Below, piece by piece: positions 1 through 64,000 of a DNA stretch of 64,000 nt (position 1 is the first letter of the stretch; every line of letters starts with the position of its first letter). Origin of the DNA: Paraburkholderia sp. SOS3 (GTDB lineage: Bacteria > Pseudomonadota > Gammaproteobacteria > Burkholderiales > Burkholderiaceae). A program made the position numbers and the translations under genes. Below the pieces are notes generated by a model. It did not search any database. It saw only the letters and a list, made by a program, of their open reading frames with translations, and was not told the origin of the DNA. The stretch covers positions 2,914,001 through 2,978,000 of the forward strand of contig NZ_CP018812.1 of assembly GCF_001922345.1 (NCBI RefSeq), in the 5' to 3' direction.

Positions 1-209
1 ACCATCGTTTCCATCGCGCCGCTTGCCTCCGCGTAAAGCTTTCAACGGTCACAGACTATTCGCTTTAGCCTGATTCGGCGCGAGTATAGAAGGCAATTGT
101 TTCGGTCGTGCGTAAATTTTCAATCGTGTGGCCGGTCAAACGCGGCCGAGCGCGGCTTGCGGCAAAGCGAGTTGTCGCCGCAAGCGCCGGCTGCCGTGCT
201 CAACAAGCC

Positions 210-1046
210 TCAGAACAGCACCAGCGTGCGCAATTCGATGCTTTTTCGCGGCAGCGCATCGGCCGGCGAGGACGGATCTTCGAACGCGGTGTGCGCGGTC
301 AATCGGGCGATTCCGTCTTCGGTCGAATCGAAGATTTTCAGCAGCACGACTTCGCCCGGTGTCATCCGCGGAAAATAGTACCAACGGTGCTGCGCGTTAT
401 GAGCGAACGTGTAAACCTCGCCGCTCGTGCCGTCCTGGCGGTGCAGATCGGTTGGGATCAGGTCGCCCGGCGCGATGCTGCGCGCATCGCACATCGCGAG
501 CGGCGACGACTCGACCGGTGCGACGATCGGGCGCCACAGGTTGATGATCGCCGTGCGTCCTTCGAGCCATTCGTCGGCTTCGTCGGCGGGCGCGAGTTCG
601 CGGACGCGGCGCGGTCCCGAGACGAAGGTCTGATCGTTGTGGATCGTCTTCACCGGCTCGTGGCCATTGCCTGGCCGTGTCGCCGGATCGGCATCGCGCA
701 GCGTATGGTCGAAAATGACGCCACGCCGTGCGCCGGTCAGCCGCTTGATCAGCTCGATCGATTCGGGGTAGTACACCGATTCGATCATGCGCGCGTCCGA
801 GAAGTCATCGAGTGCGCTCTTATGCGCGTGCAGTTCGAAGCCGTTGCGGTCGAGCGACAAGCCGCCCGGCGGCGCCGCGACGCGCGCATTGACAATCGGC
901 ACGCGATGCGCGCGGTAGATGCCGCCCTCGCGCGGTACGCCCGTCGGCGGATCATACATATAGCGATAGGGCCGCTGGCCGTCAGGCACCAGATAGTTCA
1001 GGTCGGCCTCGACCATGACAGGTTGATCGATGACGATGTCGCTCAT
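210..1046 (-). CDS. CmcJ/NvfI-family oxidoreductase-like protein
   Basis: The 278-residue product resembles the CmcJ/NvfI family, whose members are linked to oxidative tailoring of small molecules. Recognisable stretches are YRYMYDPPTG near the N-terminus, HKSALDDF, a TGARRGVIFDHTLR segment and the C-terminal RWYYFPRMTPGEVVLLKIFDS, a layout usual in this family. The reading frame is open further upstream, but the ATG at 1046 has a GGAG Shine-Dalgarno about 8 bases before it and starts the conserved part. It is the last gene of the leftward catabolic cluster, so it may modify the substrate or an intermediate. Family assignment is from sequence resemblance; the substrate is unknown. Confidence 0.75.
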   Translation of the reverse strand: MSDIVIDQPVMVEADLNYLVPDGQRPYRYMYDPPTGVPREGGIYRAHRVPIVNARVAAPPGGLSLDRNGFELHAHKSALDDFSDARMIESVYYPESIELIKRLTGARRGVIFDHTLRDADPATRPGNGHEPVKTIHNDQTFVSGPRRVRELAPADEADEWLEGRTAIINLWRPIVAPVESSPLAMCDARSIAPGDLIPTDLHRQDGTSGEVYTFAHNAQHRWYYFPRMTPGEVVLLKIFDSTEDGIARLTAHTAFEDPSSPADALPRKSIELRTLVLF

Positions 1047-1092
1047 GGGTATTACTCCGTCCTTGCGAAAAACAGATTTTGCGTGCCGCGTG

Positions 1093-1368
1093 TTATTCGG
1101 GCGGCGGCAGCTCGCCGGCGAGATGAAACATCTCGAACGTGTAACCAAGGTTGAAATATCCGGCGCACGCATAGGCTGCGACGCGTTCGAGGCGCTCGGC
1201 CTCGGAGCGAGTCGAGCGCTCGCGCGTCGATGAGTCATCCGCCTCATCGGCTCGCAAACTTAGGGGAGAAGTTGCAACGCCGCGGATCGCGGCAGCACCG
1301 TCCGATTGTCGAAAAAGCTTTGATCGACGGAAAAGCGGTCGACGAAAAATCGATGCAAGACCCGGCAT
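1093..1368 (-). CDS. Small hypothetical protein
   Basis: A 91-residue reading frame. I do not recognise a family. The case for a real gene is a very good ribosome site (AGGAGG seven bases before the ATG) and its position directly upstream of and in line with the CmcJ-like gene, 46 bases away. The N-terminal half is basic, and the C-terminal half (ERVAAYACAGYFNLGYTFEM) looks like a helical, folded segment. It could instead be a leader peptide. Confidence 0.5.
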   Translation of the reverse strand: MPGLASIFRRPLFRRSKLFRQSDGAAAIRGVATSPLSLRADEADDSSTRERSTRSEAERLERVAAYACAGYFNLGYTFEMFHLAGELPPPE

Positions 1369-1805
1369 GACAACCCTCCTACTTCCAGATGCGCTGATTC
1401 AACTAGCGAGCATGCTCAATGCAGACAGGCAGTCGCTTCAGCGATGCTTCGAACACGCAAATGGATTGCGTGCCGCCATCTGCATGATCGATACGCCTGG
1501 CTTGGCTGGCTAGTTAAACTTCGACACCGCGGAGGGGCAATGTGATTCCACGCTTGGCGAAAAACGCAAGCTCATGCGTGGGTGATGAATGAATTTTCTA
1601 AAGCGGACTTGCACGACGGGGGCGGTGCGTTAAGGCACATATTAGAAGCGGTGAACGCTTCCTTGTGGTTTAAGCGTGCTGCTTCAACGAGATTTGAGGA
1701 TTTCGTGTTCTGGTTGCGGCGCGAAAAGCACGAGTGCGCGCGAGCTTACGGGAATTCATGCAAGCTCGCGCGGGATTTCGCAATCTCAAGGAAGCGATGC
1801 GGGAG
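1369..1805. other. Intergenic region, no convincing gene
   Basis: About 440 bases between the small gene at 1093-1368 and the acyl-CoA synthetase. A 75-codon rightward reading frame (1582-1809) lacks a ribosome site and runs into the 3' end of the synthetase gene on the other strand, so I do not call it. The stretch presumably holds the end of the synthetase transcript and a promoter for the two genes to the left. I see no clear terminator hairpin. Confidence 0.5.
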
Positions 1806-3401
1806 CTAGGCGACGGCCTGAAGCAAGCCATCGCGCACCAAACCGGCGAGCGACTTGCGATCGATCTTGCCGACCGCCGTCTCGGGAAGCGCATCGACGA
1901 AATACACTTCGTGCGGCACATAGATGCGCGACAGTCTGCGGCGTACCGAATCGCAAATATCCTGTGCGTGCAGTGTCGAATCGTTGCCGGCCACTACGAC
2001 TGCAACCGGAACTTCCCCGAGATCGTGATCGGGCTTGCCGACCACGCAGCAGGCCCGCACGTGCGTCTCGCTGACAATTACGTTTTCGATCAGCAATGGC
2101 GAGAGGTTTTCTCCACCGCGAATGATCACATCCTTGATGCGGCCGGTGACATACAGATACCCGTCCTCGTCGAAGCGGCCGAGGTCGCCGGTACGCAGCC
2201 ATCCATCGGTGACCGTGCGCGCCGTCGCGTCTTCCGCGCCGAGGTAACCGGTCATCACGCTACGTCCGGCGATACAGATTTCTCCCTCGACACCGGGCGC
2301 GTCCGTCATCGTGTCGTCGGCTTGCCGCAGCTGAACCGACTGCCCGCGCAACACGGTGCCGACCGAACCGATGCGGCGTGCGTGCGGCGGGTTCATCGTG
2401 CTCGTACAGGTTGCTTCCGACAGTCCGTACGAGACGATGAGCGGACAGCCGAGCTTCGCTTCCACCTCGCGGTGCAGCGCCTCGGTGATCGGCGCCGAAC
2501 CGCATCGCGCGATCCTTAGCGATGCAAGCGCCGCCGGCGTGAACGTCTGCGACAGCATGCGTGAATACATCGTCGGCACGCCGGTGATGATCGTCGGGCG
2601 GTGCCGCTCCATCAACACAGGCATGTCGTCGGCGCGAAAGCGGTCGGCGAAGATAATCGTCGCACCTGTCAGCAACGGGGCGAATAACTGATTGTTCACG
2701 CCGTTCGTGTGATAGATCGGCATCACGTGCAGCAAGCGGTCTTGCGCTGAAAGGCCCGTGTGGGCGATTACGCCAAGCGCATTGTTCAACAGCGCGCGTT
2801 GCGTCAGTTCAACCGCCTTGGGGCGGCCGGTGCTTCCCGATGTGAACAGAAGCAATGCGGGCGTGCGTTCGTCGACATCGTGTTCGCATGTCGAGTCAGC
2901 CGTGGCTTCGGCTGCGGCGTACGCGCCGAGTTGCGCAACATCGATGGCGCGGATGGTGCCGCGCCCGTCGGGATCGCGCTTAAGCCCCTGTACGAGGTCG
3001 CTATTGGCGGAATCGAATACGAGCCCTTTCGCGCCGACCAGCGTCAATCGTTCATCGATCTCTTCCGCCGGCAGTTTAGGTTCGAGTACGCATGGACACA
3101 GCCCGCAACGGATGGCGGCAAGCAGAACCACGACCGCGTCGAGCGAGCGGCTCATTGCAATCGCCACTGCGTCGCTTCGCGCGAGGCCCTGCGCAAGCAG
3201 GCCGGCGGCGGTCGTTGCGGTGGCATCGGCGAGTTGCGCGTACGTGAATGACCGGTTGCCGTCGTCGAGCGCGGTCAAAGCCGCGACTTCCGGTTTGCTC
3301 CAGCACGCGGTGAGCGCCTCGGCCAGCGTTTGCGTGGCGCGATTTGCGGTGCTGGTCGTGCCGCGTTCCGTGTTCCGCGGCGAATCGGATTGCTTCAGCA
3401 T
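1806..3401 (-). CDS. Acyl-CoA synthetase (AMP-forming, ANL superfamily)
   Basis: The 531-residue protein activates a carboxylic acid to its CoA thioester through an acyl-AMP. Diagnostic motifs are all present: the P-loop-like LLFTSGSTGRPKAVELTQ (about residue 187), the IYHTNG stretch, YGLSEATCTS (A5), GWLRTGDLGRFDEDGYLYV (A7), the hinge GRIKDVIIRGGENLSP (A8) and PETAVGKIDRK with the catalytic lysine near the C-terminus (A10). Its length is normal for fatty-acyl or aryl CoA ligases. It lies 5 bases downstream of the CoA-transferase beta gene, hence co-transcribed. The substrate cannot be read from the sequence. Confidence 0.9.
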   Translation of the reverse strand: MLKQSDSPRNTERGTTSTANRATQTLAEALTACWSKPEVAALTALDDGNRSFTYAQLADATATTAAGLLAQGLARSDAVAIAMSRSLDAVVVLLAAIRCGLCPCVLEPKLPAEEIDERLTLVGAKGLVFDSANSDLVQGLKRDPDGRGTIRAIDVAQLGAYAAAEATADSTCEHDVDERTPALLLFTSGSTGRPKAVELTQRALLNNALGVIAHTGLSAQDRLLHVMPIYHTNGVNNQLFAPLLTGATIIFADRFRADDMPVLMERHRPTIITGVPTMYSRMLSQTFTPAALASLRIARCGSAPITEALHREVEAKLGCPLIVSYGLSEATCTSTMNPPHARRIGSVGTVLRGQSVQLRQADDTMTDAPGVEGEICIAGRSVMTGYLGAEDATARTVTDGWLRTGDLGRFDEDGYLYVTGRIKDVIIRGGENLSPLLIENVIVSETHVRACCVVGKPDHDLGEVPVAVVVAGNDSTLHAQDICDSVRRRLSRIYVPHEVYFVDALPETAVGKIDRKSLAGLVRDGLLQAVA

Positions 3402-3406
3402 CGTGC

Positions 3407-4141
3407 TTACCTCAGGCGAATGGCCGCGTCGTGTTCGAATTGCCCAGCGTGATCGAGCGCGCGCAGCGCCTCACGCTCACGTTGACTCGGCGGCCGAGTC
3501 GGTTCCGCACCGGTTGCATCGAATTCGAAGCCGGTGCGCTCACGCACTTCGTCGAGGCTCGATTCCGGATGCCACGACTGCAGCGCGAGCCGGTTATCGC
3601 GCTTCACGAATACCGCAATCGGTGTGACGACGCCATGCATGCCGCCCCACGACGTGACGAAATCGAGCTTCTGCACAAGGGTGCGGCGCGAATGTTCGGT
3701 GCGCCACGTGCATGCGCGACGCGCGGTCGGCAGCATCACGGCGCCGCCGCCGCCGCCGGGCAGGCGTACTTTTGGATGATCCCATTCCCCAATGCACGAG
3801 TTGTTCGCACAACCGCTTCCGTCGAGCTGTGCGGCGCCGAGAAAAGTCAGGTCCATGCGGCCGCGCGCGCAGAGGTCGTAGAAGTCTTCGTTCGCGAAGA
3901 TCGAAGCCGAGCCTTCGGCCAGCACCGGGTCCGAACTCGACAGCGGAATCGACGACGGCGTAGGATTCACGCCGCCCGCGACGTTGATATAGACGAAGTC
4001 CCAATCGTAGGCGCGCTTGGCCATCAGGCACGCGAGCATCGGCAACGTCGAATTCACACCGCTGAAGGTGATCTCGTTCGGGCGGATGAAACGTGCGAGA
4101 TTCGTGACGATATAGGAGAAGCCTGACCACGGTTCATGCAT
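3407..4141 (-). CDS. Family I CoA-transferase, beta subunit (IpdB/GctB-like)
   Basis: This 244-residue protein is the B subunit of a family I CoA-transferase-type heterodimer. It shows the FSGVNSTLPMLACLMAKR opening, the SGCANNS segment and a glycine-rich LPGGGGGAVMLP loop typical of the glutaconate/IpdB-like branch, whose members act as CoA-transferases or ring-opening hydrolases. The start at 4141 overlaps the end of the alpha subunit gene by eight bases, which fits translational coupling and complex formation. The frame is open upstream, but the conserved region begins at this ATG (MHEPWSGF). Confidence 0.83.
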   Translation of the reverse strand: MHEPWSGFSYIVTNLARFIRPNEITFSGVNSTLPMLACLMAKRAYDWDFVYINVAGGVNPTPSSIPLSSSDPVLAEGSASIFANEDFYDLCARGRMDLTFLGAAQLDGSGCANNSCIGEWDHPKVRLPGGGGGAVMLPTARRACTWRTEHSRRTLVQKLDFVTSWGGMHGVVTPIAVFVKRDNRLALQSWHPESSLDEVRERTGFEFDATGAEPTRPPSQREREALRALDHAGQFEHDAAIRLR

Positions 4142-4967
4142 GATGCGCGCTCCTTTCTTCCGGCGCTTGAGCGAGGTGTGCGTCGAGCACCTGTTCGCCC
4201 GCGGGCAGATACGCCTCCACCGCGGCATAGTCGACTGCGTACTTCGGCCAGCACGACCCCGGCCACGCGCCGTTCGGAACGATTGCGTACGCTTCGACCA
4301 TGAAGTAGGGAATCACCGTCAGCTCCGGCTGAGCCGAAAAATCTTCGTCCGAAATCTCTTCGGCGACGACGAGCACGCTCTTCGAAGCACGACTGATGAT
4401 GCGGTCCCAGTGATACGTGCCGGCAATGCGGACATTGCCCTGTCTGTCGACGCTATTCGCGTGGACAACGGCAAAGTCCGGCGCGATTGCCGGAATCACC
4501 CACGTCGCAACGCCGCTGCCATACGGGTCTTCGATGCACTTCCAGTTGTTGATTCGTGTGAGGTCGCTGCCGTGCAGTCCGGCGCAAGGCTGAAACGGCA
4601 CGCCGAATGCGGCTGCGCGCAAGCCGGCGGTCAGGCTCGCGCACGCGTGTTCTTCAAGCGCGAGCGCGCCGCTTTCGACCGCTTTGCGGTAGTACGGAGC
4701 AAGACCGAAATTGCCCTCCATCGCAACGATGCCGCAACGCGCGCGGCTCGCGACACCCGCGCGGCAGAGGATGTCGATGTCGTATCCCGGCGACTGCTTG
4801 ATCACTTCGATGCCGCGCTTCTGCTGGCGAATCAGTTCGCGCACGAACGCGAACGGACCGCGATGCAGGAAGCTGCCGCCAAGGCCCAGCGATGCGCCAT
4901 CGGGTACGCGTGCGACGAGTTCTGAAAGGGACACCTGCTTATCGGTGTCCGGAAAACCGGAAGTCAT
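4134..4967 (-). CDS. Family I CoA-transferase, alpha subunit (IpdA/GctA-like)
   Basis: The 277-residue partner of the beta subunit. Family features are DGASLGLGGSFLHRGPFAFVRELI near the N-terminus, a core GIVAMEGNFGLAPYYRKAVE, and FAVVHANSVDRQGNVR, found in CoA-transferase alpha chains. It overlaps the enoyl-CoA hydratase-like gene by four bases upstream and the beta gene by eight downstream. With the neighbours it points to activation or hydrolysis of a CoA-linked dicarboxylic, steroid or aromatic breakdown intermediate; the exact substrate is inference. Confidence 0.85.
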   Translation of the reverse strand: MTSGFPDTDKQVSLSELVARVPDGASLGLGGSFLHRGPFAFVRELIRQQKRGIEVIKQSPGYDIDILCRAGVASRARCGIVAMEGNFGLAPYYRKAVESGALALEEHACASLTAGLRAAAFGVPFQPCAGLHGSDLTRINNWKCIEDPYGSGVATWVIPAIAPDFAVVHANSVDRQGNVRIAGTYHWDRIISRASKSVLVVAEEISDEDFSAQPELTVIPYFMVEAYAIVPNGAWPGSCWPKYAVDYAAVEAYLPAGEQVLDAHLAQAPEERSAHHA

Positions 4968-5734
4968 GACGTCTCCTTCTGCGGATGCTCACTGCGCGGG
5001 CTCGACGCGGGGTTTCGATAGGCATCGATGCGGCGCTTGAGACCAGGTTCGGCTGCCGAGCGGACGAGAGCGGCAAGATCGGCGTTCGCGTGGTCGTCGT
5101 GCATCGCCTCGCGCAGCGCATCGCCTAGCAGTGCGCGGCTAGCACCGGGCAGAGACGTGGCTCGCGCAACCGCATCCGCGATGACATGGTCGCGCTGCTC
5201 GGGCGACGCAACGCGCTCGACAAAACCGTTTCGAACCGCACGGTCGACATCGAACGTTTCGGATGCCTCGAGGATACGCTTTGCTTCGTGCGAACCTACA
5301 ATGCGCGCAAAGCGGCCCGTACCCAGTACGAGCCCGAATTGCAGCCCTGGCATGCGGAACGTCGTACCGGGCGCCGCGACGCGCATATTGCATGCGGCGA
5401 TCAGGTCCACGCCCGCGCCGAAATTCTTGCCGTGTGCAAATGCGACCGTCAACGCCGGCGACGCGGCAACGCGCTGCAACAGCGTTTCGATACGTACGAA
5501 TCGCAACAGCAGGTCGCCTTCGCTCGCTTGATCGACGTCGGTCATATCGAATCCGGCGCTAAAGCAGCGGCCCTCACCTTGCAAGACCGCGGCCGGCACA
5601 TTCGATGCGGCGATTTCGTCGAAAACGGCGATCAACTGTTCGACGAGTTCGGCCGACAAGGCATTGTGCTTTTCCGGCCGTTTCAGCGTAATAGACCAGT
5701 ATTCAGGGTACTTTTCAATTGCCAGCAGGTTCAT
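4964..5734 (-). CDS. Enoyl-CoA hydratase/isomerase-like (crotonase fold) protein
   Basis: A 256-residue crotonase-superfamily protein. The oxyanion-hole region is recognisable in VLQGEGRCFSAGFDMTDVD, and a second glycine-rich turn is HGKNFGAGVDLIAACN. The position usually occupied by the second catalytic glutamate (pattern xPExxxG) reads RMPGLQFG, so the standard hydratase glutamate seems missing; it may be an isomerase, hydrolase or divergent enzyme. The ATG at 5734 overlaps the CaiB gene stop as ATGA, which sets the start although the frame is open another 142 codons upstream. Confidence 0.83.
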   Translation of the reverse strand: MNLLAIEKYPEYWSITLKRPEKHNALSAELVEQLIAVFDEIAASNVPAAVLQGEGRCFSAGFDMTDVDQASEGDLLLRFVRIETLLQRVAASPALTVAFAHGKNFGAGVDLIAACNMRVAAPGTTFRMPGLQFGLVLGTGRFARIVGSHEAKRILEASETFDVDRAVRNGFVERVASPEQRDHVIADAVARATSLPGASRALLGDALREAMHDDHANADLAALVRSAAEPGLKRRIDAYRNPASSPRSEHPQKETS

Positions 5735-6885
5735 GCTTCGACCTCGCTTGCCGCACCGGCGAGCAGCTCGCGATTGTGTTCGCCAAGCGCGGGCGGACGC
5801 ATACGGATGGGTGGCGTCTCGCCGGAAAAGCGCACGGGCGACGCGAAAGTGCGCGTTTTCACGCCATTCGGCAATTCGAGCGGTTGAACCCATGTCATAT
5901 GCGCGACCTGTTCGTCCGCAAGGACCTGCGAATAGGTATTGATCGGCGCGCACGGCACGCCTGCCGCACGAAACCGTGCAATCCACGTTTGCGCGTCCGC
6001 CGATGCGAAAATGCCTTCGAGAATGTCTCGCAGTACGACCTGATGCTGCGCCCGCAAGGTTGTCGTGGCAAAACGGTCGTCGGCTTCGAGATCGCTTCGT
6101 TCCACGACCTGGCATACCGAACGCCACAGCGCGTTGTTGCCTGCGGCCATGCCGAACCACGTGTCGCGCGCTTTGAACGCCTGGTACGGTGCATTGCGCG
6201 GATGCGCGGAGCCGAGTTTCACCGGATCACGGCCGGTGCCGAAGTATTCGGACGTCTGCAGTGCGGCGATTGCGAGCGTCGCGCCAAGCATCGGCACATC
6301 GATATGGGTGCCGACGCCGGTGCTTTCGACACCACGCAAGGCCGATGCGACCGAGAAAGCGGCATAGAGCCCAGCGGAAAAATCCGCGAGCGGTACGCCG
6401 CATTTGACCGGTGCGCCATCGGGTTCGCCCGTGATGCTCATGATGCCGCTCATCGCCTGCACGGTGAGATCGAAACCGCCTTCCTGCGCACGCGGGCCCG
6501 TCTGGCCATACGCGGAGATCGAGCAATAAACGATGTGCGGTACGAGCTTGCTGATCGCTTGGTAGCCGAGACCGAGCCGGTCCATCACGCCGGGACGGTT
6601 GTTTTCGATCAACACGTGCGCGGTTCGAATCAAGGCTTTGGCCTGCTCGATATCGGCTGCGTCTTTCAGATTCAGCGCGACGGATCGCTTGTTGCGATTC
6701 AGCGACGCGAAGTTTTCGCTGTAGCCGTCGGAAATCGGCGGCCACGCACGCAGCGTGTCGCCGCCTTCCGGATGTTCGACCTTGATGACATCCGCACCCA
6801 TATCGGCAAGCAGCATGCCGCAATACGGCCCCGCCGCGACGTTGCAAAACTCGATGACCCGAATTCCCTGAAGTGGCAATTCCAT
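5731..6885 (-). CDS. CaiB/BaiF-family (family III) CoA-transferase
   Basis: The 384-residue enzyme moves CoA between acyl groups through an aspartyl-CoA intermediate. The N-terminus has the family signature IRVIEFCNVAAGPYCG followed by LLADMGADVIKVEHPEGGD and LNRNKRSVALNLKD. The start at 6885 is chosen because GAGGG lies five bases upstream and the conserved domain begins at once. It is the first gene of the leftward cluster, divergent from the transporter, and probably activates the imported acid using a CoA donor from the pathway. Confidence 0.9.
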   Translation of the reverse strand: MELPLQGIRVIEFCNVAAGPYCGMLLADMGADVIKVEHPEGGDTLRAWPPISDGYSENFASLNRNKRSVALNLKDAADIEQAKALIRTAHVLIENNRPGVMDRLGLGYQAISKLVPHIVYCSISAYGQTGPRAQEGGFDLTVQAMSGIMSITGEPDGAPVKCGVPLADFSAGLYAAFSVASALRGVESTGVGTHIDVPMLGATLAIAALQTSEYFGTGRDPVKLGSAHPRNAPYQAFKARDTWFGMAAGNNALWRSVCQVVERSDLEADDRFATTTLRAQHQVVLRDILEGIFASADAQTWIARFRAAGVPCAPINTYSQVLADEQVAHMTWVQPLELPNGVKTRTFASPVRFSGETPPIRMRPPALGEHNRELLAGAASEVEA

Positions 6886-7058
6886 CTCAACCCTCGCTGA
6901 TTTGCCCGATGTTCGTGCCGCCTGACCCGGCACCCTGATTAGTGCATTTGCGAATGCGGTGTTGCGCGGTTCCAGGGAATTCCCCTGGATGCAGCGTTGC
7001 CGCTTGACCTCATTTTGCAGCGGTGCGAGGATCAAGTAAACCAAAATTTGAGAACACA

Positions 7059-7075
7059 TTCCTGAATTTTAGGAA
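7059..7075. promoter_or_regulatory. Likely operator (TTCCT-N7-AGGAA) upstream of the transporter
   Basis: An imperfect 17-base inverted repeat with arms TTCCT and AGGAA lies 29 bases before the transporter start, in the divergent intergenic region. The same arms and spacing recur in front of the IclR gene at 8458-8478. Two copies at the two promoters of a local regulon are best read as IclR binding sites; that link is inference. Confidence 0.6.
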
Positions 7076-7103
7076 ACTAAATTCGATTCGGAGAGAGACA
7101 CAG

Positions 7104-8399
7104 ATGGCGACGCACCCAGCGCCCGACGCGCGAGCAGGAACCGTTTTTCGCGTGGTAAGCGGAAATTTCCTCGAGATGTACGACTTCATGGTCTACGGCT
7201 TTTATGCGTCATCGATCGCGAAGGCCATGTTTCCCAGCGATAACGAGTTCATTTCGCTGCTGCTGTCGCTTGCAACGTTTGGCGTCGGATTTCTGATGCG
7301 GCCGCTCGGCGCAATCGTGCTGGGCTCGTATATGGACAAGCACGGGCGGCGCGCGGGCCTGATTCTTACGCTGACCCTGATGTCGGTCGGCGTGCTGCTC
7401 ATTGCAGTCACGCCGAGCTATGCGTCTATCGGTTCGCTCGCGCCGGTGCTGGTCATTGCGGGCCGTTTGCTCCAGGGGTTCTCGGCCGGCGCCGAATCAG
7501 GCGGCGTGTCGGTGTATCTATCGGAAATTGCCCCGCCCGGACGGCGCGGCTTCTATGTGTCGTGGCAGTCCGCGAGCCAGCAGATCTCCGTGCTCATCGC
7601 GGCCATTCTCGGTGTCGTACTGCGTTTCACGCTGTCGGCCGAACAAATGGACGCATGGGGATGGCGCATTCCGTTTCTGTTCGGCTGCTCGATCATTCCG
7701 GTGCTGTTCTGGATTCGCCGCTCGGTGCAGGAATCACACGTGTTCAAGGCGCAAAAGCCGCAATCGGTCGGCGATATCTTCCGGTCGCTTGCGACGAACT
7801 GGAAGATCATTCTCTGGTCGACGATGCTCGTTACGCTTACCAGCATCATGTTCTACCTGATCACCGCCTATACGCCGACCTATGGACGCGCCGTGCTCGG
7901 CCTCAAACCGATCGATACGTTCTGGGTGACGATCGGCGTCGCGATGACGACCTTCGTGATGATTCCGGCAATGGCTGCGGTGTCCGACAAGGTGGGCCGC
8001 AAGCCGATGCTCGTCAGCGCCTCGCTGATCATCGCGCTCGTGTCGTATCCGACCATGAGCTGGCTCGTCAGCGCGCCTTCGTTCGGCACGCTGCTCGCGG
8101 TCGAGGTCGGCTTCGCTGTGCTCTATGCAACGTATCAGGCGTCACTTGTCGTCACGCTAACGGAAATCATTCCGCCGAATGTGCGCGGCACCGGCTTTTC
8201 GCTTGCTTATAGCCTGTCGCAAGCGATTTTCGGCGGCTTCACGCCGGCGATCTGCACGCTGCTGATTCACACGACGGGGAACAAGGCGGTGCCCGGCGCG
8301 TGGCTTTCGATCGGTGCGCTGCTTGCGCTCGTCGCCACGCTGGCTGTCGTGCGCGGCGACAAAAACCGTGTGAGGGAAATATCGACGGTTACGTCGTGA
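7104..8399 (+). CDS. MHS-family metabolite:proton symporter (MFS)
   Basis: A 431-residue, 12-helix major facilitator protein of the inner membrane. The N-terminal GNFLEMYDFMVYGFYASSI is the hallmark of the metabolite/H+ symporter (citrate/alpha-ketoglutarate-like) group. The loop 2-3 motif GSYMDKHGRRAGL and its later counterpart DKVGRKPML are both present. The ATG at 7104 follows a purine-rich GGAGAG. It is divergent from the CaiB-led cluster and upstream of the IclR regulator, so it is probably the importer for the acid that the CoA enzymes process. Confidence 0.88.
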   Translation: MATHPAPDARAGTVFRVVSGNFLEMYDFMVYGFYASSIAKAMFPSDNEFISLLLSLATFGVGFLMRPLGAIVLGSYMDKHGRRAGLILTLTLMSVGVLLIAVTPSYASIGSLAPVLVIAGRLLQGFSAGAESGGVSVYLSEIAPPGRRGFYVSWQSASQQISVLIAAILGVVLRFTLSAEQMDAWGWRIPFLFGCSIIPVLFWIRRSVQESHVFKAQKPQSVGDIFRSLATNWKIILWSTMLVTLTSIMFYLITAYTPTYGRAVLGLKPIDTFWVTIGVAMTTFVMIPAMAAVSDKVGRKPMLVSASLIIALVSYPTMSWLVSAPSFGTLLAVEVGFAVLYATYQASLVVTLTEIIPPNVRGTGFSLAYSLSQAIFGGFTPAICTLLIHTTGNKAVPGAWLSIGALLALVATLAVVRGDKNRVREISTVTS

Positions 8400-8457
8400 G
8401 TTCTTCCATGCGGGCGGTCGTGCTTGCCCACACTTCGCTGGCCAGAATGCGTGATAG

Positions 8458-8478
8458 ACTTCCTATTATTTAGGAAGT
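8458..8478. promoter_or_regulatory. Perfect inverted repeat, probable IclR autoregulatory operator
   Basis: Arms ACTTCCTA and TAGGAAGT are perfect complements around a five-base spacer, ending four bases before the IclR start codon. A protein bound here would block translation initiation or transcription of its own gene. The core matches the inverted repeat in front of the transporter. Confidence 0.65.
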
Positions 8479-8482
8479 TAAT

Positions 8483-9244
8483 ATGGACAAGACACTGCTC
8501 AAAGGTCTCGTCGTTCTCGAGGCGGTCACCGACCTCGAGAACCAGCCGAAGACAATCGAAGAATTGGCGACGCGTGTCGGGCTCACACGCAGCAATGCGC
8601 ATCGCACGTTGCAGACGCTGATTCACGCCGGCTACGTCGAGCGCGACGAACAGGCCGGCGGCTATCGCGGCACGATCCGACTGTTCGAATTAGGCGCGCG
8701 CCAGCTGGCGCAGCTCGACGTGCGCAGGGTTGCGCTACCGTTGATGCGGGCGCTTGCCGAGCGTACCGAAGAAACAGTGCATTTATCGGTGCTCGACGGG
8801 CTCGACGTCGTGTACGTCGAGAAAATCGACAGCGCGCAGCCGATTCGCGCCTATTCGATGGTGGGCGGACGCGGTCCCGCCTATGCGGTGGCGACGGGCA
8901 AGGCATTGCTTGCGTATCAGCATGACGGCTACCTCGATGGCTACGCGAAGCAGTTGACGAGGCACACGGCCGCAACGATCACATCGCTGCCCGCGCTCAA
9001 GGCGGAGTTGCAGAAGGTCGTGCGCGTCGGGTACGCGGTCAATAACGGGGAGTGGCGCGAAGGGGTCGGCGGTGTGGCCGCGACGGTGTTCAACGGGCTT
9101 GAGCAGCCGATCGCGGCGGTGGGCATTTCGGGACCGCTCGAGCGGCTCACCGCGCGGAAGATGAAAGAGTTCGCGCCTGATGTGGAGGCGTGCGCGCTTA
9201 AGATTTCGCGCGCGATGGGGCATCGGGGGGCGGGGAAAAGTTAG
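8483..9244 (+). CDS. IclR-family transcriptional regulator
   Basis: The 253-residue protein has an N-terminal winged helix (KTIEELATRVGLTRSNAHRT, about residues 24-43) and the IclR effector domain with ETVHLSVLDGLDVVYVEKID and a C-terminal VGGVAATVFNG segment. Members of this family bind aromatic or small carboxylic acids and control the adjacent catabolic operon. The start lies immediately after a perfect palindrome, suggesting autoregulation. Its likely targets are the transporter and the divergent CoA gene cluster. Confidence 0.92.
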   Translation: MDKTLLKGLVVLEAVTDLENQPKTIEELATRVGLTRSNAHRTLQTLIHAGYVERDEQAGGYRGTIRLFELGARQLAQLDVRRVALPLMRALAERTEETVHLSVLDGLDVVYVEKIDSAQPIRAYSMVGGRGPAYAVATGKALLAYQHDGYLDGYAKQLTRHTAATITSLPALKAELQKVVRVGYAVNNGEWREGVGGVAATVFNGLEQPIAAVGISGPLERLTARKMKEFAPDVEACALKISRAMGHRGAGKS

Positions 9245-9289
9245 GCGGCCGCGACCCGAACCGCTGTGCGGCCACCGCGTCATCGGCGT

Positions 9290-9907
9290 TCATGTGCTGC
9301 GACTCTGGATATCCTGCACGAGCTTTGCCACCTGGTCGGCACTCGCCCCTCTTACCCGCGCGTTGACGCGCGTAGTACCGAATCCGACGAACAGTACAAT
9401 TTCGTTCGGCGCCGGCGCACCCGGCACCGACACCGCGATGCCGTCCATTGCGTCGTAATCCCAGGCATCATCGGCGCCGCCGAAAATCAGATCGATCGTG
9501 GTACCTGCAGCACCGAGCTTCGCGTTTCCAGGAATCAGTGCGGGGCCCGCTCCGAGTCCTGTACGCATCGCGAGGCCGAGCCTCGGATGGATGAGCGCCG
9601 CGCCGTGCTCCGATTCTCCGTTCGTGCCGACCAGAGCGGCCTTGCCATACGCTCGCGGACGCGCCTCGCCCGCGAATCGTTGCAACGCCTTTTGTGTTAG
9701 CAAAGCGCCGATTTCGACGGAAATTTCGGCGAGATGCGTGAGCGCTTCGCCGGACGCGGCACCCTGACCCGCATAGGGATTGGCAAACACCGCGGCAGCT
9801 ACGACATGACGCGATGGCTGACCTGCGACGCGGCCCGCTTCGCTGAGCGTTTCGCGTTCGATGACGTACGTCTGACGGATCGAGGAAATTGCGGACGATG
9901 TCTCCAT
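9290..9907 (-). CDS. AA_synth-family protein (amino acid synthesis family)
   Basis: About 205 residues with the RQTYVIERETLSEAGR opening, a VFANPYAGQG motif and the PRAYGKAALVGTNGESEHGAA core that mark the AA_synth family, a group of unclear biochemical role that often sits near catabolic genes. An in-frame ATG exists at 9922, but GGAGAAG lies just before the ATG at 9907, so I prefer that start. The gene is convergent with iclR and may belong to the same metabolic context; no reaction can be assigned. Confidence 0.75.
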   Translation of the reverse strand: METSSAISSIRQTYVIERETLSEAGRVAGQPSRHVVAAAVFANPYAGQGAASGEALTHLAEISVEIGALLTQKALQRFAGEARPRAYGKAALVGTNGESEHGAALIHPRLGLAMRTGLGAGPALIPGNAKLGAAGTTIDLIFGGADDAWDYDAMDGIAVSVPGAPAPNEIVLFVGFGTTRVNARVRGASADQVAKLVQDIQSRST

Positions 9908-10031
9908 TTCTTCTTCTCCCATGCGTAAATGAACGGTCGGGGGCGGCGACCGCTCATGCGGTCGCCCGATTGAAGAATATGGCGAAACGCCGGGCGTGTC
10001 AGGTCACAGCCGTAGCAGGCCCTGGACCGAT

Positions 10032-10706
10032 CTACCAGTCTGTTCCAACTTTCGGCGAACGCGGCCCGTAAAGCAGTCCATCGGGCGGACCTGCTTTTAG
10101 AAGACGATTCGCGGCAAGCGCGGCCACATCATGGCTTTCATCGGTCACGTTGTGTGCCACCTGCTTGACGGCCGCCTGAACGAGCGCAACGATAATGCCG
10201 CCGCCCACGTTCACATTGCCGCCGAGTTCCTTGCCACTCGCGCTGGCAGAGCCGACCCAAAGCGTATCGCCCGTTCGCAGATCGACCATCTTCGCCGATG
10301 CGGAAACAATGGTGGTGCTGTCCACCACCTGATAAACCGAACCGTATTTCGTCACTTTCGGGTAGATAACCGCGTCCGCGCCGAAATACTCGCGAAGTTT
10401 ATCCATTGACACTGCCTGGATGTCGTTTGGCGTCGTCAGGCCGTTTTGCCTGAATGTCTCTTCCATCACAGCGACCGGGACGACGTAATAGCCGGCTTCG
10501 GCAACAGGCAGCGTCATTTGCGAAAGCAGGCTATAGCCGGCCGCGGTATCGTTCGTGTCGTTGACGGGCGGCAGGATCAGTACGCTTCGAGGCTGGCTTT
10601 TTCTGAACGCGGTGTAGTCGACGTGCCGCTTAGGCACCGCACAGCCTGCAAGCAGCACTGCGGCGAGCATGCCGCAGACAAGTGTAAGAAAAAAGTGGCG
10701 GCGCAT
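10032..10706 (-). CDS. DUF799 (GNA1162-type) lipoprotein
   Basis: The 224-residue protein has a lipoprotein signal peptide, with a lipobox LLAGC about residue 18-22. The mature part (VLILPPVNDTNDTAAG, GADAVIYPKVTKYG, VSASAKMVDLRTGDTLW) matches the DUF799/GNA1162 family, outer-membrane-associated proteins encoded with CsgG-like and DUF4810 lipoproteins. It is the third gene of that trio, 16 bases after DUF4810. A cell-envelope assembly or transport role is generally supposed; the detailed function is unknown. Confidence 0.85.
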   Translation of the reverse strand: MRRHFFLTLVCGMLAAVLLAGCAVPKRHVDYTAFRKSQPRSVLILPPVNDTNDTAAGYSLLSQMTLPVAEAGYYVVPVAVMEETFRQNGLTTPNDIQAVSMDKLREYFGADAVIYPKVTKYGSVYQVVDSTTIVSASAKMVDLRTGDTLWVGSASASGKELGGNVNVGGGIIVALVQAAVKQVAHNVTDESHDVAALAANRLLKAGPPDGLLYGPRSPKVGTDW

Positions 10707-10722
10707 GATTGATGTCCTCGGG

Positions 10723-11091
10723 TTATTTGTTCTTGGCCAGGAAGTCCATGAAGGCAGACGACTCAGGAAACGCCGCTTTCTCGGCGGCGAACTCCTTCAT
10801 TGCCTTGCCGTCATCACCCACGGACGCGTAGAGCATGCCCAGGTGCGCGTAAAAACCAGGCGGCGGGTGATTACCCTTGGCCGCGATTTGCTCGCGCGCC
10901 TTTTCCATCCCGTCGATCTGCTCTTGCGGCGACTTCACGTTCTTGAAGTACGCATAGACTTCCGGCTGATACCCGGTCCATTGGTAGAGCGGCGGCGTCG
11001 CGTTCTGATTTGCACAGCCCGTCAGCACGACTACGCTACCCAATGCAAGCGAAAGCAGCGAATCCCGTAAAGTGATTTTTCTCATCTTCAT
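10723..11091 (-). CDS. DUF4810 lipoprotein
   Basis: A 122-residue small lipoprotein: a basic N-terminus and hydrophobic core end in VVLTGC, the lipobox. The mature domain (LYQWTGYQPEVYAYFKN, GFYAHLGMLYASVGDDGKAM) has a TPR-like helical character and is the DUF4810 family. It is the middle gene of the CsgG-like/DUF4810/DUF799 trio, so it probably forms an envelope complex with them. Confidence 0.85.
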   Translation of the reverse strand: MKMRKITLRDSLLSLALGSVVVLTGCANQNATPPLYQWTGYQPEVYAYFKNVKSPQEQIDGMEKAREQIAAKGNHPPPGFYAHLGMLYASVGDDGKAMKEFAAEKAAFPESSAFMDFLAKNK

Positions 11092-11163
11092 ATTAGTTAG
11101 GCATTCGAATTTTATTGAATCGACTTCGCCGAGCGGTGCTTTTCGGCGGTTGTGGCCGGGGAA

Positions 11164-11835
11164 CTACATTTTCAGCGTGCCGGCATCGACCTGTTCGAGC
11201 AGATGCCGCACAGCCTCGCGCATGGCGAGCTCGAGCACCTTTCCGTTCAACGTGGAGTCGTAGCTCGCCGTTCCGCCAAAGCCGATAATCTCGCGGTTCG
11301 ACAGGCTGTATTCCCCGGCGCCCTGGCTCGATGCGATGACTTCCGACGTAGAGGTGTTGACGACGTTCAGGCTCACTTTCGCGTAAGCAACCTGCTGCTT
11401 GCCGCGACCGAGGATCCCGAACAGTTGCTGATCGCCGACTTCCTTACGGCCGAACTCGGTCACGTCGCCCGTGATCACGAAATCGGCGCCCTTGATGTGC
11501 AGCGCTTTGTTGGCGAATCCCGCTTCCTGCTGGATCTCTCCGAGATTGTCGCGATCCAGTACGTTGAAGCGCCCTGTTTGTTGCAACGACGTCACAAGAA
11601 CGGTCTTTGCCTGACTGCCCAGGCGGTCGACACCATCGGAGAAGATGCCTCGCATATAGGTCGAGCGGTTGTCGAATTTCCCAACCGAGACCTTGATGAG
11701 GCTTTGCGCCGCAGATGCTTGAACGGGAACAGGCGCAGGTACCGACAGCGCCTGAGACGATTCCGTTGCACACCCAGCCAGGCCAGATAAAGCCACAACG
11801 GACGTTGCGATTAACCTTGATCTTATTTGCATCAT
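11164..11835 (-). CDS. CsgG/HfaB-like outer-membrane lipoprotein
   Basis: About 223 residues with a signal peptide ending at the lipobox LSGLAGC. The mature sequence has CsgG-type features: VSVGKFDNRSTYMRG, LVTSLQQTGRFNVLDRDNLG and the REIIGFGGTASYD region. Two consecutive ATG codons (11835 and 11832) follow AAAGAAG; the frame is open upstream but without lipoprotein features. It is the first gene of the trio and probably forms an outer-membrane pore or scaffold with the two following lipoproteins. There are no curli subunit genes nearby. Confidence 0.82.
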   Translation of the reverse strand: MMQIRSRLIATSVVALSGLAGCATESSQALSVPAPVPVQASAAQSLIKVSVGKFDNRSTYMRGIFSDGVDRLGSQAKTVLVTSLQQTGRFNVLDRDNLGEIQQEAGFANKALHIKGADFVITGDVTEFGRKEVGDQQLFGILGRGKQQVAYAKVSLNVVNTSTSEVIASSQGAGEYSLSNREIIGFGGTASYDSTLNGKVLELAMREAVRHLLEQVDAGTLKM

Positions 11836-12240
11836 CGCTTCTTTGAGTTTTGGTCTGTTTCTTTTGCTGCGCGATTTCGAACTTCGACAAGCACGGCAAA
11901 CGTTTCCGCAAGCACATCCGCTAGTCCCCGCCCAACGAATGCACCTGGCCTTTGCGAGCGATCCAAATGACATAAGCAGTTCATGCCAATTCGGGAATGC
12001 TCGTTGCAGGTCAACCGTAATGATAAAAGAAAGCGGGCTGTGCGGAAATGCACAATTCTCTACTCGCAATCGGAGGGTTCGTACGCATTGCGTGAAAACG
12101 ATCGATCGCGAAATAGATTGTAGAGCTAACTAAATAAAATGTCGTCGTATGCTGCTTAAGCAGCAATCGTCAGGGAAGGAAACCGAGAAATGAGGCGAGC
12201 AAAAAGCGGCTGGGGAAGCCGTTGACACGCTTGCAAAACT
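11836..12240. other. Intergenic region between csgG-like gene and the attachment site
   Basis: About 400 bases without a credible gene. It should hold the promoter of the leftward lipoprotein operon. A perfect 14-base palindrome, GCTGCTTAAGCAGC, lies at 12151-12164 and could be a protein site or a weak hairpin. This is the last host DNA before the prophage. Confidence 0.5.
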
Positions 12241-12300
12241 TGGTGGGCCGGGTGGGATTCGAACCCACGATGTCCTTTCGGAGGCGGATTATGAGTCCTC
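12241..12300 (-). tRNA. 3'-terminal tRNA fragment at the prophage left end (attachment site)
   Basis: Read on the minus strand, this stretch ends in CCCACCA and contains a T-arm (GTGGG TTCGAATC CCACC), a short variable-arm-like hairpin (TCC GAAA GGA) and an anticodon loop CTCATAA (anticodon CAT). Upstream of the anticodon arm, the sequence becomes AT-rich and no D-arm or acceptor strand can be found, so only the 3' part remains. That is what integration into a tRNA gene leaves at the end away from the restored copy. The intact tRNA should lie at the unseen right end. tRNA identity is uncertain because the long variable arm does not fit an ordinary CAT tRNA. Confidence 0.65.
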
Positions 12301-12339
12301 GCGCAAATTTATAATAATCAAATAGTTACACCGAATTTT

Positions 12340-12410
12340 GTTCCGCAATTGCTCAAAATAAAGGCCTCTCAAAGCCGCTTGCCACTTGGGGGCGCGAAGA
12401 ATTGCGGAAC
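12340..12410. repeat. 11-bp inverted repeats flanking 49 bp beside attL (possible integrase arm sites)
   Basis: GTTCCGCAATT at 12340-12350 and its exact complement AATTGCGGAAC at 12400-12410 lie between the tRNA fragment and the integrase gene. Their spacing is too long for a terminator. The place is where phage attachment sites carry arm-type integrase or excisionase sites, so that is the likeliest meaning. Confidence 0.5.
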
Positions 12411-12414
12411 GATT

Positions 12415-13479
12415 TTAGCGCGTGGGGCCGACCTTATCGCCGCGCCTCTTCCTCACGTAGTGCTCGGTCATCGTGATCGATCCGTGGCCCAGCTGCTGCT
12501 GTGCTTGGCGAATGTCGGTCGCGTCGGTTTTGTCGGTGCCAGCCTTCGCGCGCAGATCGCGGAACTGGAAGTCCTTCGCCGGAATGCCAGCCGCAGCGCG
12601 CGCTGCGCGGAACCGGTACTGCAGCGTGCGCAGCGTCATGCGCTGCCCTGTCTCGGTCACGACGAGCGCCGTGCTGACGACCTTGTAACCCGCTTTTCGA
12701 GCCTTGATCCTGTCGATCACCGCCTTGAGCTCGCCGACGACCTCCATTCTCAGCTTCTTGCCCGTCTTACCCTGTCCGATGAACAGGTAGCCGTCCCGGA
12801 TGTCCCGCTCGTCGTAGTTGAGCGTGTCCTGAGGCCGCTGGCCAGCCAGGTATGCGAGGTCCATCGCGTCGCGCGTTGGCTCGTCGGCATGCGCGTACAC
12901 GCGCGCATACAGATCGTCCTCGACATAGACGTCGCGGCCGTCCTCACTGTTCTTCTTCACACCCAGACAGGGGTTCGGTGCCTTCGTGAGACCGATCTCG
13001 CGCGCATTATTGAAGATGTGGCTGAACAGCGCGATCTCCCGGTTCGCTCGCACGTGCCCCGCGTCCTTCGGAACAGGCTGCTTCTTCGCCTCGAACCAGG
13101 CAACAGCCTTCTGGTGACGCCAGCGCAGGTATTGCTTGATGTGGACAGGCTCGATCTCGTCGAGCGGCGCATCGCCGAAGAACTCGCGCAGGAAAATGAG
13201 CTCCTTCAGATTGTCGCTCTGCGTGCGCGGCGCCTTTGTCGGCAACACATCGCGTATGTAGATGTCGGCCGCGTCTTTGAACGTCGGCGCGGCCGCCGCC
13301 GGCGCCTGTGTCTGCTCGAGTTCGGACCAACGGCGCACGGCCAGCACAAAGTCGGTGCCGAGCGACTCTTCGCGCCGCGGCTTACCGCCCCAGTCGTAGT
13401 AGTAGTACGTCACCTTTCCGCGCGGCCGCGCGCGCATGCGCGGTGGCAGGTTCAGGTTGACAGTAGGCTTCCGGCCCAT
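12415..13479 (-). CDS. int: Phage tyrosine-recombinase integrase
   Basis: The 354-residue integrase has an N-terminal arm-binding region, a SAM-like core-binding domain (about 65-170) and a catalytic domain. Visible catalytic elements are the first arginine in LAGQRPQD, the second in FRDLRAKAGTD, the histidine in QQLGHGSITMTEHYV and the nucleophilic tyrosine in the same motif. The usual HxLR histidine reads arginine here (QFRDLR). It catalyses integration at, and with helpers excision from, the adjacent tRNA site. It is the last gene of the leftward operon. Confidence 0.93.
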   Translation of the reverse strand: MGRKPTVNLNLPPRMRARPRGKVTYYYYDWGGKPRREESLGTDFVLAVRRWSELEQTQAPAAAAPTFKDAADIYIRDVLPTKAPRTQSDNLKELIFLREFFGDAPLDEIEPVHIKQYLRWRHQKAVAWFEAKKQPVPKDAGHVRANREIALFSHIFNNAREIGLTKAPNPCLGVKKNSEDGRDVYVEDDLYARVYAHADEPTRDAMDLAYLAGQRPQDTLNYDERDIRDGYLFIGQGKTGKKLRMEVVGELKAVIDRIKARKAGYKVVSTALVVTETGQRMTLRTLQYRFRAARAAAGIPAKDFQFRDLRAKAGTDKTDATDIRQAQQQLGHGSITMTEHYVRKRRGDKVGPTR

Positions 13480-13482
13480 AAA

Positions 13483-13719
13483 TCACCTTAGCGAGAGCAC
13501 TTTCGGCTGCCATTTCGGACGCGGCTGTTCGTCCGCCCGCGCACCGCCTTCGATCGCAGAGCGGGCGATGATCGGGCGCCCACGCGCATTCGTCCAGAAC
13601 GGAATACCGGAGGTGCGCAGCCATTCTATCTGCAGCTGCTCGCGCGTCTTGCCGCCGCGGCCGACGCGAATTCCTGAGAGCTCTTCCACCTCTTCGGGCG
13701 TCAGAAACGTGTCGCTCAA
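13483..13719 (-). CDS. DUF4224-domain phage protein
   Basis: A 78-residue protein whose opening SDTFLTPEEVEELSGI and WLRTSGIPFW are typical of DUF4224 proteins found directly upstream of Burkholderia phage integrases, where an excisionase or integrase-accessory role is suspected. The best start is a TTG at 13719 with GGGAGG six bases upstream; no ATG starts the conserved domain. It ends three bases before the integrase start. Confidence 0.75.
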   Translation of the reverse strand: MSDTFLTPEEVEELSGIRVGRGGKTREQLQIEWLRTSGIPFWTNARGRPIIARSAIEGGARADEQPRPKWQPKVLSLR

Positions 13720-13856
13720 ATTCCACCTCCCGCGAAAGAAAAAGGCTGCGGCCGCGTGCGGCCCCATTCCCGCCGCAGGCAAAATCGGTGCGCGCCACAG
13801 TCGCTCAGGATGCACCCGCGCTCGCCGGCGAGATCGCGGTCGGTCAGGTATTGCAT
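13716..13856 (-). CDS. Very small phage protein (46 aa)
   Basis: An ATG at 13856, overlapping the end of the ASCH gene, opens 46 codons that stop as TGA overlapping the TTG of the DUF4224 gene. Overlaps at both ends, in a row of tightly packed genes, make it plausible. Residues include four cysteines (GCILSDCGAHRFCLRR covers three), but I see no family. Confidence 0.45.
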   Translation of the reverse strand: MQYLTDRDLAGERGCILSDCGAHRFCLRREWGRTRPQPFSFAGGGI

Positions 13857-14326
13857 GCGATCGCTCCAAGGTCGTGCATCTGCCGCAAATGTGAAGCGAC
13901 TTCCTTCGGCACGTCAAAGAAGCCGAGAGCGCCCTTGCACGCCACGAACGGCACCGGCCGCGTGTCCACGAGATGGAAACCGAAACATCCATCCGCGTGC
14001 CACTTTGACGATCGATGCATGGACTGGATGCACGCATCGATCGTTGCTGCGCCCACGATGCCCCCGCGTTGAAGCTGCTCGAACGGTGGCAGTTCGATGG
14101 TCGGGCCACCGCACCAATACAGCGGATCTTCGGCGTCCTCGTACTCGGCGCGCGTCATGCCCTTGGCCGCGTGAATGAGCACGCGGCCGCGAAACCTAGT
14201 CGGCCAGCTGCGGTTCTCAATGTCCTTCAGTTCGCCCGATGAAACTGCTGCCGCGCGCGCAGTACCTGTTAGATCCGGTCTCACGATGAGCCACGCCCAC
14301 GGCTGGCGGATGGAAAGGGCCTTCAT
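13844..14326 (-). CDS. ASCH-domain protein
   Basis: About 160 residues. KALSIRQPWAWLIV at the N-terminus, ENRSWPTRFRGRVLIHAAK and GGIVGAATIDAC form the characteristic ASCH (PUA-like) fold, thought to bind RNA or modified nucleic acid. Phage copies are common in early regions and may act on RNA. The ATG at 14326 begins the domain. It diverges from the small rightward gene at 14359. Confidence 0.8.
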   Translation of the reverse strand: MKALSIRQPWAWLIVRPDLTGTARAAAVSSGELKDIENRSWPTRFRGRVLIHAAKGMTRAEYEDAEDPLYWCGGPTIELPPFEQLQRGGIVGAATIDACIQSMHRSSKWHADGCFGFHLVDTRPVPFVACKGALGFFDVPKEVASHLRQMHDLGAIACNT

Positions 14327-14358
14327 GCTAGGATTTGTCTCCTGATATGGAGGTCGCA

Positions 14359-14637
14359 ATGAACAGCTCGGGTCTCATTAAGCACGCTGCATACGCCTTT
14401 AAGCGAGGGGATAGGGATTTCTGGCCAGCCATCGCCATTTTTTCGGTGGACGAGGATGGCAAGGAGGAGCAGCTGTTTTACGGGGAACCCGGCTACGGCA
14501 AAGGCTTTCGCGGCCCAGGTTTCGAAACTGAGGAAGAAGCGCTCGCGGCGGCGAGAGAGATCAGTGCGCCACACTTCTCGAACGGCGTTCTCATGGTCGC
14601 TTATCGCGGGCAGATCTATCCGGTTGCGCGACTGTAA
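14359..14637 (+). CDS. Small hypothetical protein on the opposite strand
   Basis: A 92-residue acidic protein with AYAFKRGDRDFWPAIAIFSV and a C-terminal GVLMVAYRGQIYPV. The ATG at 14359 has TGGAGG six bases upstream. It is the only gene in the 12.4-29.8 kb block that runs rightward, so it is probably expressed separately from the leftward early operon, possibly in the lysogen. No family recognised. Confidence 0.6.
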   Translation: MNSSGLIKHAAYAFKRGDRDFWPAIAIFSVDEDGKEEQLFYGEPGYGKGFRGPGFETEEEALAAAREISAPHFSNGVLMVAYRGQIYPVARL

Positions 14638-14654
14638 GGATTTCTCGGGCTTTT

Positions 14655-15641
14655 TCACGCTGCGCCCTTCGGAAAGTCGTCGTGCGTGCGGCCGTCGAGG
14701 TGACGGCCGGCGAGCTTCTTGCCGACACGATCCATCAGCATTCGCCCGTCGAGCCTCACATTGCCGGCCGCTTCAAGGCGCGCACCATCGTCGAACGGCG
14801 GCACATAACCTTCGCTCATCAGCAGGAAATCGCCATTCGGCAAGACGCCAGCCGTATCCCGCAATCCAGCACGCTCGCCCCAGTCTTCGTCCGTCCACTC
14901 GCCCCACTGTTTGAATAAGAACGGAACGCCCGCAGCCGCGCACTGATCGCGCAGTGCGCGCGGCCACGATGGATGCATCGGCCGCGCGCCGTGGCCACTT
15001 TCGCCGCCGACGATGACCCATCGGACACCATGGCACCAGCCCCACGGCTTGGGTCCCGCTCCAATGTACGGCCGCAGATCGACCGGCCCCAGCAGCGGCT
15101 CCATGCTCACGAAATGCACGCGCGCTGGAATGGCGAGCAGCTTATCAATGTCGCGGTCCGCCTCTTCCTGATTGACGATCGTCGCGCCCAGCCAGACGTT
15201 GGGCCATGGCCACACCGGCCCGGCGGCATCTGCATCGCGCGCATCGTCGATCATTTGCCGTGCGTTGCCGATACGCTTCGTTAGCAGCAACCAGTCGAGG
15301 TTCGGTGTGCTGCGGATCAGGCGAAACAAATCCGCACGCCACGTCTGATCAACCGCGTTGTCGTATACGTCCGCGAGCGACGCGCAGAACACGCGCTGGC
15401 GGCGGCCATGCTGCGCGAAAAACTCGGCATGAGCCATGTTCCATTGCAGCGGCTTGCGCCAGTTCGCCGGCGACGTGCGGCGCCGTGGCGCACCCGGCCC
15501 CCAGTTGATCGCCGTACCGCCGCTAAAGCGCGCATTGCGCGCCTCGGCGTAGCAGTGGTCGCAGCCGGGCCCGACCTTCTGGCAGCCTTCCCATGGGTTG
15601 AACGTGTGGTCGGTCCATTCGATTTTGCTGTTCTCGCTCAT
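14655..15641 (-). CDS. Phage Gp37/Gp68-family (DUF5131) protein
   Basis: The 328-residue protein opens with IEWTDHTFNPWEGCQKVGPG followed by CDHCYAE, the cysteine-rich signature of Gp37/Gp68 proteins, which resembles a radical-SAM CxxxxxxCxxC arrangement. WLLLTKR, VWLGATI and RWVIVGGESG are further family blocks. The biochemical role is unknown; homologues are found in many phages and mobile islands. It overlaps the next gene upstream by four bases. Confidence 0.85.
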   Translation of the reverse strand: MSENSKIEWTDHTFNPWEGCQKVGPGCDHCYAEARNARFSGGTAINWGPGAPRRRTSPANWRKPLQWNMAHAEFFAQHGRRQRVFCASLADVYDNAVDQTWRADLFRLIRSTPNLDWLLLTKRIGNARQMIDDARDADAAGPVWPWPNVWLGATIVNQEEADRDIDKLLAIPARVHFVSMEPLLGPVDLRPYIGAGPKPWGWCHGVRWVIVGGESGHGARPMHPSWPRALRDQCAAAGVPFLFKQWGEWTDEDWGERAGLRDTAGVLPNGDFLLMSEGYVPPFDDGARLEAAGNVRLDGRMLMDRVGKKLAGRHLDGRTHDDFPKGAA

Positions 15642-16468
15642 ACGGATTCACCTGCGCCGCGCGGCTTACGCTTGATCGTCAAACATACGGTGCCGTTGCG
15701 ATACTGCATTGAACTATCGATGTACATCTGCTCGCCGAGGAGGATCTCGAAATCGAGAGGGCCCAGCTGCGCAGATTCGTCGCTATCTTCCTTCTGCACG
15801 AGTTCTGGCAGTGCCGAATGCTTCGGCTTCGCTGCCTGCTTCGCGCGAATCTTCGCCATCGTGGCTGGCGCGCTGATTCGCGCGAGCTCGATCTCGCCGG
15901 CGGCGTGCATATCGAGCCCGCTCGCGAGGCACAGCGCCGCGAGCGTGACCATCACGCCACCGACTTCTTGAACCGGCTCGCCAACAGGTCGCGACCACGT
16001 GTAATCGACGAGTGCATGCGCTTCCTCGCGCGTCATGCCGCAGGACTGGACCAGCTCACCAGCCTCTTCGAAGAATCGGTGGTTGCGCTCGAGCTTATCG
16101 GCCGCGATATCCGCGCCGAAGCATTCGAGCATCCACGGCTGCACGCGCGCCTGAAACGGCTCGTCTGCCGCAGCGGCTTGCGTTGACGCAGCGAGAGCGT
16201 ATGAAACGAGTTCGACAGCTGCGGCGTAGGCTTCCCCATTCATGCTCGTGCCGCGTGACTTGATCCACTTGGCAACGATATTCGCGGGGTCGTCAGTCGC
16301 CTCGCTAAACCCAACAACAGGAGACGCGAAGCCCTGCAACGTCACAGGACCGGCGCGATGCCATTTCGGATCGCCGATTGTGAACGTTGCTGCTTCGTCG
16401 CTCGGCGCGACTGCATAGCGGCCGTCTTCATGGTCGTAAAGAACTGCAATCTGTGCTTTGATTCCCAT
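15638..16468 (-). CDS. Phage protein with DUF550 (MazG-like NTP pyrophosphohydrolase) domain
   Basis: 276 residues. Residues about 110-190 (WMLECFGADIAADKLERNHRF, EEAGELVQSCGMTREEA, VGEPVQEVGGVMVTLAALC) match the DUF550/MazG-like domain, with the EExxE-type metal ligands expected of nucleotide pyrophosphohydrolases. The flanking parts are not recognised. It might clean the nucleotide pool during replication. The start at 16468 overlaps the preceding stop as TAATG. Confidence 0.7.
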   Translation of the reverse strand: MGIKAQIAVLYDHEDGRYAVAPSDEAATFTIGDPKWHRAGPVTLQGFASPVVGFSEATDDPANIVAKWIKSRGTSMNGEAYAAAVELVSYALAASTQAAAADEPFQARVQPWMLECFGADIAADKLERNHRFFEEAGELVQSCGMTREEAHALVDYTWSRPVGEPVQEVGGVMVTLAALCLASGLDMHAAGEIELARISAPATMAKIRAKQAAKPKHSALPELVQKEDSDESAQLGPLDFEILLGEQMYIDSSMQYRNGTVCLTIKRKPRGAGESV

Positions 16469-16761
16469 TAGAAAAGCTCCAGTTGACTCGCGTCGATCAG
16501 CCGGTCTCTGTTCCACACCGAACGCCCGTCGAGCGTGTATCCATTAAGCCAGTAGGTCTTGCCGCGCTGGTGTCGCACTTCGCCGAGCACAGTTAGATGG
16601 AAATGCGGTTTAGAAGGTGTGTCGTCGCCGTCCAGCGACCGGACGTACTCAGGGCATGTGCACGGGCCATCGATCGACTTCACGATGTACGGACCCGTGT
16701 CATAGTTCGTCCGGACACGCATACCCACACGCAACGGCACGGCGTTAGCCACGAAGTACAT
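16468..16761 (-). CDS. Hypothetical phage protein
   Basis: About 97 residues with MRVRTNYDTGPYIVKSIDGPC and VLGEVRHQRGKTYWLNGYTLDG. The first part has the look of a small beta-barrel (SH3 or KOW-like). Starts at 16761 or 16785 are both possible. No family named. It is in the middle of a run of overlapping early genes. Confidence 0.6.
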   Translation of the reverse strand: MYFVANAVPLRVGMRVRTNYDTGPYIVKSIDGPCTCPEYVRSLDGDDTPSKPHFHLTVLGEVRHQRGKTYWLNGYTLDGRSVWNRDRLIDASQLELF

Positions 16762-17014
16762 GTCGGGTGATGCTAGAAATCCCATCGGGCAGCGCTTCGC
16801 CCTCGATCACCGTCTTTTCCTGCTGCATGAAGTCCGAGCCGTTCGCTCCGGATGCCTTGATGAAATCGACCTCGACCTTGGCGCTATCGACAAGAACGCG
16901 CGCTACATCGGCGACCGCGCGCGCACGATCTATCTCCATCGGGTTTTCGCGATTGCGAAGATCGGCCAGCGTGTCCAGCAAATGCTGACGAACGGTGTTG
17001 ATGTTGTTGCTCAC
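16745..17014 (-). CDS. Hypothetical phage protein
   Basis: 89 residues, mostly helical. The RQHLLDTLADLRNRE and EIDRARAVADVARVLVDSA stretches are widespread in small phage proteins of unknown role that accompany HNH genes. It overlaps the upstream HNH gene by four bases. Confidence 0.7.
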   Translation of the reverse strand: MSNNINTVRQHLLDTLADLRNRENPMEIDRARAVADVARVLVDSAKVEVDFIKASGANGSDFMQQEKTVIEGEALPDGISSITRHVLRG

Positions 17015-17718
17015 GATTGCTTCTCCTTCGCCTCGCGGGCGATGCGGTTGACTTGTCGCGTAATAGCGCCCTTCAGCTGCACCAGCTTCGCAAGCTCCGG
17101 GTCTTTGGAGCGAGGATGATTGCGCCGGGCCATCTCAGCACGGTGGACGAGCTCGAGGGCATCGATGGTGATTTTCTCGACGTCGGTACTGAAACGACCT
17201 TCGCGAAAGCACACCACGTATCCGTCCGGTATCGGACCATTTGCCTGTTCCCAGACGATGCGGTGAACGCCGGTCCATCTTTGAGCGGGAACGATCGACG
17301 GATCGTCCGTCACCGTTCGGCACAGATAGCCGTCTTTCACCTTTTCGGTTCCGATCGGAACGTAATTTCGAGCATCAGCCGCCGGGCGCCCCTTCTTGTA
17401 CTGCGCCTTTCGGCAATTAGGATGGGTTCCAGTAAGTCCCTTCGTACCCTTGCTCCACGGCACATGTCCTGACTGGAATCTCGTCCCGGCACCACGACCA
17501 TCGCCAGTGCGACCGGAGTCGTTGCCGACGTAAAACGCCTCGCTCTTCGATAGCCCGAGCTTCTTGGCACGCTTATAAATTTGCGTGACATGCAGCTTCA
17601 GATCATCGGCAATTGCCTGCGCGCGCTCGTCCGGATAGCGGCTCGTCAGGACTGCGTCTTCCTCCGGTGTCCAGACATGTCTGTACCGCTGCGTCGAACC
17701 GGGTTTTCGCTTCGTCAT
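17011..17718 (-). CDS. HNH-type endonuclease with N-terminal helix-turn-helix
   Basis: 235 residues. The N-terminus (HVWTPEEDAVLTSRYPDE, IYKRAKKLGLSKSE) is a Myb-like DNA-binding module. The centre has the intron-type HNH features GYLCRTV, GVHRIVWEQANGPIPDGYVV and a C-terminal NHPRSKDPELAKLVQLKGAI common in phage HNH proteins. The start overlaps the reverse transcriptase stop as ATGA. It may be a selfish homing nuclease or a DNA-metabolism enzyme; being coupled to a retroelement it could also nick target DNA, which is speculation. Confidence 0.75.
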   Translation of the reverse strand: MTKRKPGSTQRYRHVWTPEEDAVLTSRYPDERAQAIADDLKLHVTQIYKRAKKLGLSKSEAFYVGNDSGRTGDGRGAGTRFQSGHVPWSKGTKGLTGTHPNCRKAQYKKGRPAADARNYVPIGTEKVKDGYLCRTVTDDPSIVPAQRWTGVHRIVWEQANGPIPDGYVVCFREGRFSTDVEKITIDALELVHRAEMARRNHPRSKDPELAKLVQLKGAITRQVNRIAREAKEKQS

Positions 17719-19067
17719 GATCTCGTGCCTCGGTAGGTCTTCGTGAGACCGTGGTTCACCGCATGCCCGCGGCCCCGCACCACATTCGCGAGCCGCGCGC
17801 GATCGTGATGACTGGCCGGTGCTTGCCCGTACAGACCGAAGTAGCTATTCGCCATAACGTGCACGTCAACGGCCGGCGCGTTCGCGACGCGCCGCACGCC
17901 TTCATTCACCGTGCGCCGCCGCGTCGACCGGCGCCACGGCTTGATGACGTGGCCGACAAAATCGACGCCGCGCTCGATCGGCTGCAGGATCGTCTTGTGT
18001 TCGTTCAGACGCACGCAGAGGCGTGCCAGCAGAAAGGCTGCAATGTCGGCGTGCGCGGCATTGAGCCAGTCGGGCGACTCGTGCAGGAACACGAAGTCGT
18101 CGACGTAGCGAACGTAGTGCCGCGCGCGCACGATGTGTTTCGCGCGCTGGTCGAGCGCGTCGAGGTAGACGTTCGCGAAGAACTGCGACGACAGATTGCC
18201 GATCGGCAGCCCAAGGTGCGCCGGCTGGTTCATGAGCCGCTTGTGCGCCGGCACGAGGTCGATCGATGCCGGGTCGCCGCGGAATTCGAAGTCGGTGCGT
18301 GGATCGTGCATCAGCACGGCGCCGGTCAGCCATTGCCAGAACGGATCGCTGATCTTCGCGAGCAGCAGCTCGGACAGAACGGTTTTGTCGATGCTCACGA
18401 AGAAGTTCGCGAGATCGCACTTCAGGTAATGAGCCGGGCGCGTCCAGTTCTGCGTGATCGAGCGGATCTTCGCCTCGAGTCGCTGCGCTGCGTACAGCGT
18501 GCCGCGCTCCTTGATGCATGCGCACGAGTCGGCAACGAAGCTGCGCTCGAACCGCGGGCCTATGCGGTTGTACAGCAGGTGATGCACGACGCGATCGCGA
18601 AAATCGGCTGCCCATACCTCGCGCGCTTTCGGTCGCGTGATGACAAAGCAGATCGACCGGCCGGGACGATACGAGCCGTCGAGCAGTTCGTCGTACAGGT
18701 CGCGCAGGTTGTGTTCCAGATTCGCTTCGAACGCAAGCGCGCTGGCCTTGTTCCGTTTGGTGCGTCGACAGTCGACATACGCTTCGACCAGTTCGACGAA
18801 ATGAAACGCCTGATCTCCATTTTTCCAATCTGCGGACGGCCACGGCGCGAAGCTTGTTGTTCTTGTCGTTGTAGTTCTGGTTGCCGTTGTTGAAGTTCTG
18901 ATACCAGGCGTAGCCGGATATATCGCACTATCTACGTCGCCCGATCGATTGCTCAATTGGGAAACTGCGCTGGACCGGTCCGCACGCCGGCGGACGGTAT
19001 CCTCAATGCGCATGTCGGTGGCCTCGTGAGCCAGCGGTGCGACCAGATTGAAAGATCGCTCAGCCAT
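17715..19067 (-). CDS. DGR reverse transcriptase
   Basis: This is the enzyme of a diversity-generating retroelement: it copies the template-repeat RNA into adenine-mutagenised cDNA that replaces variable repeats. Motifs: DRVVHHLLYNRIGPRFE, catalytic aspartate in LKCDLANFFVSID, LPIGNLSSQFFANVYL carrying the DGR-specific [IVL]GxxxSQ signature instead of QGxxxSP, and YVRYVDDFVFLH with the YVDD active site. The frame is open from 19085. An ATG at 19067 overlaps the avd stop (ATGGCTGA). The RT fold starts only after the TR (from about 18825), where no ATG, GTG or TTG lies in frame. So the protein may begin upstream and read through the TR, or use an unusual start. Confidence 0.93.
   Translation of the reverse strand: MAERSFNLVAPLAHEATDMRIEDTVRRRADRSSAVSQLSNRSGDVDSAIYPATPGIRTSTTATRTTTTRTTSFAPWPSADWKNGDQAFHFVELVEAYVDCRRTKRNKASALAFEANLEHNLRDLYDELLDGSYRPGRSICFVITRPKAREVWAADFRDRVVHHLLYNRIGPRFERSFVADSCACIKERGTLYAAQRLEAKIRSITQNWTRPAHYLKCDLANFFVSIDKTVLSELLLAKISDPFWQWLTGAVLMHDPRTDFEFRGDPASIDLVPAHKRLMNQPAHLGLPIGNLSSQFFANVYLDALDQRAKHIVRARHYVRYVDDFVFLHESPDWLNAAHADIAAFLLARLCVRLNEHKTILQPIERGVDFVGHVIKPWRRSTRRRTVNEGVRRVANAPAVDVHVMANSYFGLYGQAPASHHDRARLANVVRGRGHAVNHGLTKTYRGTRS
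18827..18918 (-). repeat. DGR template repeat (TR)
   Basis: A 91-92 base repeat between avd and the RT domain. On the minus strand it is adenine-rich: in the frame used by the target genes it contains eight AAC codons (segments such as QNFNNGNQNYND). About 30 bases at its 3' side (AAGCTTCGCGCCGTGG onward to CGCAGATT) are nearly invariant in all copies and correspond to the IMH region where reverse transcription into the VR starts. Every difference from the three VRs falls on a TR adenine. Confidence 0.95.
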
Positions 19068-19437
19068 GGGAGCCTTGACCTCCATGGAGCGGGCGATTGC
19101 TTGCAGCCTTCTTCCATCCGGTGGCCTGCTTGCCGATGCTCGTGGTCAGTTCGACCGCGCGAGCGTAGGAACCCTTGTCGACCTTGCGCTTGTTGAAACC
19201 GAGCCGAAGCAGCAGGTTGATCACCTGCAGGCGCTCGATGAGCTCGGTCAGATGCGGCGATTTGTCCGTCGCAACATTCGCGCGATATACGAGCACGATG
19301 ATCTCGATGCACTCTAGATTAATCTTCTCGCCGATCGACCGCTTGAAGTCCCGCTGCATGTTCGTGACGACATCTGTCACGACATCCAGCAGGTCTTCTG
19401 CGGCGCGGTAGATCGGCAGTTGGGTGTGCAGGGCCAC
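19060..19437 (-). CDS. avd: Avd-like accessory variability determinant
   Basis: The 125-residue protein has the helical make-up of DGR Avd proteins (four-helix bundle, S23-like): YRAAEDLLDVVTDVVTNMQR, then RSIGEKINLECIEIIVLVYR, LTELIERLQVINLLLRLGFN and a basic tail with KQATGWKKAASNR. Family members form pentamers that bind the RT and template RNA and are needed for mutagenic cDNA synthesis. It starts with GTG 16 bases after the VR1 gene stop and overlaps the RT frame, the usual target-avd-TR-RT order. Confidence 0.9.
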   Translation of the reverse strand: MALHTQLPIYRAAEDLLDVVTDVVTNMQRDFKRSIGEKINLECIEIIVLVYRANVATDKSPHLTELIERLQVINLLLRLGFNKRKVDKGSYARAVELTTSIGKQATGWKKAASNRPLHGGQGSHG

Positions 19438-19442
19438 GATGG

Positions 19443-19458
19443 ATTTAAATCGTTAAAT
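19443..19458. repeat. Small AT-rich hairpin downstream of VR1
   Basis: ATTTAA and TTAAAT flank the four-base loop ATCG, 14 bases beyond the VR1 3' end and overlapping the stop codon. Bordetella phage DGRs need a short hairpin just after the IMH for efficient retrohoming. This one is in the right place but weak, so its role is a guess. Confidence 0.35.
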
Positions 19459-19914
19459 TACTGAAGGAATAAATCTGCGGACGGCCACGGCGCGAAGCTC
19501 GCAGTCCTTGCCGTCGTAGCCCTGGCCGCCGCTGGTGAAGTACTGAAACCAGGCGGAGCCGGAATTGGATTCGTACTGCTCACCGGACCAGTACCAGGCC
19601 GATGCGAAAGCACTCTTGACGTTTGCGAACAGGAGCGACTGCTCGCGCCGCGTCGGCAGGTCGCCGCCCTGCTCGATGGCCCACTCGCGTGCCGCTTCCC
19701 ACTGAACCGACTCTTTCTCGCCGGGTAGCAGGATCAGGTAGTGCGCGAGGCTGCCGTCGTCGTTCAGCACGGCGCCGGCGAAGCGCTCACCCGACGCGAG
19801 CGGAATCGCGGCCGCGGGGACGCGGTATTCGGTCGTCGCCTGCTTTTCGAAGGTGGCGATCATTTCGGCTACCTTCGCGTGCGCCGATTTGATCGCTTCA
19901 AGCGTGATCGTCAT
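19453..19914 (-). CDS. DGR target protein 1 (DUF1566-like, variable C-terminus)
   Basis: 153 residues. The N-terminal helix (TLEAIKSAHAKVAEMIATFE) is followed by a DUF1566/formylglycine-enzyme-like C-type-lectin fold: LASGERFAGAVLNDDGS, GGDLPTRREQSLLFANVK, WYWSGEQY and the variable end WFQYFTSGGQGYDGKDCEL before the constant RAVAVRR. The last ~30 codons are VR1. The frame extends upstream, but ATG 19914 with GGAGC is the natural start. There is no signal peptide or membrane segment, so it is cytoplasmic or virion-associated. The ligand is unknown. Confidence 0.88.
   Translation of the reverse strand: MTITLEAIKSAHAKVAEMIATFEKQATTEYRVPAAAIPLASGERFAGAVLNDDGSLAHYLILLPGEKESVQWEAAREWAIEQGGDLPTRREQSLLFANVKSAFASAWYWSGEQYESNSGSAWFQYFTSGGQGYDGKDCELRAVAVRRFIPSVI
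19472..19563 (-). repeat. DGR variable repeat VR1
   Basis: A 91-base copy of the TR at the 3' end of target gene 1. It differs at 15 positions; all 15 are adenines in the TR (minus strand), changed to G, C or T. Flanking and IMH bases are identical. Codons hit include most AAC sites, giving Y, T, S, G, G, D, D and C in place of asparagine. Confidence 0.95.
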
Positions 19915-19943
19915 GCGATGCTCCGTTGAAAATGGATGAAGGG

Positions 19944-20303
19944 TTAAATCGACAATCTGCGGACGGCCACGGCGCGAAGCTCGAGGTCCTTGCCGCCGCA
20001 GGTCTGGCCGCCGGTGCCGAAGCCCTGACACCAGGCGTAGCCGGAATCCCACTCGACGTCATCGTCGGTCCAGTACCACTCCGGCTTCACGAGCGCGCGA
20101 TGCTCGTTGTAGATGACGAGAGCGTCGAAGCGGTTGAACAGCACGCCGCCGACACTCTTTGCCCATTCGCGCTGTAGCTCGCGCGGCAGGCGCTCATCGT
20201 TCACGGCTACCAGCACCGTGTGCTCGACGTCACCGGTCTTGCTGACGCGGCCGTGCAGATAGACTTCGCCCTCGGCAAGCGGCGGAATTTGAATCTGTTG
20301 CAT
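19944..20303 (-). CDS. DGR target protein 2 (short DUF1566-like)
   Basis: 119 residues: LAEGEVYLHGRVSKTGDVEH, VAVNDERLPRELQREWAKS, VLFNRFDALVIYNEHRA, then PEWYWTDDDVEWDSGYAW and the variable end QGFGTGGQTCGGKDLEL before RAVAVRR. It is a shorter version of the same lectin-like module. AGGAGA precedes the ATG by seven bases. It lies directly upstream of target gene 1 in the same transcript. No secretion signal. Two cysteines arise only within the variable part. Confidence 0.87.
   Translation of the reverse strand: MQQIQIPPLAEGEVYLHGRVSKTGDVEHTVLVAVNDERLPRELQREWAKSVGGVLFNRFDALVIYNEHRALVKPEWYWTDDDVEWDSGYAWCQGFGTGGQTCGGKDLELRAVAVRRLSI
19954..20045 (-). repeat. DGR variable repeat VR2
   Basis: A 91-base TR copy ending target gene 2. 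It has 17 substitutions relative to the TR, all at TR adenines, and the adjacent IMH bases are unchanged. This is the most diverged of the three VRs. Confidence 0.95.
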
Positions 20304-20464
20304 GTGTTCTCCTGAAAAAGCAGGGCGCTGAATAAAGCCGCCCCATCAAAACCGGCGCTCAGAAAACGCCGGCGGGAGTGATTCGAAAAAGCGGGCGTCA
20401 TGTGGACCGCCCTTCCACAAGCGCCGCGGCTACGGGGAGCGCCGCGACGGACCACACAACCCTG

Positions 20465-21145
20465 CTAACGGGGCCGCCATTCGCTGCCGCGAATTACCCG
20501 ACCCACCGGCTCAAGCACCAGCACCTCAGATTCCTTTTCCGAGCGGATCAGCGCACTCGCGCGCTTCTGCGCCTTGTCGAGCGAGCCGTGACGCTTCGGC
20601 TTCGCGTAACGTCCGACCGTCACGAACAGCGGCGACTTCGCGCCGATCGGACCCAGCGTCAGTTCGTCGATGCGCAGTTCGAGCGCCCTGGTGTTCTGGG
20701 TCAGCTTCGCGACATCGCTCTTCAGCGAGTCGTTCTCGACCTTCAGTTCGTCTCGATCGGTTTCGGCCTGCAGTCGCGCGCTCGACATTTCGTGGTACCG
20801 AGTGGTCAGGTCAGTAAGCTGATTCGTCAATGCGGCGACCTGGCGCTCGAGGGCGGCGCGCGCGTCCGGTTGCGCAGCAGCGGGCGGCGACGCGGGGGGC
20901 AGCGCGGGCGCAGCTGGCGCAGCAGTCGTCACGGCAGCGGTCGCCGGCGTGCGCTCGGCACGCGAGAGCCAGTAGTGGTACTCGTTGCCGGCGCCCTGCC
21001 TCTTCTCGCGCTCGACCACACCATCGTTAAGCATGTGATTGAGTTCGCGCGCGACGTCGAGCTGCGGCAGGCCGAGCTTGTGCGAGATCGTCTTCGCGGT
21101 GGACTGCTGCACAGTGCTGAGGTACTTCTCGATATCTGCTCTCAC
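20465..21145 (-). CDS. Hypothetical phage protein, winged helix plus coiled coil
   Basis: 226 residues. The N-terminus (RADIEKYLSTVQQSTAKTI, GLPQLDVARELNHMLNDG) resembles a winged helix-turn-helix. An Ala/Pro-rich linker (about 65-95) leads to a coiled coil (ALERQVAALTNQLTDLTTRY, DELKVENDSLKSDVAKL). The C-terminus has a basic patch (KPKRHGSLDKAQKRA). It may be a DNA-binding structural protein; no family is assigned. The 160 bases between it and target gene 2 hold inverted GC-rich stretches but no gene I can support. Confidence 0.7.
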   Translation of the reverse strand: MRADIEKYLSTVQQSTAKTISHKLGLPQLDVARELNHMLNDGVVEREKRQGAGNEYHYWLSRAERTPATAAVTTAAPAAPALPPASPPAAAQPDARAALERQVAALTNQLTDLTTRYHEMSSARLQAETDRDELKVENDSLKSDVAKLTQNTRALELRIDELTLGPIGAKSPLFVTVGRYAKPKRHGSLDKAQKRASALIRSEKESEVLVLEPVGRVIRGSEWRPR

Positions 21146-21172
21146 GTTCGTATGCTCCTGCGCGAGGTTGGG

Positions 21173-21844
21173 TTACTGCGCGTCGTCGCCTTGCTCTTCG
21201 TGCCAGCGCTTCCAGCCCTTCACCCACTCGATGCACAGCGCGCCGGCCATGACGGGGCAATCGCTCTGCGGCTTGCCATCGGCTGCCGCGTCGAAGCCCG
21301 CTTGTTCGGCCGCTTCGAGCTCCTCTTGCAACGGCTGGTGTTCGATCTGCCGCACATCGCCCGGGCCCGCGTCTACGACATCGCCGGTCGGCCCATTCAT
21401 GCCGTCACCGTCCTCGGACGTGTATTCCTGGCCGAGGTCGAGGCCGCGTTGATCGCCTTCGCCCCTCACTTCATCCATGCCGGCGGTGTGGTCAGCGGAG
21501 CTCGCTACAACCACCAGCACCGCCTTGCTTTGCGCGTCATACAGCTCGTGCAACGAAGGTGCGTTCGCACCGAACTTGATGACCGCCTTAACGCCATCCT
21601 TGATGGTGATCTGATCGAGGTCACCCGCCACCACCGTGCGACCCGCGCTGGCCAGCGTGTGAACGGCCATCGCGATGTTCGATTGCACGCGTGCACGCAG
21701 GCGATCGATGACGTCGTTCTGCTTGGCCTCGGACAGCTTCGCCCAGACGTCGGGCAACAGCTTCAGTTCAAGCACGAGCGCCTGCAGAAGATCTCGACCG
21801 ATCGTGTCGGCGGTCATGGCGCGGAAGTCTTGCGGTGCATTCAT
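21173..21844 (-). CDS. Phage protein with C-terminal ribosome-modulation-factor-like module
   Basis: 223 residues. The helical N-terminal half (ELKLLPDVWAKLSEAKQNDV) is typical of small phage early proteins. The last ~45 residues (EAAEQAGFDAAADGKPQSD then CPVMAGALCIEWVKGWKRW) match the pattern of ribosome modulation factor: small residues, a CP pair and a WxxGW motif. If functional, it could act on ribosomes or RNA during infection. The link to Rmf is by pattern only. Confidence 0.65.
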   Translation of the reverse strand: MNAPQDFRAMTADTIGRDLLQALVLELKLLPDVWAKLSEAKQNDVIDRLRARVQSNIAMAVHTLASAGRTVVAGDLDQITIKDGVKAVIKFGANAPSLHELYDAQSKAVLVVVASSADHTAGMDEVRGEGDQRGLDLGQEYTSEDGDGMNGPTGDVVDAGPGDVRQIEHQPLQEELEAAEQAGFDAAADGKPQSDCPVMAGALCIEWVKGWKRWHEEQGDDAQ

Positions 21845-21880
21845 CAGGGTTCATCAGGTGGTGGCGGGGTCAGGGATTCT

Positions 21881-22501
21881 TCAGGCAGCTTTACCGGCGG
21901 TCGCCTGCTTGATGCCGTAGTACACGGCCTTGCAAGCCTCGAGATCGACCGCGGCGTTGTGCGCACCCTCGAGCTTCTTGCCGGTGAAGTACTCGTACGC
22001 TTCGCCGAGGTTCGGCGACTTCGCATGCTTGCGGCCCGCGGCGAGCATCTTCGCGGTGGGCGGCAGATTGAGGATCTTCGTGCAACGCCCTTGCGTGCAG
22101 AAGGCTTGCCCCCCCTTCCACTGGTCGTGGAACGGATCGTCGTGATCGAGTTGCCGGAAGTACTCGATGCGCAGCATGCGGGCATCGAAAGACTCGTTGT
22201 GCGCGACGCGCATGCCGGCGCGGCGCCACATCTCCGTGAACTGCCGCAGCGCATCCGAAATCGGCACACCTTCGAGCGTCGCCCGCTCGGTCGTGATGCC
22301 AGTAAGCGCCGCGAGATCGTCGGGGATCGTCCAGCCATCCGGCGAGATCAGCACGTCCATCGCGGCTATCGTGTTGCCGCTGCGCTCGTCGCACAGGTGC
22401 GCGGCGAGTTGCGTGACGTGCGGCTGCGACGGATCTTCGGACGGCAGATTCCACTGCGGCAGACCGTTCGTTTCCGTGTCGTAGAAGAGGATGAGTTCCA
22501 T
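21881..22501 (-). CDS. DnaQ-like 3'-5' exonuclease (DEDDh)
   Basis: 206 residues with the exonuclease I motif FYDTETNGLPQ, the exo II AHNESFDARMLRIEY and the exo III EGAHNAAVDLEACKAVYYG, which together supply the DEDDh acidic residues and histidine. It degrades single-stranded DNA or RNA ends. It lies next to the SMC-like ATPase and RecT-like gene, so it probably takes part in phage recombination. Confidence 0.88.
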   Translation of the reverse strand: MELILFYDTETNGLPQWNLPSEDPSQPHVTQLAAHLCDERSGNTIAAMDVLISPDGWTIPDDLAALTGITTERATLEGVPISDALRQFTEMWRRAGMRVAHNESFDARMLRIEYFRQLDHDDPFHDQWKGGQAFCTQGRCTKILNLPPTAKMLAAGRKHAKSPNLGEAYEYFTGKKLEGAHNAAVDLEACKAVYYGIKQATAGKAA

Positions 22502-22531
22502 GAATTGTTCCGTTCGTGGTTGGTGGGACGC

Positions 22532-24343
22532 TCAGGCGGCCTGGGCGAAGCGAGCGGCGTGCAACTCGCCCTTCTCGATCCAGTGCGCGCGTGTGGTGGA
22601 CGGCAGGCCTTCGGGTGCCTTCTTCAGCGTGCCGAATACAAGCGCCGTCGCGATCTCGTTCTGCGAGGCCATGTCGTCGAGCAGTTCGAGCAGATCGCCG
22701 CGGCCCTTCAGGTCCAGCACGTCGAAGCGGTCGAAGAAAACGATGCGCGACTCCGACAGCACCGCGATCGTCAGTGCGATCAGCGCGTCGACGCGGTACC
22801 GCTCGGACTCGCTCAGCAACGAATAGAGGCGGCCGCCGGCGCGGATTGTCATATCGGTGTCGAGCATGGGCACGGCCCACTGCGCGAACGCAGCGAGTTC
22901 GGCGAGACGGTTATTGATCGGCGCAAGCGCCTGCGCGAGCATGTCACCCGGGATGCCATCCGGCGACAGCGCAGCGGCGATGTCGAGCCATTGCGTGATG
23001 TCGGCGTGGTGCTTCGCGGCAGTCTGCGTTTTGCTGTCGGCAGCGTCGGCCGCGAGCTTCGCGTTGTTCAGCCGATCCAGCTCGGTGCGCAGAGAATCGC
23101 GTTGCGCTGTCGATGCGGACACGCTCGTACGCGCTGCGGTCAGTTGCTCATCGGTCACTGCTTCGACGTCGGACTTCAACTTCAGCGCTTCCGACGCAGC
23201 GAGAGCGGCGGCGAGATCGCGCTCGTCGTTCTCGACCGAGCGCTTCATCAGGTCGCGCGCCTTGACGAGTTCGGGCAGCTGGGCGCGCGCGTCGGCATCG
23301 CCGCCGGTGCCCGGCTCTCCATGCTGATCAACGTAAGCGGCGTAGGCTCGCTCGACGGTCGACAGGTCGTAATCGCTCCACGGCCTGATTGCACCGGTCA
23401 CACGCTGCACGAGGCTCTCCGCGTCAGCAATGATCACGGTGAACTCGCGTACCGCAGCAGCCAGATCGTGAACGAGGCCTTCGCGCGGCGCGTCGCCGGC
23501 ACGCTGCTGCGCATCGAGCAGGCGCGCCTCCGCGTCGGCGAGGTTCTGCTTGTCAGTCGCGAGCTTTGCTTCGATGCGCGTCACGCCTTTCGCCAGTTCG
23601 GCGCTGCGCTCGGCGGATTCGCGCGACGCGGCGTAGGCGCGGTGTTTTTCCTGCAGCGCGCCCAGGTCCTTATTTGCCTTCGCGATACGGCTCTCGACGG
23701 CGGTCATCTGCTGAGTTACCTCAGCGTGCCGCGCTGCATCGAACAGAGGCACCTCGGCCTCCCAATCGGCGGCCTTGTCCTTACCCCACTGTTCATTGGT
23801 CACGGCCTTCCATGCGCCCTTCGACTCGCGCGCTTCGTCCTCGGCGAACTTCACGGCGGCCGGGAAGCCTGACCGCAGCATCGGCAGCACCTTCTCGACC
23901 TTCGCCGCGTCGCACTTGCGCTCAGCGAGCAGACCCTTCACCTTCTCGGGTGTCGCGCGCAGGCCCGTCAGTTCGAACAGGAACGTGCGCCGATCGTCGG
24001 CCTTCATTTGCGCGAACCGCTCCGGGTTGAGCAGGTACGGCAGCGCGCCGGTGTACACGGTGAGGCCCACATGCTTGGCGTCGGGCAACGTGAGGTTCGC
24101 CGGACCGACATCCAGATCCAGCGACACGATCGACTTCTTCGCACCGTCGGTCACCATCGACGGGTATTCCTTCTTCAGCGCGACGCGCGAAATGTCACCG
24201 GTCAGCGCTGCGCAGATGGCCTCGCGCAGGCTGCTCTTCCCCGCGCCGTTCGGGCCCGCGAAGATGGTGACCGGCGTGTCCACTTCGATGTCCACAGCGC
24301 GCGCGCCGAGGAAACTCTTTACGGTGATGTGCTGGATCTGCAT
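22532..24343 (-). CDS. SMC/SbcC-like ATPase (AAA_23)
   Basis: 603 residues. Walker A is FAGPNGAGKSSLREAIC (about residue 28). A long charged coiled-coil region runs from about 170 to 480. The C-terminal ABC half has LLSESERYRVDALIALTIAV (signature) and ESRIVFFDRFDVLD (Walker B). Such proteins work with a nuclease to process DNA ends. The neighbours are a DnaQ-like nuclease and RecT-like annealing protein, so a phage end-processing complex is likely. Confidence 0.87.
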   Translation of the reverse strand: MQIQHITVKSFLGARAVDIEVDTPVTIFAGPNGAGKSSLREAICAALTGDISRVALKKEYPSMVTDGAKKSIVSLDLDVGPANLTLPDAKHVGLTVYTGALPYLLNPERFAQMKADDRRTFLFELTGLRATPEKVKGLLAERKCDAAKVEKVLPMLRSGFPAAVKFAEDEARESKGAWKAVTNEQWGKDKAADWEAEVPLFDAARHAEVTQQMTAVESRIAKANKDLGALQEKHRAYAASRESAERSAELAKGVTRIEAKLATDKQNLADAEARLLDAQQRAGDAPREGLVHDLAAAVREFTVIIADAESLVQRVTGAIRPWSDYDLSTVERAYAAYVDQHGEPGTGGDADARAQLPELVKARDLMKRSVENDERDLAAALAASEALKLKSDVEAVTDEQLTAARTSVSASTAQRDSLRTELDRLNNAKLAADAADSKTQTAAKHHADITQWLDIAAALSPDGIPGDMLAQALAPINNRLAELAAFAQWAVPMLDTDMTIRAGGRLYSLLSESERYRVDALIALTIAVLSESRIVFFDRFDVLDLKGRGDLLELLDDMASQNEIATALVFGTLKKAPEGLPSTTRAHWIEKGELHAARFAQAA

Positions 24344-24442
24344 GTCAGTCTCTATGGATTGGGGCGGGACTCACCGGGCGGCGGCGTAGATCAACGCGCG
24401 GCGGCTACATACGCCGCGGCTGCCCGGGAGCCCCATTGACGG

Positions 24443-25696
24443 TTACTCGACGCTCGGCGCGGATCCGCGCGATGCGCGGCGGCCGGCGCGCTCGAACTTC
24501 TGGCGCAGCGTTGATGCGAGCTCGGTGAGCCGCTGTTCGGCGTCCGGATCGGGTACGTCAGCGATCAGTGCGATGGCGGCGTTCAGCTCGTCGCTGCTGT
24601 TCGCTGCGTTCAGGCGCGCGGAGATCTCCGATTCGGGGAGCGGACCTGACTTCGAAGCGGTCTGCGCGGGCGCCGCGCTCTGACCATCCGGGCCGGTCGT
24701 TTCGCCCTGCTCGGTGCCCTGGTGATGGTGTTGAGCCTGCTGATCCATCTGCTCGACATTCGCTGCTGGCGCATCAGCTTGTCGCGATGTCTCGGCTTGC
24801 GCGGCCCGGTCGGCTGCCGGCGACACGCTTGCGCGGCGCAGCGTGTCAATGTCGGCGGCGTAGGTGCCGTCCGGCTGCTTCGTGACATCGATAATGTCGA
24901 GCTCTTCTTCCGACGTGCGTCCCATGCCCATCACGATGTCCGGCGCGTGGATGTTGCCGAAGAAGCTACCGGCGCGGTACTGGAACATCAGGGCGCGCAA
25001 TTCCGTTTGCCACTTGGACCCAGGCTTGCCGTACCACCCTTCCTCGACAGCCATCTTCATCGTGACGGGCGCAGATTCGACGACGGGCATGCCGAGGGAG
25101 CGGTACAGGTCCAGCAGGCGGTTCGGGTACTGACGCAGCATGTCCGGCGTCAAATGCGGCTCGGGAACGCCCTTCGGCAACGCCCACGCGATGCACTCGA
25201 TGTCGTCGACCTCGACCTCGCGCTCAGCGAAGATCGGTCGCCGCGCTTCTTTATCCCAGCCGGTCTTTTCCTTGTATGTCGCCTTGATGCGGCCGCGGTT
25301 GATCGCCTGGAAGCGCAACGGTGTAAAGCGGCCTGACGCATTGATGGCGGCGATCACGAACTTGCCCGACCAGCGCAGCTTGCCTTCGATCGGGTCGGCG
25401 TTTTGCATGACCGCGGTGATCGACATGCGGACTGCCCGCGCGACTTCGATAGCAACCAGGCAATTACCGACCGCCGCCGGGTTCTCGACCCAATGCTCTT
25501 CGTTACCGACCCTCTTCAGGTTGTGCGAGCGAAACTGCGCCGGCACGGCGTCGCTGCTCGCATACGCCTTGGCAATCCGGTTTGCGAGCACGAAGCCGCG
25601 CTCGGTGAACATGTCGACCGCGACGTCAGCAGCGACAACCGCCTGCGGTCCTTGCGCGACGTCAGACAACGCGCGCGCCTGTGTAGGTGCGTTCAT
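24443..25696 (-). CDS. RecT-like single-strand annealing protein
   Basis: 417 residues. The core (CLVAIEVARAVRMSITAVMQN, GKLRWSGKFVIAAINAS, VTMKMAVEEGWYGKPGSKW, ELRALMFQYRAGSFF) matches RecT-family annealing proteins. The C-terminal third is a low-complexity Gln/Pro/Ala linker and a small helical tail. With the PD-(D/E)XK exonuclease one gene away it forms a RecET-type recombination pair. The start overlaps the HNH gene stop by four bases. Confidence 0.85.
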   Translation of the reverse strand: MNAPTQARALSDVAQGPQAVVAADVAVDMFTERGFVLANRIAKAYASSDAVPAQFRSHNLKRVGNEEHWVENPAAVGNCLVAIEVARAVRMSITAVMQNADPIEGKLRWSGKFVIAAINASGRFTPLRFQAINRGRIKATYKEKTGWDKEARRPIFAEREVEVDDIECIAWALPKGVPEPHLTPDMLRQYPNRLLDLYRSLGMPVVESAPVTMKMAVEEGWYGKPGSKWQTELRALMFQYRAGSFFGNIHAPDIVMGMGRTSEEELDIIDVTKQPDGTYAADIDTLRRASVSPAADRAAQAETSRQADAPAANVEQMDQQAQHHHQGTEQGETTGPDGQSAAPAQTASKSGPLPESEISARLNAANSSDELNAAIALIADVPDPDAEQRLTELASTLRQKFERAGRRASRGSAPSVE

Positions 25697-26154
25697 TTGT
25701 TACCCCTTTGTTTGTTTCGGTAATCCGCTTCGACCTGGCTCCAGTACGGATGCCGGCGCATGCGGGCATGCAATTCCATGTGGTACGTATGCGTACAGAT
25801 CACGAGATTCGTGTTGCCGTTGTCGCCACCGTCAAAATTCACGTGATGTACGTCTTCGCTACGCTTGAGTGGGCGACCGAGCGCCTTCTCGGCGATAACG
25901 CGATGCTCCAACTGCTTCGCGCGGTTCCCGCGTTGAACCAGATAGCCATCCTTCCGCTGCCTCGTGCCGCCCTTGAACTGGTGATTAAGCTGGCCAGCGC
26001 CAGCGCCCCGCGGGCGGCGCGGAACACCCATCCGGATCAGGGCGCGCCGCACGTCTTCGTCGTCCAGACCCATCTCGGACGCGATTTGATTCAGGGAGCT
26101 ACCCGCGAGGTAGGCTTCGCGCACCATGTCGTAGTCGAATTCTTTGCGTTTCAT
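25693..26154 (-). CDS. HNH endonuclease
   Basis: 153 residues. The N-terminal helix-turn-helix (REAYLAGSSLNQIASEMGLD) is followed by an HNH core with HRVIAEKALGRPLKRSEDVH, a H-N pair in VHHVNFDGGDNGNTNLVIC and a final HMELHARM. The genes on either side make a recombinase pair, so this may be an inserted homing-type nuclease, though overlaps with the RecT-like gene show it is well integrated in the operon. Start at ATG 26154. Confidence 0.82.
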   Translation of the reverse strand: MKRKEFDYDMVREAYLAGSSLNQIASEMGLDDEDVRRALIRMGVPRRPRGAGAGQLNHQFKGGTRQRKDGYLVQRGNRAKQLEHRVIAEKALGRPLKRSEDVHHVNFDGGDNGNTNLVICTHTYHMELHARMRRHPYWSQVEADYRNKQRGNK

Positions 26155-26159
26155 GGTGG

Positions 26160-26960
26160 TCACTCGTGATAGATGCAGGTGGACCATCTAGAGCAATACG
26201 ACTTGCTACAAAGCGGACTACTTGGGTTGGGCGGGAAAAGACCGGCCTTGAACATGTCGGCGGCCAACTGGATGAGGCCCGGTGTCTCTTCGTTACCGAT
26301 CAGCACGCGGCGCGCGTCGAAGATCGGGCTCACGGCGACCGGCGTCTTGGACGTCGTGCCGAGGCCGATGATCTGCGCGCCCGCCGTGCGCTCGCCGGTC
26401 GTCTGCTCGTACATGAGCTGATAGGTACCGGTCTGTGCCGAGCGCGACTTGATGTTCGCCTCGCCGTTCGTCACGACGCGGGCACCGGTCTTCACGTCAG
26501 GAATGATCGTGCCGTCGACGCCCTTCGCGACGCGCGCGCGGTCCATCGTGCCGGTGAGCGTGATCGTCGTGCCGCCGCCGCAATCGATCTGCAGGGGCTC
26601 GAGCGGCATTTCGACGGCCGTGTATGTGAACTGCGGCGCGACCTCGGTGCAGTACTTCGTGGTCAGCGTCAGGCCGATGCGCTCCGCCTCCGCGAACTTG
26701 ATGTTGTCGTTCGAGAAATCGACGTCGTATTCCGGGTGGTGCAGCGTGTCGACGAACGCGCCTGCAGCATCGTCCGGCGTGATCTCGCTGCCGTTCAGGC
26801 GCGCCGAGTCGAACGCGGCGGTACCGGCGTGCACGCTCGTGCCGAGCAGCGCGCGCAGGCCTGCAGGCTTGCGCTTGCCGAGCAGATGTTCAGCCTCCCA
26901 GGCATAGGCGCAGTCGAAGAATTTGCCGAACGACGAGGCGCGGATGCGAAGATCGCTCAC
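26160..26960 (-). CDS. PD-(D/E)XK exonuclease (RecB/Cas4-like)
   Basis: 266 residues. LLGTSVHAG gives the GxxxH motif, GTMDRAR and IPDVKTGAR give the D-(D/E)xK active site, and QTGTYQLMYEQTTG is the QxxxY motif. A cysteine at FFDCAY and a cysteine-rich C-terminus (LCSKSYCSRWSTCIYHE) could form an iron-sulphur cluster as in Cas4 and AddB. It should resect DNA ends for the RecT-like protein. GTG start overlapping the upstream small gene as GTGA. Confidence 0.87.
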   Translation of the reverse strand: MSDLRIRASSFGKFFDCAYAWEAEHLLGKRKPAGLRALLGTSVHAGTAAFDSARLNGSEITPDDAAGAFVDTLHHPEYDVDFSNDNIKFAEAERIGLTLTTKYCTEVAPQFTYTAVEMPLEPLQIDCGGGTTITLTGTMDRARVAKGVDGTIIPDVKTGARVVTNGEANIKSRSAQTGTYQLMYEQTTGERTAGAQIIGLGTTSKTPVAVSPIFDARRVLIGNEETPGLIQLAADMFKAGLFPPNPSSPLCSKSYCSRWSTCIYHE

Positions 26961-27118
26961 GTTGCGCTCCTCGATGCCATCAGCTGCAGGCGCAGCGCCG
27001 TGTCGTTGTCGCTATCCGCGCCGGCCGCCGCGTAGAGGCATGCCGCGCAAGCAGCAATCATCAGCGCGGCCGCGATGCGCGGATGCTTCGCGTAGAAGCG
27101 GTCGAATGCACGAATCAC
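26957..27118 (-). CDS. Small membrane protein (53 aa)
   Basis: A GTG at 27118, preceded by a G-rich GGGGGTG and overlapping the upstream stop, begins a 53-residue protein with a basic N-terminus and one hydrophobic helix (IAAALMIAACAACLYAAAG). The stop overlaps the exonuclease start by four bases. The chain of overlaps supports it; the function is unknown. Confidence 0.6.
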   Translation of the reverse strand: MIRAFDRFYAKHPRIAAALMIAACAACLYAAAGADSDNDTALRLQLMASRSAT

Positions 27119-27336
27119 CGCACACCCCCGACGTTCGTGTACGTGAACACGCGGGAGATCTCTTCCGGCACGTAGCCGGTCGAGATCGGCGTGCGAGGCG
27201 CAACTCCCTGACGGCTCAGTGCTGCTTTTGCGTCGCGCTGCCGACGCGCCGTGCGGGCGCAAAGCGCTTCGTGCTTGAGCTCGAGTACGCGATCGCGAGT
27301 AATGCCGGTCGGACGTCGACGAAAAATGGTCAGCAT
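27115..27336 (-). CDS. Small hypothetical phage protein
   Basis: 73 residues, very basic at the start (LTIFRRRPTGITRDRVLELK) with KHEALCARTARRQRDAKAA. AGGGGA precedes the ATG at 27336. The stop overlaps the following GTG start. No family recognised. Confidence 0.6.
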   Translation of the reverse strand: MLTIFRRRPTGITRDRVLELKHEALCARTARRQRDAKAALSRQGVAPRTPISTGYVPEEISRVFTYTNVGGVR

Positions 27337-27575
27337 GCTGATCCCCTGTAGAGCAACAAAAACACGATGCAGACAAGCGCGCCGAACAACGAACCGGTGA
27401 GCAATCCGCACTTATGCTCGAGCGCGCGCCACTGGTCTTCGGTAAGCGGTTCTTTCCGAATCGGCTCGCGCTCGATTCCACGCACACGGCGCAACGCGAA
27501 GCCAACGAGCTTGCGACACGTCCACTTGAGCGACGGTGTGCGCGTGATGTTCGCGAGGAAGACCGGGCGTCGCAC
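27330..27575 (-). CDS. Small protein with C-terminal membrane helix
   Basis: 81 residues from a GTG at 27575 that has GAGGAAG upstream. A basic N-terminal part is followed by LTEDQWRALEHKCG and a hydrophobic segment LLTGSLFGALVCIVFLLLY. It is probably a small inner-membrane protein. Longer starts would run into the preceding gene. Confidence 0.6.
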   Translation of the reverse strand: MRRPVFLANITRTPSLKWTCRKLVGFALRRVRGIEREPIRKEPLTEDQWRALEHKCGLLTGSLFGALVCIVFLLLYRGSAC

Positions 27576-27576
27576 G

Positions 27577-27816
27577 TCAAGCTTCCTCGCGCTTTTCAAC
27601 GCACGGGACGCCCAGCTCAGCGCCATCGATGGGGCAGCGATTCACCCAGTCCTCGTGCACCACCGTGCGTCCAAAAGCGTCATCGCGACCGATGCCACCG
27701 TCGACGAAACTGCCGGCCACGTTGCATTCGCACGTTGGGCAGAAGCCGATACGACCGCGACGGATATATCGCGGACGTCTCACTTCATTCGGCATTTCGT
27801 CGTAGAGCACAACCAC
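27577..27816 (-). CDS. Small zinc-ribbon-like protein
   Basis: 79 residues. CPTCECNV and a later CPIDGAELGVPCVE suggest a treble-clef or zinc-ribbon module. GTG start at 27816 with AGGAGT eight bases upstream. It is the first gene to the left of a 530-base poorly coding stretch. The function is unknown. Confidence 0.6.
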   Translation of the reverse strand: MVVLYDEMPNEVRRPRYIRRGRIGFCPTCECNVAGSFVDGGIGRDDAFGRTVVHEDWVNRCPIDGAELGVPCVEKREEA

Positions 27817-28346
27817 AATGGACTCCTAAATTAGGACCGGCCTTCCACCGGTACGGCTTTCGCTCGCAGAGGTCGGATTTCGACATGCATCACGGACTTT
27901 CGCCGCTCTGCCGGAAACTGCACGCCTATTCCGGTCACTCCACGGCGCGGGACACTGTTCCCGCCCGCTTCTCACGGGCTGCGGCTTATAGTTGCTTAAA
28001 GCGGCCGTCGCTTCGTTGAGGCCCTCAAGGGTGGATGCCCAGCGCTCGCATAAGGCAGCGTTGTGACGCCATTCGTGGGGGTCCATCATTAGTGCAGCCG
28101 CGCCCACCGACTGCCGCCAGACACCCACACTTCAGGGCGCCGGTGCTCTCCCGGCTGTCAAGCCTCAATTGCAGGTCGGCTTTCACCTTCTTCACTTCAC
28201 ACTTGGGGCCGGCGGCTGCGCTTATGGTGCAAACCTCGCGAACCGGGGAGTCCCGCAGCCCTCTCCCCGCCCAAACCCTCGCCGTACTGCGCCCCTCTTC
28301 GCACGGGGTATGACGTCGACTCCTTCGGAGTCGAATAACTGAATGA
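27817..28346. other. 530-base stretch with no clear gene downstream of target gene 3
   Basis: All three minus-strand frames contain short peptide-like stretches (for example GCGTPRFARFAP, then KCEVKKVKADLQLRLDSRES in a second frame, then a MMDPHEWRHNAALCERW start in a third) but none has a good ribosome site and full-length support. GC-rich inverted segments are frequent. An 87-codon frame ending at 27826 is possible but weak. It may be a structured or regulatory RNA, or decayed genes. Confidence 0.4.
28316..28334. repeat. Perfect 8-bp hairpin 23 bases downstream of VR3
   Basis: TCGACTCC and GGAGTCGA flank a three-base loop. It lies just beyond the IMH end of VR3 on the minus strand. In Bordetella phage BPP-1, a short DNA hairpin at this position promotes target recognition by the DGR; the same role here is inference. 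It could also end the transcript, but no T-run follows. Confidence 0.6.
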
Positions 28347-28844
28347 CTAAATGAACAATCTGCGGACGGCCACGGCGCGAAGCTTGCTGAGCTCGTCGCC
28401 GTAGAGCTGGCCGCCGTTGCCGAAGAGCTGAAACCAGGCGTAGCCGGCCGTCTCCTGCGTGCTCGACCAGTACCAGTCCTTCTCGAACTTGTGCGGGATC
28501 GTCGCGTAGCAGAGGTTGAGCTCGCGCTGCGCCGGCAGATGGAAATCGGTGTGGCCGTCGGCCGAGTACTCGCTGGCCCACTTCGCCGCGGGATGCTCGG
28601 TCGTCGCAGCGAGCAACGCGCGCGTGTTCGCGGCGCCGTCGTAACGGCTGTCCGCACCCGGCACCTTGCTGCCGTAACCGCCGTACGCGACGTCTTCGAC
28701 ATCGGTCGCTGAAACGATCAGGTGATACGGACGCTGCCCGTCTTCGCCCGGCATGATGCCGGCGTAGATGCCGCCCTGACCGGGCCAGTACTCGCCAATG
28801 GCGGGCGCTGCGATCGCGACAGCGGCTTCGTTCACTGCATTCAT
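28347..28844 (-). CDS. DGR target protein 3 (DUF1566-like, remote target)
   Basis: 165 residues: EYWPGQGGIYAGIMPGEDG, RPYHLIVSATDVEDVAYGGY, FHLPAQRELNLCYATIPHKF, WYWSSTQETAGYAWF and the variable end QLFGNGGQLYGDELSKL before RAVAVRR. It shares the lectin-like module of targets 1 and 2 but has a different N-terminal part, so the genes are only partly related. AAAGG fits the ATG at 28844 better than the one at 28853. It is near the start of the leftward operon, 9.4 kb from the RT. No signal peptide. Confidence 0.88.
   Translation of the reverse strand: MNAVNEAAVAIAAPAIGEYWPGQGGIYAGIMPGEDGQRPYHLIVSATDVEDVAYGGYGSKVPGADSRYDGAANTRALLAATTEHPAAKWASEYSADGHTDFHLPAQRELNLCYATIPHKFEKDWYWSSTQETAGYAWFQLFGNGGQLYGDELSKLRAVAVRRLFI
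28357..28447 (-). repeat. DGR variable repeat VR3 (remote)
   Basis: A 91-base TR copy at the 3' end of target gene 3. There are 15 differences, all at TR adenines; the constant IMH bases are identical to the TR. This shows that the DGR has also written into a site far from its cassette. Confidence 0.95.
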
Positions 28845-28911
28845 GTCGTTCATCCTTTATTCGTTGCTGCGGTTTATCGGGTCCGGCGCCAGCTGGCACC
28901 GGTCAAGCTGC

Positions 28912-29019
28912 TTAATCGAATCGGCGTTCGCCCTTGCTTCCCGCCTTGCAGATCACAAGGGCAAACAGCAGCGCGATACCGAAAGCGGTGAATCCAACTG
29001 CCACGCAAGTTGCAAACAT
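28912..29019 (-). CDS. Tiny single-helix membrane protein (35 aa)
   Basis: 35 codons, mostly one transmembrane helix (FATCVAVGFTAFGIALLFAL) with a short basic tail. The ATG at 29019 comes two bases after the stop of the cysteine-pair gene upstream. Tight spacing supports it; otherwise little can be said. Confidence 0.45.
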   Translation of the reverse strand: MFATCVAVGFTAFGIALLFALVICKAGSKGERRFD

Positions 29020-29021
29020 GA

Positions 29022-29216
29022 TCAGTGCCCCAACGCTTCGTTGCGGACCAGCACGAGACACGGCTGGCAGCAGTACGCAGAAAACCTTTGCCCGAACGCA
29101 CCATAGAACGAGCGCGTCTCGACGCCTTCGACCAACTTCTCGCAGCGCGGGCACAGTTCCATGACCGTCACTTTCATCGGCCGGTTGCGCCACGCTTCCA
29201 GTGACTTCGACTCCAT
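29022..29216 (-). CDS. Small zinc-finger-like protein
   Basis: 64 residues with CPRCEKL and a second pair in YCCQPCLVL, a likely zinc ribbon. GGAGGG lies about eight bases before the ATG at 29216. It comes right after the 43-residue gene. Role unknown; such proteins are frequent in leftward early operons. Confidence 0.6.
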   Translation of the reverse strand: MESKSLEAWRNRPMKVTVMELCPRCEKLVEGVETRSFYGAFGQRFSAYCCQPCLVLVRNEALGH

Positions 29217-29217
29217 G

Positions 29218-29349
29218 TCAGCACCCTCCCCGAACATCCGCGACGCCCGGCGCGATCAGGTTCAGCGCTAGCTCGCGCAGCAAGTGCTCGATCAACGCGC
29301 CGCGCGGCATCGCGCGCAGCTCCAGCAGATCCTTTGCGAAGATGGACAT
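29218..29349 (-). CDS. Very small phage protein (43 aa)
   Basis: 43 codons (SIFAKDLLELRAMPRGALI is the N-terminal half), amphipathic helical. GAGGGTG lies just before its ATG and its stop is one base from the next ATG, consistent with coupled translation. No family recognised. Confidence 0.55.
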   Translation of the reverse strand: MSIFAKDLLELRAMPRGALIEHLLRELALNLIAPGVADVRGGC

Positions 29350-29378
29350 GACACCCTCACTGACGTGGTTGAATCAGT

Positions 29379-29759
29379 TCAGATCGCGACGTTGCGGTAG
29401 TGGGCGAACTGCTCGCCATCGACGTCAGCCATGCCGACGAACTCGGCGCCGGTGATCTGCTGAAGCTTCGCGCACACCGCGGCGTTGTCGATGACGCGCT
29501 TTGCCGTCGCCGCCGCCCGCGCTTCGCGTTGCGCCGTGATGCGCTTGGATTGTTCGCACATCGCGACTGCTTCTTCATCGCTGATCTTGTTCAGACCGTT
29601 GTGCGGAACGAACGCGTACAGCTGCGTGCCGTTCGTGAGGATGTAAGCGCCCGGCAGGCCGTCACCGGTTGCCTCGAGCGAGGCGACGACCGTGAGACTC
29701 AGGAAACCCACGCGGACCTGTTGACCGATTTCCCACGATTGCTTGCTGTGCTTGCCCAT
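29379..29759 (-). CDS. First gene of the leftward early operon, hypothetical
   Basis: 126 residues. IGQQVRVGFLSLTVVASLEA and GAYILTNGTQLYAFVPHNG form a beta-rich N-terminal half; the C-terminal half is an alanine-rich helix (AAATAKRVIDNAAVCAKL). It is the first gene after the strong leftward promoter. Lambda-type phages often place antitermination or recombination genes here, but nothing in this protein identifies it. Confidence 0.65.
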   Translation of the reverse strand: MGKHSKQSWEIGQQVRVGFLSLTVVASLEATGDGLPGAYILTNGTQLYAFVPHNGLNKISDEEAVAMCEQSKRITAQREARAAATAKRVIDNAAVCAKLQQITGAEFVGMADVDGEQFAHYRNVAI

Positions 29760-29800
29760 GTCCCGACTCCCGCGATGCGTTGTGTGCTGCCATGGACTTG

Positions 29801-29841
29801 ATTAAACACCATGTTTATAGCGATGTCAAACACCGTGTTTA
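29801..29841 (-). promoter_or_regulatory. Leftward early promoter with two overlapping operators
   Basis: On the minus strand, TTGACA (29824-29829), a 17-base spacer and TTTAAT (29801-29806) form a near-consensus sigma-70 promoter. Two related 15-base inverted repeats cover it: TAAACACCATGTTTA at 29803-29817 over the -10 and CAAACACCGTGTTTA at 29827-29841 over the -35. The same elements occur beside the cro-like gene, so the CI-like repressor should shut both promoters. This promoter would transcribe the recombination genes and the DGR. Confidence 0.8.
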
Positions 29842-29904
29842 ATTTCTACGTGGAAATTTGTAACAGGTGTTATGCGCATAGCATTCGCGTATGGGAAATG
29901 CCAC

Positions 29905-29927
29905 AAAAAAGCCCGCTCTAGGCGGGC
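29905..29927 (-). terminator. Rho-independent terminator of the repressor gene
   Basis: GCCCGC and GCGGGC form a six-base stem with loop TCTAG, followed on the minus strand by six T. It lies about 28 bases beyond the end of the repressor gene and insulates the lysogenic transcript from the leftward operon. Confidence 0.8.
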
Positions 29928-29954
29928 TTCAGTGGAGATATGCGGCGGGGTACG

Positions 29955-30971
29955 TCAGATCGGGCGCCACATGGACGCACGCGTGTAGGCGACGACGTAG
30001 TGCATTTTTTCGATTTCTTCCTGCGCGATCGCGACGGACGGGTGCGCTTCGTTGATCGAAACAAGGTGGATGCGGCCAGCTCGCTTGTAAAGGAATGTCT
30101 TGACCATCACGCGACCGTCGATCGACTTTACGAGCACATCGTCACCCGGCTCGGGTTCGTGGTTCGGCTCGATGATGACGAATTCGCCGTCACGAATGCG
30201 GGGGCGCATCGAATCGCCCACGCAGCGCAGCGCATAGGCGTCTGGGTCCCGCGAAGGGAAGTCAACATAGCCGTCCCCATGGCCGACCGGATACTCGAGA
30301 TCCGACCAGTGCCCGTTGTCCCCTAGCTGAGCCATTCCTAGTACCGGAATCGGTTTCCAATTTGTGATCGGGATAGGCCGGTATTCATCGGCGTAGCGGA
30401 CAGCTACGCCTGGGTCACCTTTGCCCTTTATTAGCCAAACCGCGTTCACGCCGTACGTTTTCTGAATGGCGACAGCCTGATCAAGCGTCAAAGTCTGGCC
30501 TTCGCCGGCAAGCCATTGAGAAGCGACCTCGAGGCCAACGCCAGAGACGCTTGCCAAAGTCTGCGCAGTGACGTTCTGCTCGGCGAGCACCGCTTTTAGA
30601 CGTTGTGGGGAAGTAAGTTTGGCTGCATCAAGGGTAGTGCTCGCGGCTTTTTCCGATTCCGCAATAACCGGCATGTTTAATACAGTGATTGCCGGATCAT
30701 CTTCGGTGGAAACGTGCTTCGCGCCGGCATCTACCATTTCGCCTTCGCCCGTGCGCAGCCACACGGCGCGGCACCCGATCACGCGCTCCGCTTCCAGCAT
30801 TCCGTCGGAAGACACGCCGCGGCCCATCCAGTTAGTCACTTTTTGCGGCGAGACATGAAGCAGGCGTGCGACCGCCGAAGGGCCCTCGGCGCCCTTCAGG
30901 GTTTTTGCGGCCTCGAGCAGACGCCCGGCGGTTGGATGGATTTCACGGCTGCGAGCATTCATGCGCGGCAT
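29955..30971 (-). CDS. CI/LexA-like phage repressor with two HTH units
   Basis: 338 residues. Two XRE-like units follow each other: one with VARLLHVSPQKVTNWMGRG ending AVWLRTGEGEM, the other with LASVSGVGLEVASQWLAGE ending AVWLIKGKGDP. The C-terminal half is an S24 (LexA-type) domain: the serine in CVGDSMRPRIRDGEF and the lysine in DGRVMVKTFLYK make the self-cleavage dyad. It should hold lysogeny by binding the TAAACA-type operators and be inactivated in the SOS response. ATG at 30971 or 30962; neither has a ribosome site, so the message may be nearly leaderless. Confidence 0.88.
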   Translation of the reverse strand: MPRMNARSREIHPTAGRLLEAAKTLKGAEGPSAVARLLHVSPQKVTNWMGRGVSSDGMLEAERVIGCRAVWLRTGEGEMVDAGAKHVSTEDDPAITVLNMPVIAESEKAASTTLDAAKLTSPQRLKAVLAEQNVTAQTLASVSGVGLEVASQWLAGEGQTLTLDQAVAIQKTYGVNAVWLIKGKGDPGVAVRYADEYRPIPITNWKPIPVLGMAQLGDNGHWSDLEYPVGHGDGYVDFPSRDPDAYALRCVGDSMRPRIRDGEFVIIEPNHEPEPGDDVLVKSIDGRVMVKTFLYKRAGRIHLVSINEAHPSVAIAQEEIEKMHYVVAYTRASMWRPI

Positions 30972-30982
30972 GGTTGCACAAG

Positions 30983-31038
30983 TAAACAAAATGTTGTTAC
31001 ACGCGGTGTTTGCTTTTCTTTTAAACATGGTGTTTAAT
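30983..31038 (+). promoter_or_regulatory. Rightward early promoter and operator triplet
   Basis: Three 15-base operator-like elements stand in a row: TAAACAAAATGTTGT (30983-30997, weak), TACACGCGGTGTTTG (30998-31012) and TAAACATGGTGTTTA (31022-31036). TTGCTT (31010-31015), a 17-base spacer and TTTAAT (31033-31038) form the rightward promoter, built like the leftward one. The +1 would fall about 31045, only a few bases before the cro start. The repressor promoter must lie on the other strand here. Confidence 0.75.
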
Positions 31039-31048
31039 CATGCTCACT

Positions 31049-31324
31049 ATGAGCAAACACCGTGACCTCCACCCGGACGCAAAGATCATCGACGAGCTCG
31101 GTGGTCCGACGAAGCTTGCTGAGCGCCTCGGCTACGACAAGGCGTCGGGCGGCGTCCAGCGCATCCAAAACTGGAAGTGGCGCGGCATTCCCGCTCACGT
31201 GAAGGTTGAGCACCCCGAAATTTTCATGACTGACCTGATAGATCGCGTCAAGGCGTCCGATGACGCTCAACCGCCTGCGGGAGGATCTGTCGACGACGCA
31301 AAGATGGCGAAGATGGTCGTGTGA
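31049..31324 (+). CDS. Cro-like regulator
   Basis: 91 residues. KIIDELGGPTKLAERLGYDK is a helix-turn-helix of the YdaS/Cro kind, followed by GGVQRIQNWKWRGIPAHVK, the recognition-helix pattern. Divergent from the repressor with operators in between, it should take the role of Cro and favour lytic growth. ATG 31049 (or 31040) sits so close to the promoter that the mRNA is probably leaderless. Confidence 0.82.
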   Translation: MSKHRDLHPDAKIIDELGGPTKLAERLGYDKASGGVQRIQNWKWRGIPAHVKVEHPEIFMTDLIDRVKASDDAQPPAGGSVDDAKMAKMVV

Positions 31325-31408
31325 TTGGAGTCGGTGCATTGAAGTCCTGATCTGATTTTCGCTTTTGGGCTGACTGCTTGTCGGCCTTTATTTTCGGCCC
31401 CACTCCAT

Positions 31409-31432
31409 GTGGGTAAGCAAGTGGGTAATCAA
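31409..31432 (+). repeat. Tandem 12-bp direct repeats upstream of the next early gene
   Basis: GTGGGTAAGCAA is followed at once by GTGGGTAATCAA, one base different, 36 bases before the gene at 31468. Tandem half-sites one helical turn apart are typical binding sites for CII-like activators. Assignment is inference. Confidence 0.5.
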
Positions 31433-31467
31433 CCGGGTTTTCATCATTTTTCACTATCGCAAAGGCC

Positions 31468-31839
31468 ATGAAACAACAAGAAATCCGCCTCTTCGCGCCG
31501 TATGTCGAGGGCGAGCGGCTACCTAAAGAGCAGATCGAGGCGATGACCTTCGAGGAGTGCGTTGCCAAGGCGCTCGAGATCGGTCTCAAGCGTTTCGATC
31601 GCAAGACGCTCGCAAAGCAATGCCGCATCCACTACCCGCACTTCTCGGAATACATGTCCGGTGCGCGCAAGCTCGACCACCACCGCCTCTTTCTCTTCTG
31701 CATGTTCTCCGGCTGCGAGTACCCGCGGCAGTGGCTCGAACTTGCAGAAGAAAAAGCGCGCGCCGAATACAAGCGCCAGAGTGCGCAGGTCGTCGGCGAG
31801 TACGTCCAACAAGCTTTCGCACAACGGGCGGCTGCATGA
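31468..31839 (+). CDS. Hypothetical early phage protein, possibly DNA-binding
   Basis: 123 residues. FEECVAKALEIGLKRFDRKT followed by LAKQCRIHYPHFSEYMSGAR looks like a helix-turn-helix in which the second helix reads base pairs. It holds the place of CII in lambda-like layouts, downstream of cro. The tail is charged (EEKARAEYKRQSAQ). No firm family. The stop overlaps the next ATG. Confidence 0.65.
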   Translation: MKQQEIRLFAPYVEGERLPKEQIEAMTFEECVAKALEIGLKRFDRKTLAKQCRIHYPHFSEYMSGARKLDHHRLFLFCMFSGCEYPRQWLELAEEKARAEYKRQSAQVVGEYVQQAFAQRAAA

Positions 31840-32030
31840 AATTGAAGCAGGGCGACAAGGGGACCGTGTTCGTCGCGCCTTCCCAGCGCCGCGTCGTGTT
31901 CGATCACGAGCACCGCGGCCGTTACGTTTTCATCTACGAGGACGATCCGGATGATGGCCTCGCGCTGTCGGCCGAGGGGCTGAAGATCCTGGAGCGCGCG
32001 CCGGCGCCCGCGGTAGGGGGTCAATCGTGA
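31836..32030 (+). CDS. Small hypothetical phage protein
   Basis: 64 residues, beta-rich: KLKQGDKGTVFVAPSQRRVV and GRYVFIYEDDPDDGLALSAE. ATG overlaps the preceding stop (ATGA), and GTGA overlap follows. Probably co-translated with its neighbours; unknown role. Confidence 0.65.
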   Translation: MKLKQGDKGTVFVAPSQRRVVFDHEHRGRYVFIYEDDPDDGLALSAEGLKILERAPAPAVGGQS

Positions 32031-32179
32031 TCCTGCACGGCCTTCTCGATGCGCTGCTGCGCGCGTTCGTCATCGCGCTGGTCGCCGCTGCATTTTTTCC
32101 GCACCGCTGGATCTTCTCGGTCAGCCTCGTCGTCGCGTTCATCGGCGCCGTGGCCACGATGTTGTGGGGACGGCTGTGA
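32027..32179 (+). CDS. Small two-helix membrane protein (50 aa)
   Basis: GTG start overlapping the previous stop; 50 residues with two hydrophobic helices (LLRAFVIALVAAAFF and WIFSVSLVVAFIGAVATML) and no soluble part. It may affect the host membrane, as many small early phage proteins do. The stop overlaps the next gene's GTG. Confidence 0.65.
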   Translation: MILHGLLDALLRAFVIALVAAAFFPHRWIFSVSLVVAFIGAVATMLWGRL

Positions 32180-34704
32180 ACGCGCGCCTGCCGACCGATT
32201 CGTATCGCTCGTTCCTTGAAGCGAAGGTGCGTTTGGCCCGCTTCGACGGGTTCGACGTCTCGCTCGACGAGATCAATCCGAAGCTGAAGCCACATACGCG
32301 CGACATCGTGCGATGGGCGCTGCAGGGTGGCCGTCGCGCGGTCTTCGCGTCGTTCGGGTTGCACAAGACGGCGACGCAGATCGAAATCATGCGACTGATC
32401 GGCGCACACCGGCCGTGCCTTCGGGCCATCGTCTTGCCGCTCGGCGTGAGGCACGAATTCACCGGGCAGGCGGAAGAGCATTTCGCCGGCGACTACGCGG
32501 CGCCGGTGCGCTTTATCCGGTCGGACAGCGAGATCGGCGACGAGCGCGAGATCTATCTGACGAACTACGAGTCGGTGCGCGAGGGAAAGGTGACGCCGAA
32601 GCTGTTCGGCGCGGCCAGCCTCGACGAGGCTAGTGTGCTGCGCAGCTTCGGGAGCAAGACATACCAGGAGTTCCTGCCGCTGTTCGACGGCGTCGAGTTC
32701 AAGTTCGTCAACACGGCGACGCCAAGCCCCAACCGGTTCAAGGAACTGATCCATTACGCGGCGTTCCTCGGCGTGATGGACAGCGGCCAGGCGCTCACGC
32801 GCTTCTTCCAGCGCGACAGCGAGAAAGCCGGAAACCTGACGCTGTATCCGCACAAGGAAGAGGAATTCTGGCTGTGGGTCGCGAGCTGGGCGGTCTTCAT
32901 CCAGCGTCCGAGCGATCTCGGCTATAGCGACGAAGGCTACGACCTGCCCGAGCTCGACGTGCGCTATCACGAGGTCCCGACAGACTATGCGAAGGCCGGC
33001 GCGGATCGCGATGGGCAGACGTTGATGTTTCAGGATCCGGCTCTCGGCCTCGCCGCGGCTGCAACTGAGAAGCGCGACAGCATGCCGGCGCGGATCGCGA
33101 AAGTGCAGGACATCGTCAGCGCCGACCCGGCCGACCACTTCGTCATCTGGCACGACCTCGAAGCCGAGCGGCACGCGATTCAAACCGCGCTGCCGGAGGC
33201 GGTGAGCGTTTGGGGTACGCAAGATCTCGACGAGCGCGAGCAGCGCATCGTCGATTTCGGTAAAGGCGCGTATCGCCTGCTGTCGACGAAGCCCATCATC
33301 GCCGGCTCTGGCTGCAACTTCCAGCGGCACTGCCACCGCGAGATCTTCGCGGGCATCGGTTTCAAATTTAACGACTTCATCCAGGCGATTCACCGCGTCC
33401 AACGTTTCCAGCAGCCGCACCGCGTGCGCATCGACATCGTGTACAGCGAGGCCGAGCGCGAGGTGCTGCGCACGCTGCAGGCGAAGTGGGCGCAGCACGA
33501 AGAGATGGTGCAGAAGATGACCGACATCATTCGCAAGTACGGGCTCAACCAGCTGGCGATGCAGGAAACGCTCGCGCGCTCGATCGGGGTCAAACGAATC
33601 GAAGTATCGAGCGATCGCTTTTGCGTCGCGAATAACGATTGCGTCGACGAGGCGCGCCGGCTGCCTGAAAACCATGTCGACCTCATCGTGACCTCGATCC
33701 CGTTCGCGAACCACTACGAGTACTCGCCGAGCTATAACGACTTCGGGCATACGGACGATAACGCCCATTTCTGGCAGCAGATGGACTATCTGACGCCGCA
33801 GCTGCTGCGCATCCTGAAGCCGGGCCGCATCTACGCATGCCATGTGAAGGACCGGATCCTGTTCGGCAACGTGACTGGCGCCGGCCTGCCGACCGTCAGT
33901 CCGTTCCACGCGGAAGCACTCTTCCACGGCATCAAGCACGGCTTCGACTACTGCGGGATGATCACTGTCAACACGGACGTCGTGCGCGAAAACAATCAGA
34001 CATACCGCCTCAGCTACACGGAAATGTGCAAGGACGGCTCGAAGATGGCCGTCGGCTCTCCCGAATACATTCTGCTGTTCCACAAGCCGCAGACCGATCG
34101 CACGAAGGGCTATGCCGACGTGCCGATCCGCAAGTCGAAAAGCGAATACAGCCTCGCGCGCTGGCAGATCGACGCGCACGCATTCTGGCGTTCGAGCGGC
34201 AACCGCCTGCTGACCGCGGAGGAGCTCGCCGCGCTGGGCCCGGAGAAACTCGCCAGCCTATTCGCGAAGTACTCGCTCGAGAACGTGTACGACTACGAGT
34301 TCCACGTCCGGATCGGCGAAGAGCTGCAGGAGCGCGGCGCGCTGCCGACCAAGTTCATGAGCCTCGCGCCCGGCGCGCACCATCCGGACACGTGGCACGA
34401 CGTCACGCGCATGCTGACGCTCAATGGCGAGCAGGCGAAGCGCGCGGTCGAAAAGCACGTGTGCCCGCTGCAGTTCGACATCGTCGATCGTCTGATCGAT
34501 CGTTACAGCAACCCCGATGAGCTCGTCTACGACCCGTTCTGCGGCCTCGGCACCGTCCCTTACCGCGCGATTCTGAAGGGGCGCCGCGGCGGCGGCTCCG
34601 AGCTTAATCCGACCTACTTCATGGATCAGGTGCACTACCTGCGCGCGGCCGAGCGCGAGTACTCCATGCCATCGCTGTTCGACATCGAGGAGGCTGCAGC
34701 GTGA
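32176..34704 (+). CDS. Helicase-like domain fused to DNA N4/N6-methyltransferase
   Basis: 842 residues. The first ~440 look like a degenerate SF2 helicase: RRAVFASFGLHKTATQIEIM (altered Walker A), YLTNYESVREGK, NTATPSPNRFKELIHYA (motif III-like) and FIQAIHRVQRFQQ (motif VI-like). The rest is a methyltransferase: LIVTSIPFANHYEY (catalytic motif IV, TSIPF in place of TSPPY) and LVYDPFCGLGTVPYRAILKG (SAM motif I). It probably modifies phage DNA against host restriction. GTG at 32176 overlaps the upstream stop. Confidence 0.82.
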   Translation: MNARLPTDSYRSFLEAKVRLARFDGFDVSLDEINPKLKPHTRDIVRWALQGGRRAVFASFGLHKTATQIEIMRLIGAHRPCLRAIVLPLGVRHEFTGQAEEHFAGDYAAPVRFIRSDSEIGDEREIYLTNYESVREGKVTPKLFGAASLDEASVLRSFGSKTYQEFLPLFDGVEFKFVNTATPSPNRFKELIHYAAFLGVMDSGQALTRFFQRDSEKAGNLTLYPHKEEEFWLWVASWAVFIQRPSDLGYSDEGYDLPELDVRYHEVPTDYAKAGADRDGQTLMFQDPALGLAAAATEKRDSMPARIAKVQDIVSADPADHFVIWHDLEAERHAIQTALPEAVSVWGTQDLDEREQRIVDFGKGAYRLLSTKPIIAGSGCNFQRHCHREIFAGIGFKFNDFIQAIHRVQRFQQPHRVRIDIVYSEAEREVLRTLQAKWAQHEEMVQKMTDIIRKYGLNQLAMQETLARSIGVKRIEVSSDRFCVANNDCVDEARRLPENHVDLIVTSIPFANHYEYSPSYNDFGHTDDNAHFWQQMDYLTPQLLRILKPGRIYACHVKDRILFGNVTGAGLPTVSPFHAEALFHGIKHGFDYCGMITVNTDVVRENNQTYRLSYTEMCKDGSKMAVGSPEYILLFHKPQTDRTKGYADVPIRKSKSEYSLARWQIDAHAFWRSSGNRLLTAEELAALGPEKLASLFAKYSLENVYDYEFHVRIGEELQERGALPTKFMSLAPGAHHPDTWHDVTRMLTLNGEQAKRAVEKHVCPLQFDIVDRLIDRYSNPDELVYDPFCGLGTVPYRAILKGRRGGGSELNPTYFMDQVHYLRAAEREYSMPSLFDIEEAAA

Positions 34705-34871
34705 ACGCACCAGACCTTTTCCGCGATCACAAGCCGCCGCTGTGGCGCGAACAGGATGCTATCGCCGCGCGGGTAGTGCACGCGCGCAGCCGCGATGAGA
34801 AGCACCAGATCGTGCGCTCGCTTTGCCATTCGCTCGCGCGCATGACCGACAAGCGTCGCTATCGGCTCTGA
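34701..34871 (+). CDS. Small hypothetical phage protein (56 aa)
   Basis: GTG overlapping the methyltransferase stop with GGAGG upstream; 56 residues, basic and arginine-rich (AARVVHARSRDEKHQIVRSL). Short, but its overlap and ribosome site are convincing. No family. Confidence 0.6.
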   Translation: MNAPDLFRDHKPPLWREQDAIAARVVHARSRDEKHQIVRSLCHSLARMTDKRRYRL

Positions 34872-34878
34872 GATCCGC

Positions 34879-35055
34879 ATGGAAAGCCCTCGCCCAATCC
34901 ACGCAGACCCTCTGCTCGGCGAAGTATTCGAGTTGCTGCACCGGATGGAACTGTGCAGGTCGCTCGAACCATTCCAATGGATGGCAAGCGACGCGCTGAA
35001 GAAGCTTCGCGCGTATGAAGTCAAGCAATTGAAGGAGGCGTGTAGTGGCTGGTGA
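34879..35055 (+). CDS. Small hypothetical phage protein (58 aa)
   Basis: 58 residues (LLGEVFELLHRMELCRSLE, then WMASDALKKLRAYEVKQL). Helical. Its end overlaps the replication gene's GTG by 11 bases. I see no family. Confidence 0.55.
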   Translation: MESPRPIHADPLLGEVFELLHRMELCRSLEPFQWMASDALKKLRAYEVKQLKEACSGW

Positions 35056-35809
35056 CTGGATCAAGATGCGCACGGATCTCTTCACACATCCGAAAGTTGT
35101 CCGAATTTCGTCCACATTGAAAGCGGACAGATTTCGGACGGTTGGCGGACTCATGTCCGTGTGGTGTCTCTTCGACGCGCACTCAATTGACGGACATCTC
35201 GACGGATACGATCTGTCGACGGTGGACGATCTGATTGGATGGCCCGGCTTTGCGGCGGCCATGAAAATGGTCGGCTGGCTCGACGATAACTCGGAGGGCC
35301 TTGTGCTGCCTGAGTTTGACACGCACAACGGTCAATCCGCGAAGCGTCGCGCACAGGATAGCGACCGCAAGAGAGCGTCCCGTTTGTCCGCTTCCGATGC
35401 GGACAAAAAGCGGACTAGAGAAGAGAAGAGTAAGAGTAGTAAACAACCCCCCATACCCCCCAGGGGGGGCGAAGCCGAAGAATCGAAAAAACGGCCAACC
35501 ATCGCTCTGAAGACCTTCCTTGAGCAGTGCAAGGAAAAAGGCGAAAAGCCGATCCTGGAAAACGACACGGTTTTCGACTATGCGTCGAAGACGGCTATCC
35601 CGGACGACTTCCTGCGTCTGCACTGGCTCGAGTTCAAGGCGCGTTACTGCGAAGAGGGTTCGAAGCGGTACAAGGACTGGCGCTCGGTGTTCCGTAAATC
35701 CGTCCGGGGCAACTGGTTCAAGCTCTGGTGGATCGCTGCTGACGGTGCCTGTTCGCTGACGACTGTCGGCGAGCAGGCGAAGCGCGCGCACGGCAGGGAC
35801 GCAGCATGA
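35045..35809 (+). CDS. Replication initiator/helicase-loader-like protein
   Basis: 254 residues. The N-terminal winged helix (DWIKMRTDLFTHPKVVRISS, SVWCLFDAHSIDGHLDGYDL) resembles phage replisome organisers, followed by a charged linker and a C-terminal DnaT/DnaD-like part (DDFLRLHWLEFKARYCEEGS, KDWRSVFRKSVRGNWFKLWW). It lies directly before dnaB, so it probably recruits the helicase to the phage origin. GTG start, with a purine-rich GGAGG upstream. Confidence 0.75.
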   Translation: MAGDWIKMRTDLFTHPKVVRISSTLKADRFRTVGGLMSVWCLFDAHSIDGHLDGYDLSTVDDLIGWPGFAAAMKMVGWLDDNSEGLVLPEFDTHNGQSAKRRAQDSDRKRASRLSASDADKKRTREEKSKSSKQPPIPPRGGEAEESKKRPTIALKTFLEQCKEKGEKPILENDTVFDYASKTAIPDDFLRLHWLEFKARYCEEGSKRYKDWRSVFRKSVRGNWFKLWWIAADGACSLTTVGEQAKRAHGRDAA

Positions 35810-37197
35810 ACGCGCGCGCGCCCCATGACGAAAGCAGCGCGTTCGTCCCGCCGCACAGCGTCGAAGCCGAGCAGTTCGTGCTCGGCGCGCTTCTCATGGA
35901 CAACGATGCGATCGACCGCATCGGCGAACTGCGCGCGGAGCACTTCTATCGCCACGACCACCGGACCGTTTTCGACCTGATATCGCGGCTGATCGTCGCC
36001 GGCAAGCGCGCGGACGTCCTCACCGTGCTCGAGGCGGCACAGATCGGCGGCCGGGACGAAGCAATCGGCGGCCTGGCCTACCTGAACGCACTGTCGGGCA
36101 ACTTTGTCGGCAGCGGCGGTATCGCGCGCTGGGCCGAAATGGTCATCGAGCGCTGGCGCCTTCGCGGACTGCTCGCGGCGGCGCGCGACGTTGAGGCGCT
36201 CGTGCATAACCGCGGCGCGCGTACGGCGTCCGAGCTGATCAGCGAGGCGCAGGCGAAGTTCGAACCGCTCGCTGACATCCGTTCGTTCGAGCCTCAAATG
36301 CCCGGCCCGGTGCTGACGGAGATCGTTGAGGAGATCGATCAGACCTACCACGGCGCCGAGTTGCCGGTCGTGCCGACCGGCTTCCGGGATCTCGACGCCA
36401 AACTCGGTGGCGGCATGCGCGGCGCCGAGCTGGTCATCATCGCCGGCAGACCGTCGATGGGGAAAACCGCGATCGCGATGGCCATCGGTGGCTACGTTGC
36501 CGAGTTGCAGGGCATGGTGCTGGTCTTCTCGCTCGAGATGTCGTCGAAGCAGCTGCATCAGCGGAACATCGCGCGCGTGGGCGGGATTCACCTGTCGCAC
36601 GTGCTCGACGGCAAGAAGTTCGTCGATAGCGACTGGCCGAAGCTGACACACGCGGTGACCGTGCTGTCCGAAGCGCAGATGCTCGTCGACGACACGTCGG
36701 GCCTGTCGATGGACGAGATCGCGAGCCGCGCGCGAACGGTGAAGCGCCAGCACGGGCTGAAGCTGATCATCGTCGACTACCTCGGCCTGATGACCGGCGG
36801 CCCCGACGAGCGGCACGACCTGAAGATCGGCAGCTACTCCGCGGGCCTGAAGGGGCTTGCGAAGCAGCTCGACGTGCCGGTGATTGCTCTCTCGCAGCTC
36901 AACCGCGGCGTCGAGCAGCGGCCGAACAAGCGCCCGACCATGGGCGACCTGCGCGACTCCGGTGCCATCGAGCAGGACGCCGACATCATCCTGATGCTCT
37001 ACCGCGACGAGGTCTACAACGCCGATAGCCCCGACAGGGGCACGGCCGAAATTATCGTCGGCAAGCAACGCAATGGTGAGACGGGACCCGTGCGCCTGGC
37101 GTTCGCCGGCGAGTACCAGCGCTTCTCGGATCTCGCGTACGACTACGTGCCGGCGACCCCCGAGCAACCCAAGAAAACACGTCGAGGTTTCGAATGA
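35806..37197 (+). CDS. dnaB: Replicative DNA helicase (DnaB-like)
   Basis: 463 residues with a DnaB N-terminal domain (HSVEAEQFVLGALLMDNDAI) and a RecA-like ATPase: Walker A IIAGRPSMGKTAIAMA (about 213), Walker B LKLIIVDYLGLMTG, VPVIALSQLNRGVEQR and the arginine-rich MGDLRDSGAIEQDADIILML. It unwinds the fork in phage replication. The ATG overlaps the loader's stop. Confidence 0.93.
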   Translation: MNARAPHDESSAFVPPHSVEAEQFVLGALLMDNDAIDRIGELRAEHFYRHDHRTVFDLISRLIVAGKRADVLTVLEAAQIGGRDEAIGGLAYLNALSGNFVGSGGIARWAEMVIERWRLRGLLAAARDVEALVHNRGARTASELISEAQAKFEPLADIRSFEPQMPGPVLTEIVEEIDQTYHGAELPVVPTGFRDLDAKLGGGMRGAELVIIAGRPSMGKTAIAMAIGGYVAELQGMVLVFSLEMSSKQLHQRNIARVGGIHLSHVLDGKKFVDSDWPKLTHAVTVLSEAQMLVDDTSGLSMDEIASRARTVKRQHGLKLIIVDYLGLMTGGPDERHDLKIGSYSAGLKGLAKQLDVPVIALSQLNRGVEQRPNKRPTMGDLRDSGAIEQDADIILMLYRDEVYNADSPDRGTAEIIVGKQRNGETGPVRLAFAGEYQRFSDLAYDYVPATPEQPKKTRRGFE

Positions 37198-37385
37198 CCT
37201 GGATCGCCAATCAAACCCCGGAGGAGCTTCGCGCGTTCCTGCGCAAGCGCGAGAAAGAGTGGATTGGAAGCATGACCGACCCGCTCGCGCAGCGCCTGTG
37301 GAAAGAGGTACAGGTGCTCGACGCGCGGATCGTCGAACTCGAAAAGCAACTTGCCGCGCGGACGCCGGCAAAGGCGGTGGCATGA
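37194..37385 (+). CDS. Small hypothetical phage protein
   Basis: 63 residues; TPEELRAFLRKREKEWIGSM and RLWKEVQVLDARIVELEKQL form a short coiled coil. Overlaps both neighbours by four bases. Possibly an accessory of the helicase; unproven. Confidence 0.65.
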   Translation: MTWIANQTPEELRAFLRKREKEWIGSMTDPLAQRLWKEVQVLDARIVELEKQLAARTPAKAVA

Positions 37386-37870
37386 CCGCGATCCTCGCTA
37401 TCGATCCGGGCACAGACGAATCCGGCTGGTGCCTTTATCACGACAGCGGCCGCTTGTTCGCCAGCGGCGTGAAGCCGAACGATTTGCTGTTGCAGGAGAT
37501 CCGGGAGACGCCGGCCGACGTATTGGCGATCGAGATGATCGCCAGCTACGGCATGCCGGTTGGCCGCGAGGTCTTCGAAACATGCGTGTGGATCGGCCGT
37601 TTCACGCAGGTGTTCCGGCGCCCCGATGACGTCCTCTTCGTCTATCGCCGCGACGTGAAGTTACACCTGTGCGGCAGCCCTCAGGCGAAGGATCCGAACA
37701 TCCGCCAGGCGCTGCTCGACAGGTTCCCGCGCACTGGCGGCGGCAAGGTCCCGCAGGTTGGGGTGAAGAAGCAGCCGGGCCCACTGTTCGGTGTCTCGAC
37801 GCACGCATGGTCGGCTCTTGGTGTCGCTGTTACTGCCGCGCACCAGCTCGCGCAGAAGGAGGTCGCATGA
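37382..37870 (+). CDS. RuvC-like Holliday-junction resolvase family protein
   Basis: 162 residues. AILAIDPGTDESGWCLY has the first catalytic aspartate of the RNase H/RuvC fold, DVLAIEMIASYGMPVG supplies the glutamate, and the THAWSALGVAVTAAH segment lies where the last acidic residues normally stand (in this copy A/W are present, so the final Asp may be missing). It probably processes branched DNA before packaging. ATG overlap as ATGA. Confidence 0.8.
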   Translation: MTAILAIDPGTDESGWCLYHDSGRLFASGVKPNDLLLQEIRETPADVLAIEMIASYGMPVGREVFETCVWIGRFTQVFRRPDDVLFVYRRDVKLHLCGSPQAKDPNIRQALLDRFPRTGGGKVPQVGVKKQPGPLFGVSTHAWSALGVAVTAAHQLAQKEVA

Positions 37871-38433
37871 GAAAAGCATGGACAACACGCGAGGAGGCGA
37901 ACGTGCGAACCGTTCACGCGAGCGGCATCGCATACGCGCAAATGATGCATCTGTGGCCTGGGCGCACGCCTAAGGGGGTCAGCGCGCACGCGAGCGAGAT
38001 GGGGCTTGGTCCTCGGCCGGTGCCGATCCGTCGGGACGTCTCCCGCACTCTTCCGCTGATGCTCAAGGAACTGCTTAAGGGCGCGTGCGATGCCTACGCT
38101 CTGGCAGATCGGATCGGCGTGAACCGCGAGTGGGCTGGGCGCCTCTTGCGCGCAAACCTGACGTCGGACGATCCGCAAGTTCAGGTGGTGCGATGGTATC
38201 GCGAGAAACCAGTCGGCCCCTATCGCGAGGTCTGGGCGCGCGGGCACGGTGAAATCGCCGAGCGTCCGGTTGTGCTGTCTCGCGTCGAGCGCAAGCGTCT
38301 TACACGTGCATCGCGACGCGCTGCAAAAGCCAGTCCGTTCGCGGTAGCGGCTGGGCTTGCGCAAGTGCCGATTTCGCGCCCGGGCCGCGTGTTCAACCTG
38401 CTGCGTGACGACGATCTGGAGGAGGCAGCGTGA
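37867..38433 (+). CDS. Hypothetical phage protein, DNA-binding character
   Basis: 188 residues. An N-terminal TTREEANVRTVHASGIAYAQ then LWPGRTPKGVSAHASEMGLG resembles a Myb/SANT-like unit. A second helix-turn-helix seems to lie at DAYALADRIGVNREWAGRLL. The rest is arginine-rich. It is between the RuvC-like and nin-like genes; role unknown. Confidence 0.65.
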   Translation: MRKAWTTREEANVRTVHASGIAYAQMMHLWPGRTPKGVSAHASEMGLGPRPVPIRRDVSRTLPLMLKELLKGACDAYALADRIGVNREWAGRLLRANLTSDDPQVQVVRWYREKPVGPYREVWARGHGEIAERPVVLSRVERKRLTRASRRAAKASPFAVAAGLAQVPISRPGRVFNLLRDDDLEEAA

Positions 38434-38657
38434 AGCGAGCGTGGGATCCGGTAAAGCTGCGCGTCGCATCGTGGGAAGCGCCCGCGCCTGAGTGTGGCGA
38501 CGAGTTGCTCACTCGCACCGGTCGCCGCTATCGGATCCTCGAAGTGCGCACGCGCCGCGGCGCGATCGTCGGGCTCGATTGCATGGTTCTGCCGAAGAGC
38601 GAGCCGGCCAGTGGCCGGATTTTCAACTGGGTCTGGAATGTGAGGGGTCGCCAATGA
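38430..38657 (+). CDS. Small hypothetical phage protein
   Basis: 75 residues from a GTG with GGAGG upstream, overlapping the previous stop. LLTRTGRRYRILEVRTRRGA and LDCMVLPKSEPASGRIFNWV suggest a small beta-barrel. Common in Burkholderia phages in this place; no known role. Confidence 0.65.
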   Translation: MKRAWDPVKLRVASWEAPAPECGDELLTRTGRRYRILEVRTRRGAIVGLDCMVLPKSEPASGRIFNWVWNVRGRQ

Positions 38658-39127
38658 GCAAGGTTGTTCTTCGCATCGATGAGCGCGGCAAGCTGGCCGG
38701 CGTCGACGAGCGCAACGATCGCGCGTACGGGCGCTTTCGCAAGAAGCTCGCCGAGCTGCAGCCTGGTCAGACGCTCGCTTTCGAGTTCCGCATCCCGCGC
38801 AGCCCGAAGTTCCATCGCCTGCACTTCGTGATGCTCAACGCGATCTTCACCTGCCAAGAGGTTTTCACCGATAACGAGCGGATGCGCAAGTGGCTCGAGG
38901 TGGGCGCCGGCCACTTCGATTTCGTCCCCGGCCCGGGTGGCGACCTGATCGCACTGCCGCGCTCGATCGCGTACGAGGCGCTCGACGATGCTGAGTTCCA
39001 CGACGTGCACGAGAGCGTCAAGGCCTTCCTTCGTACACCGCACGCGTACCGGTATCTGTGGCCGCACCTGAACGACGAGCGCGGCGAAATCATGGTCGAA
39101 GCGATCCTCAACGAGTTCGAATCGTGA
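38654..39127 (+). CDS. DUF1367-family phage protein
   Basis: 157 residues. AYGRFRKKLAELQPGQTLAF, RIPRSPKFHRLHFVMLNAIF and the FDFVPGPGGDLIALPRSIAY block are the family marks of DUF1367, encoded in nin-like regions of lambdoid phages. The frame is open upstream, but the ATG at 38654 overlaps the previous stop. Confidence 0.82.
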   Translation: MSKVVLRIDERGKLAGVDERNDRAYGRFRKKLAELQPGQTLAFEFRIPRSPKFHRLHFVMLNAIFTCQEVFTDNERMRKWLEVGAGHFDFVPGPGGDLIALPRSIAYEALDDAEFHDVHESVKAFLRTPHAYRYLWPHLNDERGEIMVEAILNEFES

Positions 39128-39456
39128 CCGCGCGTCTCATCTTCCCGAAGAAGCTCACCTTCCGCTCAGAAGCGTTGCGCCGAGCCGTCGTTCAGCTTCC
39201 CTGCATGCAGTGTGGCATCGAAGGCCACACGCAGGCCGCGCACATGAATTTCGATAAGGGAGGCGCCATCAAGGCGAGTGACGCCGCGCTGGCCGCGCTC
39301 TGTAGCGACAGGCCGGGCGTGCGCGGCTGCCATGCGCTACTCGATCAGGGCGGCAAGATGCAGAAGGCTGAGCGGCGCGCGTTCGAGTTCGAGATGGTTG
39401 CGAAAACCTATATCGCGCTCGCCGAGCGCGGCTTATTGGAGGTGGCGAAATGTTGA
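39124..39456 (+). CDS. HNH/zinc-finger-like nin-region protein
   Basis: 110 residues from a GTG. CMQCGIEGHTQAAHMNFDKG and CHALLDQGGKM supply Cys and His pairs like those of NinG/DUF1364-type recombination proteins with a treble-clef nuclease fold. It probably assists phage recombination. Overlaps both neighbours. Confidence 0.68.
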   Translation: MTARLIFPKKLTFRSEALRRAVVQLPCMQCGIEGHTQAAHMNFDKGGAIKASDAALAALCSDRPGVRGCHALLDQGGKMQKAERRAFEFEMVAKTYIALAERGLLEVAKC

Positions 39457-39707
39457 ACTGGCTGAAGCGGCTCGTTGCCGGCCGGGAATTGGCAGAGCTG
39501 GAACGGTGGCGCGTTGAATGCGCACAGGCGCAACGTTGGCTAGCCGAATTCTACGAAGCCGAAATTGCGCTTCACCACGTGCGGCAAGCGGCTGAAGGTA
39601 AAGCATCGTCTTTCCATCTGCCTCGGATTCGCGATGCGCTCCGCGCGCGCCGCGCTATGGAAGGACGATCGAAGCCGGGCCCGTTCTCGGTGGGGACGAG
39701 GATTTGA
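39450..39707 (+). CDS. Small hypothetical phage protein
   Basis: 85 residues. WLKRLVAGRELAELERWRVE and WLAEFYEAEIALHHVRQAAE suggest a helical protein. It overlaps the upstream gene by seven bases and the TTG of the next gene. Confidence 0.6.
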   Translation: MLNWLKRLVAGRELAELERWRVECAQAQRWLAEFYEAEIALHHVRQAAEGKASSFHLPRIRDALRARRAMEGRSKPGPFSVGTRI

Positions 39708-39946
39708 GCCGTAACTGGCCAGACGCCGACGATCCGGCGATCGTGCTCCAGCGTAAACAGCGCGCTTGCTGCCACGGCTGCCACTTCTTGCGACAGGACC
39801 GGACACCTGGCTTTGAGAAGTTCACCTGCGCGAAAGGCATGCGCAAAGCGGCGCGTGACCTGTACGAGACCGAGCGCTGCTCGAAGTACAGCGAAAAAAA
39901 AAGCCGCCCATCAGGCGGCCAAACCATTGAAGCGTTCACATTCTAA
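39704..39946 (+). CDS. Small cysteine-rich phage protein
   Basis: 80 residues starting with TTG (overlap TTGA). CCHGCHFLRQD, FTCAKGMRK and RCSKYSEKK give four or five cysteines for a zinc site. It contains a run of nine A within the codons for EKKS, and a hairpin in its last third, so its C-terminus might vary by slippage. Confidence 0.6.
   Translation: MSRNWPDADDPAIVLQRKQRACCHGCHFLRQDRTPGFEKFTCAKGMRKAARDLYETERCSKYSEKKSRPSGGQTIEAFTF
39894..39919 (-). terminator. Possible minus-strand terminator inside a plus-strand gene
   Basis: GCCGCC and GGCGGC (39903-39919) pair around CATCA; on the minus strand the hairpin is followed by nine T. It could stop antisense transcripts coming from the leftward gene at 40699-40980. 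The A-run also belongs to the coding sequence above. Confidence 0.5.
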
Positions 39947-39963
39947 AGCGAGATCGAAAATCC

Positions 39964-40614
39964 ATGAACGCAATCTTTCGTGACACCCGCCAGGCGCTGC
40001 ACGTGTCGTTTCTGGTCCTGTCGACGGACCCGCGCGCGAAGAACATCTTCCGTACCGCGCTGATCCAGATCATGGAGATGCAGCCTAACCTGACTGCCCG
40101 GCAACAGGCATGGCTCGACCAACTCATCGGTGACGCATCCGACTCGACTGTCAACTTTGCGGGATTGAGCGGCGACGACGTGCGCGCGCAGTGCGCGGCC
40201 GTGGTAAGCGCGGTGCGCTCGAAGTTGCCGGATGTCGAACGCTGGGCGGTCCTCGCGCGGTTCGGGCAGATGGGCGACGCACGCATGCCTGACGGCGTGA
40301 AGCGGTTTTACTTCCTGCAAGAGCGATCCGAGGCGATCCAGAACCTCTCAGGCTGGCTGGCGCCCTCGTTCGACGGTGTTTCCATGATGGCACTCGACTG
40401 CATCCTCGCGCGGCTGTACGCGAACCATGCGAAGGTCGATATCAGCTTCCGGGATCTCGCGAAATCATTCGGCGCGAGTCACATGACTTACAAGCGCGCG
40501 TTCGACAAGATCAGCAAAAGGATGCGCGAGGTGGAAAACCGCGCGATTGACATCCTGATGCCCTACTTCGAACGCACTGGCCTGATTGAGCAGGAACCCG
40601 AAAAGGTCGCTTGA
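39964..40614 (+). CDS. Putative late-gene regulator (Q-like position)
   Basis: 216 residues. The N-terminal third is helical (DTRQALHVSFLVLSTDPRAK). A glutamine/serine-rich middle leads to WLAPSFDGVSMMALDCILAR and a helix-turn-helix DISFRDLAKSFGASHMTYKR. It is the last early gene and is followed by a strong terminator, which is where antiterminators such as lambda Q stand. No close family; the role is inferred from position and HTH. Confidence 0.6.
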   Translation: MNAIFRDTRQALHVSFLVLSTDPRAKNIFRTALIQIMEMQPNLTARQQAWLDQLIGDASDSTVNFAGLSGDDVRAQCAAVVSAVRSKLPDVERWAVLARFGQMGDARMPDGVKRFYFLQERSEAIQNLSGWLAPSFDGVSMMALDCILARLYANHAKVDISFRDLAKSFGASHMTYKRAFDKISKRMREVENRAIDILMPYFERTGLIEQEPEKVA

Positions 40615-40667
40615 CGCTGCTGTTACAGCGCAGTATGATTTTTGTCATTCTGCACGAGTTGCCACTA

Positions 40668-40699
40668 AGCCCCGCCCGGTTCGCCGCGCGGGGCTTTTT
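40668..40699 (+). terminator. Rho-independent terminator of the rightward early operon
   Basis: AGCCCCGC and GCGGGGCT form an eight-base stem around a 12-base loop, followed by five T. Its end touches the stop codon of the convergent gene at 40699-40980. Confidence 0.85.
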
Positions 40700-40980
40700 C
40701 ATACACGCTTGAGCCCGTTGAACCACGTGTCCGCCGTGAGGCTGGCGACGATCGACGCACGCCTGCCGACGATGGAACAGGCCGCATGCGCAAAGTCGAC
40801 GACGCGGCTCGTACCATACTGCGACTGTCCCCAATACGTGGCAGGTGGCAGTTCATATGTGACGCCTTTAGTGTCGGTGATCGTCCTCCAGAAGCCAAAA
40901 ACTGCCATTTGAACGTGCAGGGCTTCGTAATCGTCGTCGGCGGCGCCATGCAGCTCGACGCGAACCAAGAAGCTTTCCAT
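40699..40980 (-). CDS. Small convergent phage protein (moron candidate)
   Basis: 93 residues. FLVRVELHGAADDDYEALHV then GFWRTITDTKGVTYELPPAT has the pattern of small ferredoxin-fold proteins of unknown role (DUF2622-like). It is transcribed against the early operon, between the terminator and the tRNA, a classic place for lysogenic-conversion genes. The function is unknown; it could be an antitoxin or anti-defence protein. Confidence 0.65.
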   Translation of the reverse strand: MESFLVRVELHGAADDDYEALHVQMAVFGFWRTITDTKGVTYELPPATYWGQSQYGTSRVVDFAHAACSIVGRRASIVASLTADTWFNGLKRV

Positions 40981-41238
40981 TTAAGGTCCTTTTTATATCT
41001 GCGGTTGATGGCACCCGGACATTCCGGTACGCCTCGCGCCTAAGTACGGTTGCGCACGCAACTTTCAATTCTGTCGTAAACCCCAGGCATTCCTGTCATA
41101 TGTCGGTCACGCATGCATGAAGCATGTGGGCTGGCGCCCTCACCGAAACCGCAGACTGCCGTCGTGGACGGCCAAGCGCGCCCGTGCGGCGAACGGGTTG
41201 GCGGTTTGGCTGAGGGCTTCTTACGCGTCAGCACACCG

Positions 41239-41409
41239 ATGAATCCTGCTCAGGTGCTCGCCCTGATGGCGCTATGGCACCTCGCGTGGGCCGAATGGCT
41301 GACTGAGCTCGCGAACGCGATGCCCGAGTCAGAGGCGCTGTGTTTCTGGTGTTGCAGGCCGATGGGCAAGCGAAGAGTCTGCTGCGATTGGCGCACAGTC
41401 GGCGATTAA
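41239..41409 (+). CDS. Possible small cysteine-rich protein
   Basis: 57 codons: NPAQVLALMALWHLAWAEWL, a hydrophobic helix, then LCFWCCRPMGKRRVCCDW with five cysteines. No good ribosome site. Codon use in the second half looks coding. Low confidence. Confidence 0.4.
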   Translation: MNPAQVLALMALWHLAWAEWLTELANAMPESEALCFWCCRPMGKRRVCCDWRTVGD

Positions 41410-41423
41410 CCGATTTCCCCTGT

Positions 41424-41497
41424 AGCGGGGTGGTGTAACTGGCTGCATGCCGGGCTCATAACCCGGAGGTCTGGTTCGACTCCAGCGACCGCTACCA
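41424..41497 (+). tRNA. Phage tRNA, anticodon CAT (Met or Ile2)
   Basis: 74 nucleotides ending in CCA. The anticodon arm is a perfect CCGGG CTCATAA CCCGG; the T-arm has CTGG TTCGACT CCAG and the acceptor pairs AGCGG with CCGCT, with mismatches at the last two pairs. Degenerate but complete. It lies between early and late regions, where lambdoid phages often have tRNAs. CAT may be Met or, if modified to lysidine, Ile(AUA). Confidence 0.72.
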
Positions 41498-41531
41498 CTG
41501 TGTCTCCTCTCAGGCCATCAGGCCGAGATTC

Positions 41532-41557
41532 GCCCGGCCACGCGCCGGGCTCTTTTA
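41532..41557 (+). terminator. Terminator after the tRNA
   Basis: GCCCGGC (41532-41538) and GCCGGGC (41544-41550) with loop CACGC, followed by TCTTTTATT. It ends the tRNA transcript before the packaging genes. Confidence 0.78.
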
Positions 41558-41685
41558 TTCGAACGGGTAGGCCGTGAGAGCCCTCACATCCGCGGCAGTC
41601 GCCGACGTGACGTAAGCCCCTCCTTTGCCGGCGCAATGCCGGATTTAAAAAGGCGACGGGCGGCGACAACCTTGAAGGATCAACC

Positions 41686-41880
41686 ATGCAAAAGCGGATG
41701 CGCATCGTGAGCGACGGCACCGGTCTCGGCACGAAGGTGTATGACGCCGACGGCCACGAGATCAAAGGGTGCATCACGAAGATCGTTTGGGTCATAGACG
41801 GTGACCGCCGTGTTGGTCGCGCACGCATCACGTTCGATATGGTGGAAGTCGATCTGGTTGGCGAAGTCGGAAAGCAATAG
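41686..41880 (+). CDS. Small hypothetical phage protein before terminase
   Basis: 64 residues: RIVSDGTGLGTKVYDADGHE and CITKIVWVIDGDRRVGRARI form a small beta-barrel-like protein. Found at this place in Burkholderia phages (between tRNA and terminase); function unknown. ATG 41686 follows an AAGGA. Confidence 0.65.
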   Translation: MQKRMRIVSDGTGLGTKVYDADGHEIKGCITKIVWVIDGDRRVGRARITFDMVEVDLVGEVGKQ

Positions 41881-41999
41881 AGACGCTCTATGGAGTGTCG
41901 CTGAAAGTCTCCGAAAACGCGGGTTTATATCCGGCGATTGCAGTCGTCCGATAGGAAAAACCTAAATCGCGGAAACAAACCCCATGATTGAGGCCGCAC

Positions 42000-42542
42000 A
42001 TGGCGAAAACATGTGGGGCAAAGACAAGGTCTGGAACCCCTTGCAAACGCGCCCCGATGGAAGGGAAGAGGCGCTGCAAGTTGCACGGCGGCGCGAGCAC
42101 CGGGCCGAAGAAACCGAACACCGCGACCAACGCGCTGAAGCACGGCTTCTATAGCGACGCGCTACTTCCTGAAGAGCGGAAGCTGTACAAGCGCGTCGAG
42201 GTCGGCTCACTCGACGACGAGCTCAGGTTGGCGCGCGTGAAGCTGCATCGCTTCGTGAAGCTCTCCGGCTCGCTCGAACTGATGGACGTGGTCGACGGCG
42301 CGCTCGAGATCGTGCGCAAGACCGGCATGGCGTACAACCATGCCACGAAGGACATGGAGCCGTACGACAAGCGGGAGATCAAGGCGGCTGCGCCCGACTA
42401 TGCGGACCTGATCATCCGGCAGATCGACCTTATCCGGAAGCTCGAGCTTGCGCGCCACGATCTGATGGCCGACGAGGACGACGACGCGCCGGAGGCGATC
42501 CGCATCACGGTGCGCCGCGCGAGGAAACAGGATGGCGACTGA
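42000..42542 (+). CDS. Terminase small subunit (HGGxSTG type)
   Basis: 180 residues. The N-terminus has CGAKTRSGTPCKRAPMEGKR and the HGGASTGPKKPNTATNALKH block, characteristic of HGGxSTG small terminase proteins, followed by helices (LDDELRLARVKLHRFVKLSG). It recognises phage DNA and feeds the large subunit. Overlaps the large subunit gene by eleven bases. Confidence 0.85.
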   Translation: MAKTCGAKTRSGTPCKRAPMEGKRRCKLHGGASTGPKKPNTATNALKHGFYSDALLPEERKLYKRVEVGSLDDELRLARVKLHRFVKLSGSLELMDVVDGALEIVRKTGMAYNHATKDMEPYDKREIKAAAPDYADLIIRQIDLIRKLELARHDLMADEDDDAPEAIRITVRRARKQDGD

Positions 42543-43785
42543 GCTCGAGGTCGATCTCGACCTGACCGAGCCGCAGGAAGATTTCGTTTTCTCGGACTAC
42601 CAGTTCCCGGCGTTCGTGGGCGGCTTCGGTGCTGGCAAGTCCGATGCGCTCGTGACGCGCCTGCTGCTGAAAAAGTTGGCCTACCCGAAGTTCAATGTCG
42701 GCTATTTCGCGCCGACGTATGACCTGATCAGCCTCATCGCATGGCCGAAGTTCGAAGAGCGCCTGGATGCGATGAAGATCCGGCACAAGCTGAACAAGGC
42801 TGACAAGGAACTGAAGCTGCGCACGGGCGGCAGCGTCATCTTTCGCACGCTGGACAATCCGAACCGAATTGTCGGCTTTGAGATATCGGACGGTGGGATC
42901 GACGAGTTCGACATCCTCGATCCGAAGAAGGCTGCGAACGCGTGGCACAAGTGCATCGCGCGGTGCCGCAAGAAGAAACCCGGCGGCGAACGCAACACGC
43001 TTGCGATCGCGACCACACCGGAAGGATTTCGCTTCGTCTATGAGACGTGGCACAAGCAGAAAGACGCCGAGGCCAAGGGGTACAAGCTCTACCGCGCGCC
43101 GACATGGAGCAATCCGTTCCTGCCCGATGGGTACGTCGATCAGCTCCGCGCGATCTATCCGGCGAATCTGCTTGATGCGTACCTCGAAGGCCTCTTCGTC
43201 AACCTGACGAGCGGCGCGGTCTACCCGGAATTCGACCGGCGCCTGAACCATACGGATTCGGTCATCCAGCGCGGCGAGGCGCTGCACGTCGGGGTGGACT
43301 TCAACGTCTACAACTGCACGGCGATCATTTGCGTCGATCGCGCGAACTACCCGATGGTGCTCGACGAACTCACCGGTGTTCGCGATACACCGACACTCGC
43401 GCAAATGCTCGTTGAGCGATTTCCCGGGCATCACATCACGGCTTACCCCGATGCGTCGGGCCAGAGTCACAAGTCGGTGAATGCATCGTTGTCCGATCTG
43501 CAGATATTGAGGCAGCACGGCATTTCGGTGCGCGTGAATGGCCGCAATCCTGCGGTGAAGGACCGCGTCAACGCGCTGAACGCGCAGATCCTCAACGGCG
43601 ACGGATTGCGACGACTGCAGATCAATACGAACACGTGCCCGGTCATGACCGAGTGCCTCGAGCAGCAGGTGTTCGACAGGAACGGCGAGCCTGACAAAAC
43701 CGCTGGAAAGGACCACGCGCCGGATGCATTGGGCTATTTCATTGCCGAAATGTGGCCGCTGCACAAGCCCACCTGGGTGTTCTGA
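42532..43785 (+). CDS. Terminase large subunit
   Basis: 417 residues: packaging ATPase-nuclease. Walker A is GGFGAGKSDALVTRLL (about residue 32); GGIDEFDILDPKKAANAW is the Walker B region. The RNase H-like nuclease has HVGVDFNVYNCTAII, then TAYPDASGQSHKSVNASL and GKDHAPDALGYFIAEMW, giving the acidic triad. The gene starts at ATG 42532. Confidence 0.93.
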   Translation: MATELEVDLDLTEPQEDFVFSDYQFPAFVGGFGAGKSDALVTRLLLKKLAYPKFNVGYFAPTYDLISLIAWPKFEERLDAMKIRHKLNKADKELKLRTGGSVIFRTLDNPNRIVGFEISDGGIDEFDILDPKKAANAWHKCIARCRKKKPGGERNTLAIATTPEGFRFVYETWHKQKDAEAKGYKLYRAPTWSNPFLPDGYVDQLRAIYPANLLDAYLEGLFVNLTSGAVYPEFDRRLNHTDSVIQRGEALHVGVDFNVYNCTAIICVDRANYPMVLDELTGVRDTPTLAQMLVERFPGHHITAYPDASGQSHKSVNASLSDLQILRQHGISVRVNGRNPAVKDRVNALNAQILNGDGLRRLQINTNTCPVMTECLEQQVFDRNGEPDKTAGKDHAPDALGYFIAEMWPLHKPTWVF

Positions 43786-43794
43786 GAGAAACCT

Positions 43795-45123
43795 TTGAAG
43801 AAACCGACCCTCACACAGCGCGTCGCGGAATGGGCCGGAAACCGGGTTGCTCGCATGATCTGGGCGGGGCGCACGAAGCATCTGCCCGACCGCGTCACGA
43901 CCGCGTATTCGCGTCTGATGAACCTCGGCAGCATCCGGTATCAGAAAGACCGGCCGCTGATCAAGCCGACGCCCTCGAACCTGCGCATGTTCAGCCGCAC
44001 GCCGTACGCGCGCAAGGCGATCAACCGCGTCAAGGGTGCGATCGCAATGCTCGAGTGGGAGATTCGCCCCAAGCATGGCGTGACGGTAAGCAGCGAGATC
44101 AAGCGGCAGATCGAGATCGCGACCGAGTGCTTCCGACGACCGAACACCGACGACTCGTTCCGCACGCTCATCGAGCAGGTCGTCGAAGATTATCTGCTGT
44201 GCGGCGCCGGCGTAATCGAACAGGAGCTCGGCGGCGACAAGATCCGACCGCTGTGGCTGTGGCCGGTCGACGCGCTGAGCATCCAGATATTCGCGGGATG
44301 GAGCGGCGACAAGAACGAGGCGCGCTATATCCAGACGCACGGCTATGGCAATGTCGGCGGCGTGTCGGGCATTCCGCTGCGCAACGACCAGCTGATCTAT
44401 GTCCGCAAGGATCCGAACACCGAAAACCCGTTCGGCTATGGCTGCCTCGAGGTCGCGTTCAACTCGATCAACCGCCAGCTCGGCACCGGCGAGTACGCCG
44501 GCAACGTGGCAAGCAACGGGCAGCCGGAGAACCTGATCCAGTTCATCGGGATGGATCGCAACACGCTCGATTCATTCCGGGACTGGTGGCGCAACGATGT
44601 CGACGGCCAGGGGCAAACGCCGCTGCTCGGCGGCGATGAACTGAAGGTCCACAAGCTGCGCGGCGCGACCGACGATGCGCTCTATCTCAAGTATCAGGAA
44701 TTCCTGCTGCGGGAGATCGCAACCGCGTTCGAACTGAGCCCGCAGAACCTCGGCGTCGAAGCCGACGTCAATCGCAACACGGCAGAGGTTGCAGACGACC
44801 GCGATTGGGACGGGGCAATCATCCCCGCGGCGACGAACTTCGCGTCATACCTGACGCGCGAAGCGATCGAGGCAAAGCTTGGCTTCAGCCAGCTCGAGTT
44901 CGCATTCCTCGGGCTGGACCGTGACGACGAGCTCAATCTCGCGAAGGTCTTCGAGACCGAATACAAGAACAACGCGATCGTGCCTAACGAGTATCGCGCC
45001 GCTCGCGGCCGTGCGCCTCTAGATAACCCGTGGGGCGACATGACGTTCGCCGAGATGGAGATTGCGACGAAGGGTGCGCAAGGCGCCAAACAGATCTCGC
45101 CGCGCATCGTTGAGAAGGAATAG
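43795..45123 (+). CDS. Portal protein
   Basis: 442 residues from a TTG with GAGAGAAA upstream. YARKAINRVKGAIAMLEWEI, DDSFRTLIEQVVEDYLLCGA and the LLREIATAFELSPQNLGVEA block are typical of HK97/SPP1-type portals. It forms the vertex ring through which DNA passes. It follows the terminase gene by nine bases. Confidence 0.9.
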   Translation: MKKPTLTQRVAEWAGNRVARMIWAGRTKHLPDRVTTAYSRLMNLGSIRYQKDRPLIKPTPSNLRMFSRTPYARKAINRVKGAIAMLEWEIRPKHGVTVSSEIKRQIEIATECFRRPNTDDSFRTLIEQVVEDYLLCGAGVIEQELGGDKIRPLWLWPVDALSIQIFAGWSGDKNEARYIQTHGYGNVGGVSGIPLRNDQLIYVRKDPNTENPFGYGCLEVAFNSINRQLGTGEYAGNVASNGQPENLIQFIGMDRNTLDSFRDWWRNDVDGQGQTPLLGGDELKVHKLRGATDDALYLKYQEFLLREIATAFELSPQNLGVEADVNRNTAEVADDRDWDGAIIPAATNFASYLTREAIEAKLGFSQLEFAFLGLDRDDELNLAKVFETEYKNNAIVPNEYRAARGRAPLDNPWGDMTFAEMEIATKGAQGAKQISPRIVEKE

Positions 45124-45183
45124 GGCCGAACGCCCGATCACCGAAGTACAAATCACTGGGCGTTCGCCCGACAGGAGCTTTCC

Positions 45184-45489
45184 ATGGGTCAACCCGTTCA
45201 CACCGTCGAATCGCCGACGGGCTTCCAGCTCGCGCTGCAGGATCGCATTGTCATCGGCAATCTGCCGAACGTCGCCACGCCGGCGGCCTCGGGCGCTGGC
45301 GCCACCGTCGTCAAGACGTTCACCGGCCTGCGTCTGCCCGCGAACTACAGCGTGCAGGTGTCCGCCAGTCAGGCGTGCGATGCCAGCGTCAGCAGCAAGA
45401 GCGCAACTGGCTTCACGGTCACGCTCACGCCCCCGCAAACCAGCATCACGCTCGCGGCCGGCACGATCGACGTGACGGTCATCGCGTAA
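45184..45489 (+). CDS. Small virion-type protein (possible decoration protein)
   Basis: 101 residues. The beta-rich C-terminal part (LPANYSVQVSASQACDASVS, GFTVTLTPPQTSITLAAGTI) resembles a small beta-sandwich. It begins with ATG after AGGAG. Located between portal and protease, so it is probably structural; unproven. Confidence 0.65.
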   Translation: MGQPVHTVESPTGFQLALQDRIVIGNLPNVATPAASGAGATVVKTFTGLRLPANYSVQVSASQACDASVSSKSATGFTVTLTPPQTSITLAAGTIDVTVIA

Positions 45490-45521
45490 GCCCTCCTCCA
45501 TCACCGCTACAGGAGCCATAA

Positions 45522-45737
45522 ATGGCCGCTGTCACTCCCCTTGCAGCAATCGCGTGGAACGCCTCCGAAGTTGCCGCTTCGCAGACCCTTCCGTCCGTCG
45601 TCGACCTCGCCGGCATGCAGTCTGCGATGCTGAATGATCTCGAAGAGATCATCAAGAACGTGAACTACCTGATCAGCATTCTGCCGTCGGGCACCAACAA
45701 GACGACGCTGACCACGCTTGCGTCGACTCTCGCCTGA
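45522..45737 (+). CDS. Small head-region protein
   Basis: 71 residues: SEVAASQTLPSVVDLAGMQS and LNDLEEIIKNVNYLISILPS. Helical. AGGAG precedes ATG. Function unknown. Confidence 0.65.
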   Translation: MAAVTPLAAIAWNASEVAASQTLPSVVDLAGMQSAMLNDLEEIIKNVNYLISILPSGTNKTTLTTLASTLA

Positions 45738-45739
45738 TC

Positions 45740-45994
45740 ATGGCGGCCTCGACGAAAGAGCAGCGCGGCGAGAAGGAAAAGCGCGTTGCTGATGCTCCGC
45801 GCGAACCGGCCGTGAGCATCGCGCCGGGCGCGGTCGAACAGTTGACTGCCGCATCGCGCGATGCCCTGAGAGCGGGCGATCAGGCCGGACACGCCGCGCT
45901 GGAATCGGCGCTGTTTGCGCTCTACACCGCTCGCACGCGACTTGCTGCCATCGACCTTGATGGCGCGGTCGGCGCTGTGAAAGCACTGCTTTAA
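45740..45994 (+). CDS. Small head-region protein
   Basis: 84 residues, charged N-terminus (TKEQRGEKEKRVADAPREPA) and helical C-terminus (FALYTARTRLAAIDLDGAVG). Follows the previous stop by two bases and precedes the protease gene by nine. Function unknown. Confidence 0.62.
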   Translation: MAASTKEQRGEKEKRVADAPREPAVSIAPGAVEQLTAASRDALRAGDQAGHAALESALFALYTARTRLAAIDLDGAVGAVKALL

Positions 45995-46003
45995 GGACCT
46001 CGC

Positions 46004-47413
46004 ATGTTGTCGAATCTCGACAAAGCGGCCCGCGATGCGCTCCCGGCCGAGCACTTTGCCGTGCCTGGCAAGCGCAAATTGCCGATCAATGATGCGAACC
46101 ATACCCGCCTTGCGTGGGACATGGTCGAGCGCACGAAGGATCTCTCCGATGAGGAGCGGTCCGAGGCGCGCGCAAACATCCGGCGCCGCGCGAAGGAGTT
46201 GGGCATCGACACGACCGAATGGCACGTCACCGCGACCATCTCTTTCGAGGCGATGGCGCTCGACGTGCCCACGGTCAGCGGGCACCCGAACCGCATGCCG
46301 TTCTCAGGCGTGCTCACGCGCATCGATCAGCCCAGCGATGCGCCTCCGGAAGGATCGACCGGGAAACGGACGATCTTGCCGAAGGCTGTTGCGGAAGCCG
46401 CGTTGCCGAGCCTGCTCGGCATGGCGGTGGACTTCAAGCCCGGCTTCGAGGGTCACGATCGCAAGCGAAAGATTGGCCTCATCACCGGCGCGACCATCGT
46501 CGGCGATGCTGTTGAGATTGAAGGCTTTTTCTACGCAAGAGACTTTCCTGACGAGTGTCAGCAGATCAAGGCCGAAAAGGGAGCGCTCGGGTTCAGCTAC
46601 GAACTCGACGCCCGCATCCGGGACCTGGACGCCGATCCGTGGGTGATTGACTACTGCGTGTTCACTGGCGCGGCCGTGCTCTACAAGGAGCTGGCCGCCT
46701 ACCGGACCACATCACTGGCCGCCAAGGCCGCACAGGAATTCGATATGGACAAGAAGGAACTCGAGGAACTGCTCGCCGCGACGCTGAAGCCGATCTCGGA
46801 CGCGATCACGGCGCAGGGCAAGGAGCTGGCCGAACTGAAGGCCAAGGGCGCATCGCTCGGCGGCCCGATCATCGACCAGGTGAAGCCGCACGTCGAGGCG
46901 TGCATGGCTTGCGCCGATGCGATGGATGCCGCCGGCGTCGGTTCGCATCCGACCATGGGGCATGCCGCCGCGCTGCGCAAGATCGGCCGTCACATGGCCG
47001 TCGAGGCAGCGATGGGCAAGGTGCCGCACATCTTCAACGACCACAGCTATTTCGATGCGTCGCCGGAAGCGGCTGCCGCGAAGAAGGACGCTGACGAGAA
47101 GGCTCTTGAGGCCGCCGTCGAGAAGGCTGTCGCGCCGCTGAAGACCGAACTCGAGGCGGCGAACACGAAGGTCAAGGACCTCGAAGCCAAAGCGTTCAAC
47201 AATGCGCAGGCGCCGCAGCGCGCGACGTTGCCAGCCGACGTTCAGTCGTTGCTCGCCAAAGCGAAGATCGAGCCGGAACAGGTCAAGGACGGCGTGCTGT
47301 CGACCGATCAGGTCAACACGGTGCTCGACGCCGCTGGACTGCATGGCCAGAAAGCCATCGAGTTCAAGCTCAAGCTGCGTAGCCAGGGCCTGATGCCCGC
47401 CGGCCGCGCCTGA
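46004..47413 (+). CDS. Prohead protease/scaffold fusion-like protein
   Basis: 469 residues. The N-terminus has KLPINDANHTRLAWDMVERT (DUF6582-type); the next ~200 residues look like a prohead protease (VPTVSGHPNRMPFSGVLTRI, GFSYELDARIRDLDADPWVI). From about 250 there is a helical, charged region (ELEELLAATLKPISDAITAQ, VAPLKTELEAANTKVKDLEA) like a scaffold. It may be processed during capsid maturation. The following hairpin ends the mRNA. Confidence 0.78.
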   Translation: MLSNLDKAARDALPAEHFAVPGKRKLPINDANHTRLAWDMVERTKDLSDEERSEARANIRRRAKELGIDTTEWHVTATISFEAMALDVPTVSGHPNRMPFSGVLTRIDQPSDAPPEGSTGKRTILPKAVAEAALPSLLGMAVDFKPGFEGHDRKRKIGLITGATIVGDAVEIEGFFYARDFPDECQQIKAEKGALGFSYELDARIRDLDADPWVIDYCVFTGAAVLYKELAAYRTTSLAAKAAQEFDMDKKELEELLAATLKPISDAITAQGKELAELKAKGASLGGPIIDQVKPHVEACMACADAMDAAGVGSHPTMGHAAALRKIGRHMAVEAAMGKVPHIFNDHSYFDASPEAAAAKKDADEKALEAAVEKAVAPLKTELEAANTKVKDLEAKAFNNAQAPQRATLPADVQSLLAKAKIEPEQVKDGVLSTDQVNTVLDAAGLHGQKAIEFKLKLRSQGLMPAGRA

Positions 47414-47437
47414 CGCGTCCTCTCCGAATCACCCGCT

Positions 47438-47459
47438 AACCCGCTTCGGCGGGTTTTTT
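47438..47459 (+). terminator. Terminator between protease and capsid genes
   Basis: AACCCGC and GCGGGTT form a stem with loop TTCG, followed by six T. It may set the ratio of scaffold to capsid transcript. Confidence 0.82.
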
Positions 47460-47478
47460 CATTTCTGGAGCATAGAAC

Positions 47479-48465
47479 ATGGGTGTTGAAGCCAAACTGT
47501 TGAGCCTCGACGCGGCAGCCGACTTCCTCGGTACGGGCGCGATCGAAGTTCCCGAGTTCGATCGCGAGATCATGGACGTCGTTCGCCGCTCGTCCATTCC
47601 CCTGCAGCGCATCGAATCCCGCCCGGCGACGGGCCATCCGCACCGCTACTTCGAACAGACCGCAATCGCGCAGGCGGCGGCCGTCGACCCGCGCAACCTC
47701 GCGGCAACCGCGACGGGCCCGACGCGCGTCGAGCGGCCGGCGTTCATCAAGGCGATGACCGCACAGTCGAACCTGTCGCTGTTCGACAAGGACGTGACCG
47801 AGCAGCAAGGTCAGTTCGCATCGGTGGTGGCGAAGGACGTCGACGACGTCATCAGCGCGATCGAGATCCTGCGCGCGCAGATGTTCTGGGCCGGCACCGA
47901 CACGAGCATGTCGGCGCCGACCACGCTGCAGTGGATGGGCGGCCTCGCCCAGATCACGCAGCAGTCCAACTGCGCGCTGGGGGCCTCGATCATCGACGCG
48001 ATCAAGACGGAAGTCGCGACGATGGTGGCGAACCAGAACTTCGTGGTGCGGCCGACGGCGGTCTACATGAACCCGATCCTAGCCGACTACATCGATCAGG
48101 AAGCGAAGGCCTCGCGCATCACGCTGGACTCGATGGAAGTCGTGGCCGGCGTCACGGTCGCGGCGATCTCGACGCAGGTCGGCAAGCTGCCGATCATCGG
48201 CGACCCGTTCATGCCGACGGACACGACCGGCAAGTACGGCTTCTCCACCCCGGCGAGCGGCAAGAACTATTACGCCGCGATCCTGATGGAGTCGGAAGTC
48301 GAGAATCCGGTGATCTCGGGCAAGGAATACAACCCGAACCCGCGTCTCTTCCAGCTCGGCCTCGTCGGCAACCTCGCTGGCCAGTTCGTCGGCGTGAAGT
48401 TCGACACGATCATCTTCAAGGGCGCGTCGTATGCCCATGCGGTGGTCTGCGTGAACCGTCCGTAA
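47479..48465 (+). CDS. Major capsid protein (HK97-like)
   Basis: 328 residues. The sequence RYFEQTAIAQAAAVDPRNLA, RVERPAFIKAMTAQSNLSLF and the LGASIIDAIKTEVATMVANQ helix followed by FVVRPTAVYMNPILADYI are the usual E-loop/P-domain pattern of this phage-capsid family. Position right after the protease supports it. It has its own ribosome site (TGGAG). Confidence 0.88.
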   Translation: MGVEAKLLSLDAAADFLGTGAIEVPEFDREIMDVVRRSSIPLQRIESRPATGHPHRYFEQTAIAQAAAVDPRNLAATATGPTRVERPAFIKAMTAQSNLSLFDKDVTEQQGQFASVVAKDVDDVISAIEILRAQMFWAGTDTSMSAPTTLQWMGGLAQITQQSNCALGASIIDAIKTEVATMVANQNFVVRPTAVYMNPILADYIDQEAKASRITLDSMEVVAGVTVAAISTQVGKLPIIGDPFMPTDTTGKYGFSTPASGKNYYAAILMESEVENPVISGKEYNPNPRLFQLGLVGNLAGQFVGVKFDTIIFKGASYAHAVVCVNRP

Positions 48466-48528
48466 TACGGGCGGATTCGTGTTGGAAATGGGCGCTTTCG
48501 GGCGCCCATCTGCATTTTGAGGACGTCA

Positions 48529-48753
48529 ATGAAGGTCTACAAACCCGGCGCGCGTGGCAGGCAGCGTCAATACGTGCAGCCCGGTTCGGAATTCCCGGTG
48601 GCTCACTTCATGGACGAAAGCGGCAAGCCGAAACTCTTCACCGTCACCTTCACGGAAGGCGCTGCTGAAGTTGACGACACGCTCGGCCAATACATGCTGG
48701 ATAAGGGCATCGCACGCCGATCGCCGATCCTGCTTCCCGGAGATTTCGCATGA
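48529..48753 (+). CDS. Small hypothetical head protein
   Basis: 74 residues. KVYKPGARGRQRQYVQPGSE, then DTLGQYMLDKGIARRSPILL. Typical of the small genes after the capsid gene in Burkholderia phages. Overlaps the next ATG by four bases. Confidence 0.65.
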   Translation: MKVYKPGARGRQRQYVQPGSEFPVAHFMDESGKPKLFTVTFTEGAAEVDDTLGQYMLDKGIARRSPILLPGDFA

Positions 48754-49046
48754 GCGTCGCCGCACAAATCGTCGTCGCTGCGCAGACCGCGGCCGCCAAC
48801 TCGGTACCGATCCAGCGCACCGTCTCCGATGGTCCTTTCACTGTTGTCGCCGGTGGCCTCGGTTCGGGCGAGACGGTCACGATGCAGGTGCAGGACGCGT
48901 CCGGCAACTGGCAGAACGTTCCGTCCGCGATCGCGCCTCAGTTGGGCAGCACCGTGCCGGCGCTGGTCATGGCGTACCCGGGCATCTTCCGTTTCGCAAA
49001 AACAGCTACCGCCGCCGCGGTAGGCGTTGTCCTGTATTCGATCTGA
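48750..49046 (+). CDS. Small hypothetical structural protein
   Basis: 98 residues, beta-rich: SVPIQRTVSDGPFTVVAGGL and TVTMQVQDASGNWQNVPSAI look like an Ig-like strand pattern. Possibly a capsid decoration protein. ATGA overlap with the previous gene. Confidence 0.65.
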   Translation: MSVAAQIVVAAQTAAANSVPIQRTVSDGPFTVVAGGLGSGETVTMQVQDASGNWQNVPSAIAPQLGSTVPALVMAYPGIFRFAKTATAAAVGVVLYSI

Positions 49047-49049
49047 GCC

Positions 49050-49982
49050 ATGCCTAGCGCTTACATCCAGCAAGCCGACTACGCTACCTACGGTTTGCCG
49101 ACCAGCACGAACGCGGCGCAGGTCACGCAGGCGAGTGAACTGATCGACGGCTATCTGCGCCGCCCCGAGGGACTGATCTATGTCCCCGACTCGACAGGGC
49201 AGCCGTGCTACATGGCCGCGCTGAGTCCGGAACTCACGTTCGAGGCGCAATCATCGTTCGGCCCCGGAAATGGCATCACCGTCGACGTCAGCGGCCCGAC
49301 GGCGATGCTGCAGGTCGGCGATTGCGTGGTGCTGGACCGCGCCAATGAGGATCTCGTCGAGGCGGTTCAGATCACCAGCATCAACGGGCAACAGCTGACA
49401 CTCGGCACGACGGCGGCGAACGTGCCGAACGGCGTCATGTTCGAGCACGCGGCTGGCTGCACGATGGAAACCGGCCTGCTGATCACCGAGAAGCGCTATC
49501 TGCCGAAGAATCGCAGCGAGATCTCGCTCGCGAAGGTGCCAGTCGCGCGCATCGTGGGCGGCACCGGGCGATACGGATACGGGCGCCGTGGCGATCAGGC
49601 GAGCTACAACACCGACAATTTCAACCTGCTGGCGTCGCTGATGAAGTTCGGCGGACCGCCGGCATGGGAAATATGGCCGGCAAACACGGCGGCCGGCATC
49701 GAGGCAGAAACCGGTCAGGTGTGGGTGCCTGCCGGCATCATGCTGGCGTACTACAGCGAGATCAAGGCGCGCTACGTGGCAGGGTTCCAGTATTCGAACC
49801 TGCCGTCCGTCGTCAAGATGGCGTGCGCGCAGATCATCACCTCGCTCGCGGCGCTGCCACCGCTCGGTAATGTCCGCATGTATCAGGCCGGCGACACGAA
49901 GATCGAACAGTTCACCGCAAGCCTGTTCGGCGAAGACGTCAAGGCGATGCTCGGACCGTACCGCGCGCGGATGTTCGCATGA
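49050..49982 (+). CDS. Head-tail connector-like protein
   Basis: 310 residues. YIQQADYATYGLPTSTNAAQ, SELIDGYLRRPEGLIYVPD at the start and EIKARYVAGFQYSNLPSVVK at the end are like gp6-type connectors, extended by an inserted beta domain (VDVSGPTAMLQVGDCVVLDR). It should bind the portal ring. Confidence 0.75.
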   Translation: MPSAYIQQADYATYGLPTSTNAAQVTQASELIDGYLRRPEGLIYVPDSTGQPCYMAALSPELTFEAQSSFGPGNGITVDVSGPTAMLQVGDCVVLDRANEDLVEAVQITSINGQQLTLGTTAANVPNGVMFEHAAGCTMETGLLITEKRYLPKNRSEISLAKVPVARIVGGTGRYGYGRRGDQASYNTDNFNLLASLMKFGGPPAWEIWPANTAAGIEAETGQVWVPAGIMLAYYSEIKARYVAGFQYSNLPSVVKMACAQIITSLAALPPLGNVRMYQAGDTKIEQFTASLFGEDVKAMLGPYRARMFA

Positions 49983-50335
49983 GTTCGTTTATCTATCCGC
50001 GCACTGTGACGGTCAGTCGACCGGACTCGGACCTCACGCCCGGGTACACGTCGGACTACAGCGGCGTGGAACCGGCTAATGAGACGATCGTCGCGACAGG
50101 TCTGCCGGCGTCGATCCAGTTGAAGAAAGGGAAGGGTCGGCCCGATGCCGGGCTACCCGCAGACGCGGTCGAGAAGACGCTGTGGACCGTGTTCATTCCG
50201 AGGGGCGCTGCGCAACTCGGCCTGATCCGGACGAACGACATCGTCACAGACGACCTTGGCGAGCGGTATCAAGTTTCTGCCCCCTACTGGAATTCGCTAG
50301 GATATGCGCTCCAAGTCGAACTTCTGGAGCCGTAA
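49979..50335 (+). CDS. Head closure/neck protein
   Basis: 118 residues; YPRTVTVSRPDSDLTPGYTS and GLIRTNDIVTDDLGERYQVS match small beta-barrel head-closure (stopper) proteins. Overlaps the upstream gene as ATGA and the downstream as TAATG. Confidence 0.7.
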   Translation: MSSFIYPRTVTVSRPDSDLTPGYTSDYSGVEPANETIVATGLPASIQLKKGKGRPDAGLPADAVEKTLWTVFIPRGAAQLGLIRTNDIVTDDLGERYQVSAPYWNSLGYALQVELLEP

Positions 50336-51156
50336 TGGCTGACTACTCCGATGTGATGAACACGCTCGGCGCTCTCGCTGGCGAAGCGATGTATCCGAAC
50401 GGCATCGGACAGCCGAGCGTGGCAGACGTCGCGGTCGTCGTGCGGTCCGGTTGGCCTGTTCCGCAGCAGCTGAAGACGCTCATGGCTGAAGGCAAAGCCA
50501 TGATCACCATCTACGGCATGCCCGGCATGGGGAAGAACACCACGCGGTTCCTCGGCGACGACGATGCGCAGACGACGATCCCGGATCCTGAACTCGCCAT
50601 CAACATCTCGGCGAATCAGGTAACCATCGGCGGCGAGATCAACCCGGGCGAAGCGGCAACGATCCGGGTCAATTACGTGCCGTACAGCTACGGCGTGCAA
50701 GCCGGCGACAGCGTCGAAACCATCGCGGCCGCGCTGGCCGCAATGATTCCCGGAGCGTCGGTCGACGGCGCCGTTATCACCATCGAACGCGTTTTTGACC
50801 TCGCAGCCGCGATCTCGGTGCCGGTCACCGTGTATCAGGAAATCGGGCGTCAGGCGCAGGTGTTCATGGTCGTCGTCTGGACGCCATCGGAATCGCTGCG
50901 CGACGCGATTGCACGGCCGCTGGAACTGGCATTCAAGAAGAATCCGCGCATCGTCATGCCCGACAACACATGGGCGAGACTGCTCCATCGCGGCATCACG
51001 CAGTCGGACGGCTCGGAAAAGCAGCAGATCTATCGACGCAACCTGCTGTACGAGGTCGAATACGCGCTCACCGAGCCGATCACCCAGAACACCGTGACGA
51101 ACTTCGGGGTAACGGTCACGCCGACCAACGGCAGTCCGAAAACCTTCAACATCTGA
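50335..51156 (+). CDS. Phage neck/tail-region protein
   Basis: 273 residues. DVMNTLGALAGEAMYPNGIG, then a Big_2/fibronectin-like stretch (NQVTIGGEINPGEAATIRVN) and IARPLELAFKKNPRIVMPDN toward the end. This family is usual in contractile-tailed Burkholderia phages between head closure and sheath; it may be the tail terminator. Unproven. Confidence 0.65.
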   Translation: MADYSDVMNTLGALAGEAMYPNGIGQPSVADVAVVVRSGWPVPQQLKTLMAEGKAMITIYGMPGMGKNTTRFLGDDDAQTTIPDPELAINISANQVTIGGEINPGEAATIRVNYVPYSYGVQAGDSVETIAAALAAMIPGASVDGAVITIERVFDLAAAISVPVTVYQEIGRQAQVFMVVVWTPSESLRDAIARPLELAFKKNPRIVMPDNTWARLLHRGITQSDGSEKQQIYRRNLLYEVEYALTEPITQNTVTNFGVTVTPTNGSPKTFNI

Positions 51157-51163
51157 GGCATCC

Positions 51164-51385
51164 ATGGCATCCAGGCAAACCGATGCAGTTACCGATACGC
51201 AAGAGACGTCGGGCGAAGTAGCGCAAGCCGAAAATGCGCCCGCGAACACGCTCGGCCACTACCTCATCGTGCGGCACGCCTTTGGCACCTATCGCAAAGG
51301 AGACGCGATCCGCGATGAGGCAACGATTGCGGCGGTCCTCGCCAATGCCGTGCAGGCTCGCAACGTGCACAAGGTGCTTGATTGA
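51164..51385 (+). CDS. Small hypothetical phage protein
   Basis: 73 residues; disordered N-terminus and a folded part LIVRHAFGTYRKGDAIRDEA. Similar small proteins are common beside the sheath gene. Its stop overlaps the next TTG. Confidence 0.62.
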   Translation: MASRQTDAVTDTQETSGEVAQAENAPANTLGHYLIVRHAFGTYRKGDAIRDEATIAAVLANAVQARNVHKVLD

Positions 51386-51618
51386 GCGCCGATCTGAACC
51401 GTCCGGCTGCCGCGGCACTGAGGCTCGCTGTCGATCGCTTCGTCGGACAGGAAGCGACGCCGCAAGTCTGCGTGCGCATCAAGAAAGCCTTCATCCAGAT
51501 CATGCGCGAGCAGTTCGGCGTCGACTGGAGCCGGCACGCGTGGCAGATTCAGGTCTCGTTCGTCGACGGCAAGAAACCGAACCTCCATATCCCGCCGCGC
51601 CTGCTGATGCGCACCTGA
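51382..51618 (+). CDS. Small hypothetical phage protein
   Basis: 78 residues starting with TTG (TTGA overlap). RLAVDRFVGQEATPQVCVRI and QIQVSFVDGKKPNLHIPPRL. No family recognised. Double terminators follow. Confidence 0.6.
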   Translation: MSADLNRPAAAALRLAVDRFVGQEATPQVCVRIKKAFIQIMREQFGVDWSRHAWQIQVSFVDGKKPNLHIPPRLLMRT

Positions 51619-51639
51619 TCTTCTCTCACTTCCGCACCT

Positions 51640-51694
51640 AAGCCGCCCTCGAGGCGGCTTTTTTATTTCCGGCCCGCCTTGCGCGGGCTTTTTT
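51640..51694 (+). terminator. Two consecutive terminators before the sheath gene
   Basis: First: AAGCCGCC (51640-51647) and GGCGGCTT (51653-51660) then Ts. Second: GCCCGC (51672-51677) and GCGGGC (51683-51688) followed by six T. They separate the head and tail transcripts; a tail promoter or read-through must supply the sheath gene. Confidence 0.85.
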
Positions 51695-51710
51695 ACGCCC
51701 GGAGCAAACG

Positions 51711-53705
51711 ATGCCCGTCTTTCAAGCTGGTCAGATCAATCAGACCGCACTGCAGGCGCCGGACCTGTACGTCATCATCCAGCCGCCCAGCGTCGCGTTC
51801 ATTAACGGCGTGGCGACCGATGGCCTCGGTCTGGTCGGCGTCGGTTCGTGGGGTCCCGTCAATGCGCCGATGATGGGTGTCGGCAATGGCGCGCAGGCGC
51901 AGCAGCTGATCGGCCCGGTCACGAACCGCCTGCACGACATCGCGACGGCCGTTGCGATCGGCGACCTGAACAACGTCCAGAACTACATTCTGGTGCGTGT
52001 GACGGACGGCACCGATACGGCCGCCAGCGCACAGCTGAAAGACACCGCCGGCTCGCCGGTCACCGGCATGACGCTCACCGGGATGTACACGGGCGTCGTC
52101 GGCAATGGCATCACGGCGGCTATCACGGCGGGCACCGCTGCGAACACGTACAAGCTTTCTGTCACGCGTTCCGGCTTCACGCCGGAGGTGTTCGACAACG
52201 TGGGCATGGGCGTGAGCGGTGGCACGGTCACGCCGGGCACTGGCTACACGTCGGTGCCGACGCTGAGCCTGTCCGCGCCGCAGGCGGCCAACGGTGTGCA
52301 GGCTGTTGGTTCGATCAGCCTCAAGGTCCTGTCGGCGGCCGTCGCTGCTGCGGGTACGGGTTTTCAGACGGGTGACACGCTCACGCTGCCGAATGGCGTC
52401 CTGCTGACCGTGACCGCCAATGCCGGCGCGATTACCGCGCTTGCCGTCACGAACGCTGGCGCGCTCACGAGCGGCTCGGTACCGGCAAATCCGGTGTCGC
52501 CGTCCGCGACCTCGGGCGCCGGCACTGGCGCGACGGTCACGCTGACGTGGGGCCTCGGTGCATTCACGGTTAGCAATGCCGGCAACGGCTACACGAGCGC
52601 CACCGCGACGCTCACGGGCGGCGGCGCCACGGCGCCGGGCTCGATCGCCCTGACGGTCAGTGTGTGGCTGAACCTCGTGAACGCCGTGAACAACGGGCAA
52701 TCCGGGTTGCGCGGTCCGTCGCAGAACGTCATCGCGACGCTCGGCACGTCGCCGAATGTGCCGAACCTCACGGCGACCTACCAGCTGTCGGGCGGCACCG
52801 ATGGCGCTGCAGGCGTGTCGGACAACACGCTGCTCGGCGCCGATGGCCTTGTGCGCTCGGGCATGTATGCCCTGCGCAAATCGGGCGCACAGGTCGGCAA
52901 CCTGATCGACTGTACGAGCCAGAACACATGGAGCGCGCAGCTCGCCTTCGGCCTGCAGGAAGGCATCTATTTCCACGGCGCGAACCCGGCGGGCACCAGC
53001 ATCACGGACAGCGCGACGAATCTCGCGAATTCTGGCGTGGACGGGTATGGCTTCATGTGCCTGGTAGGCGACTGGACGTTCTTCAACGATACGGTCAACG
53101 GTGTCCAGCGCATGGTCTCGCCGGCGACGTACACGTCGGCGCTTCAGGCCGCGACGAGCCCCGAGCAGTCGATCCTGAACGCTCCAATCAACGGCATCAT
53201 CGCGACGCAAAGTAGCCTGCAGAACCTGACGTATAGCGACGCGGAGATCGCGCAGTGCTCGACGTCGCGTCTCGATGTCGTGACGCTTGGCGCGCCGGCG
53301 GGCAGCATCTTCGCGTGCCGCACCGGCCAGAACGCGAGCAGCAATAGCGCAACGAATGGCGACAACTACACGCGCATGACGAACTACATCGCGTTCACGA
53401 TCGCGAGCGCGTTCGGGTATGTGCCGGGCAAGGTGCAGACGATCAACCTGCGCCGCAACGTGAAGGGCGCGATGGACGCGTTCTTCGCGAACCTGCAGAC
53501 CAACAACATGATCGGCAACGTCAACGCGCCGACACAACCCGGCTGGTCGGTGGAAATCGACGCGAAGAACAACCCCTTCAGTCAGGTCGCGCTCGGCTAC
53601 ATGCAGGCGCTCGTGAAGGTGACCTACCTGTCGATCGTCCGCTACTTCCTCGTGAACATCGAGGGCGGTCAGACCGTGACCGTAACGCCTGTCCAGAACC
53701 CCTAA
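51711..53705 (+). CDS. Tail sheath protein with inserted repeat domain
   Basis: 664 residues. The N-terminus (GVATDGLGLVGVGSWGPVNA) and the C-terminal half (KVQTINLRRNVKGAMDAFFA, NPFSQVALGYMQALVKVTYL) match contractile tail sheath proteins. Residues about 170-330 are a glycine/threonine-rich insertion with at least three similar units: GTGYTSVPTLSLS, GTGFQTGDTLTLP and GNGYTSATATLTGGG. The insertion is likely exposed on the tail surface. AGGAG-like site before ATG 51711. Confidence 0.85.
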   Translation: MPVFQAGQINQTALQAPDLYVIIQPPSVAFINGVATDGLGLVGVGSWGPVNAPMMGVGNGAQAQQLIGPVTNRLHDIATAVAIGDLNNVQNYILVRVTDGTDTAASAQLKDTAGSPVTGMTLTGMYTGVVGNGITAAITAGTAANTYKLSVTRSGFTPEVFDNVGMGVSGGTVTPGTGYTSVPTLSLSAPQAANGVQAVGSISLKVLSAAVAAAGTGFQTGDTLTLPNGVLLTVTANAGAITALAVTNAGALTSGSVPANPVSPSATSGAGTGATVTLTWGLGAFTVSNAGNGYTSATATLTGGGATAPGSIALTVSVWLNLVNAVNNGQSGLRGPSQNVIATLGTSPNVPNLTATYQLSGGTDGAAGVSDNTLLGADGLVRSGMYALRKSGAQVGNLIDCTSQNTWSAQLAFGLQEGIYFHGANPAGTSITDSATNLANSGVDGYGFMCLVGDWTFFNDTVNGVQRMVSPATYTSALQAATSPEQSILNAPINGIIATQSSLQNLTYSDAEIAQCSTSRLDVVTLGAPAGSIFACRTGQNASSNSATNGDNYTRMTNYIAFTIASAFGYVPGKVQTINLRRNVKGAMDAFFANLQTNNMIGNVNAPTQPGWSVEIDAKNNPFSQVALGYMQALVKVTYLSIVRYFLVNIEGGQTVTVTPVQNP

Positions 53706-53733
53706 GCCGTCCATCACCCTGTTGGAGTAAGCC

Positions 53734-54168
53734 ATGCCGCAAAACGGTTTAAACCTCGGGCGCGACTACAAGTTCGACATCCTGACGGCGACGGGCCCCC
53801 TCGTGCTGCCGACGCTGCTGAACTTCAAGCGCCGCAAGATCAACCAGAAGCTCACGGTCAAGCCGCTGAACAGCTTGCCAATCCAGCTCAACTTTCAGGA
53901 GGGCGGCTGGGAGGGCTCGTTCGAAGTGTCGCGCGCCGATGCGACGCTGGACGCCTACTTCGCCTCGATCGAAGCCTCGTATTACGCGGGTGTGAACCAG
54001 CCACCCGGCTTTATTCAGGAGACCATCGAAGAAGTGGCCGGCGTCGTGAGTACTTTCCAGTACCAGGGCGTCGTTCTCTACTTCGAGGATGCCGGTGACG
54101 CCGAGGCCGAGAAAAACGTGATCCAGCGCGTGTCGTTTGCTGCCAGCACGCGCATTCAACTCAACTGA
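53734..54168 (+). CDS. Tail tube protein
   Basis: 144 residues. LNLGRDYKFDILTATGPLVL, QLNFQEGGWEGSFEVSRADA and YYAGVNQPPGFIQETIEEVA are characteristic of the tube protein found right after the sheath gene in this myovirus group. It forms the inner tube. Confidence 0.83.
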   Translation: MPQNGLNLGRDYKFDILTATGPLVLPTLLNFKRRKINQKLTVKPLNSLPIQLNFQEGGWEGSFEVSRADATLDAYFASIEASYYAGVNQPPGFIQETIEEVAGVVSTFQYQGVVLYFEDAGDAEAEKNVIQRVSFAASTRIQLN

Positions 54169-54170
54169 CC

Positions 54171-54548
54171 ATGACCGAACTGAACGTTACCGAAACCAGT
54201 GGCGACAAGCTGAACGACGAGCTCATGATCACGGGCGATACGCTCAACGTGCCGGTCGGCGACGGCCGCACGCTCACCCTCACCTACCCGGGCCCGCTCG
54301 CGCAATACGACATGGTGCAGGCGATGGGAGCGGAGGCAGCCGACAACGCGCGTCTCGTGCGTATGTACCTGCCGCTCATCTACCTGAGTGCGATCAACGA
54401 CGAGCGTCTCTCGCCGTGCACCACGTTGCGCGAAATGCGCGGCCTCGTGACCCGTCTCGGCCATAAGGGGCTCGCCGCGCTTCAGCGCGGCGTGAATGCT
54501 TTCGACAGGCGCGACGAGAAAGATCTGGTCGATCAGGCAAAAAAATAA
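54171..54548 (+). CDS. Tail assembly chaperone, short form
   Basis: 125 residues. TLTLTYPGPLAQYDMVQAMG, YLPLIYLSAINDERLSPCTT. It stands between tube and tape-measure genes, where lambda G-type chaperones are. Its 3' end carries seven A (54539-54545) just before the stop, a slippery site that leads to the longer form. Confidence 0.82.
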   Translation: MTELNVTETSGDKLNDELMITGDTLNVPVGDGRTLTLTYPGPLAQYDMVQAMGAEAADNARLVRMYLPLIYLSAINDERLSPCTTLREMRGLVTRLGHKGLAALQRGVNAFDRRDEKDLVDQAKK

Positions 54549-54718
54549 GCCGGGACTCGGGCCTGCGTCAGGTGCTGATGCTGACAAGGTCGGGGGTCCC
54601 GTGGGAAGTCGCGACGAAGCTTTCGCGCTCGAATCTCCTGGGCTTTTGTATTGCCGTCGGCGAGCTTGAGGGCCGCAAGTGGTCGTGGTCACAGATGGAA
54701 TGGGCGCGCCCTGAATGA
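54171..54718 (+). CDS. Tail assembly chaperone, -1 frameshift product
   Basis: A -1 slip on A7 at 54539-54545 continues the chaperone into a second frame: AKKISRDSGLRQVLMLTRSG, then VPWEVATKLSRSNLLGFCIA, ending at a TGA (54716-54718) that overlaps the next ATG. The second part has no start of its own and is fully open, which is the standard chaperone arrangement (G/GT type). Total about 181 residues. Confidence 0.82.
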
Positions 54719-55197
54719 AAACGTACCAGTCCTTCGGTGCCTTCGCGCGAGCGATGGAGCGCGCGGTGGCCGAGCTCGACGTCGCCTATGCCGCAGCAAT
54801 GGAGACGGGCGCCATCCTCGTCACGGCAGAGGCCAAAGCCGAGTTCGGCCACTACCAGCGCGAAGACATGGGGCCGCTGACTCCCTGGGCCGAGCTGAAA
54901 GACGAGACGAAGCAGGAACACATTCAGGCGATCGTCGACGGCGAGGCAGCCGACGACGCTGGGCCGAACACGCCGCTGCTGGTGAAAGGTGGCCTTCGTG
55001 ACAGCGTCGAGCATGAATCTGACGCGCGCCAGTTTATAGTGGGTAGCGAGTCGGAGATCATGGTCTATCAGGAAGAAGGCACACCGGAAGGCATTCCGCC
55101 GCGCCCGGTGCTCGCGACGGCGATGTACCGGCACGCCGAAAACATCGTGAATATCGTCGGACAGGCCGTCGAAGACACTCTGGCAGGCAAAAAATGA
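54715..55197 (+). CDS. Minor tail protein (gp10-like)
   Basis: 160 residues. MKTYQSFGAFARAMERAVAE, EFGHYQREDMGPLTPWAELK and EEGTPEGIPPRPVLATAMYR resemble HK97 gp10/virion morphogenesis proteins that bind tail components. Overlaps the frameshift product's stop (ATGA). Confidence 0.75.
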   Translation: MKTYQSFGAFARAMERAVAELDVAYAAAMETGAILVTAEAKAEFGHYQREDMGPLTPWAELKDETKQEHIQAIVDGEAADDAGPNTPLLVKGGLRDSVEHESDARQFIVGSESEIMVYQEEGTPEGIPPRPVLATAMYRHAENIVNIVGQAVEDTLAGKK

Positions 55198-57224
55198 TCA
55201 ACGCGTACGCAATCGGCGTCGGCGCCACGTTGGAGGACAACGTATCCGGCCCGCTGATGCGCATCGTGGAGTGGGCCGACAAGGCCAACGCCGCCATGCT
55301 CGAGTTCGCCTCGAATGCGCGCAAGGCGTCGGCGGCCGGGGCGAGCATCGCGCGCAGCTTCGACAAGGCGGCGACCGCAGCTACCGCGCTCGGTGACAGC
55401 GCAGGCAGTCTCACGCGCGCCAGTTACGTGCTCGACACGATGGCGGCCAGCAGCGCTGACCTCGCGCGCAATATGGCGGCCGCGCGAACCGAGGCTGCCG
55501 GCATGCGCACGCCCGGCGTCCCCGGCGGTCCGCGGGTGCCCGGCGGTGGTGGCGGCCCGGCAGGTGCGACCGCTGAGCCGCGCGCGAGCGGCAGCATCGG
55601 CACGGCGACGGGCGTCGCCACGGCCGGAATGCTCTTTGGCGCATATGAGAACGCCCGCCTGACCGATCAGAACGTCAAGGCGGTCGCTACCGCGCAGGTG
55701 CCGTTCGACCAGTGGCAGCCGAGCATCGAGAACCTGCGCGATCGCGAAATGGCGTACGCGAGCAAGTACGCGTGGGCTACGGGCGGCCGCATTGAGCCGT
55801 TCGGCGAGTCGATGCTGGAGGGTTCCCGGCTGCTGCGTACGCTGTCGCCCGACAAGCAGAAGCAGATGATGGACTTCGCGATGCCGTACATCGCGCTCGA
55901 GGCGAAGCTGAAAGGCGTCTCGATGACCGAGTCCACGGACGCGTTTATCGGCCTGTCTCACATGGCGGGTGCGTACGATCCGAAGCAGGCTGAGCCGCTT
56001 TTCGAGTCGATGCTCCAGGCGTCTCTCACCTCGCACGCATCGCTCGGGCAGATTGCGCGCGCTGCGAGCTACGCACTTCCGGCACTCCATGCCGCCGGCG
56101 CAAATTCGAGTGATGTGATGCTGCTCGTCGCCACGATGATGCAGGGCGGCATCATGAACACGAAGAGTGGCACGTGGCTGAACGCAATGGCGGGTAACAC
56201 CCTGCCGAACACGCTCGGTAGCGGGCTGTTCTCGAACAGGAAACAGAACGAGGCACTGCACGATCTCGGTCTATATCGCGGCAACCAGGCGCAGTTCTAT
56301 GCGAATGGCAGCATGGACCTGATGAAAATCGTATCCATTCTTGCCGACGACCGGCAGAAGATGGAGCCGCTCAAGTTCAACGCCCTTCTGAAGATGGCGT
56401 TCGGCACGCAGGGTCAACGCGGCGCATCGTTCTTCAGCGAAGACACGACGCTGCAAAACCTGCATGCTCTGTCGGGGCTGAAGGACCTGTCCCAGCCGCC
56501 GATGGACGTGGGCAGGATGATGCAGCAGGTCAGCACGGTCGGCCTTGCGGACCAGACCATCGCGAACGCCAACATCATGCTGATGAACGGCACAGCAACG
56601 CTCATGGGGCCGATCAACTCGGCCCTTCGAGGCGCGGGCTCGTTCTTCGGAGCGACAGCCGATTTTTCGAAAGACCATCCCATCGCGGGAGGCGCGCTCG
56701 ACTTCGGATTGCTCTTCGGAGGCGCGGTTGCCGGTCTCACCACGTGGAAAGGCGCCAAGAGTGCGGCCGGATGGGTCGAAAAAGGCGTCGTCAGCCTCAC
56801 GAAATATCTGACGCGCACGACGGCGACGCTGATTGCCGAAGCGGCGACGTCGCTCACAGGCGAAGCGATCGGCGCTGCCGCGATCGCGGAGGCCGGCGGC
56901 GCAATCTCGATCGGCGCGCTGGTGCTCGGCGGCATTGCCTACCTGATCCATCACGCGATGGATAGCGTGACGTCCAAGATGTCGCCGGACGATCAGGCGA
57001 AGTTCTATCAGGACGTCGCAGGCGGCGAGCCCATCTCGTTCGGGAACAAGGTCACGGCTCCGCCGCACCCGGCCAAGGCGCCTGACGTCCACGTGAACGT
57101 GAACGTCGATGGTCACGAAGTCGCGTCGCACGTTCAGTCGAAGATGATTCCGCCCAAAACTACGGGCCCCACCGGCATGAATCCGGACGCGGCGCCGTTT
57201 AGCCCTGGCATGGGGATGTACTGA
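55194..57224 (+). CDS. Tape measure protein
   Basis: 676 residues. Long helical N-terminal part (NAAMLEFASNARKASAAGAS), a glycine-rich linker (about 104-125), a middle with LTSHASLGQIARAASYALPA, hydrophobic helices (FGLLFGGAVAGLTTWKGAKS, ISIGALVLGGIAYLIHHAMD) and a low-complexity tail. Its length and place after the chaperones identify it; length sets the tail length and hydrophobic helices may enter the host membrane. Confidence 0.85.
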   Translation: MINAYAIGVGATLEDNVSGPLMRIVEWADKANAAMLEFASNARKASAAGASIARSFDKAATAATALGDSAGSLTRASYVLDTMAASSADLARNMAAARTEAAGMRTPGVPGGPRVPGGGGGPAGATAEPRASGSIGTATGVATAGMLFGAYENARLTDQNVKAVATAQVPFDQWQPSIENLRDREMAYASKYAWATGGRIEPFGESMLEGSRLLRTLSPDKQKQMMDFAMPYIALEAKLKGVSMTESTDAFIGLSHMAGAYDPKQAEPLFESMLQASLTSHASLGQIARAASYALPALHAAGANSSDVMLLVATMMQGGIMNTKSGTWLNAMAGNTLPNTLGSGLFSNRKQNEALHDLGLYRGNQAQFYANGSMDLMKIVSILADDRQKMEPLKFNALLKMAFGTQGQRGASFFSEDTTLQNLHALSGLKDLSQPPMDVGRMMQQVSTVGLADQTIANANIMLMNGTATLMGPINSALRGAGSFFGATADFSKDHPIAGGALDFGLLFGGAVAGLTTWKGAKSAAGWVEKGVVSLTKYLTRTTATLIAEAATSLTGEAIGAAAIAEAGGAISIGALVLGGIAYLIHHAMDSVTSKMSPDDQAKFYQDVAGGEPISFGNKVTAPPHPAKAPDVHVNVNVDGHEVASHVQSKMIPPKTTGPTGMNPDAAPFSPGMGMY

Positions 57225-58237
57225 TGGCCGCACCTTTCGTCACGCTCACGCTCGACACGCCGAATGGGTCGTTCGTGTTCAGCGGCGCGGAGGTTCCGGA
57301 AAACATCCCATTCGGCGGAGCGCAGCTGCTCGACAAGCACGTCATGATCGGCGGCCGTCGTCGCATCAATGCGCTGGGCGCCGACGACATACCGTTGCAG
57401 TGGTCGGGGCTCTTCCTGTTCGCATCGGCGGTGCCGCGCGCCCGGTTTCTCGATTCGGTGCGGCGCGAAGGGCTGCAATGCACGCTGTCCTGGGATCAGC
57501 TGCGGTATCAGGTCGTCATCGACCAGTTCCGGGCGACGTACAAGTACCCGTTCCGGGTCCCTTACTGGATCAGCTTCGAGGTCATTCAGGACCAGACCGC
57601 GACGGTCGATTCCGTGCCTGCCGTTACGCCGGCACAGTCGCTAGCGACCGATATGGCGCGCATGGGGACGCTTTCGAATTGCCTCGGTGATTCGACGTTA
57701 AACGGTCTGGTCGGCGACCTGCAAAGCGCGATGAGCGACATTCAGGCGGCCGCGCAGCCGATTGCGAACGGACTGAAGGCGGTCACGTCGTTCATCAGCG
57801 GCGTGGCCAACTGCGCCGATCAGGTCGTGAATGCAGCGGTGTCGACTGTCGCTGCAGCCGCGGCTCCGCTTGCCGCCGTTGCGACGCGCGTGCAGTCGAT
57901 GATCGCGAACGCTGAAGGCGTCGTGGCCACTGGCGCTGGCGTGATACCCGGCTTGCCAGCATCGCAGAACGTCTTCAACGCACTGGCGAAATTGAACGCG
58001 ACGGTGCAGTTGCCCGAACTGTACGAATTGCGCAGCATCACCGCGCGTATGCAGACCAACCTGCCGCTCGTTGCGACGCCGACCAGCCCAAGGTCGATCA
58101 CGGTCGGCGGCGGCGATCTGTACACCATCGCGTCGCAGCAGTATGGCGACGCAAGCCGATGGACCGATATAGCGGCAGCCAACGGTCTTACGGACCCTGT
58201 TCTCACCGGCATCAACACGCTCATCATTCCCGCCTGA
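57224..58237 (+). CDS. Baseplate/tail protein with C-terminal LysM
   Basis: 337 residues. N-terminal half FRVPYWISFEVIQDQTATVD is a tail-hub-type beta domain. The last ~55 residues (GGGDLYTIASQQYGDASRWT, ANGLTDPVLTGINTLIIPA) form a LysM module that may bind peptidoglycan during penetration. gp53-like baseplate wedge proteins have this plan. ATG overlaps the tape-measure stop. Confidence 0.8.
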   Translation: MAAPFVTLTLDTPNGSFVFSGAEVPENIPFGGAQLLDKHVMIGGRRRINALGADDIPLQWSGLFLFASAVPRARFLDSVRREGLQCTLSWDQLRYQVVIDQFRATYKYPFRVPYWISFEVIQDQTATVDSVPAVTPAQSLATDMARMGTLSNCLGDSTLNGLVGDLQSAMSDIQAAAQPIANGLKAVTSFISGVANCADQVVNAAVSTVAAAAAPLAAVATRVQSMIANAEGVVATGAGVIPGLPASQNVFNALAKLNATVQLPELYELRSITARMQTNLPLVATPTSPRSITVGGGDLYTIASQQYGDASRWTDIAAANGLTDPVLTGINTLIIPA

Positions 58238-58238
58238 C

Positions 58239-59357
58239 ATGCTGAACCAGCTACCCACCACAGGAACGCTCGCCGCGCCGCGCGCGATCCTGAAGGTGGG
58301 GTCGAAGATCATCGAATGGGACCTGTGGGATGCCGAGCACAACGGTATCTATGAGGCGGGCACGATCCGCATCGAGGTGCCGGGCAACTATGCGGACTGG
58401 CCGTGGTGGACGCAGCAGACCGAGATCCTCGTTGACGTGTACGTCGGGTTTCCGAAAGACCCGATGAACTATTCCGCCGGCGATATGACGTTGCTCCAGA
58501 CGTACCGGATCGATTCCATCCGGCCGAACTGGCAAACGCTCGGCATTTCTCTGGCCGGCCGCGACCTGACCTCGTTGCTGACCGATCAGAAGATCGACGT
58601 CAAATTCCCGAACCAGACCGCGAGCCAGATCGCGACGCAGATCGCGCAACAGGTCGGCCTGACGCCGAACGTGCAGGCAACGACGGATCTCGTCGGCCGG
58701 TTTTTCACGCTCGATCACGTGAGCCTGCACCACGAGAAAACGATGTGGACGCTGCTCACGTACCTCGCCCAGCACGAAGGGTTTCAGTGCTTCGTGCTCG
58801 GCCGCACGCTCTACTTCGGCAAGTTCAGCAGCGCGCTCTCGAACGAGCCGTTCCTGATCCAGTGCGACCCGCCAAACACTCAGCGCCCCTACCCGACCAG
58901 CAATGCGACGAACCTCGAGTTCGAGCACGACCTCACGCTCGCGCAGGACGTGAAGGTGCGCGTGCGCAGCTATCACGGCGACAAGAACGCGGTCTACACG
59001 TCGATTGCAACGGCGAGCCGCACCGCAAAACGCATCGAGCGGGACGCGGACCTTGCGCAGAGCGTGCAGACGTTCGACTTCATCTTCAACGGCCTGACGC
59101 AGGCGCAGTGCGACGCAAAGGCGCAGGAACTGCTTACGCAGATCAGCAAGCACGAGCTGAAGATGAGCGCCCGGCTGCCTGGTGAAACGCTGATTTACCC
59201 GTGGACGCCCATCGTCGTGCAGGGTACCGGAACGCCCTTCGACACCACCTATCAGGCCGCGCGCGTGCGCCGCACGTTCCGTGCGAAGCCAGCGAGGTTC
59301 GAGGTCACTGTGCACGGTAAGACGGTGACCGCTCAACAGACCGTGGCGCTTTCATGA
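58239..59357 (+). CDS. Baseplate hub protein (gpD/gp27-like)
   Basis: 372 residues: LISLAGRDLTSLLTDQKIDV-like hub core (here SLAGRDLTSLLTDQKIDVKF), HVSLHHEKTMWTLLTYLAQH and LEFEHDLTLAQDVKVRVRSY are typical of late-control D-type hubs. It forms the ring that holds the central spike. Ends overlapping the spike gene. Confidence 0.83.
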   Translation: MLNQLPTTGTLAAPRAILKVGSKIIEWDLWDAEHNGIYEAGTIRIEVPGNYADWPWWTQQTEILVDVYVGFPKDPMNYSAGDMTLLQTYRIDSIRPNWQTLGISLAGRDLTSLLTDQKIDVKFPNQTASQIATQIAQQVGLTPNVQATTDLVGRFFTLDHVSLHHEKTMWTLLTYLAQHEGFQCFVLGRTLYFGKFSSALSNEPFLIQCDPPNTQRPYPTSNATNLEFEHDLTLAQDVKVRVRSYHGDKNAVYTSIATASRTAKRIERDADLAQSVQTFDFIFNGLTQAQCDAKAQELLTQISKHELKMSARLPGETLIYPWTPIVVQGTGTPFDTTYQAARVRRTFRAKPARFEVTVHGKTVTAQQTVALS

Positions 59358-59998
59358 TCGAGCACATCAAGCGCGTCGTCTCGGAGTTCATGGCGAACTT
59401 CATGTCCACGAAGTACGGACAGATCAGCGCCTACAACCCCGACGACTACACCGTGAAGGTGCTGCTCATGCCGACGCTGAAGGAAACGGGCTTCATCCCG
59501 CTAGGCGCGCAATGGGTTGGCAACGGGTTCGGCGCGGTATTCGGGCCCGCGATCGGCGACGCAGTGCGGCTCGATTTCGTCGACGGGCGCGTTGAGGTAG
59601 CGATCGTCGGCTCGCGATTCTTCAATAACTCCGCGCGGCCGCCGGTTGTTCAGTCAGGTCAGGCCGCGATCGTCGACAGCACCGGATCCTTCGTGAGGCT
59701 GAACAACGACGGCACGATGACGTTCGGCGCGCCGGAGCAGATCAGCATGGCATCGAAGTCGATCGTGCTGCAGGCGACGCAGACCATTGGTCTTACCGCT
59801 GGCACCGAGGCGACGGTCTCCTCGCCGCAGATCGAACTGGACGGTCAGGTCACGCAGGGGACCGGTCCGCAGGGCGGCGAAGCCACGTTGAACGGCCCCG
59901 TGACCGTCAACAACGACCTCACCGCGCAAGGCAAGAGCGTGCACAACCACACCCACCTTGAACATGGTGCTGGAAGTCAGACCAGCCCACCGACCTGA
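59354..59998 (+). CDS. Central spike/baseplate assembly protein V
   Basis: 214 residues. The N-terminal OB-like half has ISAYNPDDYTVKVLLMPTLK and VFGPAIGDAVRLDFVDGRVE. The C-terminal part is a repetitive beta-helix (SISLTAGTEATVSSPQI-like) ending in histidine-rich HNHTHLEHG, which in P2 gpV-like spikes binds iron at the tip. It pierces the outer membrane. Confidence 0.85.
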   Translation: MIEHIKRVVSEFMANFMSTKYGQISAYNPDDYTVKVLLMPTLKETGFIPLGAQWVGNGFGAVFGPAIGDAVRLDFVDGRVEVAIVGSRFFNNSARPPVVQSGQAAIVDSTGSFVRLNNDGTMTFGAPEQISMASKSIVLQATQTIGLTAGTEATVSSPQIELDGQVTQGTGPQGGEATLNGPVTVNNDLTAQGKSVHNHTHLEHGAGSQTSPPT

Positions 59999-60008
59999 GA
60001 GCAAGGCA

Positions 60009-60395
60009 ATGCCCGATTCCTTCCACTGGTGGGGCCAGGACATTCAGTTCTCGGCCTCTGGGGACGATCTGCTTGCGACAGGCGTAACGGAACTCAACCA
60101 GCGCATCGTGCGCGGGCTGCTTACGCCTCCCGGCACGTACATCTGGCATCCGACGTATGGAGCCGGTCTCGGCCGCTTCGTCGGCCACGCGCTCTCGCCC
60201 GAAGAGCTTGCCGAGATCCAGTCGCTGATCAATTCGGTCGTGATGGTCGAGCCGGATGTGCAGAAGCAGCCGCCGCCGACGATCACATATCAGCACGACG
60301 CGACAGGGTTGCTGAGCGTGACGATCCAGTACATCTACGCGCCCACGGGCGTGCCGCAGACGCTGAACTTCAACGTGCCCGCATATGGCTCTTAA
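60009..60395 (+). CDS. Baseplate wedge protein, gp25/gpW-like
   Basis: 128 residues: LATGVTELNQRIVRGLLTPP, YIWHPTYGAGLGRFVGHALS and the RxxL-like strand region TIQYIYAPTGVPQTLNFNV are as in gp25-family lysozyme-related wedge proteins. It overlaps baseplate J by eleven bases. Confidence 0.8.
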   Translation: MPDSFHWWGQDIQFSASGDDLLATGVTELNQRIVRGLLTPPGTYIWHPTYGAGLGRFVGHALSPEELAEIQSLINSVVMVEPDVQKQPPPTITYQHDATGLLSVTIQYIYAPTGVPQTLNFNVPAYGS

Positions 60396-61569
60396 CACGC
60401 AAAGCTTCACGACGATCGTCCAGCAGCAGGTCGCGGCGATCCAGTCGGCGGTCGCCTCTGCGGCGACGGGCGTCGCGGTCTTCCTGTCGTTCGTTATCGG
60501 TTCGCTCGAGCTCGCGCGCGTCGAGGCCGTCGCCGGCGTGACGATGTGGCTGCAATCGCTCGTGCAGCAGGTGCTCGCGACCGCGCGTCTTTCGACGTCC
60601 GAGGGCAACGACGTCGACACGTTCATCTCGGACTTCGGCTGCCCGCCGCGCGAGCAGGCTGTCGCATCGACCGGGCAGGTCGTCTTCTCGCGCTTCACGC
60701 CGACTGCGCAAGCGACGATCCCTGCGGGCGTTTTCACGCCCAATCCGGACGGCATCGGCGGCACGTATTCCGGCGGGGCAATGGTGCTCACCGCGGACGG
60801 TACGCAGCCGTTTCAGGTGATTCCCGATTCGTCCCAGACCTACTACAACGCAGCGGCGAATGCGTACATCATCCCGGCCGGTGTGACGAGCGCGCAGGTC
60901 ACCGTGCAGGCGCAGAACGCTGGCACGCAGGGCAACGTCGCAGCAGGCAGCATCACGACGATCTCGACCGCTATCCAGTACGTCGACACTGTCACGAACC
61001 CGAGCGCCTTTGCGAACGGCGTGAATCAGGAGAGCGACGAAGCAGTGATGGCGCGCTTCCAGCTCTACATTCAGGGCCTGCGCGCAGCTATCAAATCGGC
61101 GGTGGAATCCGCCATCGACGGCCTCGAACAGGGCATCCAGTACGAAATCGTCGAGAACGAGGCGATCGACGGCACACCCTTCTACGGCTATTTCTATGTC
61201 GTCATCTCGCCGTTCACGGACACGCTGCAGGAAGCTGTCTATTCGGCTATCGATGCGATTCGCGGGCTGAGTATCCGCTTCGACGTGTTCGCCGCGTCGG
61301 ACCTGACCGCGAATGTCACGGCGACGGTCACAGCGGCGCCAGGGTACACCCTTCCCGATGTCGAGGCTGCCGTGAAGAATGCGATCGAATCGTTCATCGC
61401 GTCGATCCCGCTTGGCGGCTCGCTGCTCTGGACGCAGCTCTTCTCGGTCATGTGGGCGGTCCCCGGCGTGGCGTCGGTCGCGAACAGCATGACCATCAAC
61501 GGCAGCAACGCTGACCTCGTCGCAACCGCGCAGCAGACGATCGTCGCGGGCACGATCACGGTGAACTGA
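60385..61569 (+). CDS. Baseplate J-like protein
   Basis: 394 residues. FTPTAQATIPAGVFTPNPDG, VTVQAQNAGTQGNVAAGSIT and GVNQESDEAVMARFQLYIQG are the marks of baseplate J (gp6-like) proteins. It is a main wedge component that holds fibres and sheath. Confidence 0.88.
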   Translation: MALNTQSFTTIVQQQVAAIQSAVASAATGVAVFLSFVIGSLELARVEAVAGVTMWLQSLVQQVLATARLSTSEGNDVDTFISDFGCPPREQAVASTGQVVFSRFTPTAQATIPAGVFTPNPDGIGGTYSGGAMVLTADGTQPFQVIPDSSQTYYNAAANAYIIPAGVTSAQVTVQAQNAGTQGNVAAGSITTISTAIQYVDTVTNPSAFANGVNQESDEAVMARFQLYIQGLRAAIKSAVESAIDGLEQGIQYEIVENEAIDGTPFYGYFYVVISPFTDTLQEAVYSAIDAIRGLSIRFDVFAASDLTANVTATVTAAPGYTLPDVEAAVKNAIESFIASIPLGGSLLWTQLFSVMWAVPGVASVANSMTINGSNADLVATAQQTIVAGTITVN

Positions 61570-62228
61570 TGGCTAAGGGCGATCAACAGGACATCTTCAG
61601 TCGCCTGAAGGCGCAGTTCCCGAAGTCGTGGTTCAAGGCATCGCCGAACTTCGACGCGACGCTACAGGGGCCCGCGTGGGCACTGTCGTCGATCTACGCG
61701 CAGATCACCTACGCGGCGCTGCAGACGCGCATCGCGACGGCGACCGACGGTTACCTCGACCTCATATCGAACGACTTCTTCGGCACGTCGCTGCCCAGAC
61801 TGACGAACGAACCGGACGGCGATTTTCGCGCGCGCATCCTCGCGAACCTGTTCGTGAAGGGACCGACGCGCGCGAACATGTCGGCGGTCCTCACGCTTGT
61901 CACCGGGCGCACGCCGGACATCTTTGAACCGAGCAGGACCGACGACTCAGGCGGCTTCGACGGTGCTTTCTACTGGGACACCGGCGTCGGCAAGTGGGGC
62001 GCGCCGATGCCCTATCAAAGCTTCGTGACGGCCTATCGGCCCATCACCAATGCTCAGTCGCTCGGCGAACTGGATTCCTGGCGCTGGTCATTCGACTCAT
62101 ACGGTGCCTGGTCCGACGCGCAGATTACATCGGTGACGGATGCCGCGATCATCGCGGCCGTCGAGTCGACCAAGATGCTTGGCACAGTCGTATGGCTGCG
62201 TATCGCCAATAACCCGGTCACTCCCTGA
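61569..62228 (+). CDS. Tail protein, gpI-like
   Basis: 219 residues. PNFDATLQGPAWALSSIYAQ, DGYLDLISNDFFGTSLPRLT and FRARILANLFVKGPTRANMS resemble the proteins placed right after baseplate J that join the fibre to the baseplate. The ATG overlaps the J stop. Confidence 0.75.
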   Translation: MAKGDQQDIFSRLKAQFPKSWFKASPNFDATLQGPAWALSSIYAQITYAALQTRIATATDGYLDLISNDFFGTSLPRLTNEPDGDFRARILANLFVKGPTRANMSAVLTLVTGRTPDIFEPSRTDDSGGFDGAFYWDTGVGKWGAPMPYQSFVTAYRPITNAQSLGELDSWRWSFDSYGAWSDAQITSVTDAAIIAAVESTKMLGTVVWLRIANNPVTP

Positions 62229-62254
62229 CCCACTCTCACCTTCCGCTTTAACGA

Positions 62255-62275
62255 GCCGCCTTCGGGCGGCTTTTT
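62255..62275 (+). terminator. Terminator before the fibre gene
   Basis: GCCGCC and GGCGGC around loop TTCG, followed by five T, just before the fibre's ribosome site (TGGAGCC). Confidence 0.82.
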
Positions 62276-62293
62276 CTTTTTTCTGGAGCCTGA

Positions 62294-63889
62294 ATGGATC
62301 GCGCAACCGTCTATACGCAGGAACAGGGCCGCAGCGTCGATTTCCTGTTCGCGCAGCGCGCCACGATGATCGCTATCGCGAAGCTCGCGCAAGCTGCGCT
62401 CGGCAGCAACACGATTGTGCGAGGTCTCGCCGTTACGCCGAATTCGCCGGCCGCGCTGAACGTGCTCGTCGGCATCGGCGAGATCTACACGATGGCGCAG
62501 GTCGATGCGACGACGTGGGGATCGCTGGGCGCCGACTCAGACGTCATCCTGAAGCAGGGCCTCAACATGGCGGCCCAGACGATCTCGACCCCCGCGCCGT
62601 CGACGAGCGGCTTCAGCATCAACTACCTGATCGAAGTCCAGTATCAGGATCAGGACACGACACCGGTCGTATTGCCCTTCTTCAACAGCGCGAATCCGCA
62701 GCAGCCGCTGAACGGTCAGGGTGGCAATGGCGCTCCGCTGCCCACCGAGCGTCAGGGCGTCTGTGCGATTCAGGCGAAGGCCGGTGTCGCGGCGACGACC
62801 GGCACGCAGGTGACGCCTTCGGTCGACGCGGGCTGGACCGCGATCGCGGTCGTGACGGTCGCCAATGGCCAGAGCACGGTGACGACCGGCAATATCTCCG
62901 TTCCGGCCGGCGTGCCGCAGATCACGAGCCTGCTGAAGATGATGCAGCTCGGCTCATCGCAATATGCAGTAGACAGCAGCACCACGGCAAACCAGGTCGC
63001 GCTCGCGCTGACGCCGCCCATCACGTCGTACACCGATGGACAGGAAATCGTCTTCAAGGCCGCAAACAATAACACCGGGCCGTGCACGATCAACGCGGGC
63101 GGCGGCTCGGTTCCTCTGGTTGGTGCGGCCGGTGCGCTTCAGGGCGGCGAGATCGTCGCGGGCAAGCAATACACGGTGCTATATAGCGCATCGCTCACGG
63201 AATTTGTTCTGAGCGGACAGACTGGCGGCTCTCTCCAAATATCTCCCGCTACGGCAAGCAATCATGCGGTGACGTTGGGGCAGGTTCAGAATCACGGCCT
63301 CCAAACCATCACTGGCACCGGAAACTTCACGGTCCCCGCGAACGTGTTTTTCCTGCGGTATCGCATGTGGGGCGGTGGTGGTGGCGGCGGCGGCGTCGGG
63401 TCGGCCGGGAATGGTGGCGCTGGTGGTGCGGGCGCCGGAGAATTTGCTGAAGGCGTAATCGCAGTAACGCCGGGCCAGATCATTTCCTGCGCAATCGGAG
63501 CGGCGGGAGCCGCTCCGGGCCCTGGCGGCGGTGGCGGCACAGGAGGAACGACGTCGTTCACGGCTGGTAGCACTACCATTACATGCGCAGGCGGTAGCGG
63601 AGGAGCGGCAAACGCAGCCGGCGGAGGCAATGGCGGAAGCGGTGGCACCGGCGGAACGGGGGCCGCTGGAACGCGCATCCCGGGCGCTTCGGGTGGATCA
63701 GGTGCTGGCGCCAGTGGAACAGGCGGCCAAGGCGGATCAACTGGGGGCGGAGGTGGTGCAGGAGCGGGTGGCGCCACTGGTTTGGCAGGTTCTGGCGCTG
63801 CGCCTGGCGGTGGCGGCGGTGGTTCCGGCGGCGCTGCTTCGAATAATGGTACGTCAGGTGGACGCGGTCAGATTAACTTCGAATGGTGA
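62294..63889 (+). CDS. Tail fibre/adhesin with glycine-rich C-terminal domain
   Basis: 531 residues. The N-terminal part (LFAQRATMIAIAKLAQAALG, LNVLVGIGEIYTMAQVDATT) binds the baseplate. A middle domain (ITSYTDGQEIVFKAANNNTG then VGAAGALQGGEIVAGKQYTV) has tail-fibre repeats. The last ~170 residues are more than half glycine, in GG- and GA-rich strings (WGGGGGGGGVGSAG, GGSGGTGGTGAAG), and end in INFEW. Such regions in other phage adhesins fold as polyglycine-II sandwiches that carry receptor-binding loops. No DGR variable repeat is present. Confidence 0.85.
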   Translation: MDRATVYTQEQGRSVDFLFAQRATMIAIAKLAQAALGSNTIVRGLAVTPNSPAALNVLVGIGEIYTMAQVDATTWGSLGADSDVILKQGLNMAAQTISTPAPSTSGFSINYLIEVQYQDQDTTPVVLPFFNSANPQQPLNGQGGNGAPLPTERQGVCAIQAKAGVAATTGTQVTPSVDAGWTAIAVVTVANGQSTVTTGNISVPAGVPQITSLLKMMQLGSSQYAVDSSTTANQVALALTPPITSYTDGQEIVFKAANNNTGPCTINAGGGSVPLVGAAGALQGGEIVAGKQYTVLYSASLTEFVLSGQTGGSLQISPATASNHAVTLGQVQNHGLQTITGTGNFTVPANVFFLRYRMWGGGGGGGGVGSAGNGGAGGAGAGEFAEGVIAVTPGQIISCAIGAAGAAPGPGGGGGTGGTTSFTAGSTTITCAGGSGGAANAAGGGNGGSGGTGGTGAAGTRIPGASGGSGAGASGTGGQGGSTGGGGGAGAGGATGLAGSGAAPGGGGGGSGGAASNNGTSGGRGQINFEW

Positions 63890-63892
63890 TTT

Positions 63893-64000
63893 ATGGAGAT
63901 GCAAACCTACGCTCTTGTAGAAAACGGAATCGTAGTAAATACGATCGTTTGGGATGGCGACACTCAAGACTGGTCGCCTCAATCTGGGCAGACTGCCGTT
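63893..64000 (+). CDS. Partial gene, probably tail fibre assembly or fibre accessory protein
   Basis: The reading frame opens with ATG at 63893 or 63899 and is cut by the window end after 36 codons: TYALVENGIVVNTIVWDGDT, then QDWSPQSGQTAV. Openings of this kind (YALVENGxVxNxIVWDG) are found in small proteins following fibre genes. No more can be said. Confidence 0.6.
   Translation, partial: MEMQTYALVENGIVVNTIVWDGDTQDWSPQSGQTAV

Follow-up and report, generated by a model that had tools for sequence, protein, structure and literature searches.

The diversity-generating retroelement (DGR) of Bordetella phage BPP-1 is the model behind the known start of DGR cDNA synthesis, and published work reports that its 3' spacer recruits RT-Avd and primes the cDNA (PMC12875486). 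The BPP-1 element runs mtd-avd-TR-brt. Its avd directly adjoins the template repeat (TR; 0 nt), a stretch of 144 nt carrying RF03022 separates TR from brt, and its one tail target carries a variable repeat (VR) at the 3' end of its gene.

The locus described here lies in a prophage of Paraburkholderia sp. SOS3, within a 64,000-nt stretch of contig NZ_CP018812.1 (positions 2,914,001 to 2,978,000) that we call the window. It shares with BPP-1 the order target, avd, TR, RT, as well as Avd, a DGR-type reverse transcriptase (RT), adenine-specific change from TR to VR, and VRs at the 3' ends of target genes. The gene order is the part of the BPP-1 likeness put forward in a preliminary description that stands; the likeness fails on the RNA side and in target location, as the window has 141 nt (RT-15 RNA) before the TR, no spacer after it, and three targets in the early region. 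Two phages, Burkholderia phage Magia (NC_070954) and phage vB_Sb_QDWS (QDWS), have RTs 74.5% and 74.6% identical to that of the window. We consider it likely, at a probability of about 0.7, that the whole is explained as a complete early-operon DGR with a circularly permuted template RNA of the BPP-1 type.

Components of the retroelement

12415..13479, minus strand: integrase, at the downstream end of the leftward operon (PHROG 1, E 6.7e-46)
17715..19067, minus strand: reverse transcriptase gene, start predicted (PHROG 1423, Pfam RVT_1, 8ub7 by sequence)
19060..19437, minus strand: avd (accessory variability determinant), 125 aa (PHROG 3206, bAvd)
19453..19914, minus strand: target gene 1, 153 aa from the first ATG, with VR1
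19944..20303, minus strand: target gene 2, 119 aa, with VR2
22532..26960, minus strand: SbcC-like ATPase, RecT-like protein, HNH-like ORF (25693-26187, assigned by eye) and exonuclease, separating targets 2 and 3
28347..28853, minus strand: target gene 3, 168 aa, with VR3 (PHROG 4245, E 3.3e-33)
29955..31028, minus strand: CI-like repressor, upstream of target 3 (PHROG 4, E 5.3e-41)

Judged from its sequence, the locus is a genuine complete DGR. The RT class, the A-only TR/VR substitutions, the VRs at gene 3' ends (3/3) and the Avd all agree in this, and the repeat finder, profile matches and TR/VR alignment recovered the RT, Avd, TR and three VRs at the positions given in the preliminary description. 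All DGR parts are on the minus strand, in the leftward early operon of a tailed prophage and outside the tail module; the early-region placement claimed earlier holds, with the integrase downstream and the CI-like repressor upstream.

The RT matches PHROG 1423 (E 2.5e-108, 364.6 bits) and Pfam RVT_1. Among solved structures the closest to it by sequence is 8ub7, titled 'Reverse transcriptase', whose 328 aa equal BPP-1 brt in length. The RT families of PADLOC (70 matched, best 119.5 bits) were set aside as weaker than the PHROG match. Avd matches PHROG 3206 (E 5.7e-28), Pfam bAvd above its cut-off and NF033474 below its own; by sequence it had no match among solved structures.

Template and variable repeats

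18827..18918, minus strand: TR, 28 A among 92 bases (repeat finder, alignment)
19472..19563, minus strand: VR1 in target 1, 15 mismatches to TR
19954..20045, minus strand: VR2 in target 2, 17 mismatches to TR
28357..28447, minus strand: VR3 in target 3, 15 mismatches to TR
28316..28334, minus strand: 8-bp hairpin 3' of VR3 (stem search)

The trimmed cores of the three VRs differ from the TR at 47 positions, all of them A in the TR (47/47), and one extra T>G falls on the base immediately outside VR3. The repeat finder returned the same four copies. Each VR sits at a gene 3' end, as had been claimed, with VR1, VR2 and VR3 ending 16, 7 and 7 bases ahead of the stop codons. A 26-base 3' end is identical in the TR and the VRs, which sets the window apart from BPP-1. 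It occurs four times in the 7.5-Mb genome, each time exactly (search with up to 3 mismatches), and the reversed pattern occurs nowhere in the whole genome; there are thus one TR, three VRs and no fourth target with such a 3' end.

Among 70 TR/VR pairs from 31 loci, kin included, 839 of 859 differences fall on A, so the spread over other bases that the preliminary description had named as evidence against a DGR is not seen in the relatives. This 31-locus count and the helix test below leave out two copies (L037, L057), and all TR/VR counts leave out L043, L044 and L045, which have broken RTs and no usable TR/VR set. Two of the three VRs probably have nothing comparable to the post-VR stem-loop of BPP-1: VR1 has a 6-bp A/T-only stem on its 3' side and VR2 has no stem. 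Post-VR stems of at least 8 bp occur in five rows out of 73, among which L024 and L057 are the same locus entered twice, against 0.3% in shuffled sequences and 1.4% in an upstream control.

The element had also been called active or recently active. Recent activity is what can be kept of this, inferred from VR divergence among kin: nearest VRs differ at 52.7% of shared TR-A sites vs 0.3% of shared non-A sites (229 locus pairs, which are not independent). Between Magia and QDWS, whose RT DNA is 90.5% identical, the nearest VRs have differences at 12 of 26 A sites and 0 of 61 others. Two near-identical prophage copies in one relative, G119 (L036, L037), considered as a natural test of activity, are identical over 5104 bp including VR1 and thus carry no information on recent turnover. 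It is very unlikely that the cassette is a relic which no longer acts. Broken RTs in three relatives and the shared VR1 of the G119 copies would fit a relic, but the VR cores of the window differ from its TR at no non-A base, the RT, avd and target frames are all open, and the VR change between Magia and QDWS keeps to A sites.

Relatives of the reverse transcriptase

The RT groups with RTs that have TR/VR pairs, and the placement outside DGR RTs that the preliminary description had allowed for does not occur. In the RT tree 19 RT-15 rows form one clade with 100/100 support, and so do these rows together with four Bacteroides-group rows (100/100), of which two F2-like rows are near-identical. 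The window RT is separated with 100/100 support from three other RTs of the genus, which are unclassified and presumed to be group II. The tree took in no retron or DRT RTs, and five of eight genus RVT_1 proteins for the outgroup failed to align by tblastn and were left out.

RT-15 was above the cut-off in 15 of 144 genus genomes, all among the 17 with a window-type RT; the other two of the 17 have broken RTs. Four further genus genomes gave RT-15 matches far below the cut-off. With stricter filters, only the window's genome had RT-15 among 369 genomes drawn from the class. The phage sample comprised 23 of 44 phage records, plus BPP-1. A search for related loci with the L100 RT as query found none, and no plasmid record matched the window RT at E<=1e-50.

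An RNA on the 5' side of the template repeat

18916..19098, minus strand: RT-15 RNA (Rfam RF03018), structured 5' leader adjoining the TR (166 bits, E 2e-41)

The match covers the full RT-15 model at 166 bits, vs a curated threshold of 82 bits, and its first 39 nt overlap the 3' end of avd. The leader contains covarying helices. In the Rfam scan the window and 8/8 other clade members scanned (9/9) had full-length RT-15 adjoining the TR on its 5' side; none of the 13 DGR loci scanned from outside the RT-15 clade had it. The avd stop is 141 nt from the TR in the window, 172–173 nt in two kin and 68–128 nt in five Bacteroides-group loci, and 0–37 nt in 11 outside-clade DGRs with an annotated or presumed avd.

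The structured 3' spacer of the BPP-1 type is missing. The TR end lies 7 nt from RT residue 1 in the window, −9 to +21 nt in 31 RT-15 loci and 2–4 and 20 nt in two more, and 123–308 nt in 15/15 DGRs outside the clade of 23. The Bacteroides-group DGRs also have no 3' spacer; they gave no 5' RNA match against Rfam, so their 5' RNA need not be of the RT-15 kind.

Differences by codon position in the leader (129 nt, 19 kin) are 0.123/0.149/0.148 (P 0.84), and 0.171/0.134/0.484 in the RT coding sequence downstream. The last 40 avd codons likewise have no positional periodicity (P 0.64, ungapped test), with the highest synonymous fraction in avd's own frame. As this certainly coding stretch is also aperiodic, the codon-position test alone is no proof of an RNA, and the case for an RNA leans instead on the RT-15 match and covariation. 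Whole-RNA folds are no stabler than shuffles (z 0.18, 0.63, 0.42 and −0.86).

An ordinary BPP-1-type DGR would be expected to keep its 3' scaffold, which would here have to be hidden in the RT coding sequence, with RT-15 a by-product or minor accessory. The shared gene order and the part played by the BPP-1 3' spacer speak for such an arrangement. Yet RF03022 is absent near the window TR at E<=1 (Rfam scan), third positions vary freely soon after the TR, the first codons after the TR vary in length among kin, and RT-15 adjoins the TR at every clade locus scanned, so we regard a hidden 3' scaffold as quite improbable.

A probable long-range helix between the leader and the template repeat end

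19044..19053, minus strand: 5' strand of the long-range helix, UUUCAAUCUG (covariation tests)
18823..18832, minus strand: 3' strand of the long-range helix, CAGAUUGGAA (covariation tests)

The 3' strand consists of the last 6 nt of the TR and 4 nt of the RT frame, and folding the window sequence by itself gives an MFE structure that contains the helix. Positions 6–10 are paired in 113 of 155 cases, against 87.2 ± 4.5 when permuted (0/20000 permutations as high), in a fixed register picked after sight of the sequences. Over the helix, 85.5% of cells are paired vs 78.5 when shuffled (0/500) and at most 48.7 when slid, and the covariation score is 0.179 vs 0.088 (0/500 shuffles). Shuffles do reach two of the five measures, double-change pairs (70/500) and further pair types (20/500).

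Counted by branches, covariation support for the helix is modest. Position 7 has 3 double-change branches vs 0.72 expected (P 0.02), of which only 1 leaves a pair, and position 9 has 4 vs 1.06 expected (P 0.005), of which 3 leave a pair; double changes at positions 6, 8 and 10 are not significant. In register, L031 pairs at none of positions 6–10 and L055 at one of the five. An unconstrained search for pairing between the 5' and 3' sides gave a weak signal, the longest complement beating shuffles in few single loci; the fixed-register test was the telling one.

In the Bacteroides group the putative strands are GTTATCTG/CAGATAAC in F2 and TTCCGTAA/TTACGGAA in L105 and L106, 39–42 nt past the avd stop. 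The Fisher P is 0.012 over four loci, leaving out L105, a short contig with no detected VR and a TR end set by motif. L098 is unconvincing (P 0.46), L100 is mixed (0.01 and 0.14), and the helix is absent from the L106 MFE and the L100 centroid. In L104 the TR was found only as two pieces.

Translation of the reverse transcriptase

RT homology spans 17715–18818, beginning at about 18818, and the listed open frame (17715–19085) passes uninterrupted through the TR. Between the TR start and RT residue 35 the window frame is open, with no ATG, GTG or TTG. The RT probably starts at the ATG at 19067, which overlaps the avd stop and has a Shine-Dalgarno-like GGAGG nearby; the frame would then traverse RT-15 and the TR, and translation and template use would compete. 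Such read-through of the TR is not universal, since in L059 and L061 the frame is closed just ahead of the TR and an ATG follows 19 nt past it. The upstream frame is also not kept in L027, L042 and L052 (translations, by eye). An open RT frame upstream of the TR in kin was rejected as coding evidence, because column shuffles average 0.03 stops and 96.8% have no stop at all.

Leaders that control translation, as attenuators or coupling elements, are common. RT-15 overlaps the stop of avd as well as the likely start of the RT, with its GGAGG, and might thus be a regulatory leader for RT translation with no part in templating. We hold this to be improbable: the 3' edge of RT-15 coincides with the TR edge, the upstream frame is lost or closed in the five loci above, and the TR 3' junction, not a start site, is where the helix ends.

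A proposed permuted template RNA

The DGR parts, A-only variation, missing 3' spacer, RT-15 adjoining the TR, covarying complementarity of the helix strands and single clade are what the sequence comparisons show. On our preferred reading of a permuted template RNA, the structured domain that follows the TR in BPP-1 would here precede it as RT-15 RNA, and the helix of about 10 bp would place this domain beside the cDNA start point. RT-15 would bind RT-Avd and set the cDNA start; our guess is that a 2'-OH of the 5' leader might serve as the primer, in the manner of retrons. It is tentative, at less than even odds, that the whole clade, in proteobacterial and Bacteroides phages, has a permuted template RNA with a helix-joined 5' scaffold and retron-fashion priming from the 5' leader. 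If true, one type of DGR enzyme would have two priming solutions, and the RT-15 members would use theirs to diversify small intracellular early proteins, not tail fibres. A clade with no 3' spacer and another RNA on the opposite side lets the RNA needs of RT-Avd be asked directly.

Target genes

The three targets would be diversified from one template, through adenine-specific mutagenic retrohoming, as small putative C-type-lectin-like proteins. They share one strand, on which some 8 kb separate target 3, upstream, from target 2. Targets 1 and 3 match Lcl_C (C-type-lectin-like) in Pfam, both below the cut-off, and their sole solved match by sequence is 8q4e ('HbP1'), over the C-terminal 65 residues. 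Target 2 had no noteworthy family match in profile searches, Lcl_C included. Target 1 has 1026 relatives at E<=0.001, and DUF1566 is the name of many of the named ones among 120 listed; target 3 has 246 relatives, 120 of them listed.

Most viral DGR targets in clades 1, 4 and 6 are tail proteins (PMC8144416), and the window's targets might likewise be virion proteins, receptor binders encoded apart from the tail module. This is unlikely, as the tail genes are on the other strand and the targets sit amid RecT and exonuclease genes, with the integrase to one side and the repressor to the other, and Magia shares this layout. With 119–168 aa, they also matched no tail family in profile searches. 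We consider instead that targets 1–3 would be intracellular products, either of early infection or of the lysogen, with variable binding there. Localisation was judged from a hydropathy scan, in which an Ala-rich N-terminal stretch of target 3 (mean 1.40 over 15 aa) leaves a signal sequence possible. What a temperate phage gains from diversifying three small proteins outside its tail module is the question this raises.

Comparison with known systems

In retrons a structured 5' RNA, the template and the RT follow in this order, and the 5' and 3' ends are paired. The RT, Avd, TR/VR and targets of the window are, unlike those elements, of the DGR type. Rfam describes RF03018 only as 'RT-15 RNA, Gene; sRNA', and the window leader matches the whole model; a role as the 5' part of a DGR template RNA, with a helix to the TR 3' end, is our proposal and gives the family a concrete candidate function. 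A literature search, judged by title and abstract, showed no earlier description of a 5' RNA in DGRs, though one may exist.

Magia and QDWS have the RNA layout of the window and two proximal targets, and in Magia a third VR lies distally, towards the repressor; their own sequences and VRs differ from those of the window. Possible targets according to the Magia record are gp47 and gp57; gp46, in which a VR lies, is not among them. Multi-VR DGRs were reported as DiGReF 'group 3', including B. thailandensis MSMB43 and B. glumae BGR1, and the parts of that account considered here deal with neither RNA structure nor spacer side (PMC3521204). Multi-target DGRs, their Burkholderia members and phage Magia are thus already on record, and the unusual part of the window is its RNA arrangement.

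A diversity-generating retroelement in the early region of a prophage

The genes of the diversity-generating retroelement (DGR) lie on the minus strand in the order target 3, recombination genes, target 2, target 1, avd (accessory variability determinant), template repeat (TR) and reverse transcriptase (RT). PHROG scans of 20 chosen ORFs and an Rfam scan gave the following features:

12415–13479, minus strand: integrase (PHROG)
18916–19098, minus strand: RT-15 RNA, RF03018 (Rfam, 166 bits, whole model)
29955–31028, minus strand: CI-like repressor (PHROG)
minus strand: HNH, DNA polymerase exonuclease subunit, SbcC-like, RecT-like and exonuclease genes (PHROG)
plus strand: helicase, terminase, portal, tail sheath, tail protein and baseplate gene (PHROG)

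On the late side, five of the 20 ORFs had no match or matched only families of unknown function. The early-region location proposed in the preliminary description holds, as the DGR shares the strand of the integrase, recombination and repressor genes, opposite to the terminase, portal and tail genes. This layout suggests a place in a lambda-like leftward early operon. The Burkholderia phage Magia has the same arrangement, with an integrase, RT, Avd, two targets, an AAA ATPase, RecT, an exonuclease and a distal target near the repressor. An integrase was present in the fetched stretch of four of the five phage records with RT-15 (Magia, QDWS, Haboob and LPPA56) and absent within 3 kb in the fifth, Cruim01.

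A 44-nt inverted repeat (29799–29842 and 30997–31040, 80% complementary) flanks the CI-like gene. It contains AAACACC..GTGTTTAA palindromes on both sides, and the repeats are likely operators. A tRNA-Met gene (41424–41497, plus strand) is found ≈1 kb ahead of the terminase gene.

Both the RT and the Avd-like protein described earlier match PHROG families. Avd also exceeds the cut-off of Pfam bAvd, and its match to the NCBIfam Avd model is below that model's cut-off. The TR (18827–18918) differs from the variable repeats (VRs) of targets 1, 2 and 3 by 15, 17 and 15 mismatches, in the trimmed cores all on TR adenines. One or more VRs depart from the TR at 21 of its 28 adenines. These changes affect 14 codons (eight of them AAC), and by simple counting ∼10^12 protein variants are permitted per target. 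TR and VRs share a 26-base 3′ end, of which the 7.5-Mb genome contains four copies, all inside the window.

Related cassettes and probable recent activity

The RT was found at E ≤ 1e-40 in 17 of 144 genus genomes, and nine phage records match it at 60–80% identity. The set further gained 12 viral contigs and two genome contigs, one viral contig being the same as one genome contig in this region. Counts of TR and VR differences cover 31 loci, with duplicates and three broken loci left out. Two VRs were seen in 21 loci, three in nine and one in a single locus on a short contig.

The preliminary description held the DGR to be active or recently active, a claim that would fail if differences in related strains were spread over all four TR bases. 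Instead, 839 of 859 mismatches over the 70 TR/VR pairs are on A. Between kin, nearest VRs are 52.7% different where both TRs have A, versus 0.3% at shared non-A sites (229 locus pairs, not independent). Magia and QDWS, whose RT DNA is 90.5% identical, differ in their nearest VRs at 12 of 26 A sites and 0 of 61 others. Two prophage copies 140 kb apart on one contig (L036 and L037) count against activity, being identical over 5,104 bp; a second VR was not found in the second copy. From these sequence comparisons we conclude that the DGR lineage has recently been active.

Magia gp46 (L025 32316–32780), labelled hypothetical, contains a VR; the possible targets given in the phage's record are limited to gp47 and gp57. 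The cassette of 'Shewanella' phage vB_Sb_QDWS is 88% identical to that of Magia over 2.6 kb of DNA. The QDWS record and 'Hujiaoplasma' phage zrk29-1 (OP650936) have equal length (47,902) and equal RT identity, and at least one of the two host labels is doubtful.

An RT-15 RNA 5′ of the template repeat

The 141 bases between the avd stop and the TR (the leader) are strongly conserved among kin. Over 129 of these bases in 19 kin, mean pairwise differences by codon position are 0.123/0.149/0.148 (permutation P 0.84), against 0.171/0.134/0.484 for RT coding sequence downstream of the TR. This test is only suggestive, since the coding avd end shows no periodicity either (ungapped test, P 0.64). Both-sided changes occur in 22 of 42 pairs of the RNAalifold structure, and in 26 of 47 on a re-count, versus 8.5 in shuffles.

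In the window, in all six kin scanned and in both Pseudomonas phages scanned, RT-15 ends within a few bases of where the TR begins; one of the two phages already carries the annotation in its record. The same scan found no RT-15 in 13 DGR loci outside the RT-15 clade. RT-15 scores above cut-off in 15 of the 144 genus genomes, all among the 17 with this RT. The other two have a broken RT, as has G022, one of the 15. The decayed DGR in G022 (L045, RT frame broken) has the top RT-15 score of the genus (G022:C15:338156–338347, 187 bits).

In Bordetella phage BPP-1, the same scan identified RF03022 (Phage_DGR) in the stretch separating TR from brt, and no RT-15. PMC12875486 reports a dual role for this 3′ spacer, recruiting bRT-Avd and priming cDNA synthesis. 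In Bacillus phage BalMu-1, Rfam RT-14 (RF02921; L068 2810–2953) lies 3′ of the TR (2693–2812). As this is the place of RF03022 in BPP-1, RT-14 too probably serves as a DGR spacer RNA.

A proposed switch of spacer side

Distances from the TR end were all taken to one common RT residue. They are −9 to +21 in 31 RT-15 loci, 2–4 and 20 in two further loci, and 9–43 in a Bacteroides group (F2, F4, BS-TP1, scaffold_1689, L104 and L106), and 123–308 in every one of the remaining 15 DGRs examined. The avd–TR distance mirrors this: 141–173 in the three RT-15 loci measured, 68–128 in five Bacteroides-group loci and 0–37 in 11 other DGRs with an annotated or presumed avd. This sample of records comprises BPP-1 and 23 of the 44 phage hits and does not cover DGRs as a whole.

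The 19 RT-15 rows group in one clade of the RT tree (100/100), and together with four Bacteroides-group rows in a clade of 23 (100/100), outside which three other genus RTs fall. A single switch of spacer side explains this tree; long branches elsewhere make other placements unsure.

A probable helix bridging leader and TR

The leader has a near-invariant AUCUG and the TR terminates in CAGAU. Continued outward into the RT frame, this register yields helix positions 6–10, which vary. Here 113 of 155 cells are paired, versus 87.2 ± 4.5 with partners permuted (0 of 20000 as high; 33 loci, 31 distinct). Position 7 is C-G in 19, G-C in eight, A-U in one and U-G in one of the 31 loci. Sliding the register lowers pairing at positions 4–10 from 0.80 to at most 0.59.

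On a MAFFT alignment, 85.5% of cells are paired, more than in all 500 shuffles, and covariation is 0.179 versus 0.088 in shuffles. Two other measures were reached by 70 and 20 of the 500. When the window RNA is folded without constraints, the helix is part of the MFE structure, although this structure is no more stable than shuffles. Support is modest when changes are counted by branches. Pairing with this leader is seen in 170 of 350 cells for the VR 3′ flanks, versus 122 of 165 for the TR, a difference that could help to distinguish TR from VR.

The Bacteroides sister group has a different helix at the same place, 39–42 nt past the avd stop (GTTATCTG/CAGATAAC in F2, TTCCGTAA/TTACGGAA in L105 and L106). 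In L100 it has 9 bp and is closer to the avd stop, and in L098 only 6 bp (combined P 0.012, four loci).

The target proteins

All three targets are small. Targets 1 and 3 match PHROG 4245 (unknown function) and show Lcl_C similarity below cut-off. In a simple hydropathy scan, targets 1 and 2 lacked a hydrophobic stretch at the N terminus, and target 3 had an Ala-rich one of moderate score. PMC8144416 reports that viral targets of its DGR clades 1, 4 and 6 are mostly tail proteins. Of 15 DGR records outside the clade of 23, 11 list a gene for a tail, virion, structural or tropism function in the fetched stretch (XkdT counted). The place and strand of the present targets count against tail fibres, and we give even odds to their being variable binding proteins that act inside the cell, early in infection or during lysogeny. 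For targets 1 and 3, the sole solved relative by sequence is 8q4e 'HbP1', which matches their C-terminal 65 residues (E 0.0064 and 1.6e-8).

Proposed mechanism and comparison with known systems

DGRs with several VRs, TRs overlapping the RT ORF and Burkholderia DGRs are already reported in PMC3521204, and the Magia DGR is annotated in its record. The literature searched, which did not include the main DGR RNA papers, describes neither the helix nor any DGR class whose scaffold RNA lies 5′ of the TR.

Neither the window nor 6 of 32 other rows has an ATG, GTG or TTG from the TR start to RT residue 35. Translation of the RT in the window therefore probably starts with the ATG at the avd stop and runs across RT-15 and TR. 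Ribosomes reading through would unfold the template, a possible brake. Not every member of the clade has such read-through, as L059 and L061 show, and Magia and QDWS lack an ATG at the avd stop.

We propose that the leftward transcript folds so that RT-15 lies beside the TR 3′ end, kept there by the helix. RT-Avd would bind and copy the TR, misincorporating at A, and the resulting cDNA could home to any of the three VRs by the shared 3′ end. Retrons have a comparable RNA layout, and on that basis we guess that the cDNA is primed from the 5′ leader. The template RNA would be a circular permutation of the BPP-1 RNA: there a bond joins the scaffold to the TR 3′ end, whereas here base pairs would hold it in place.
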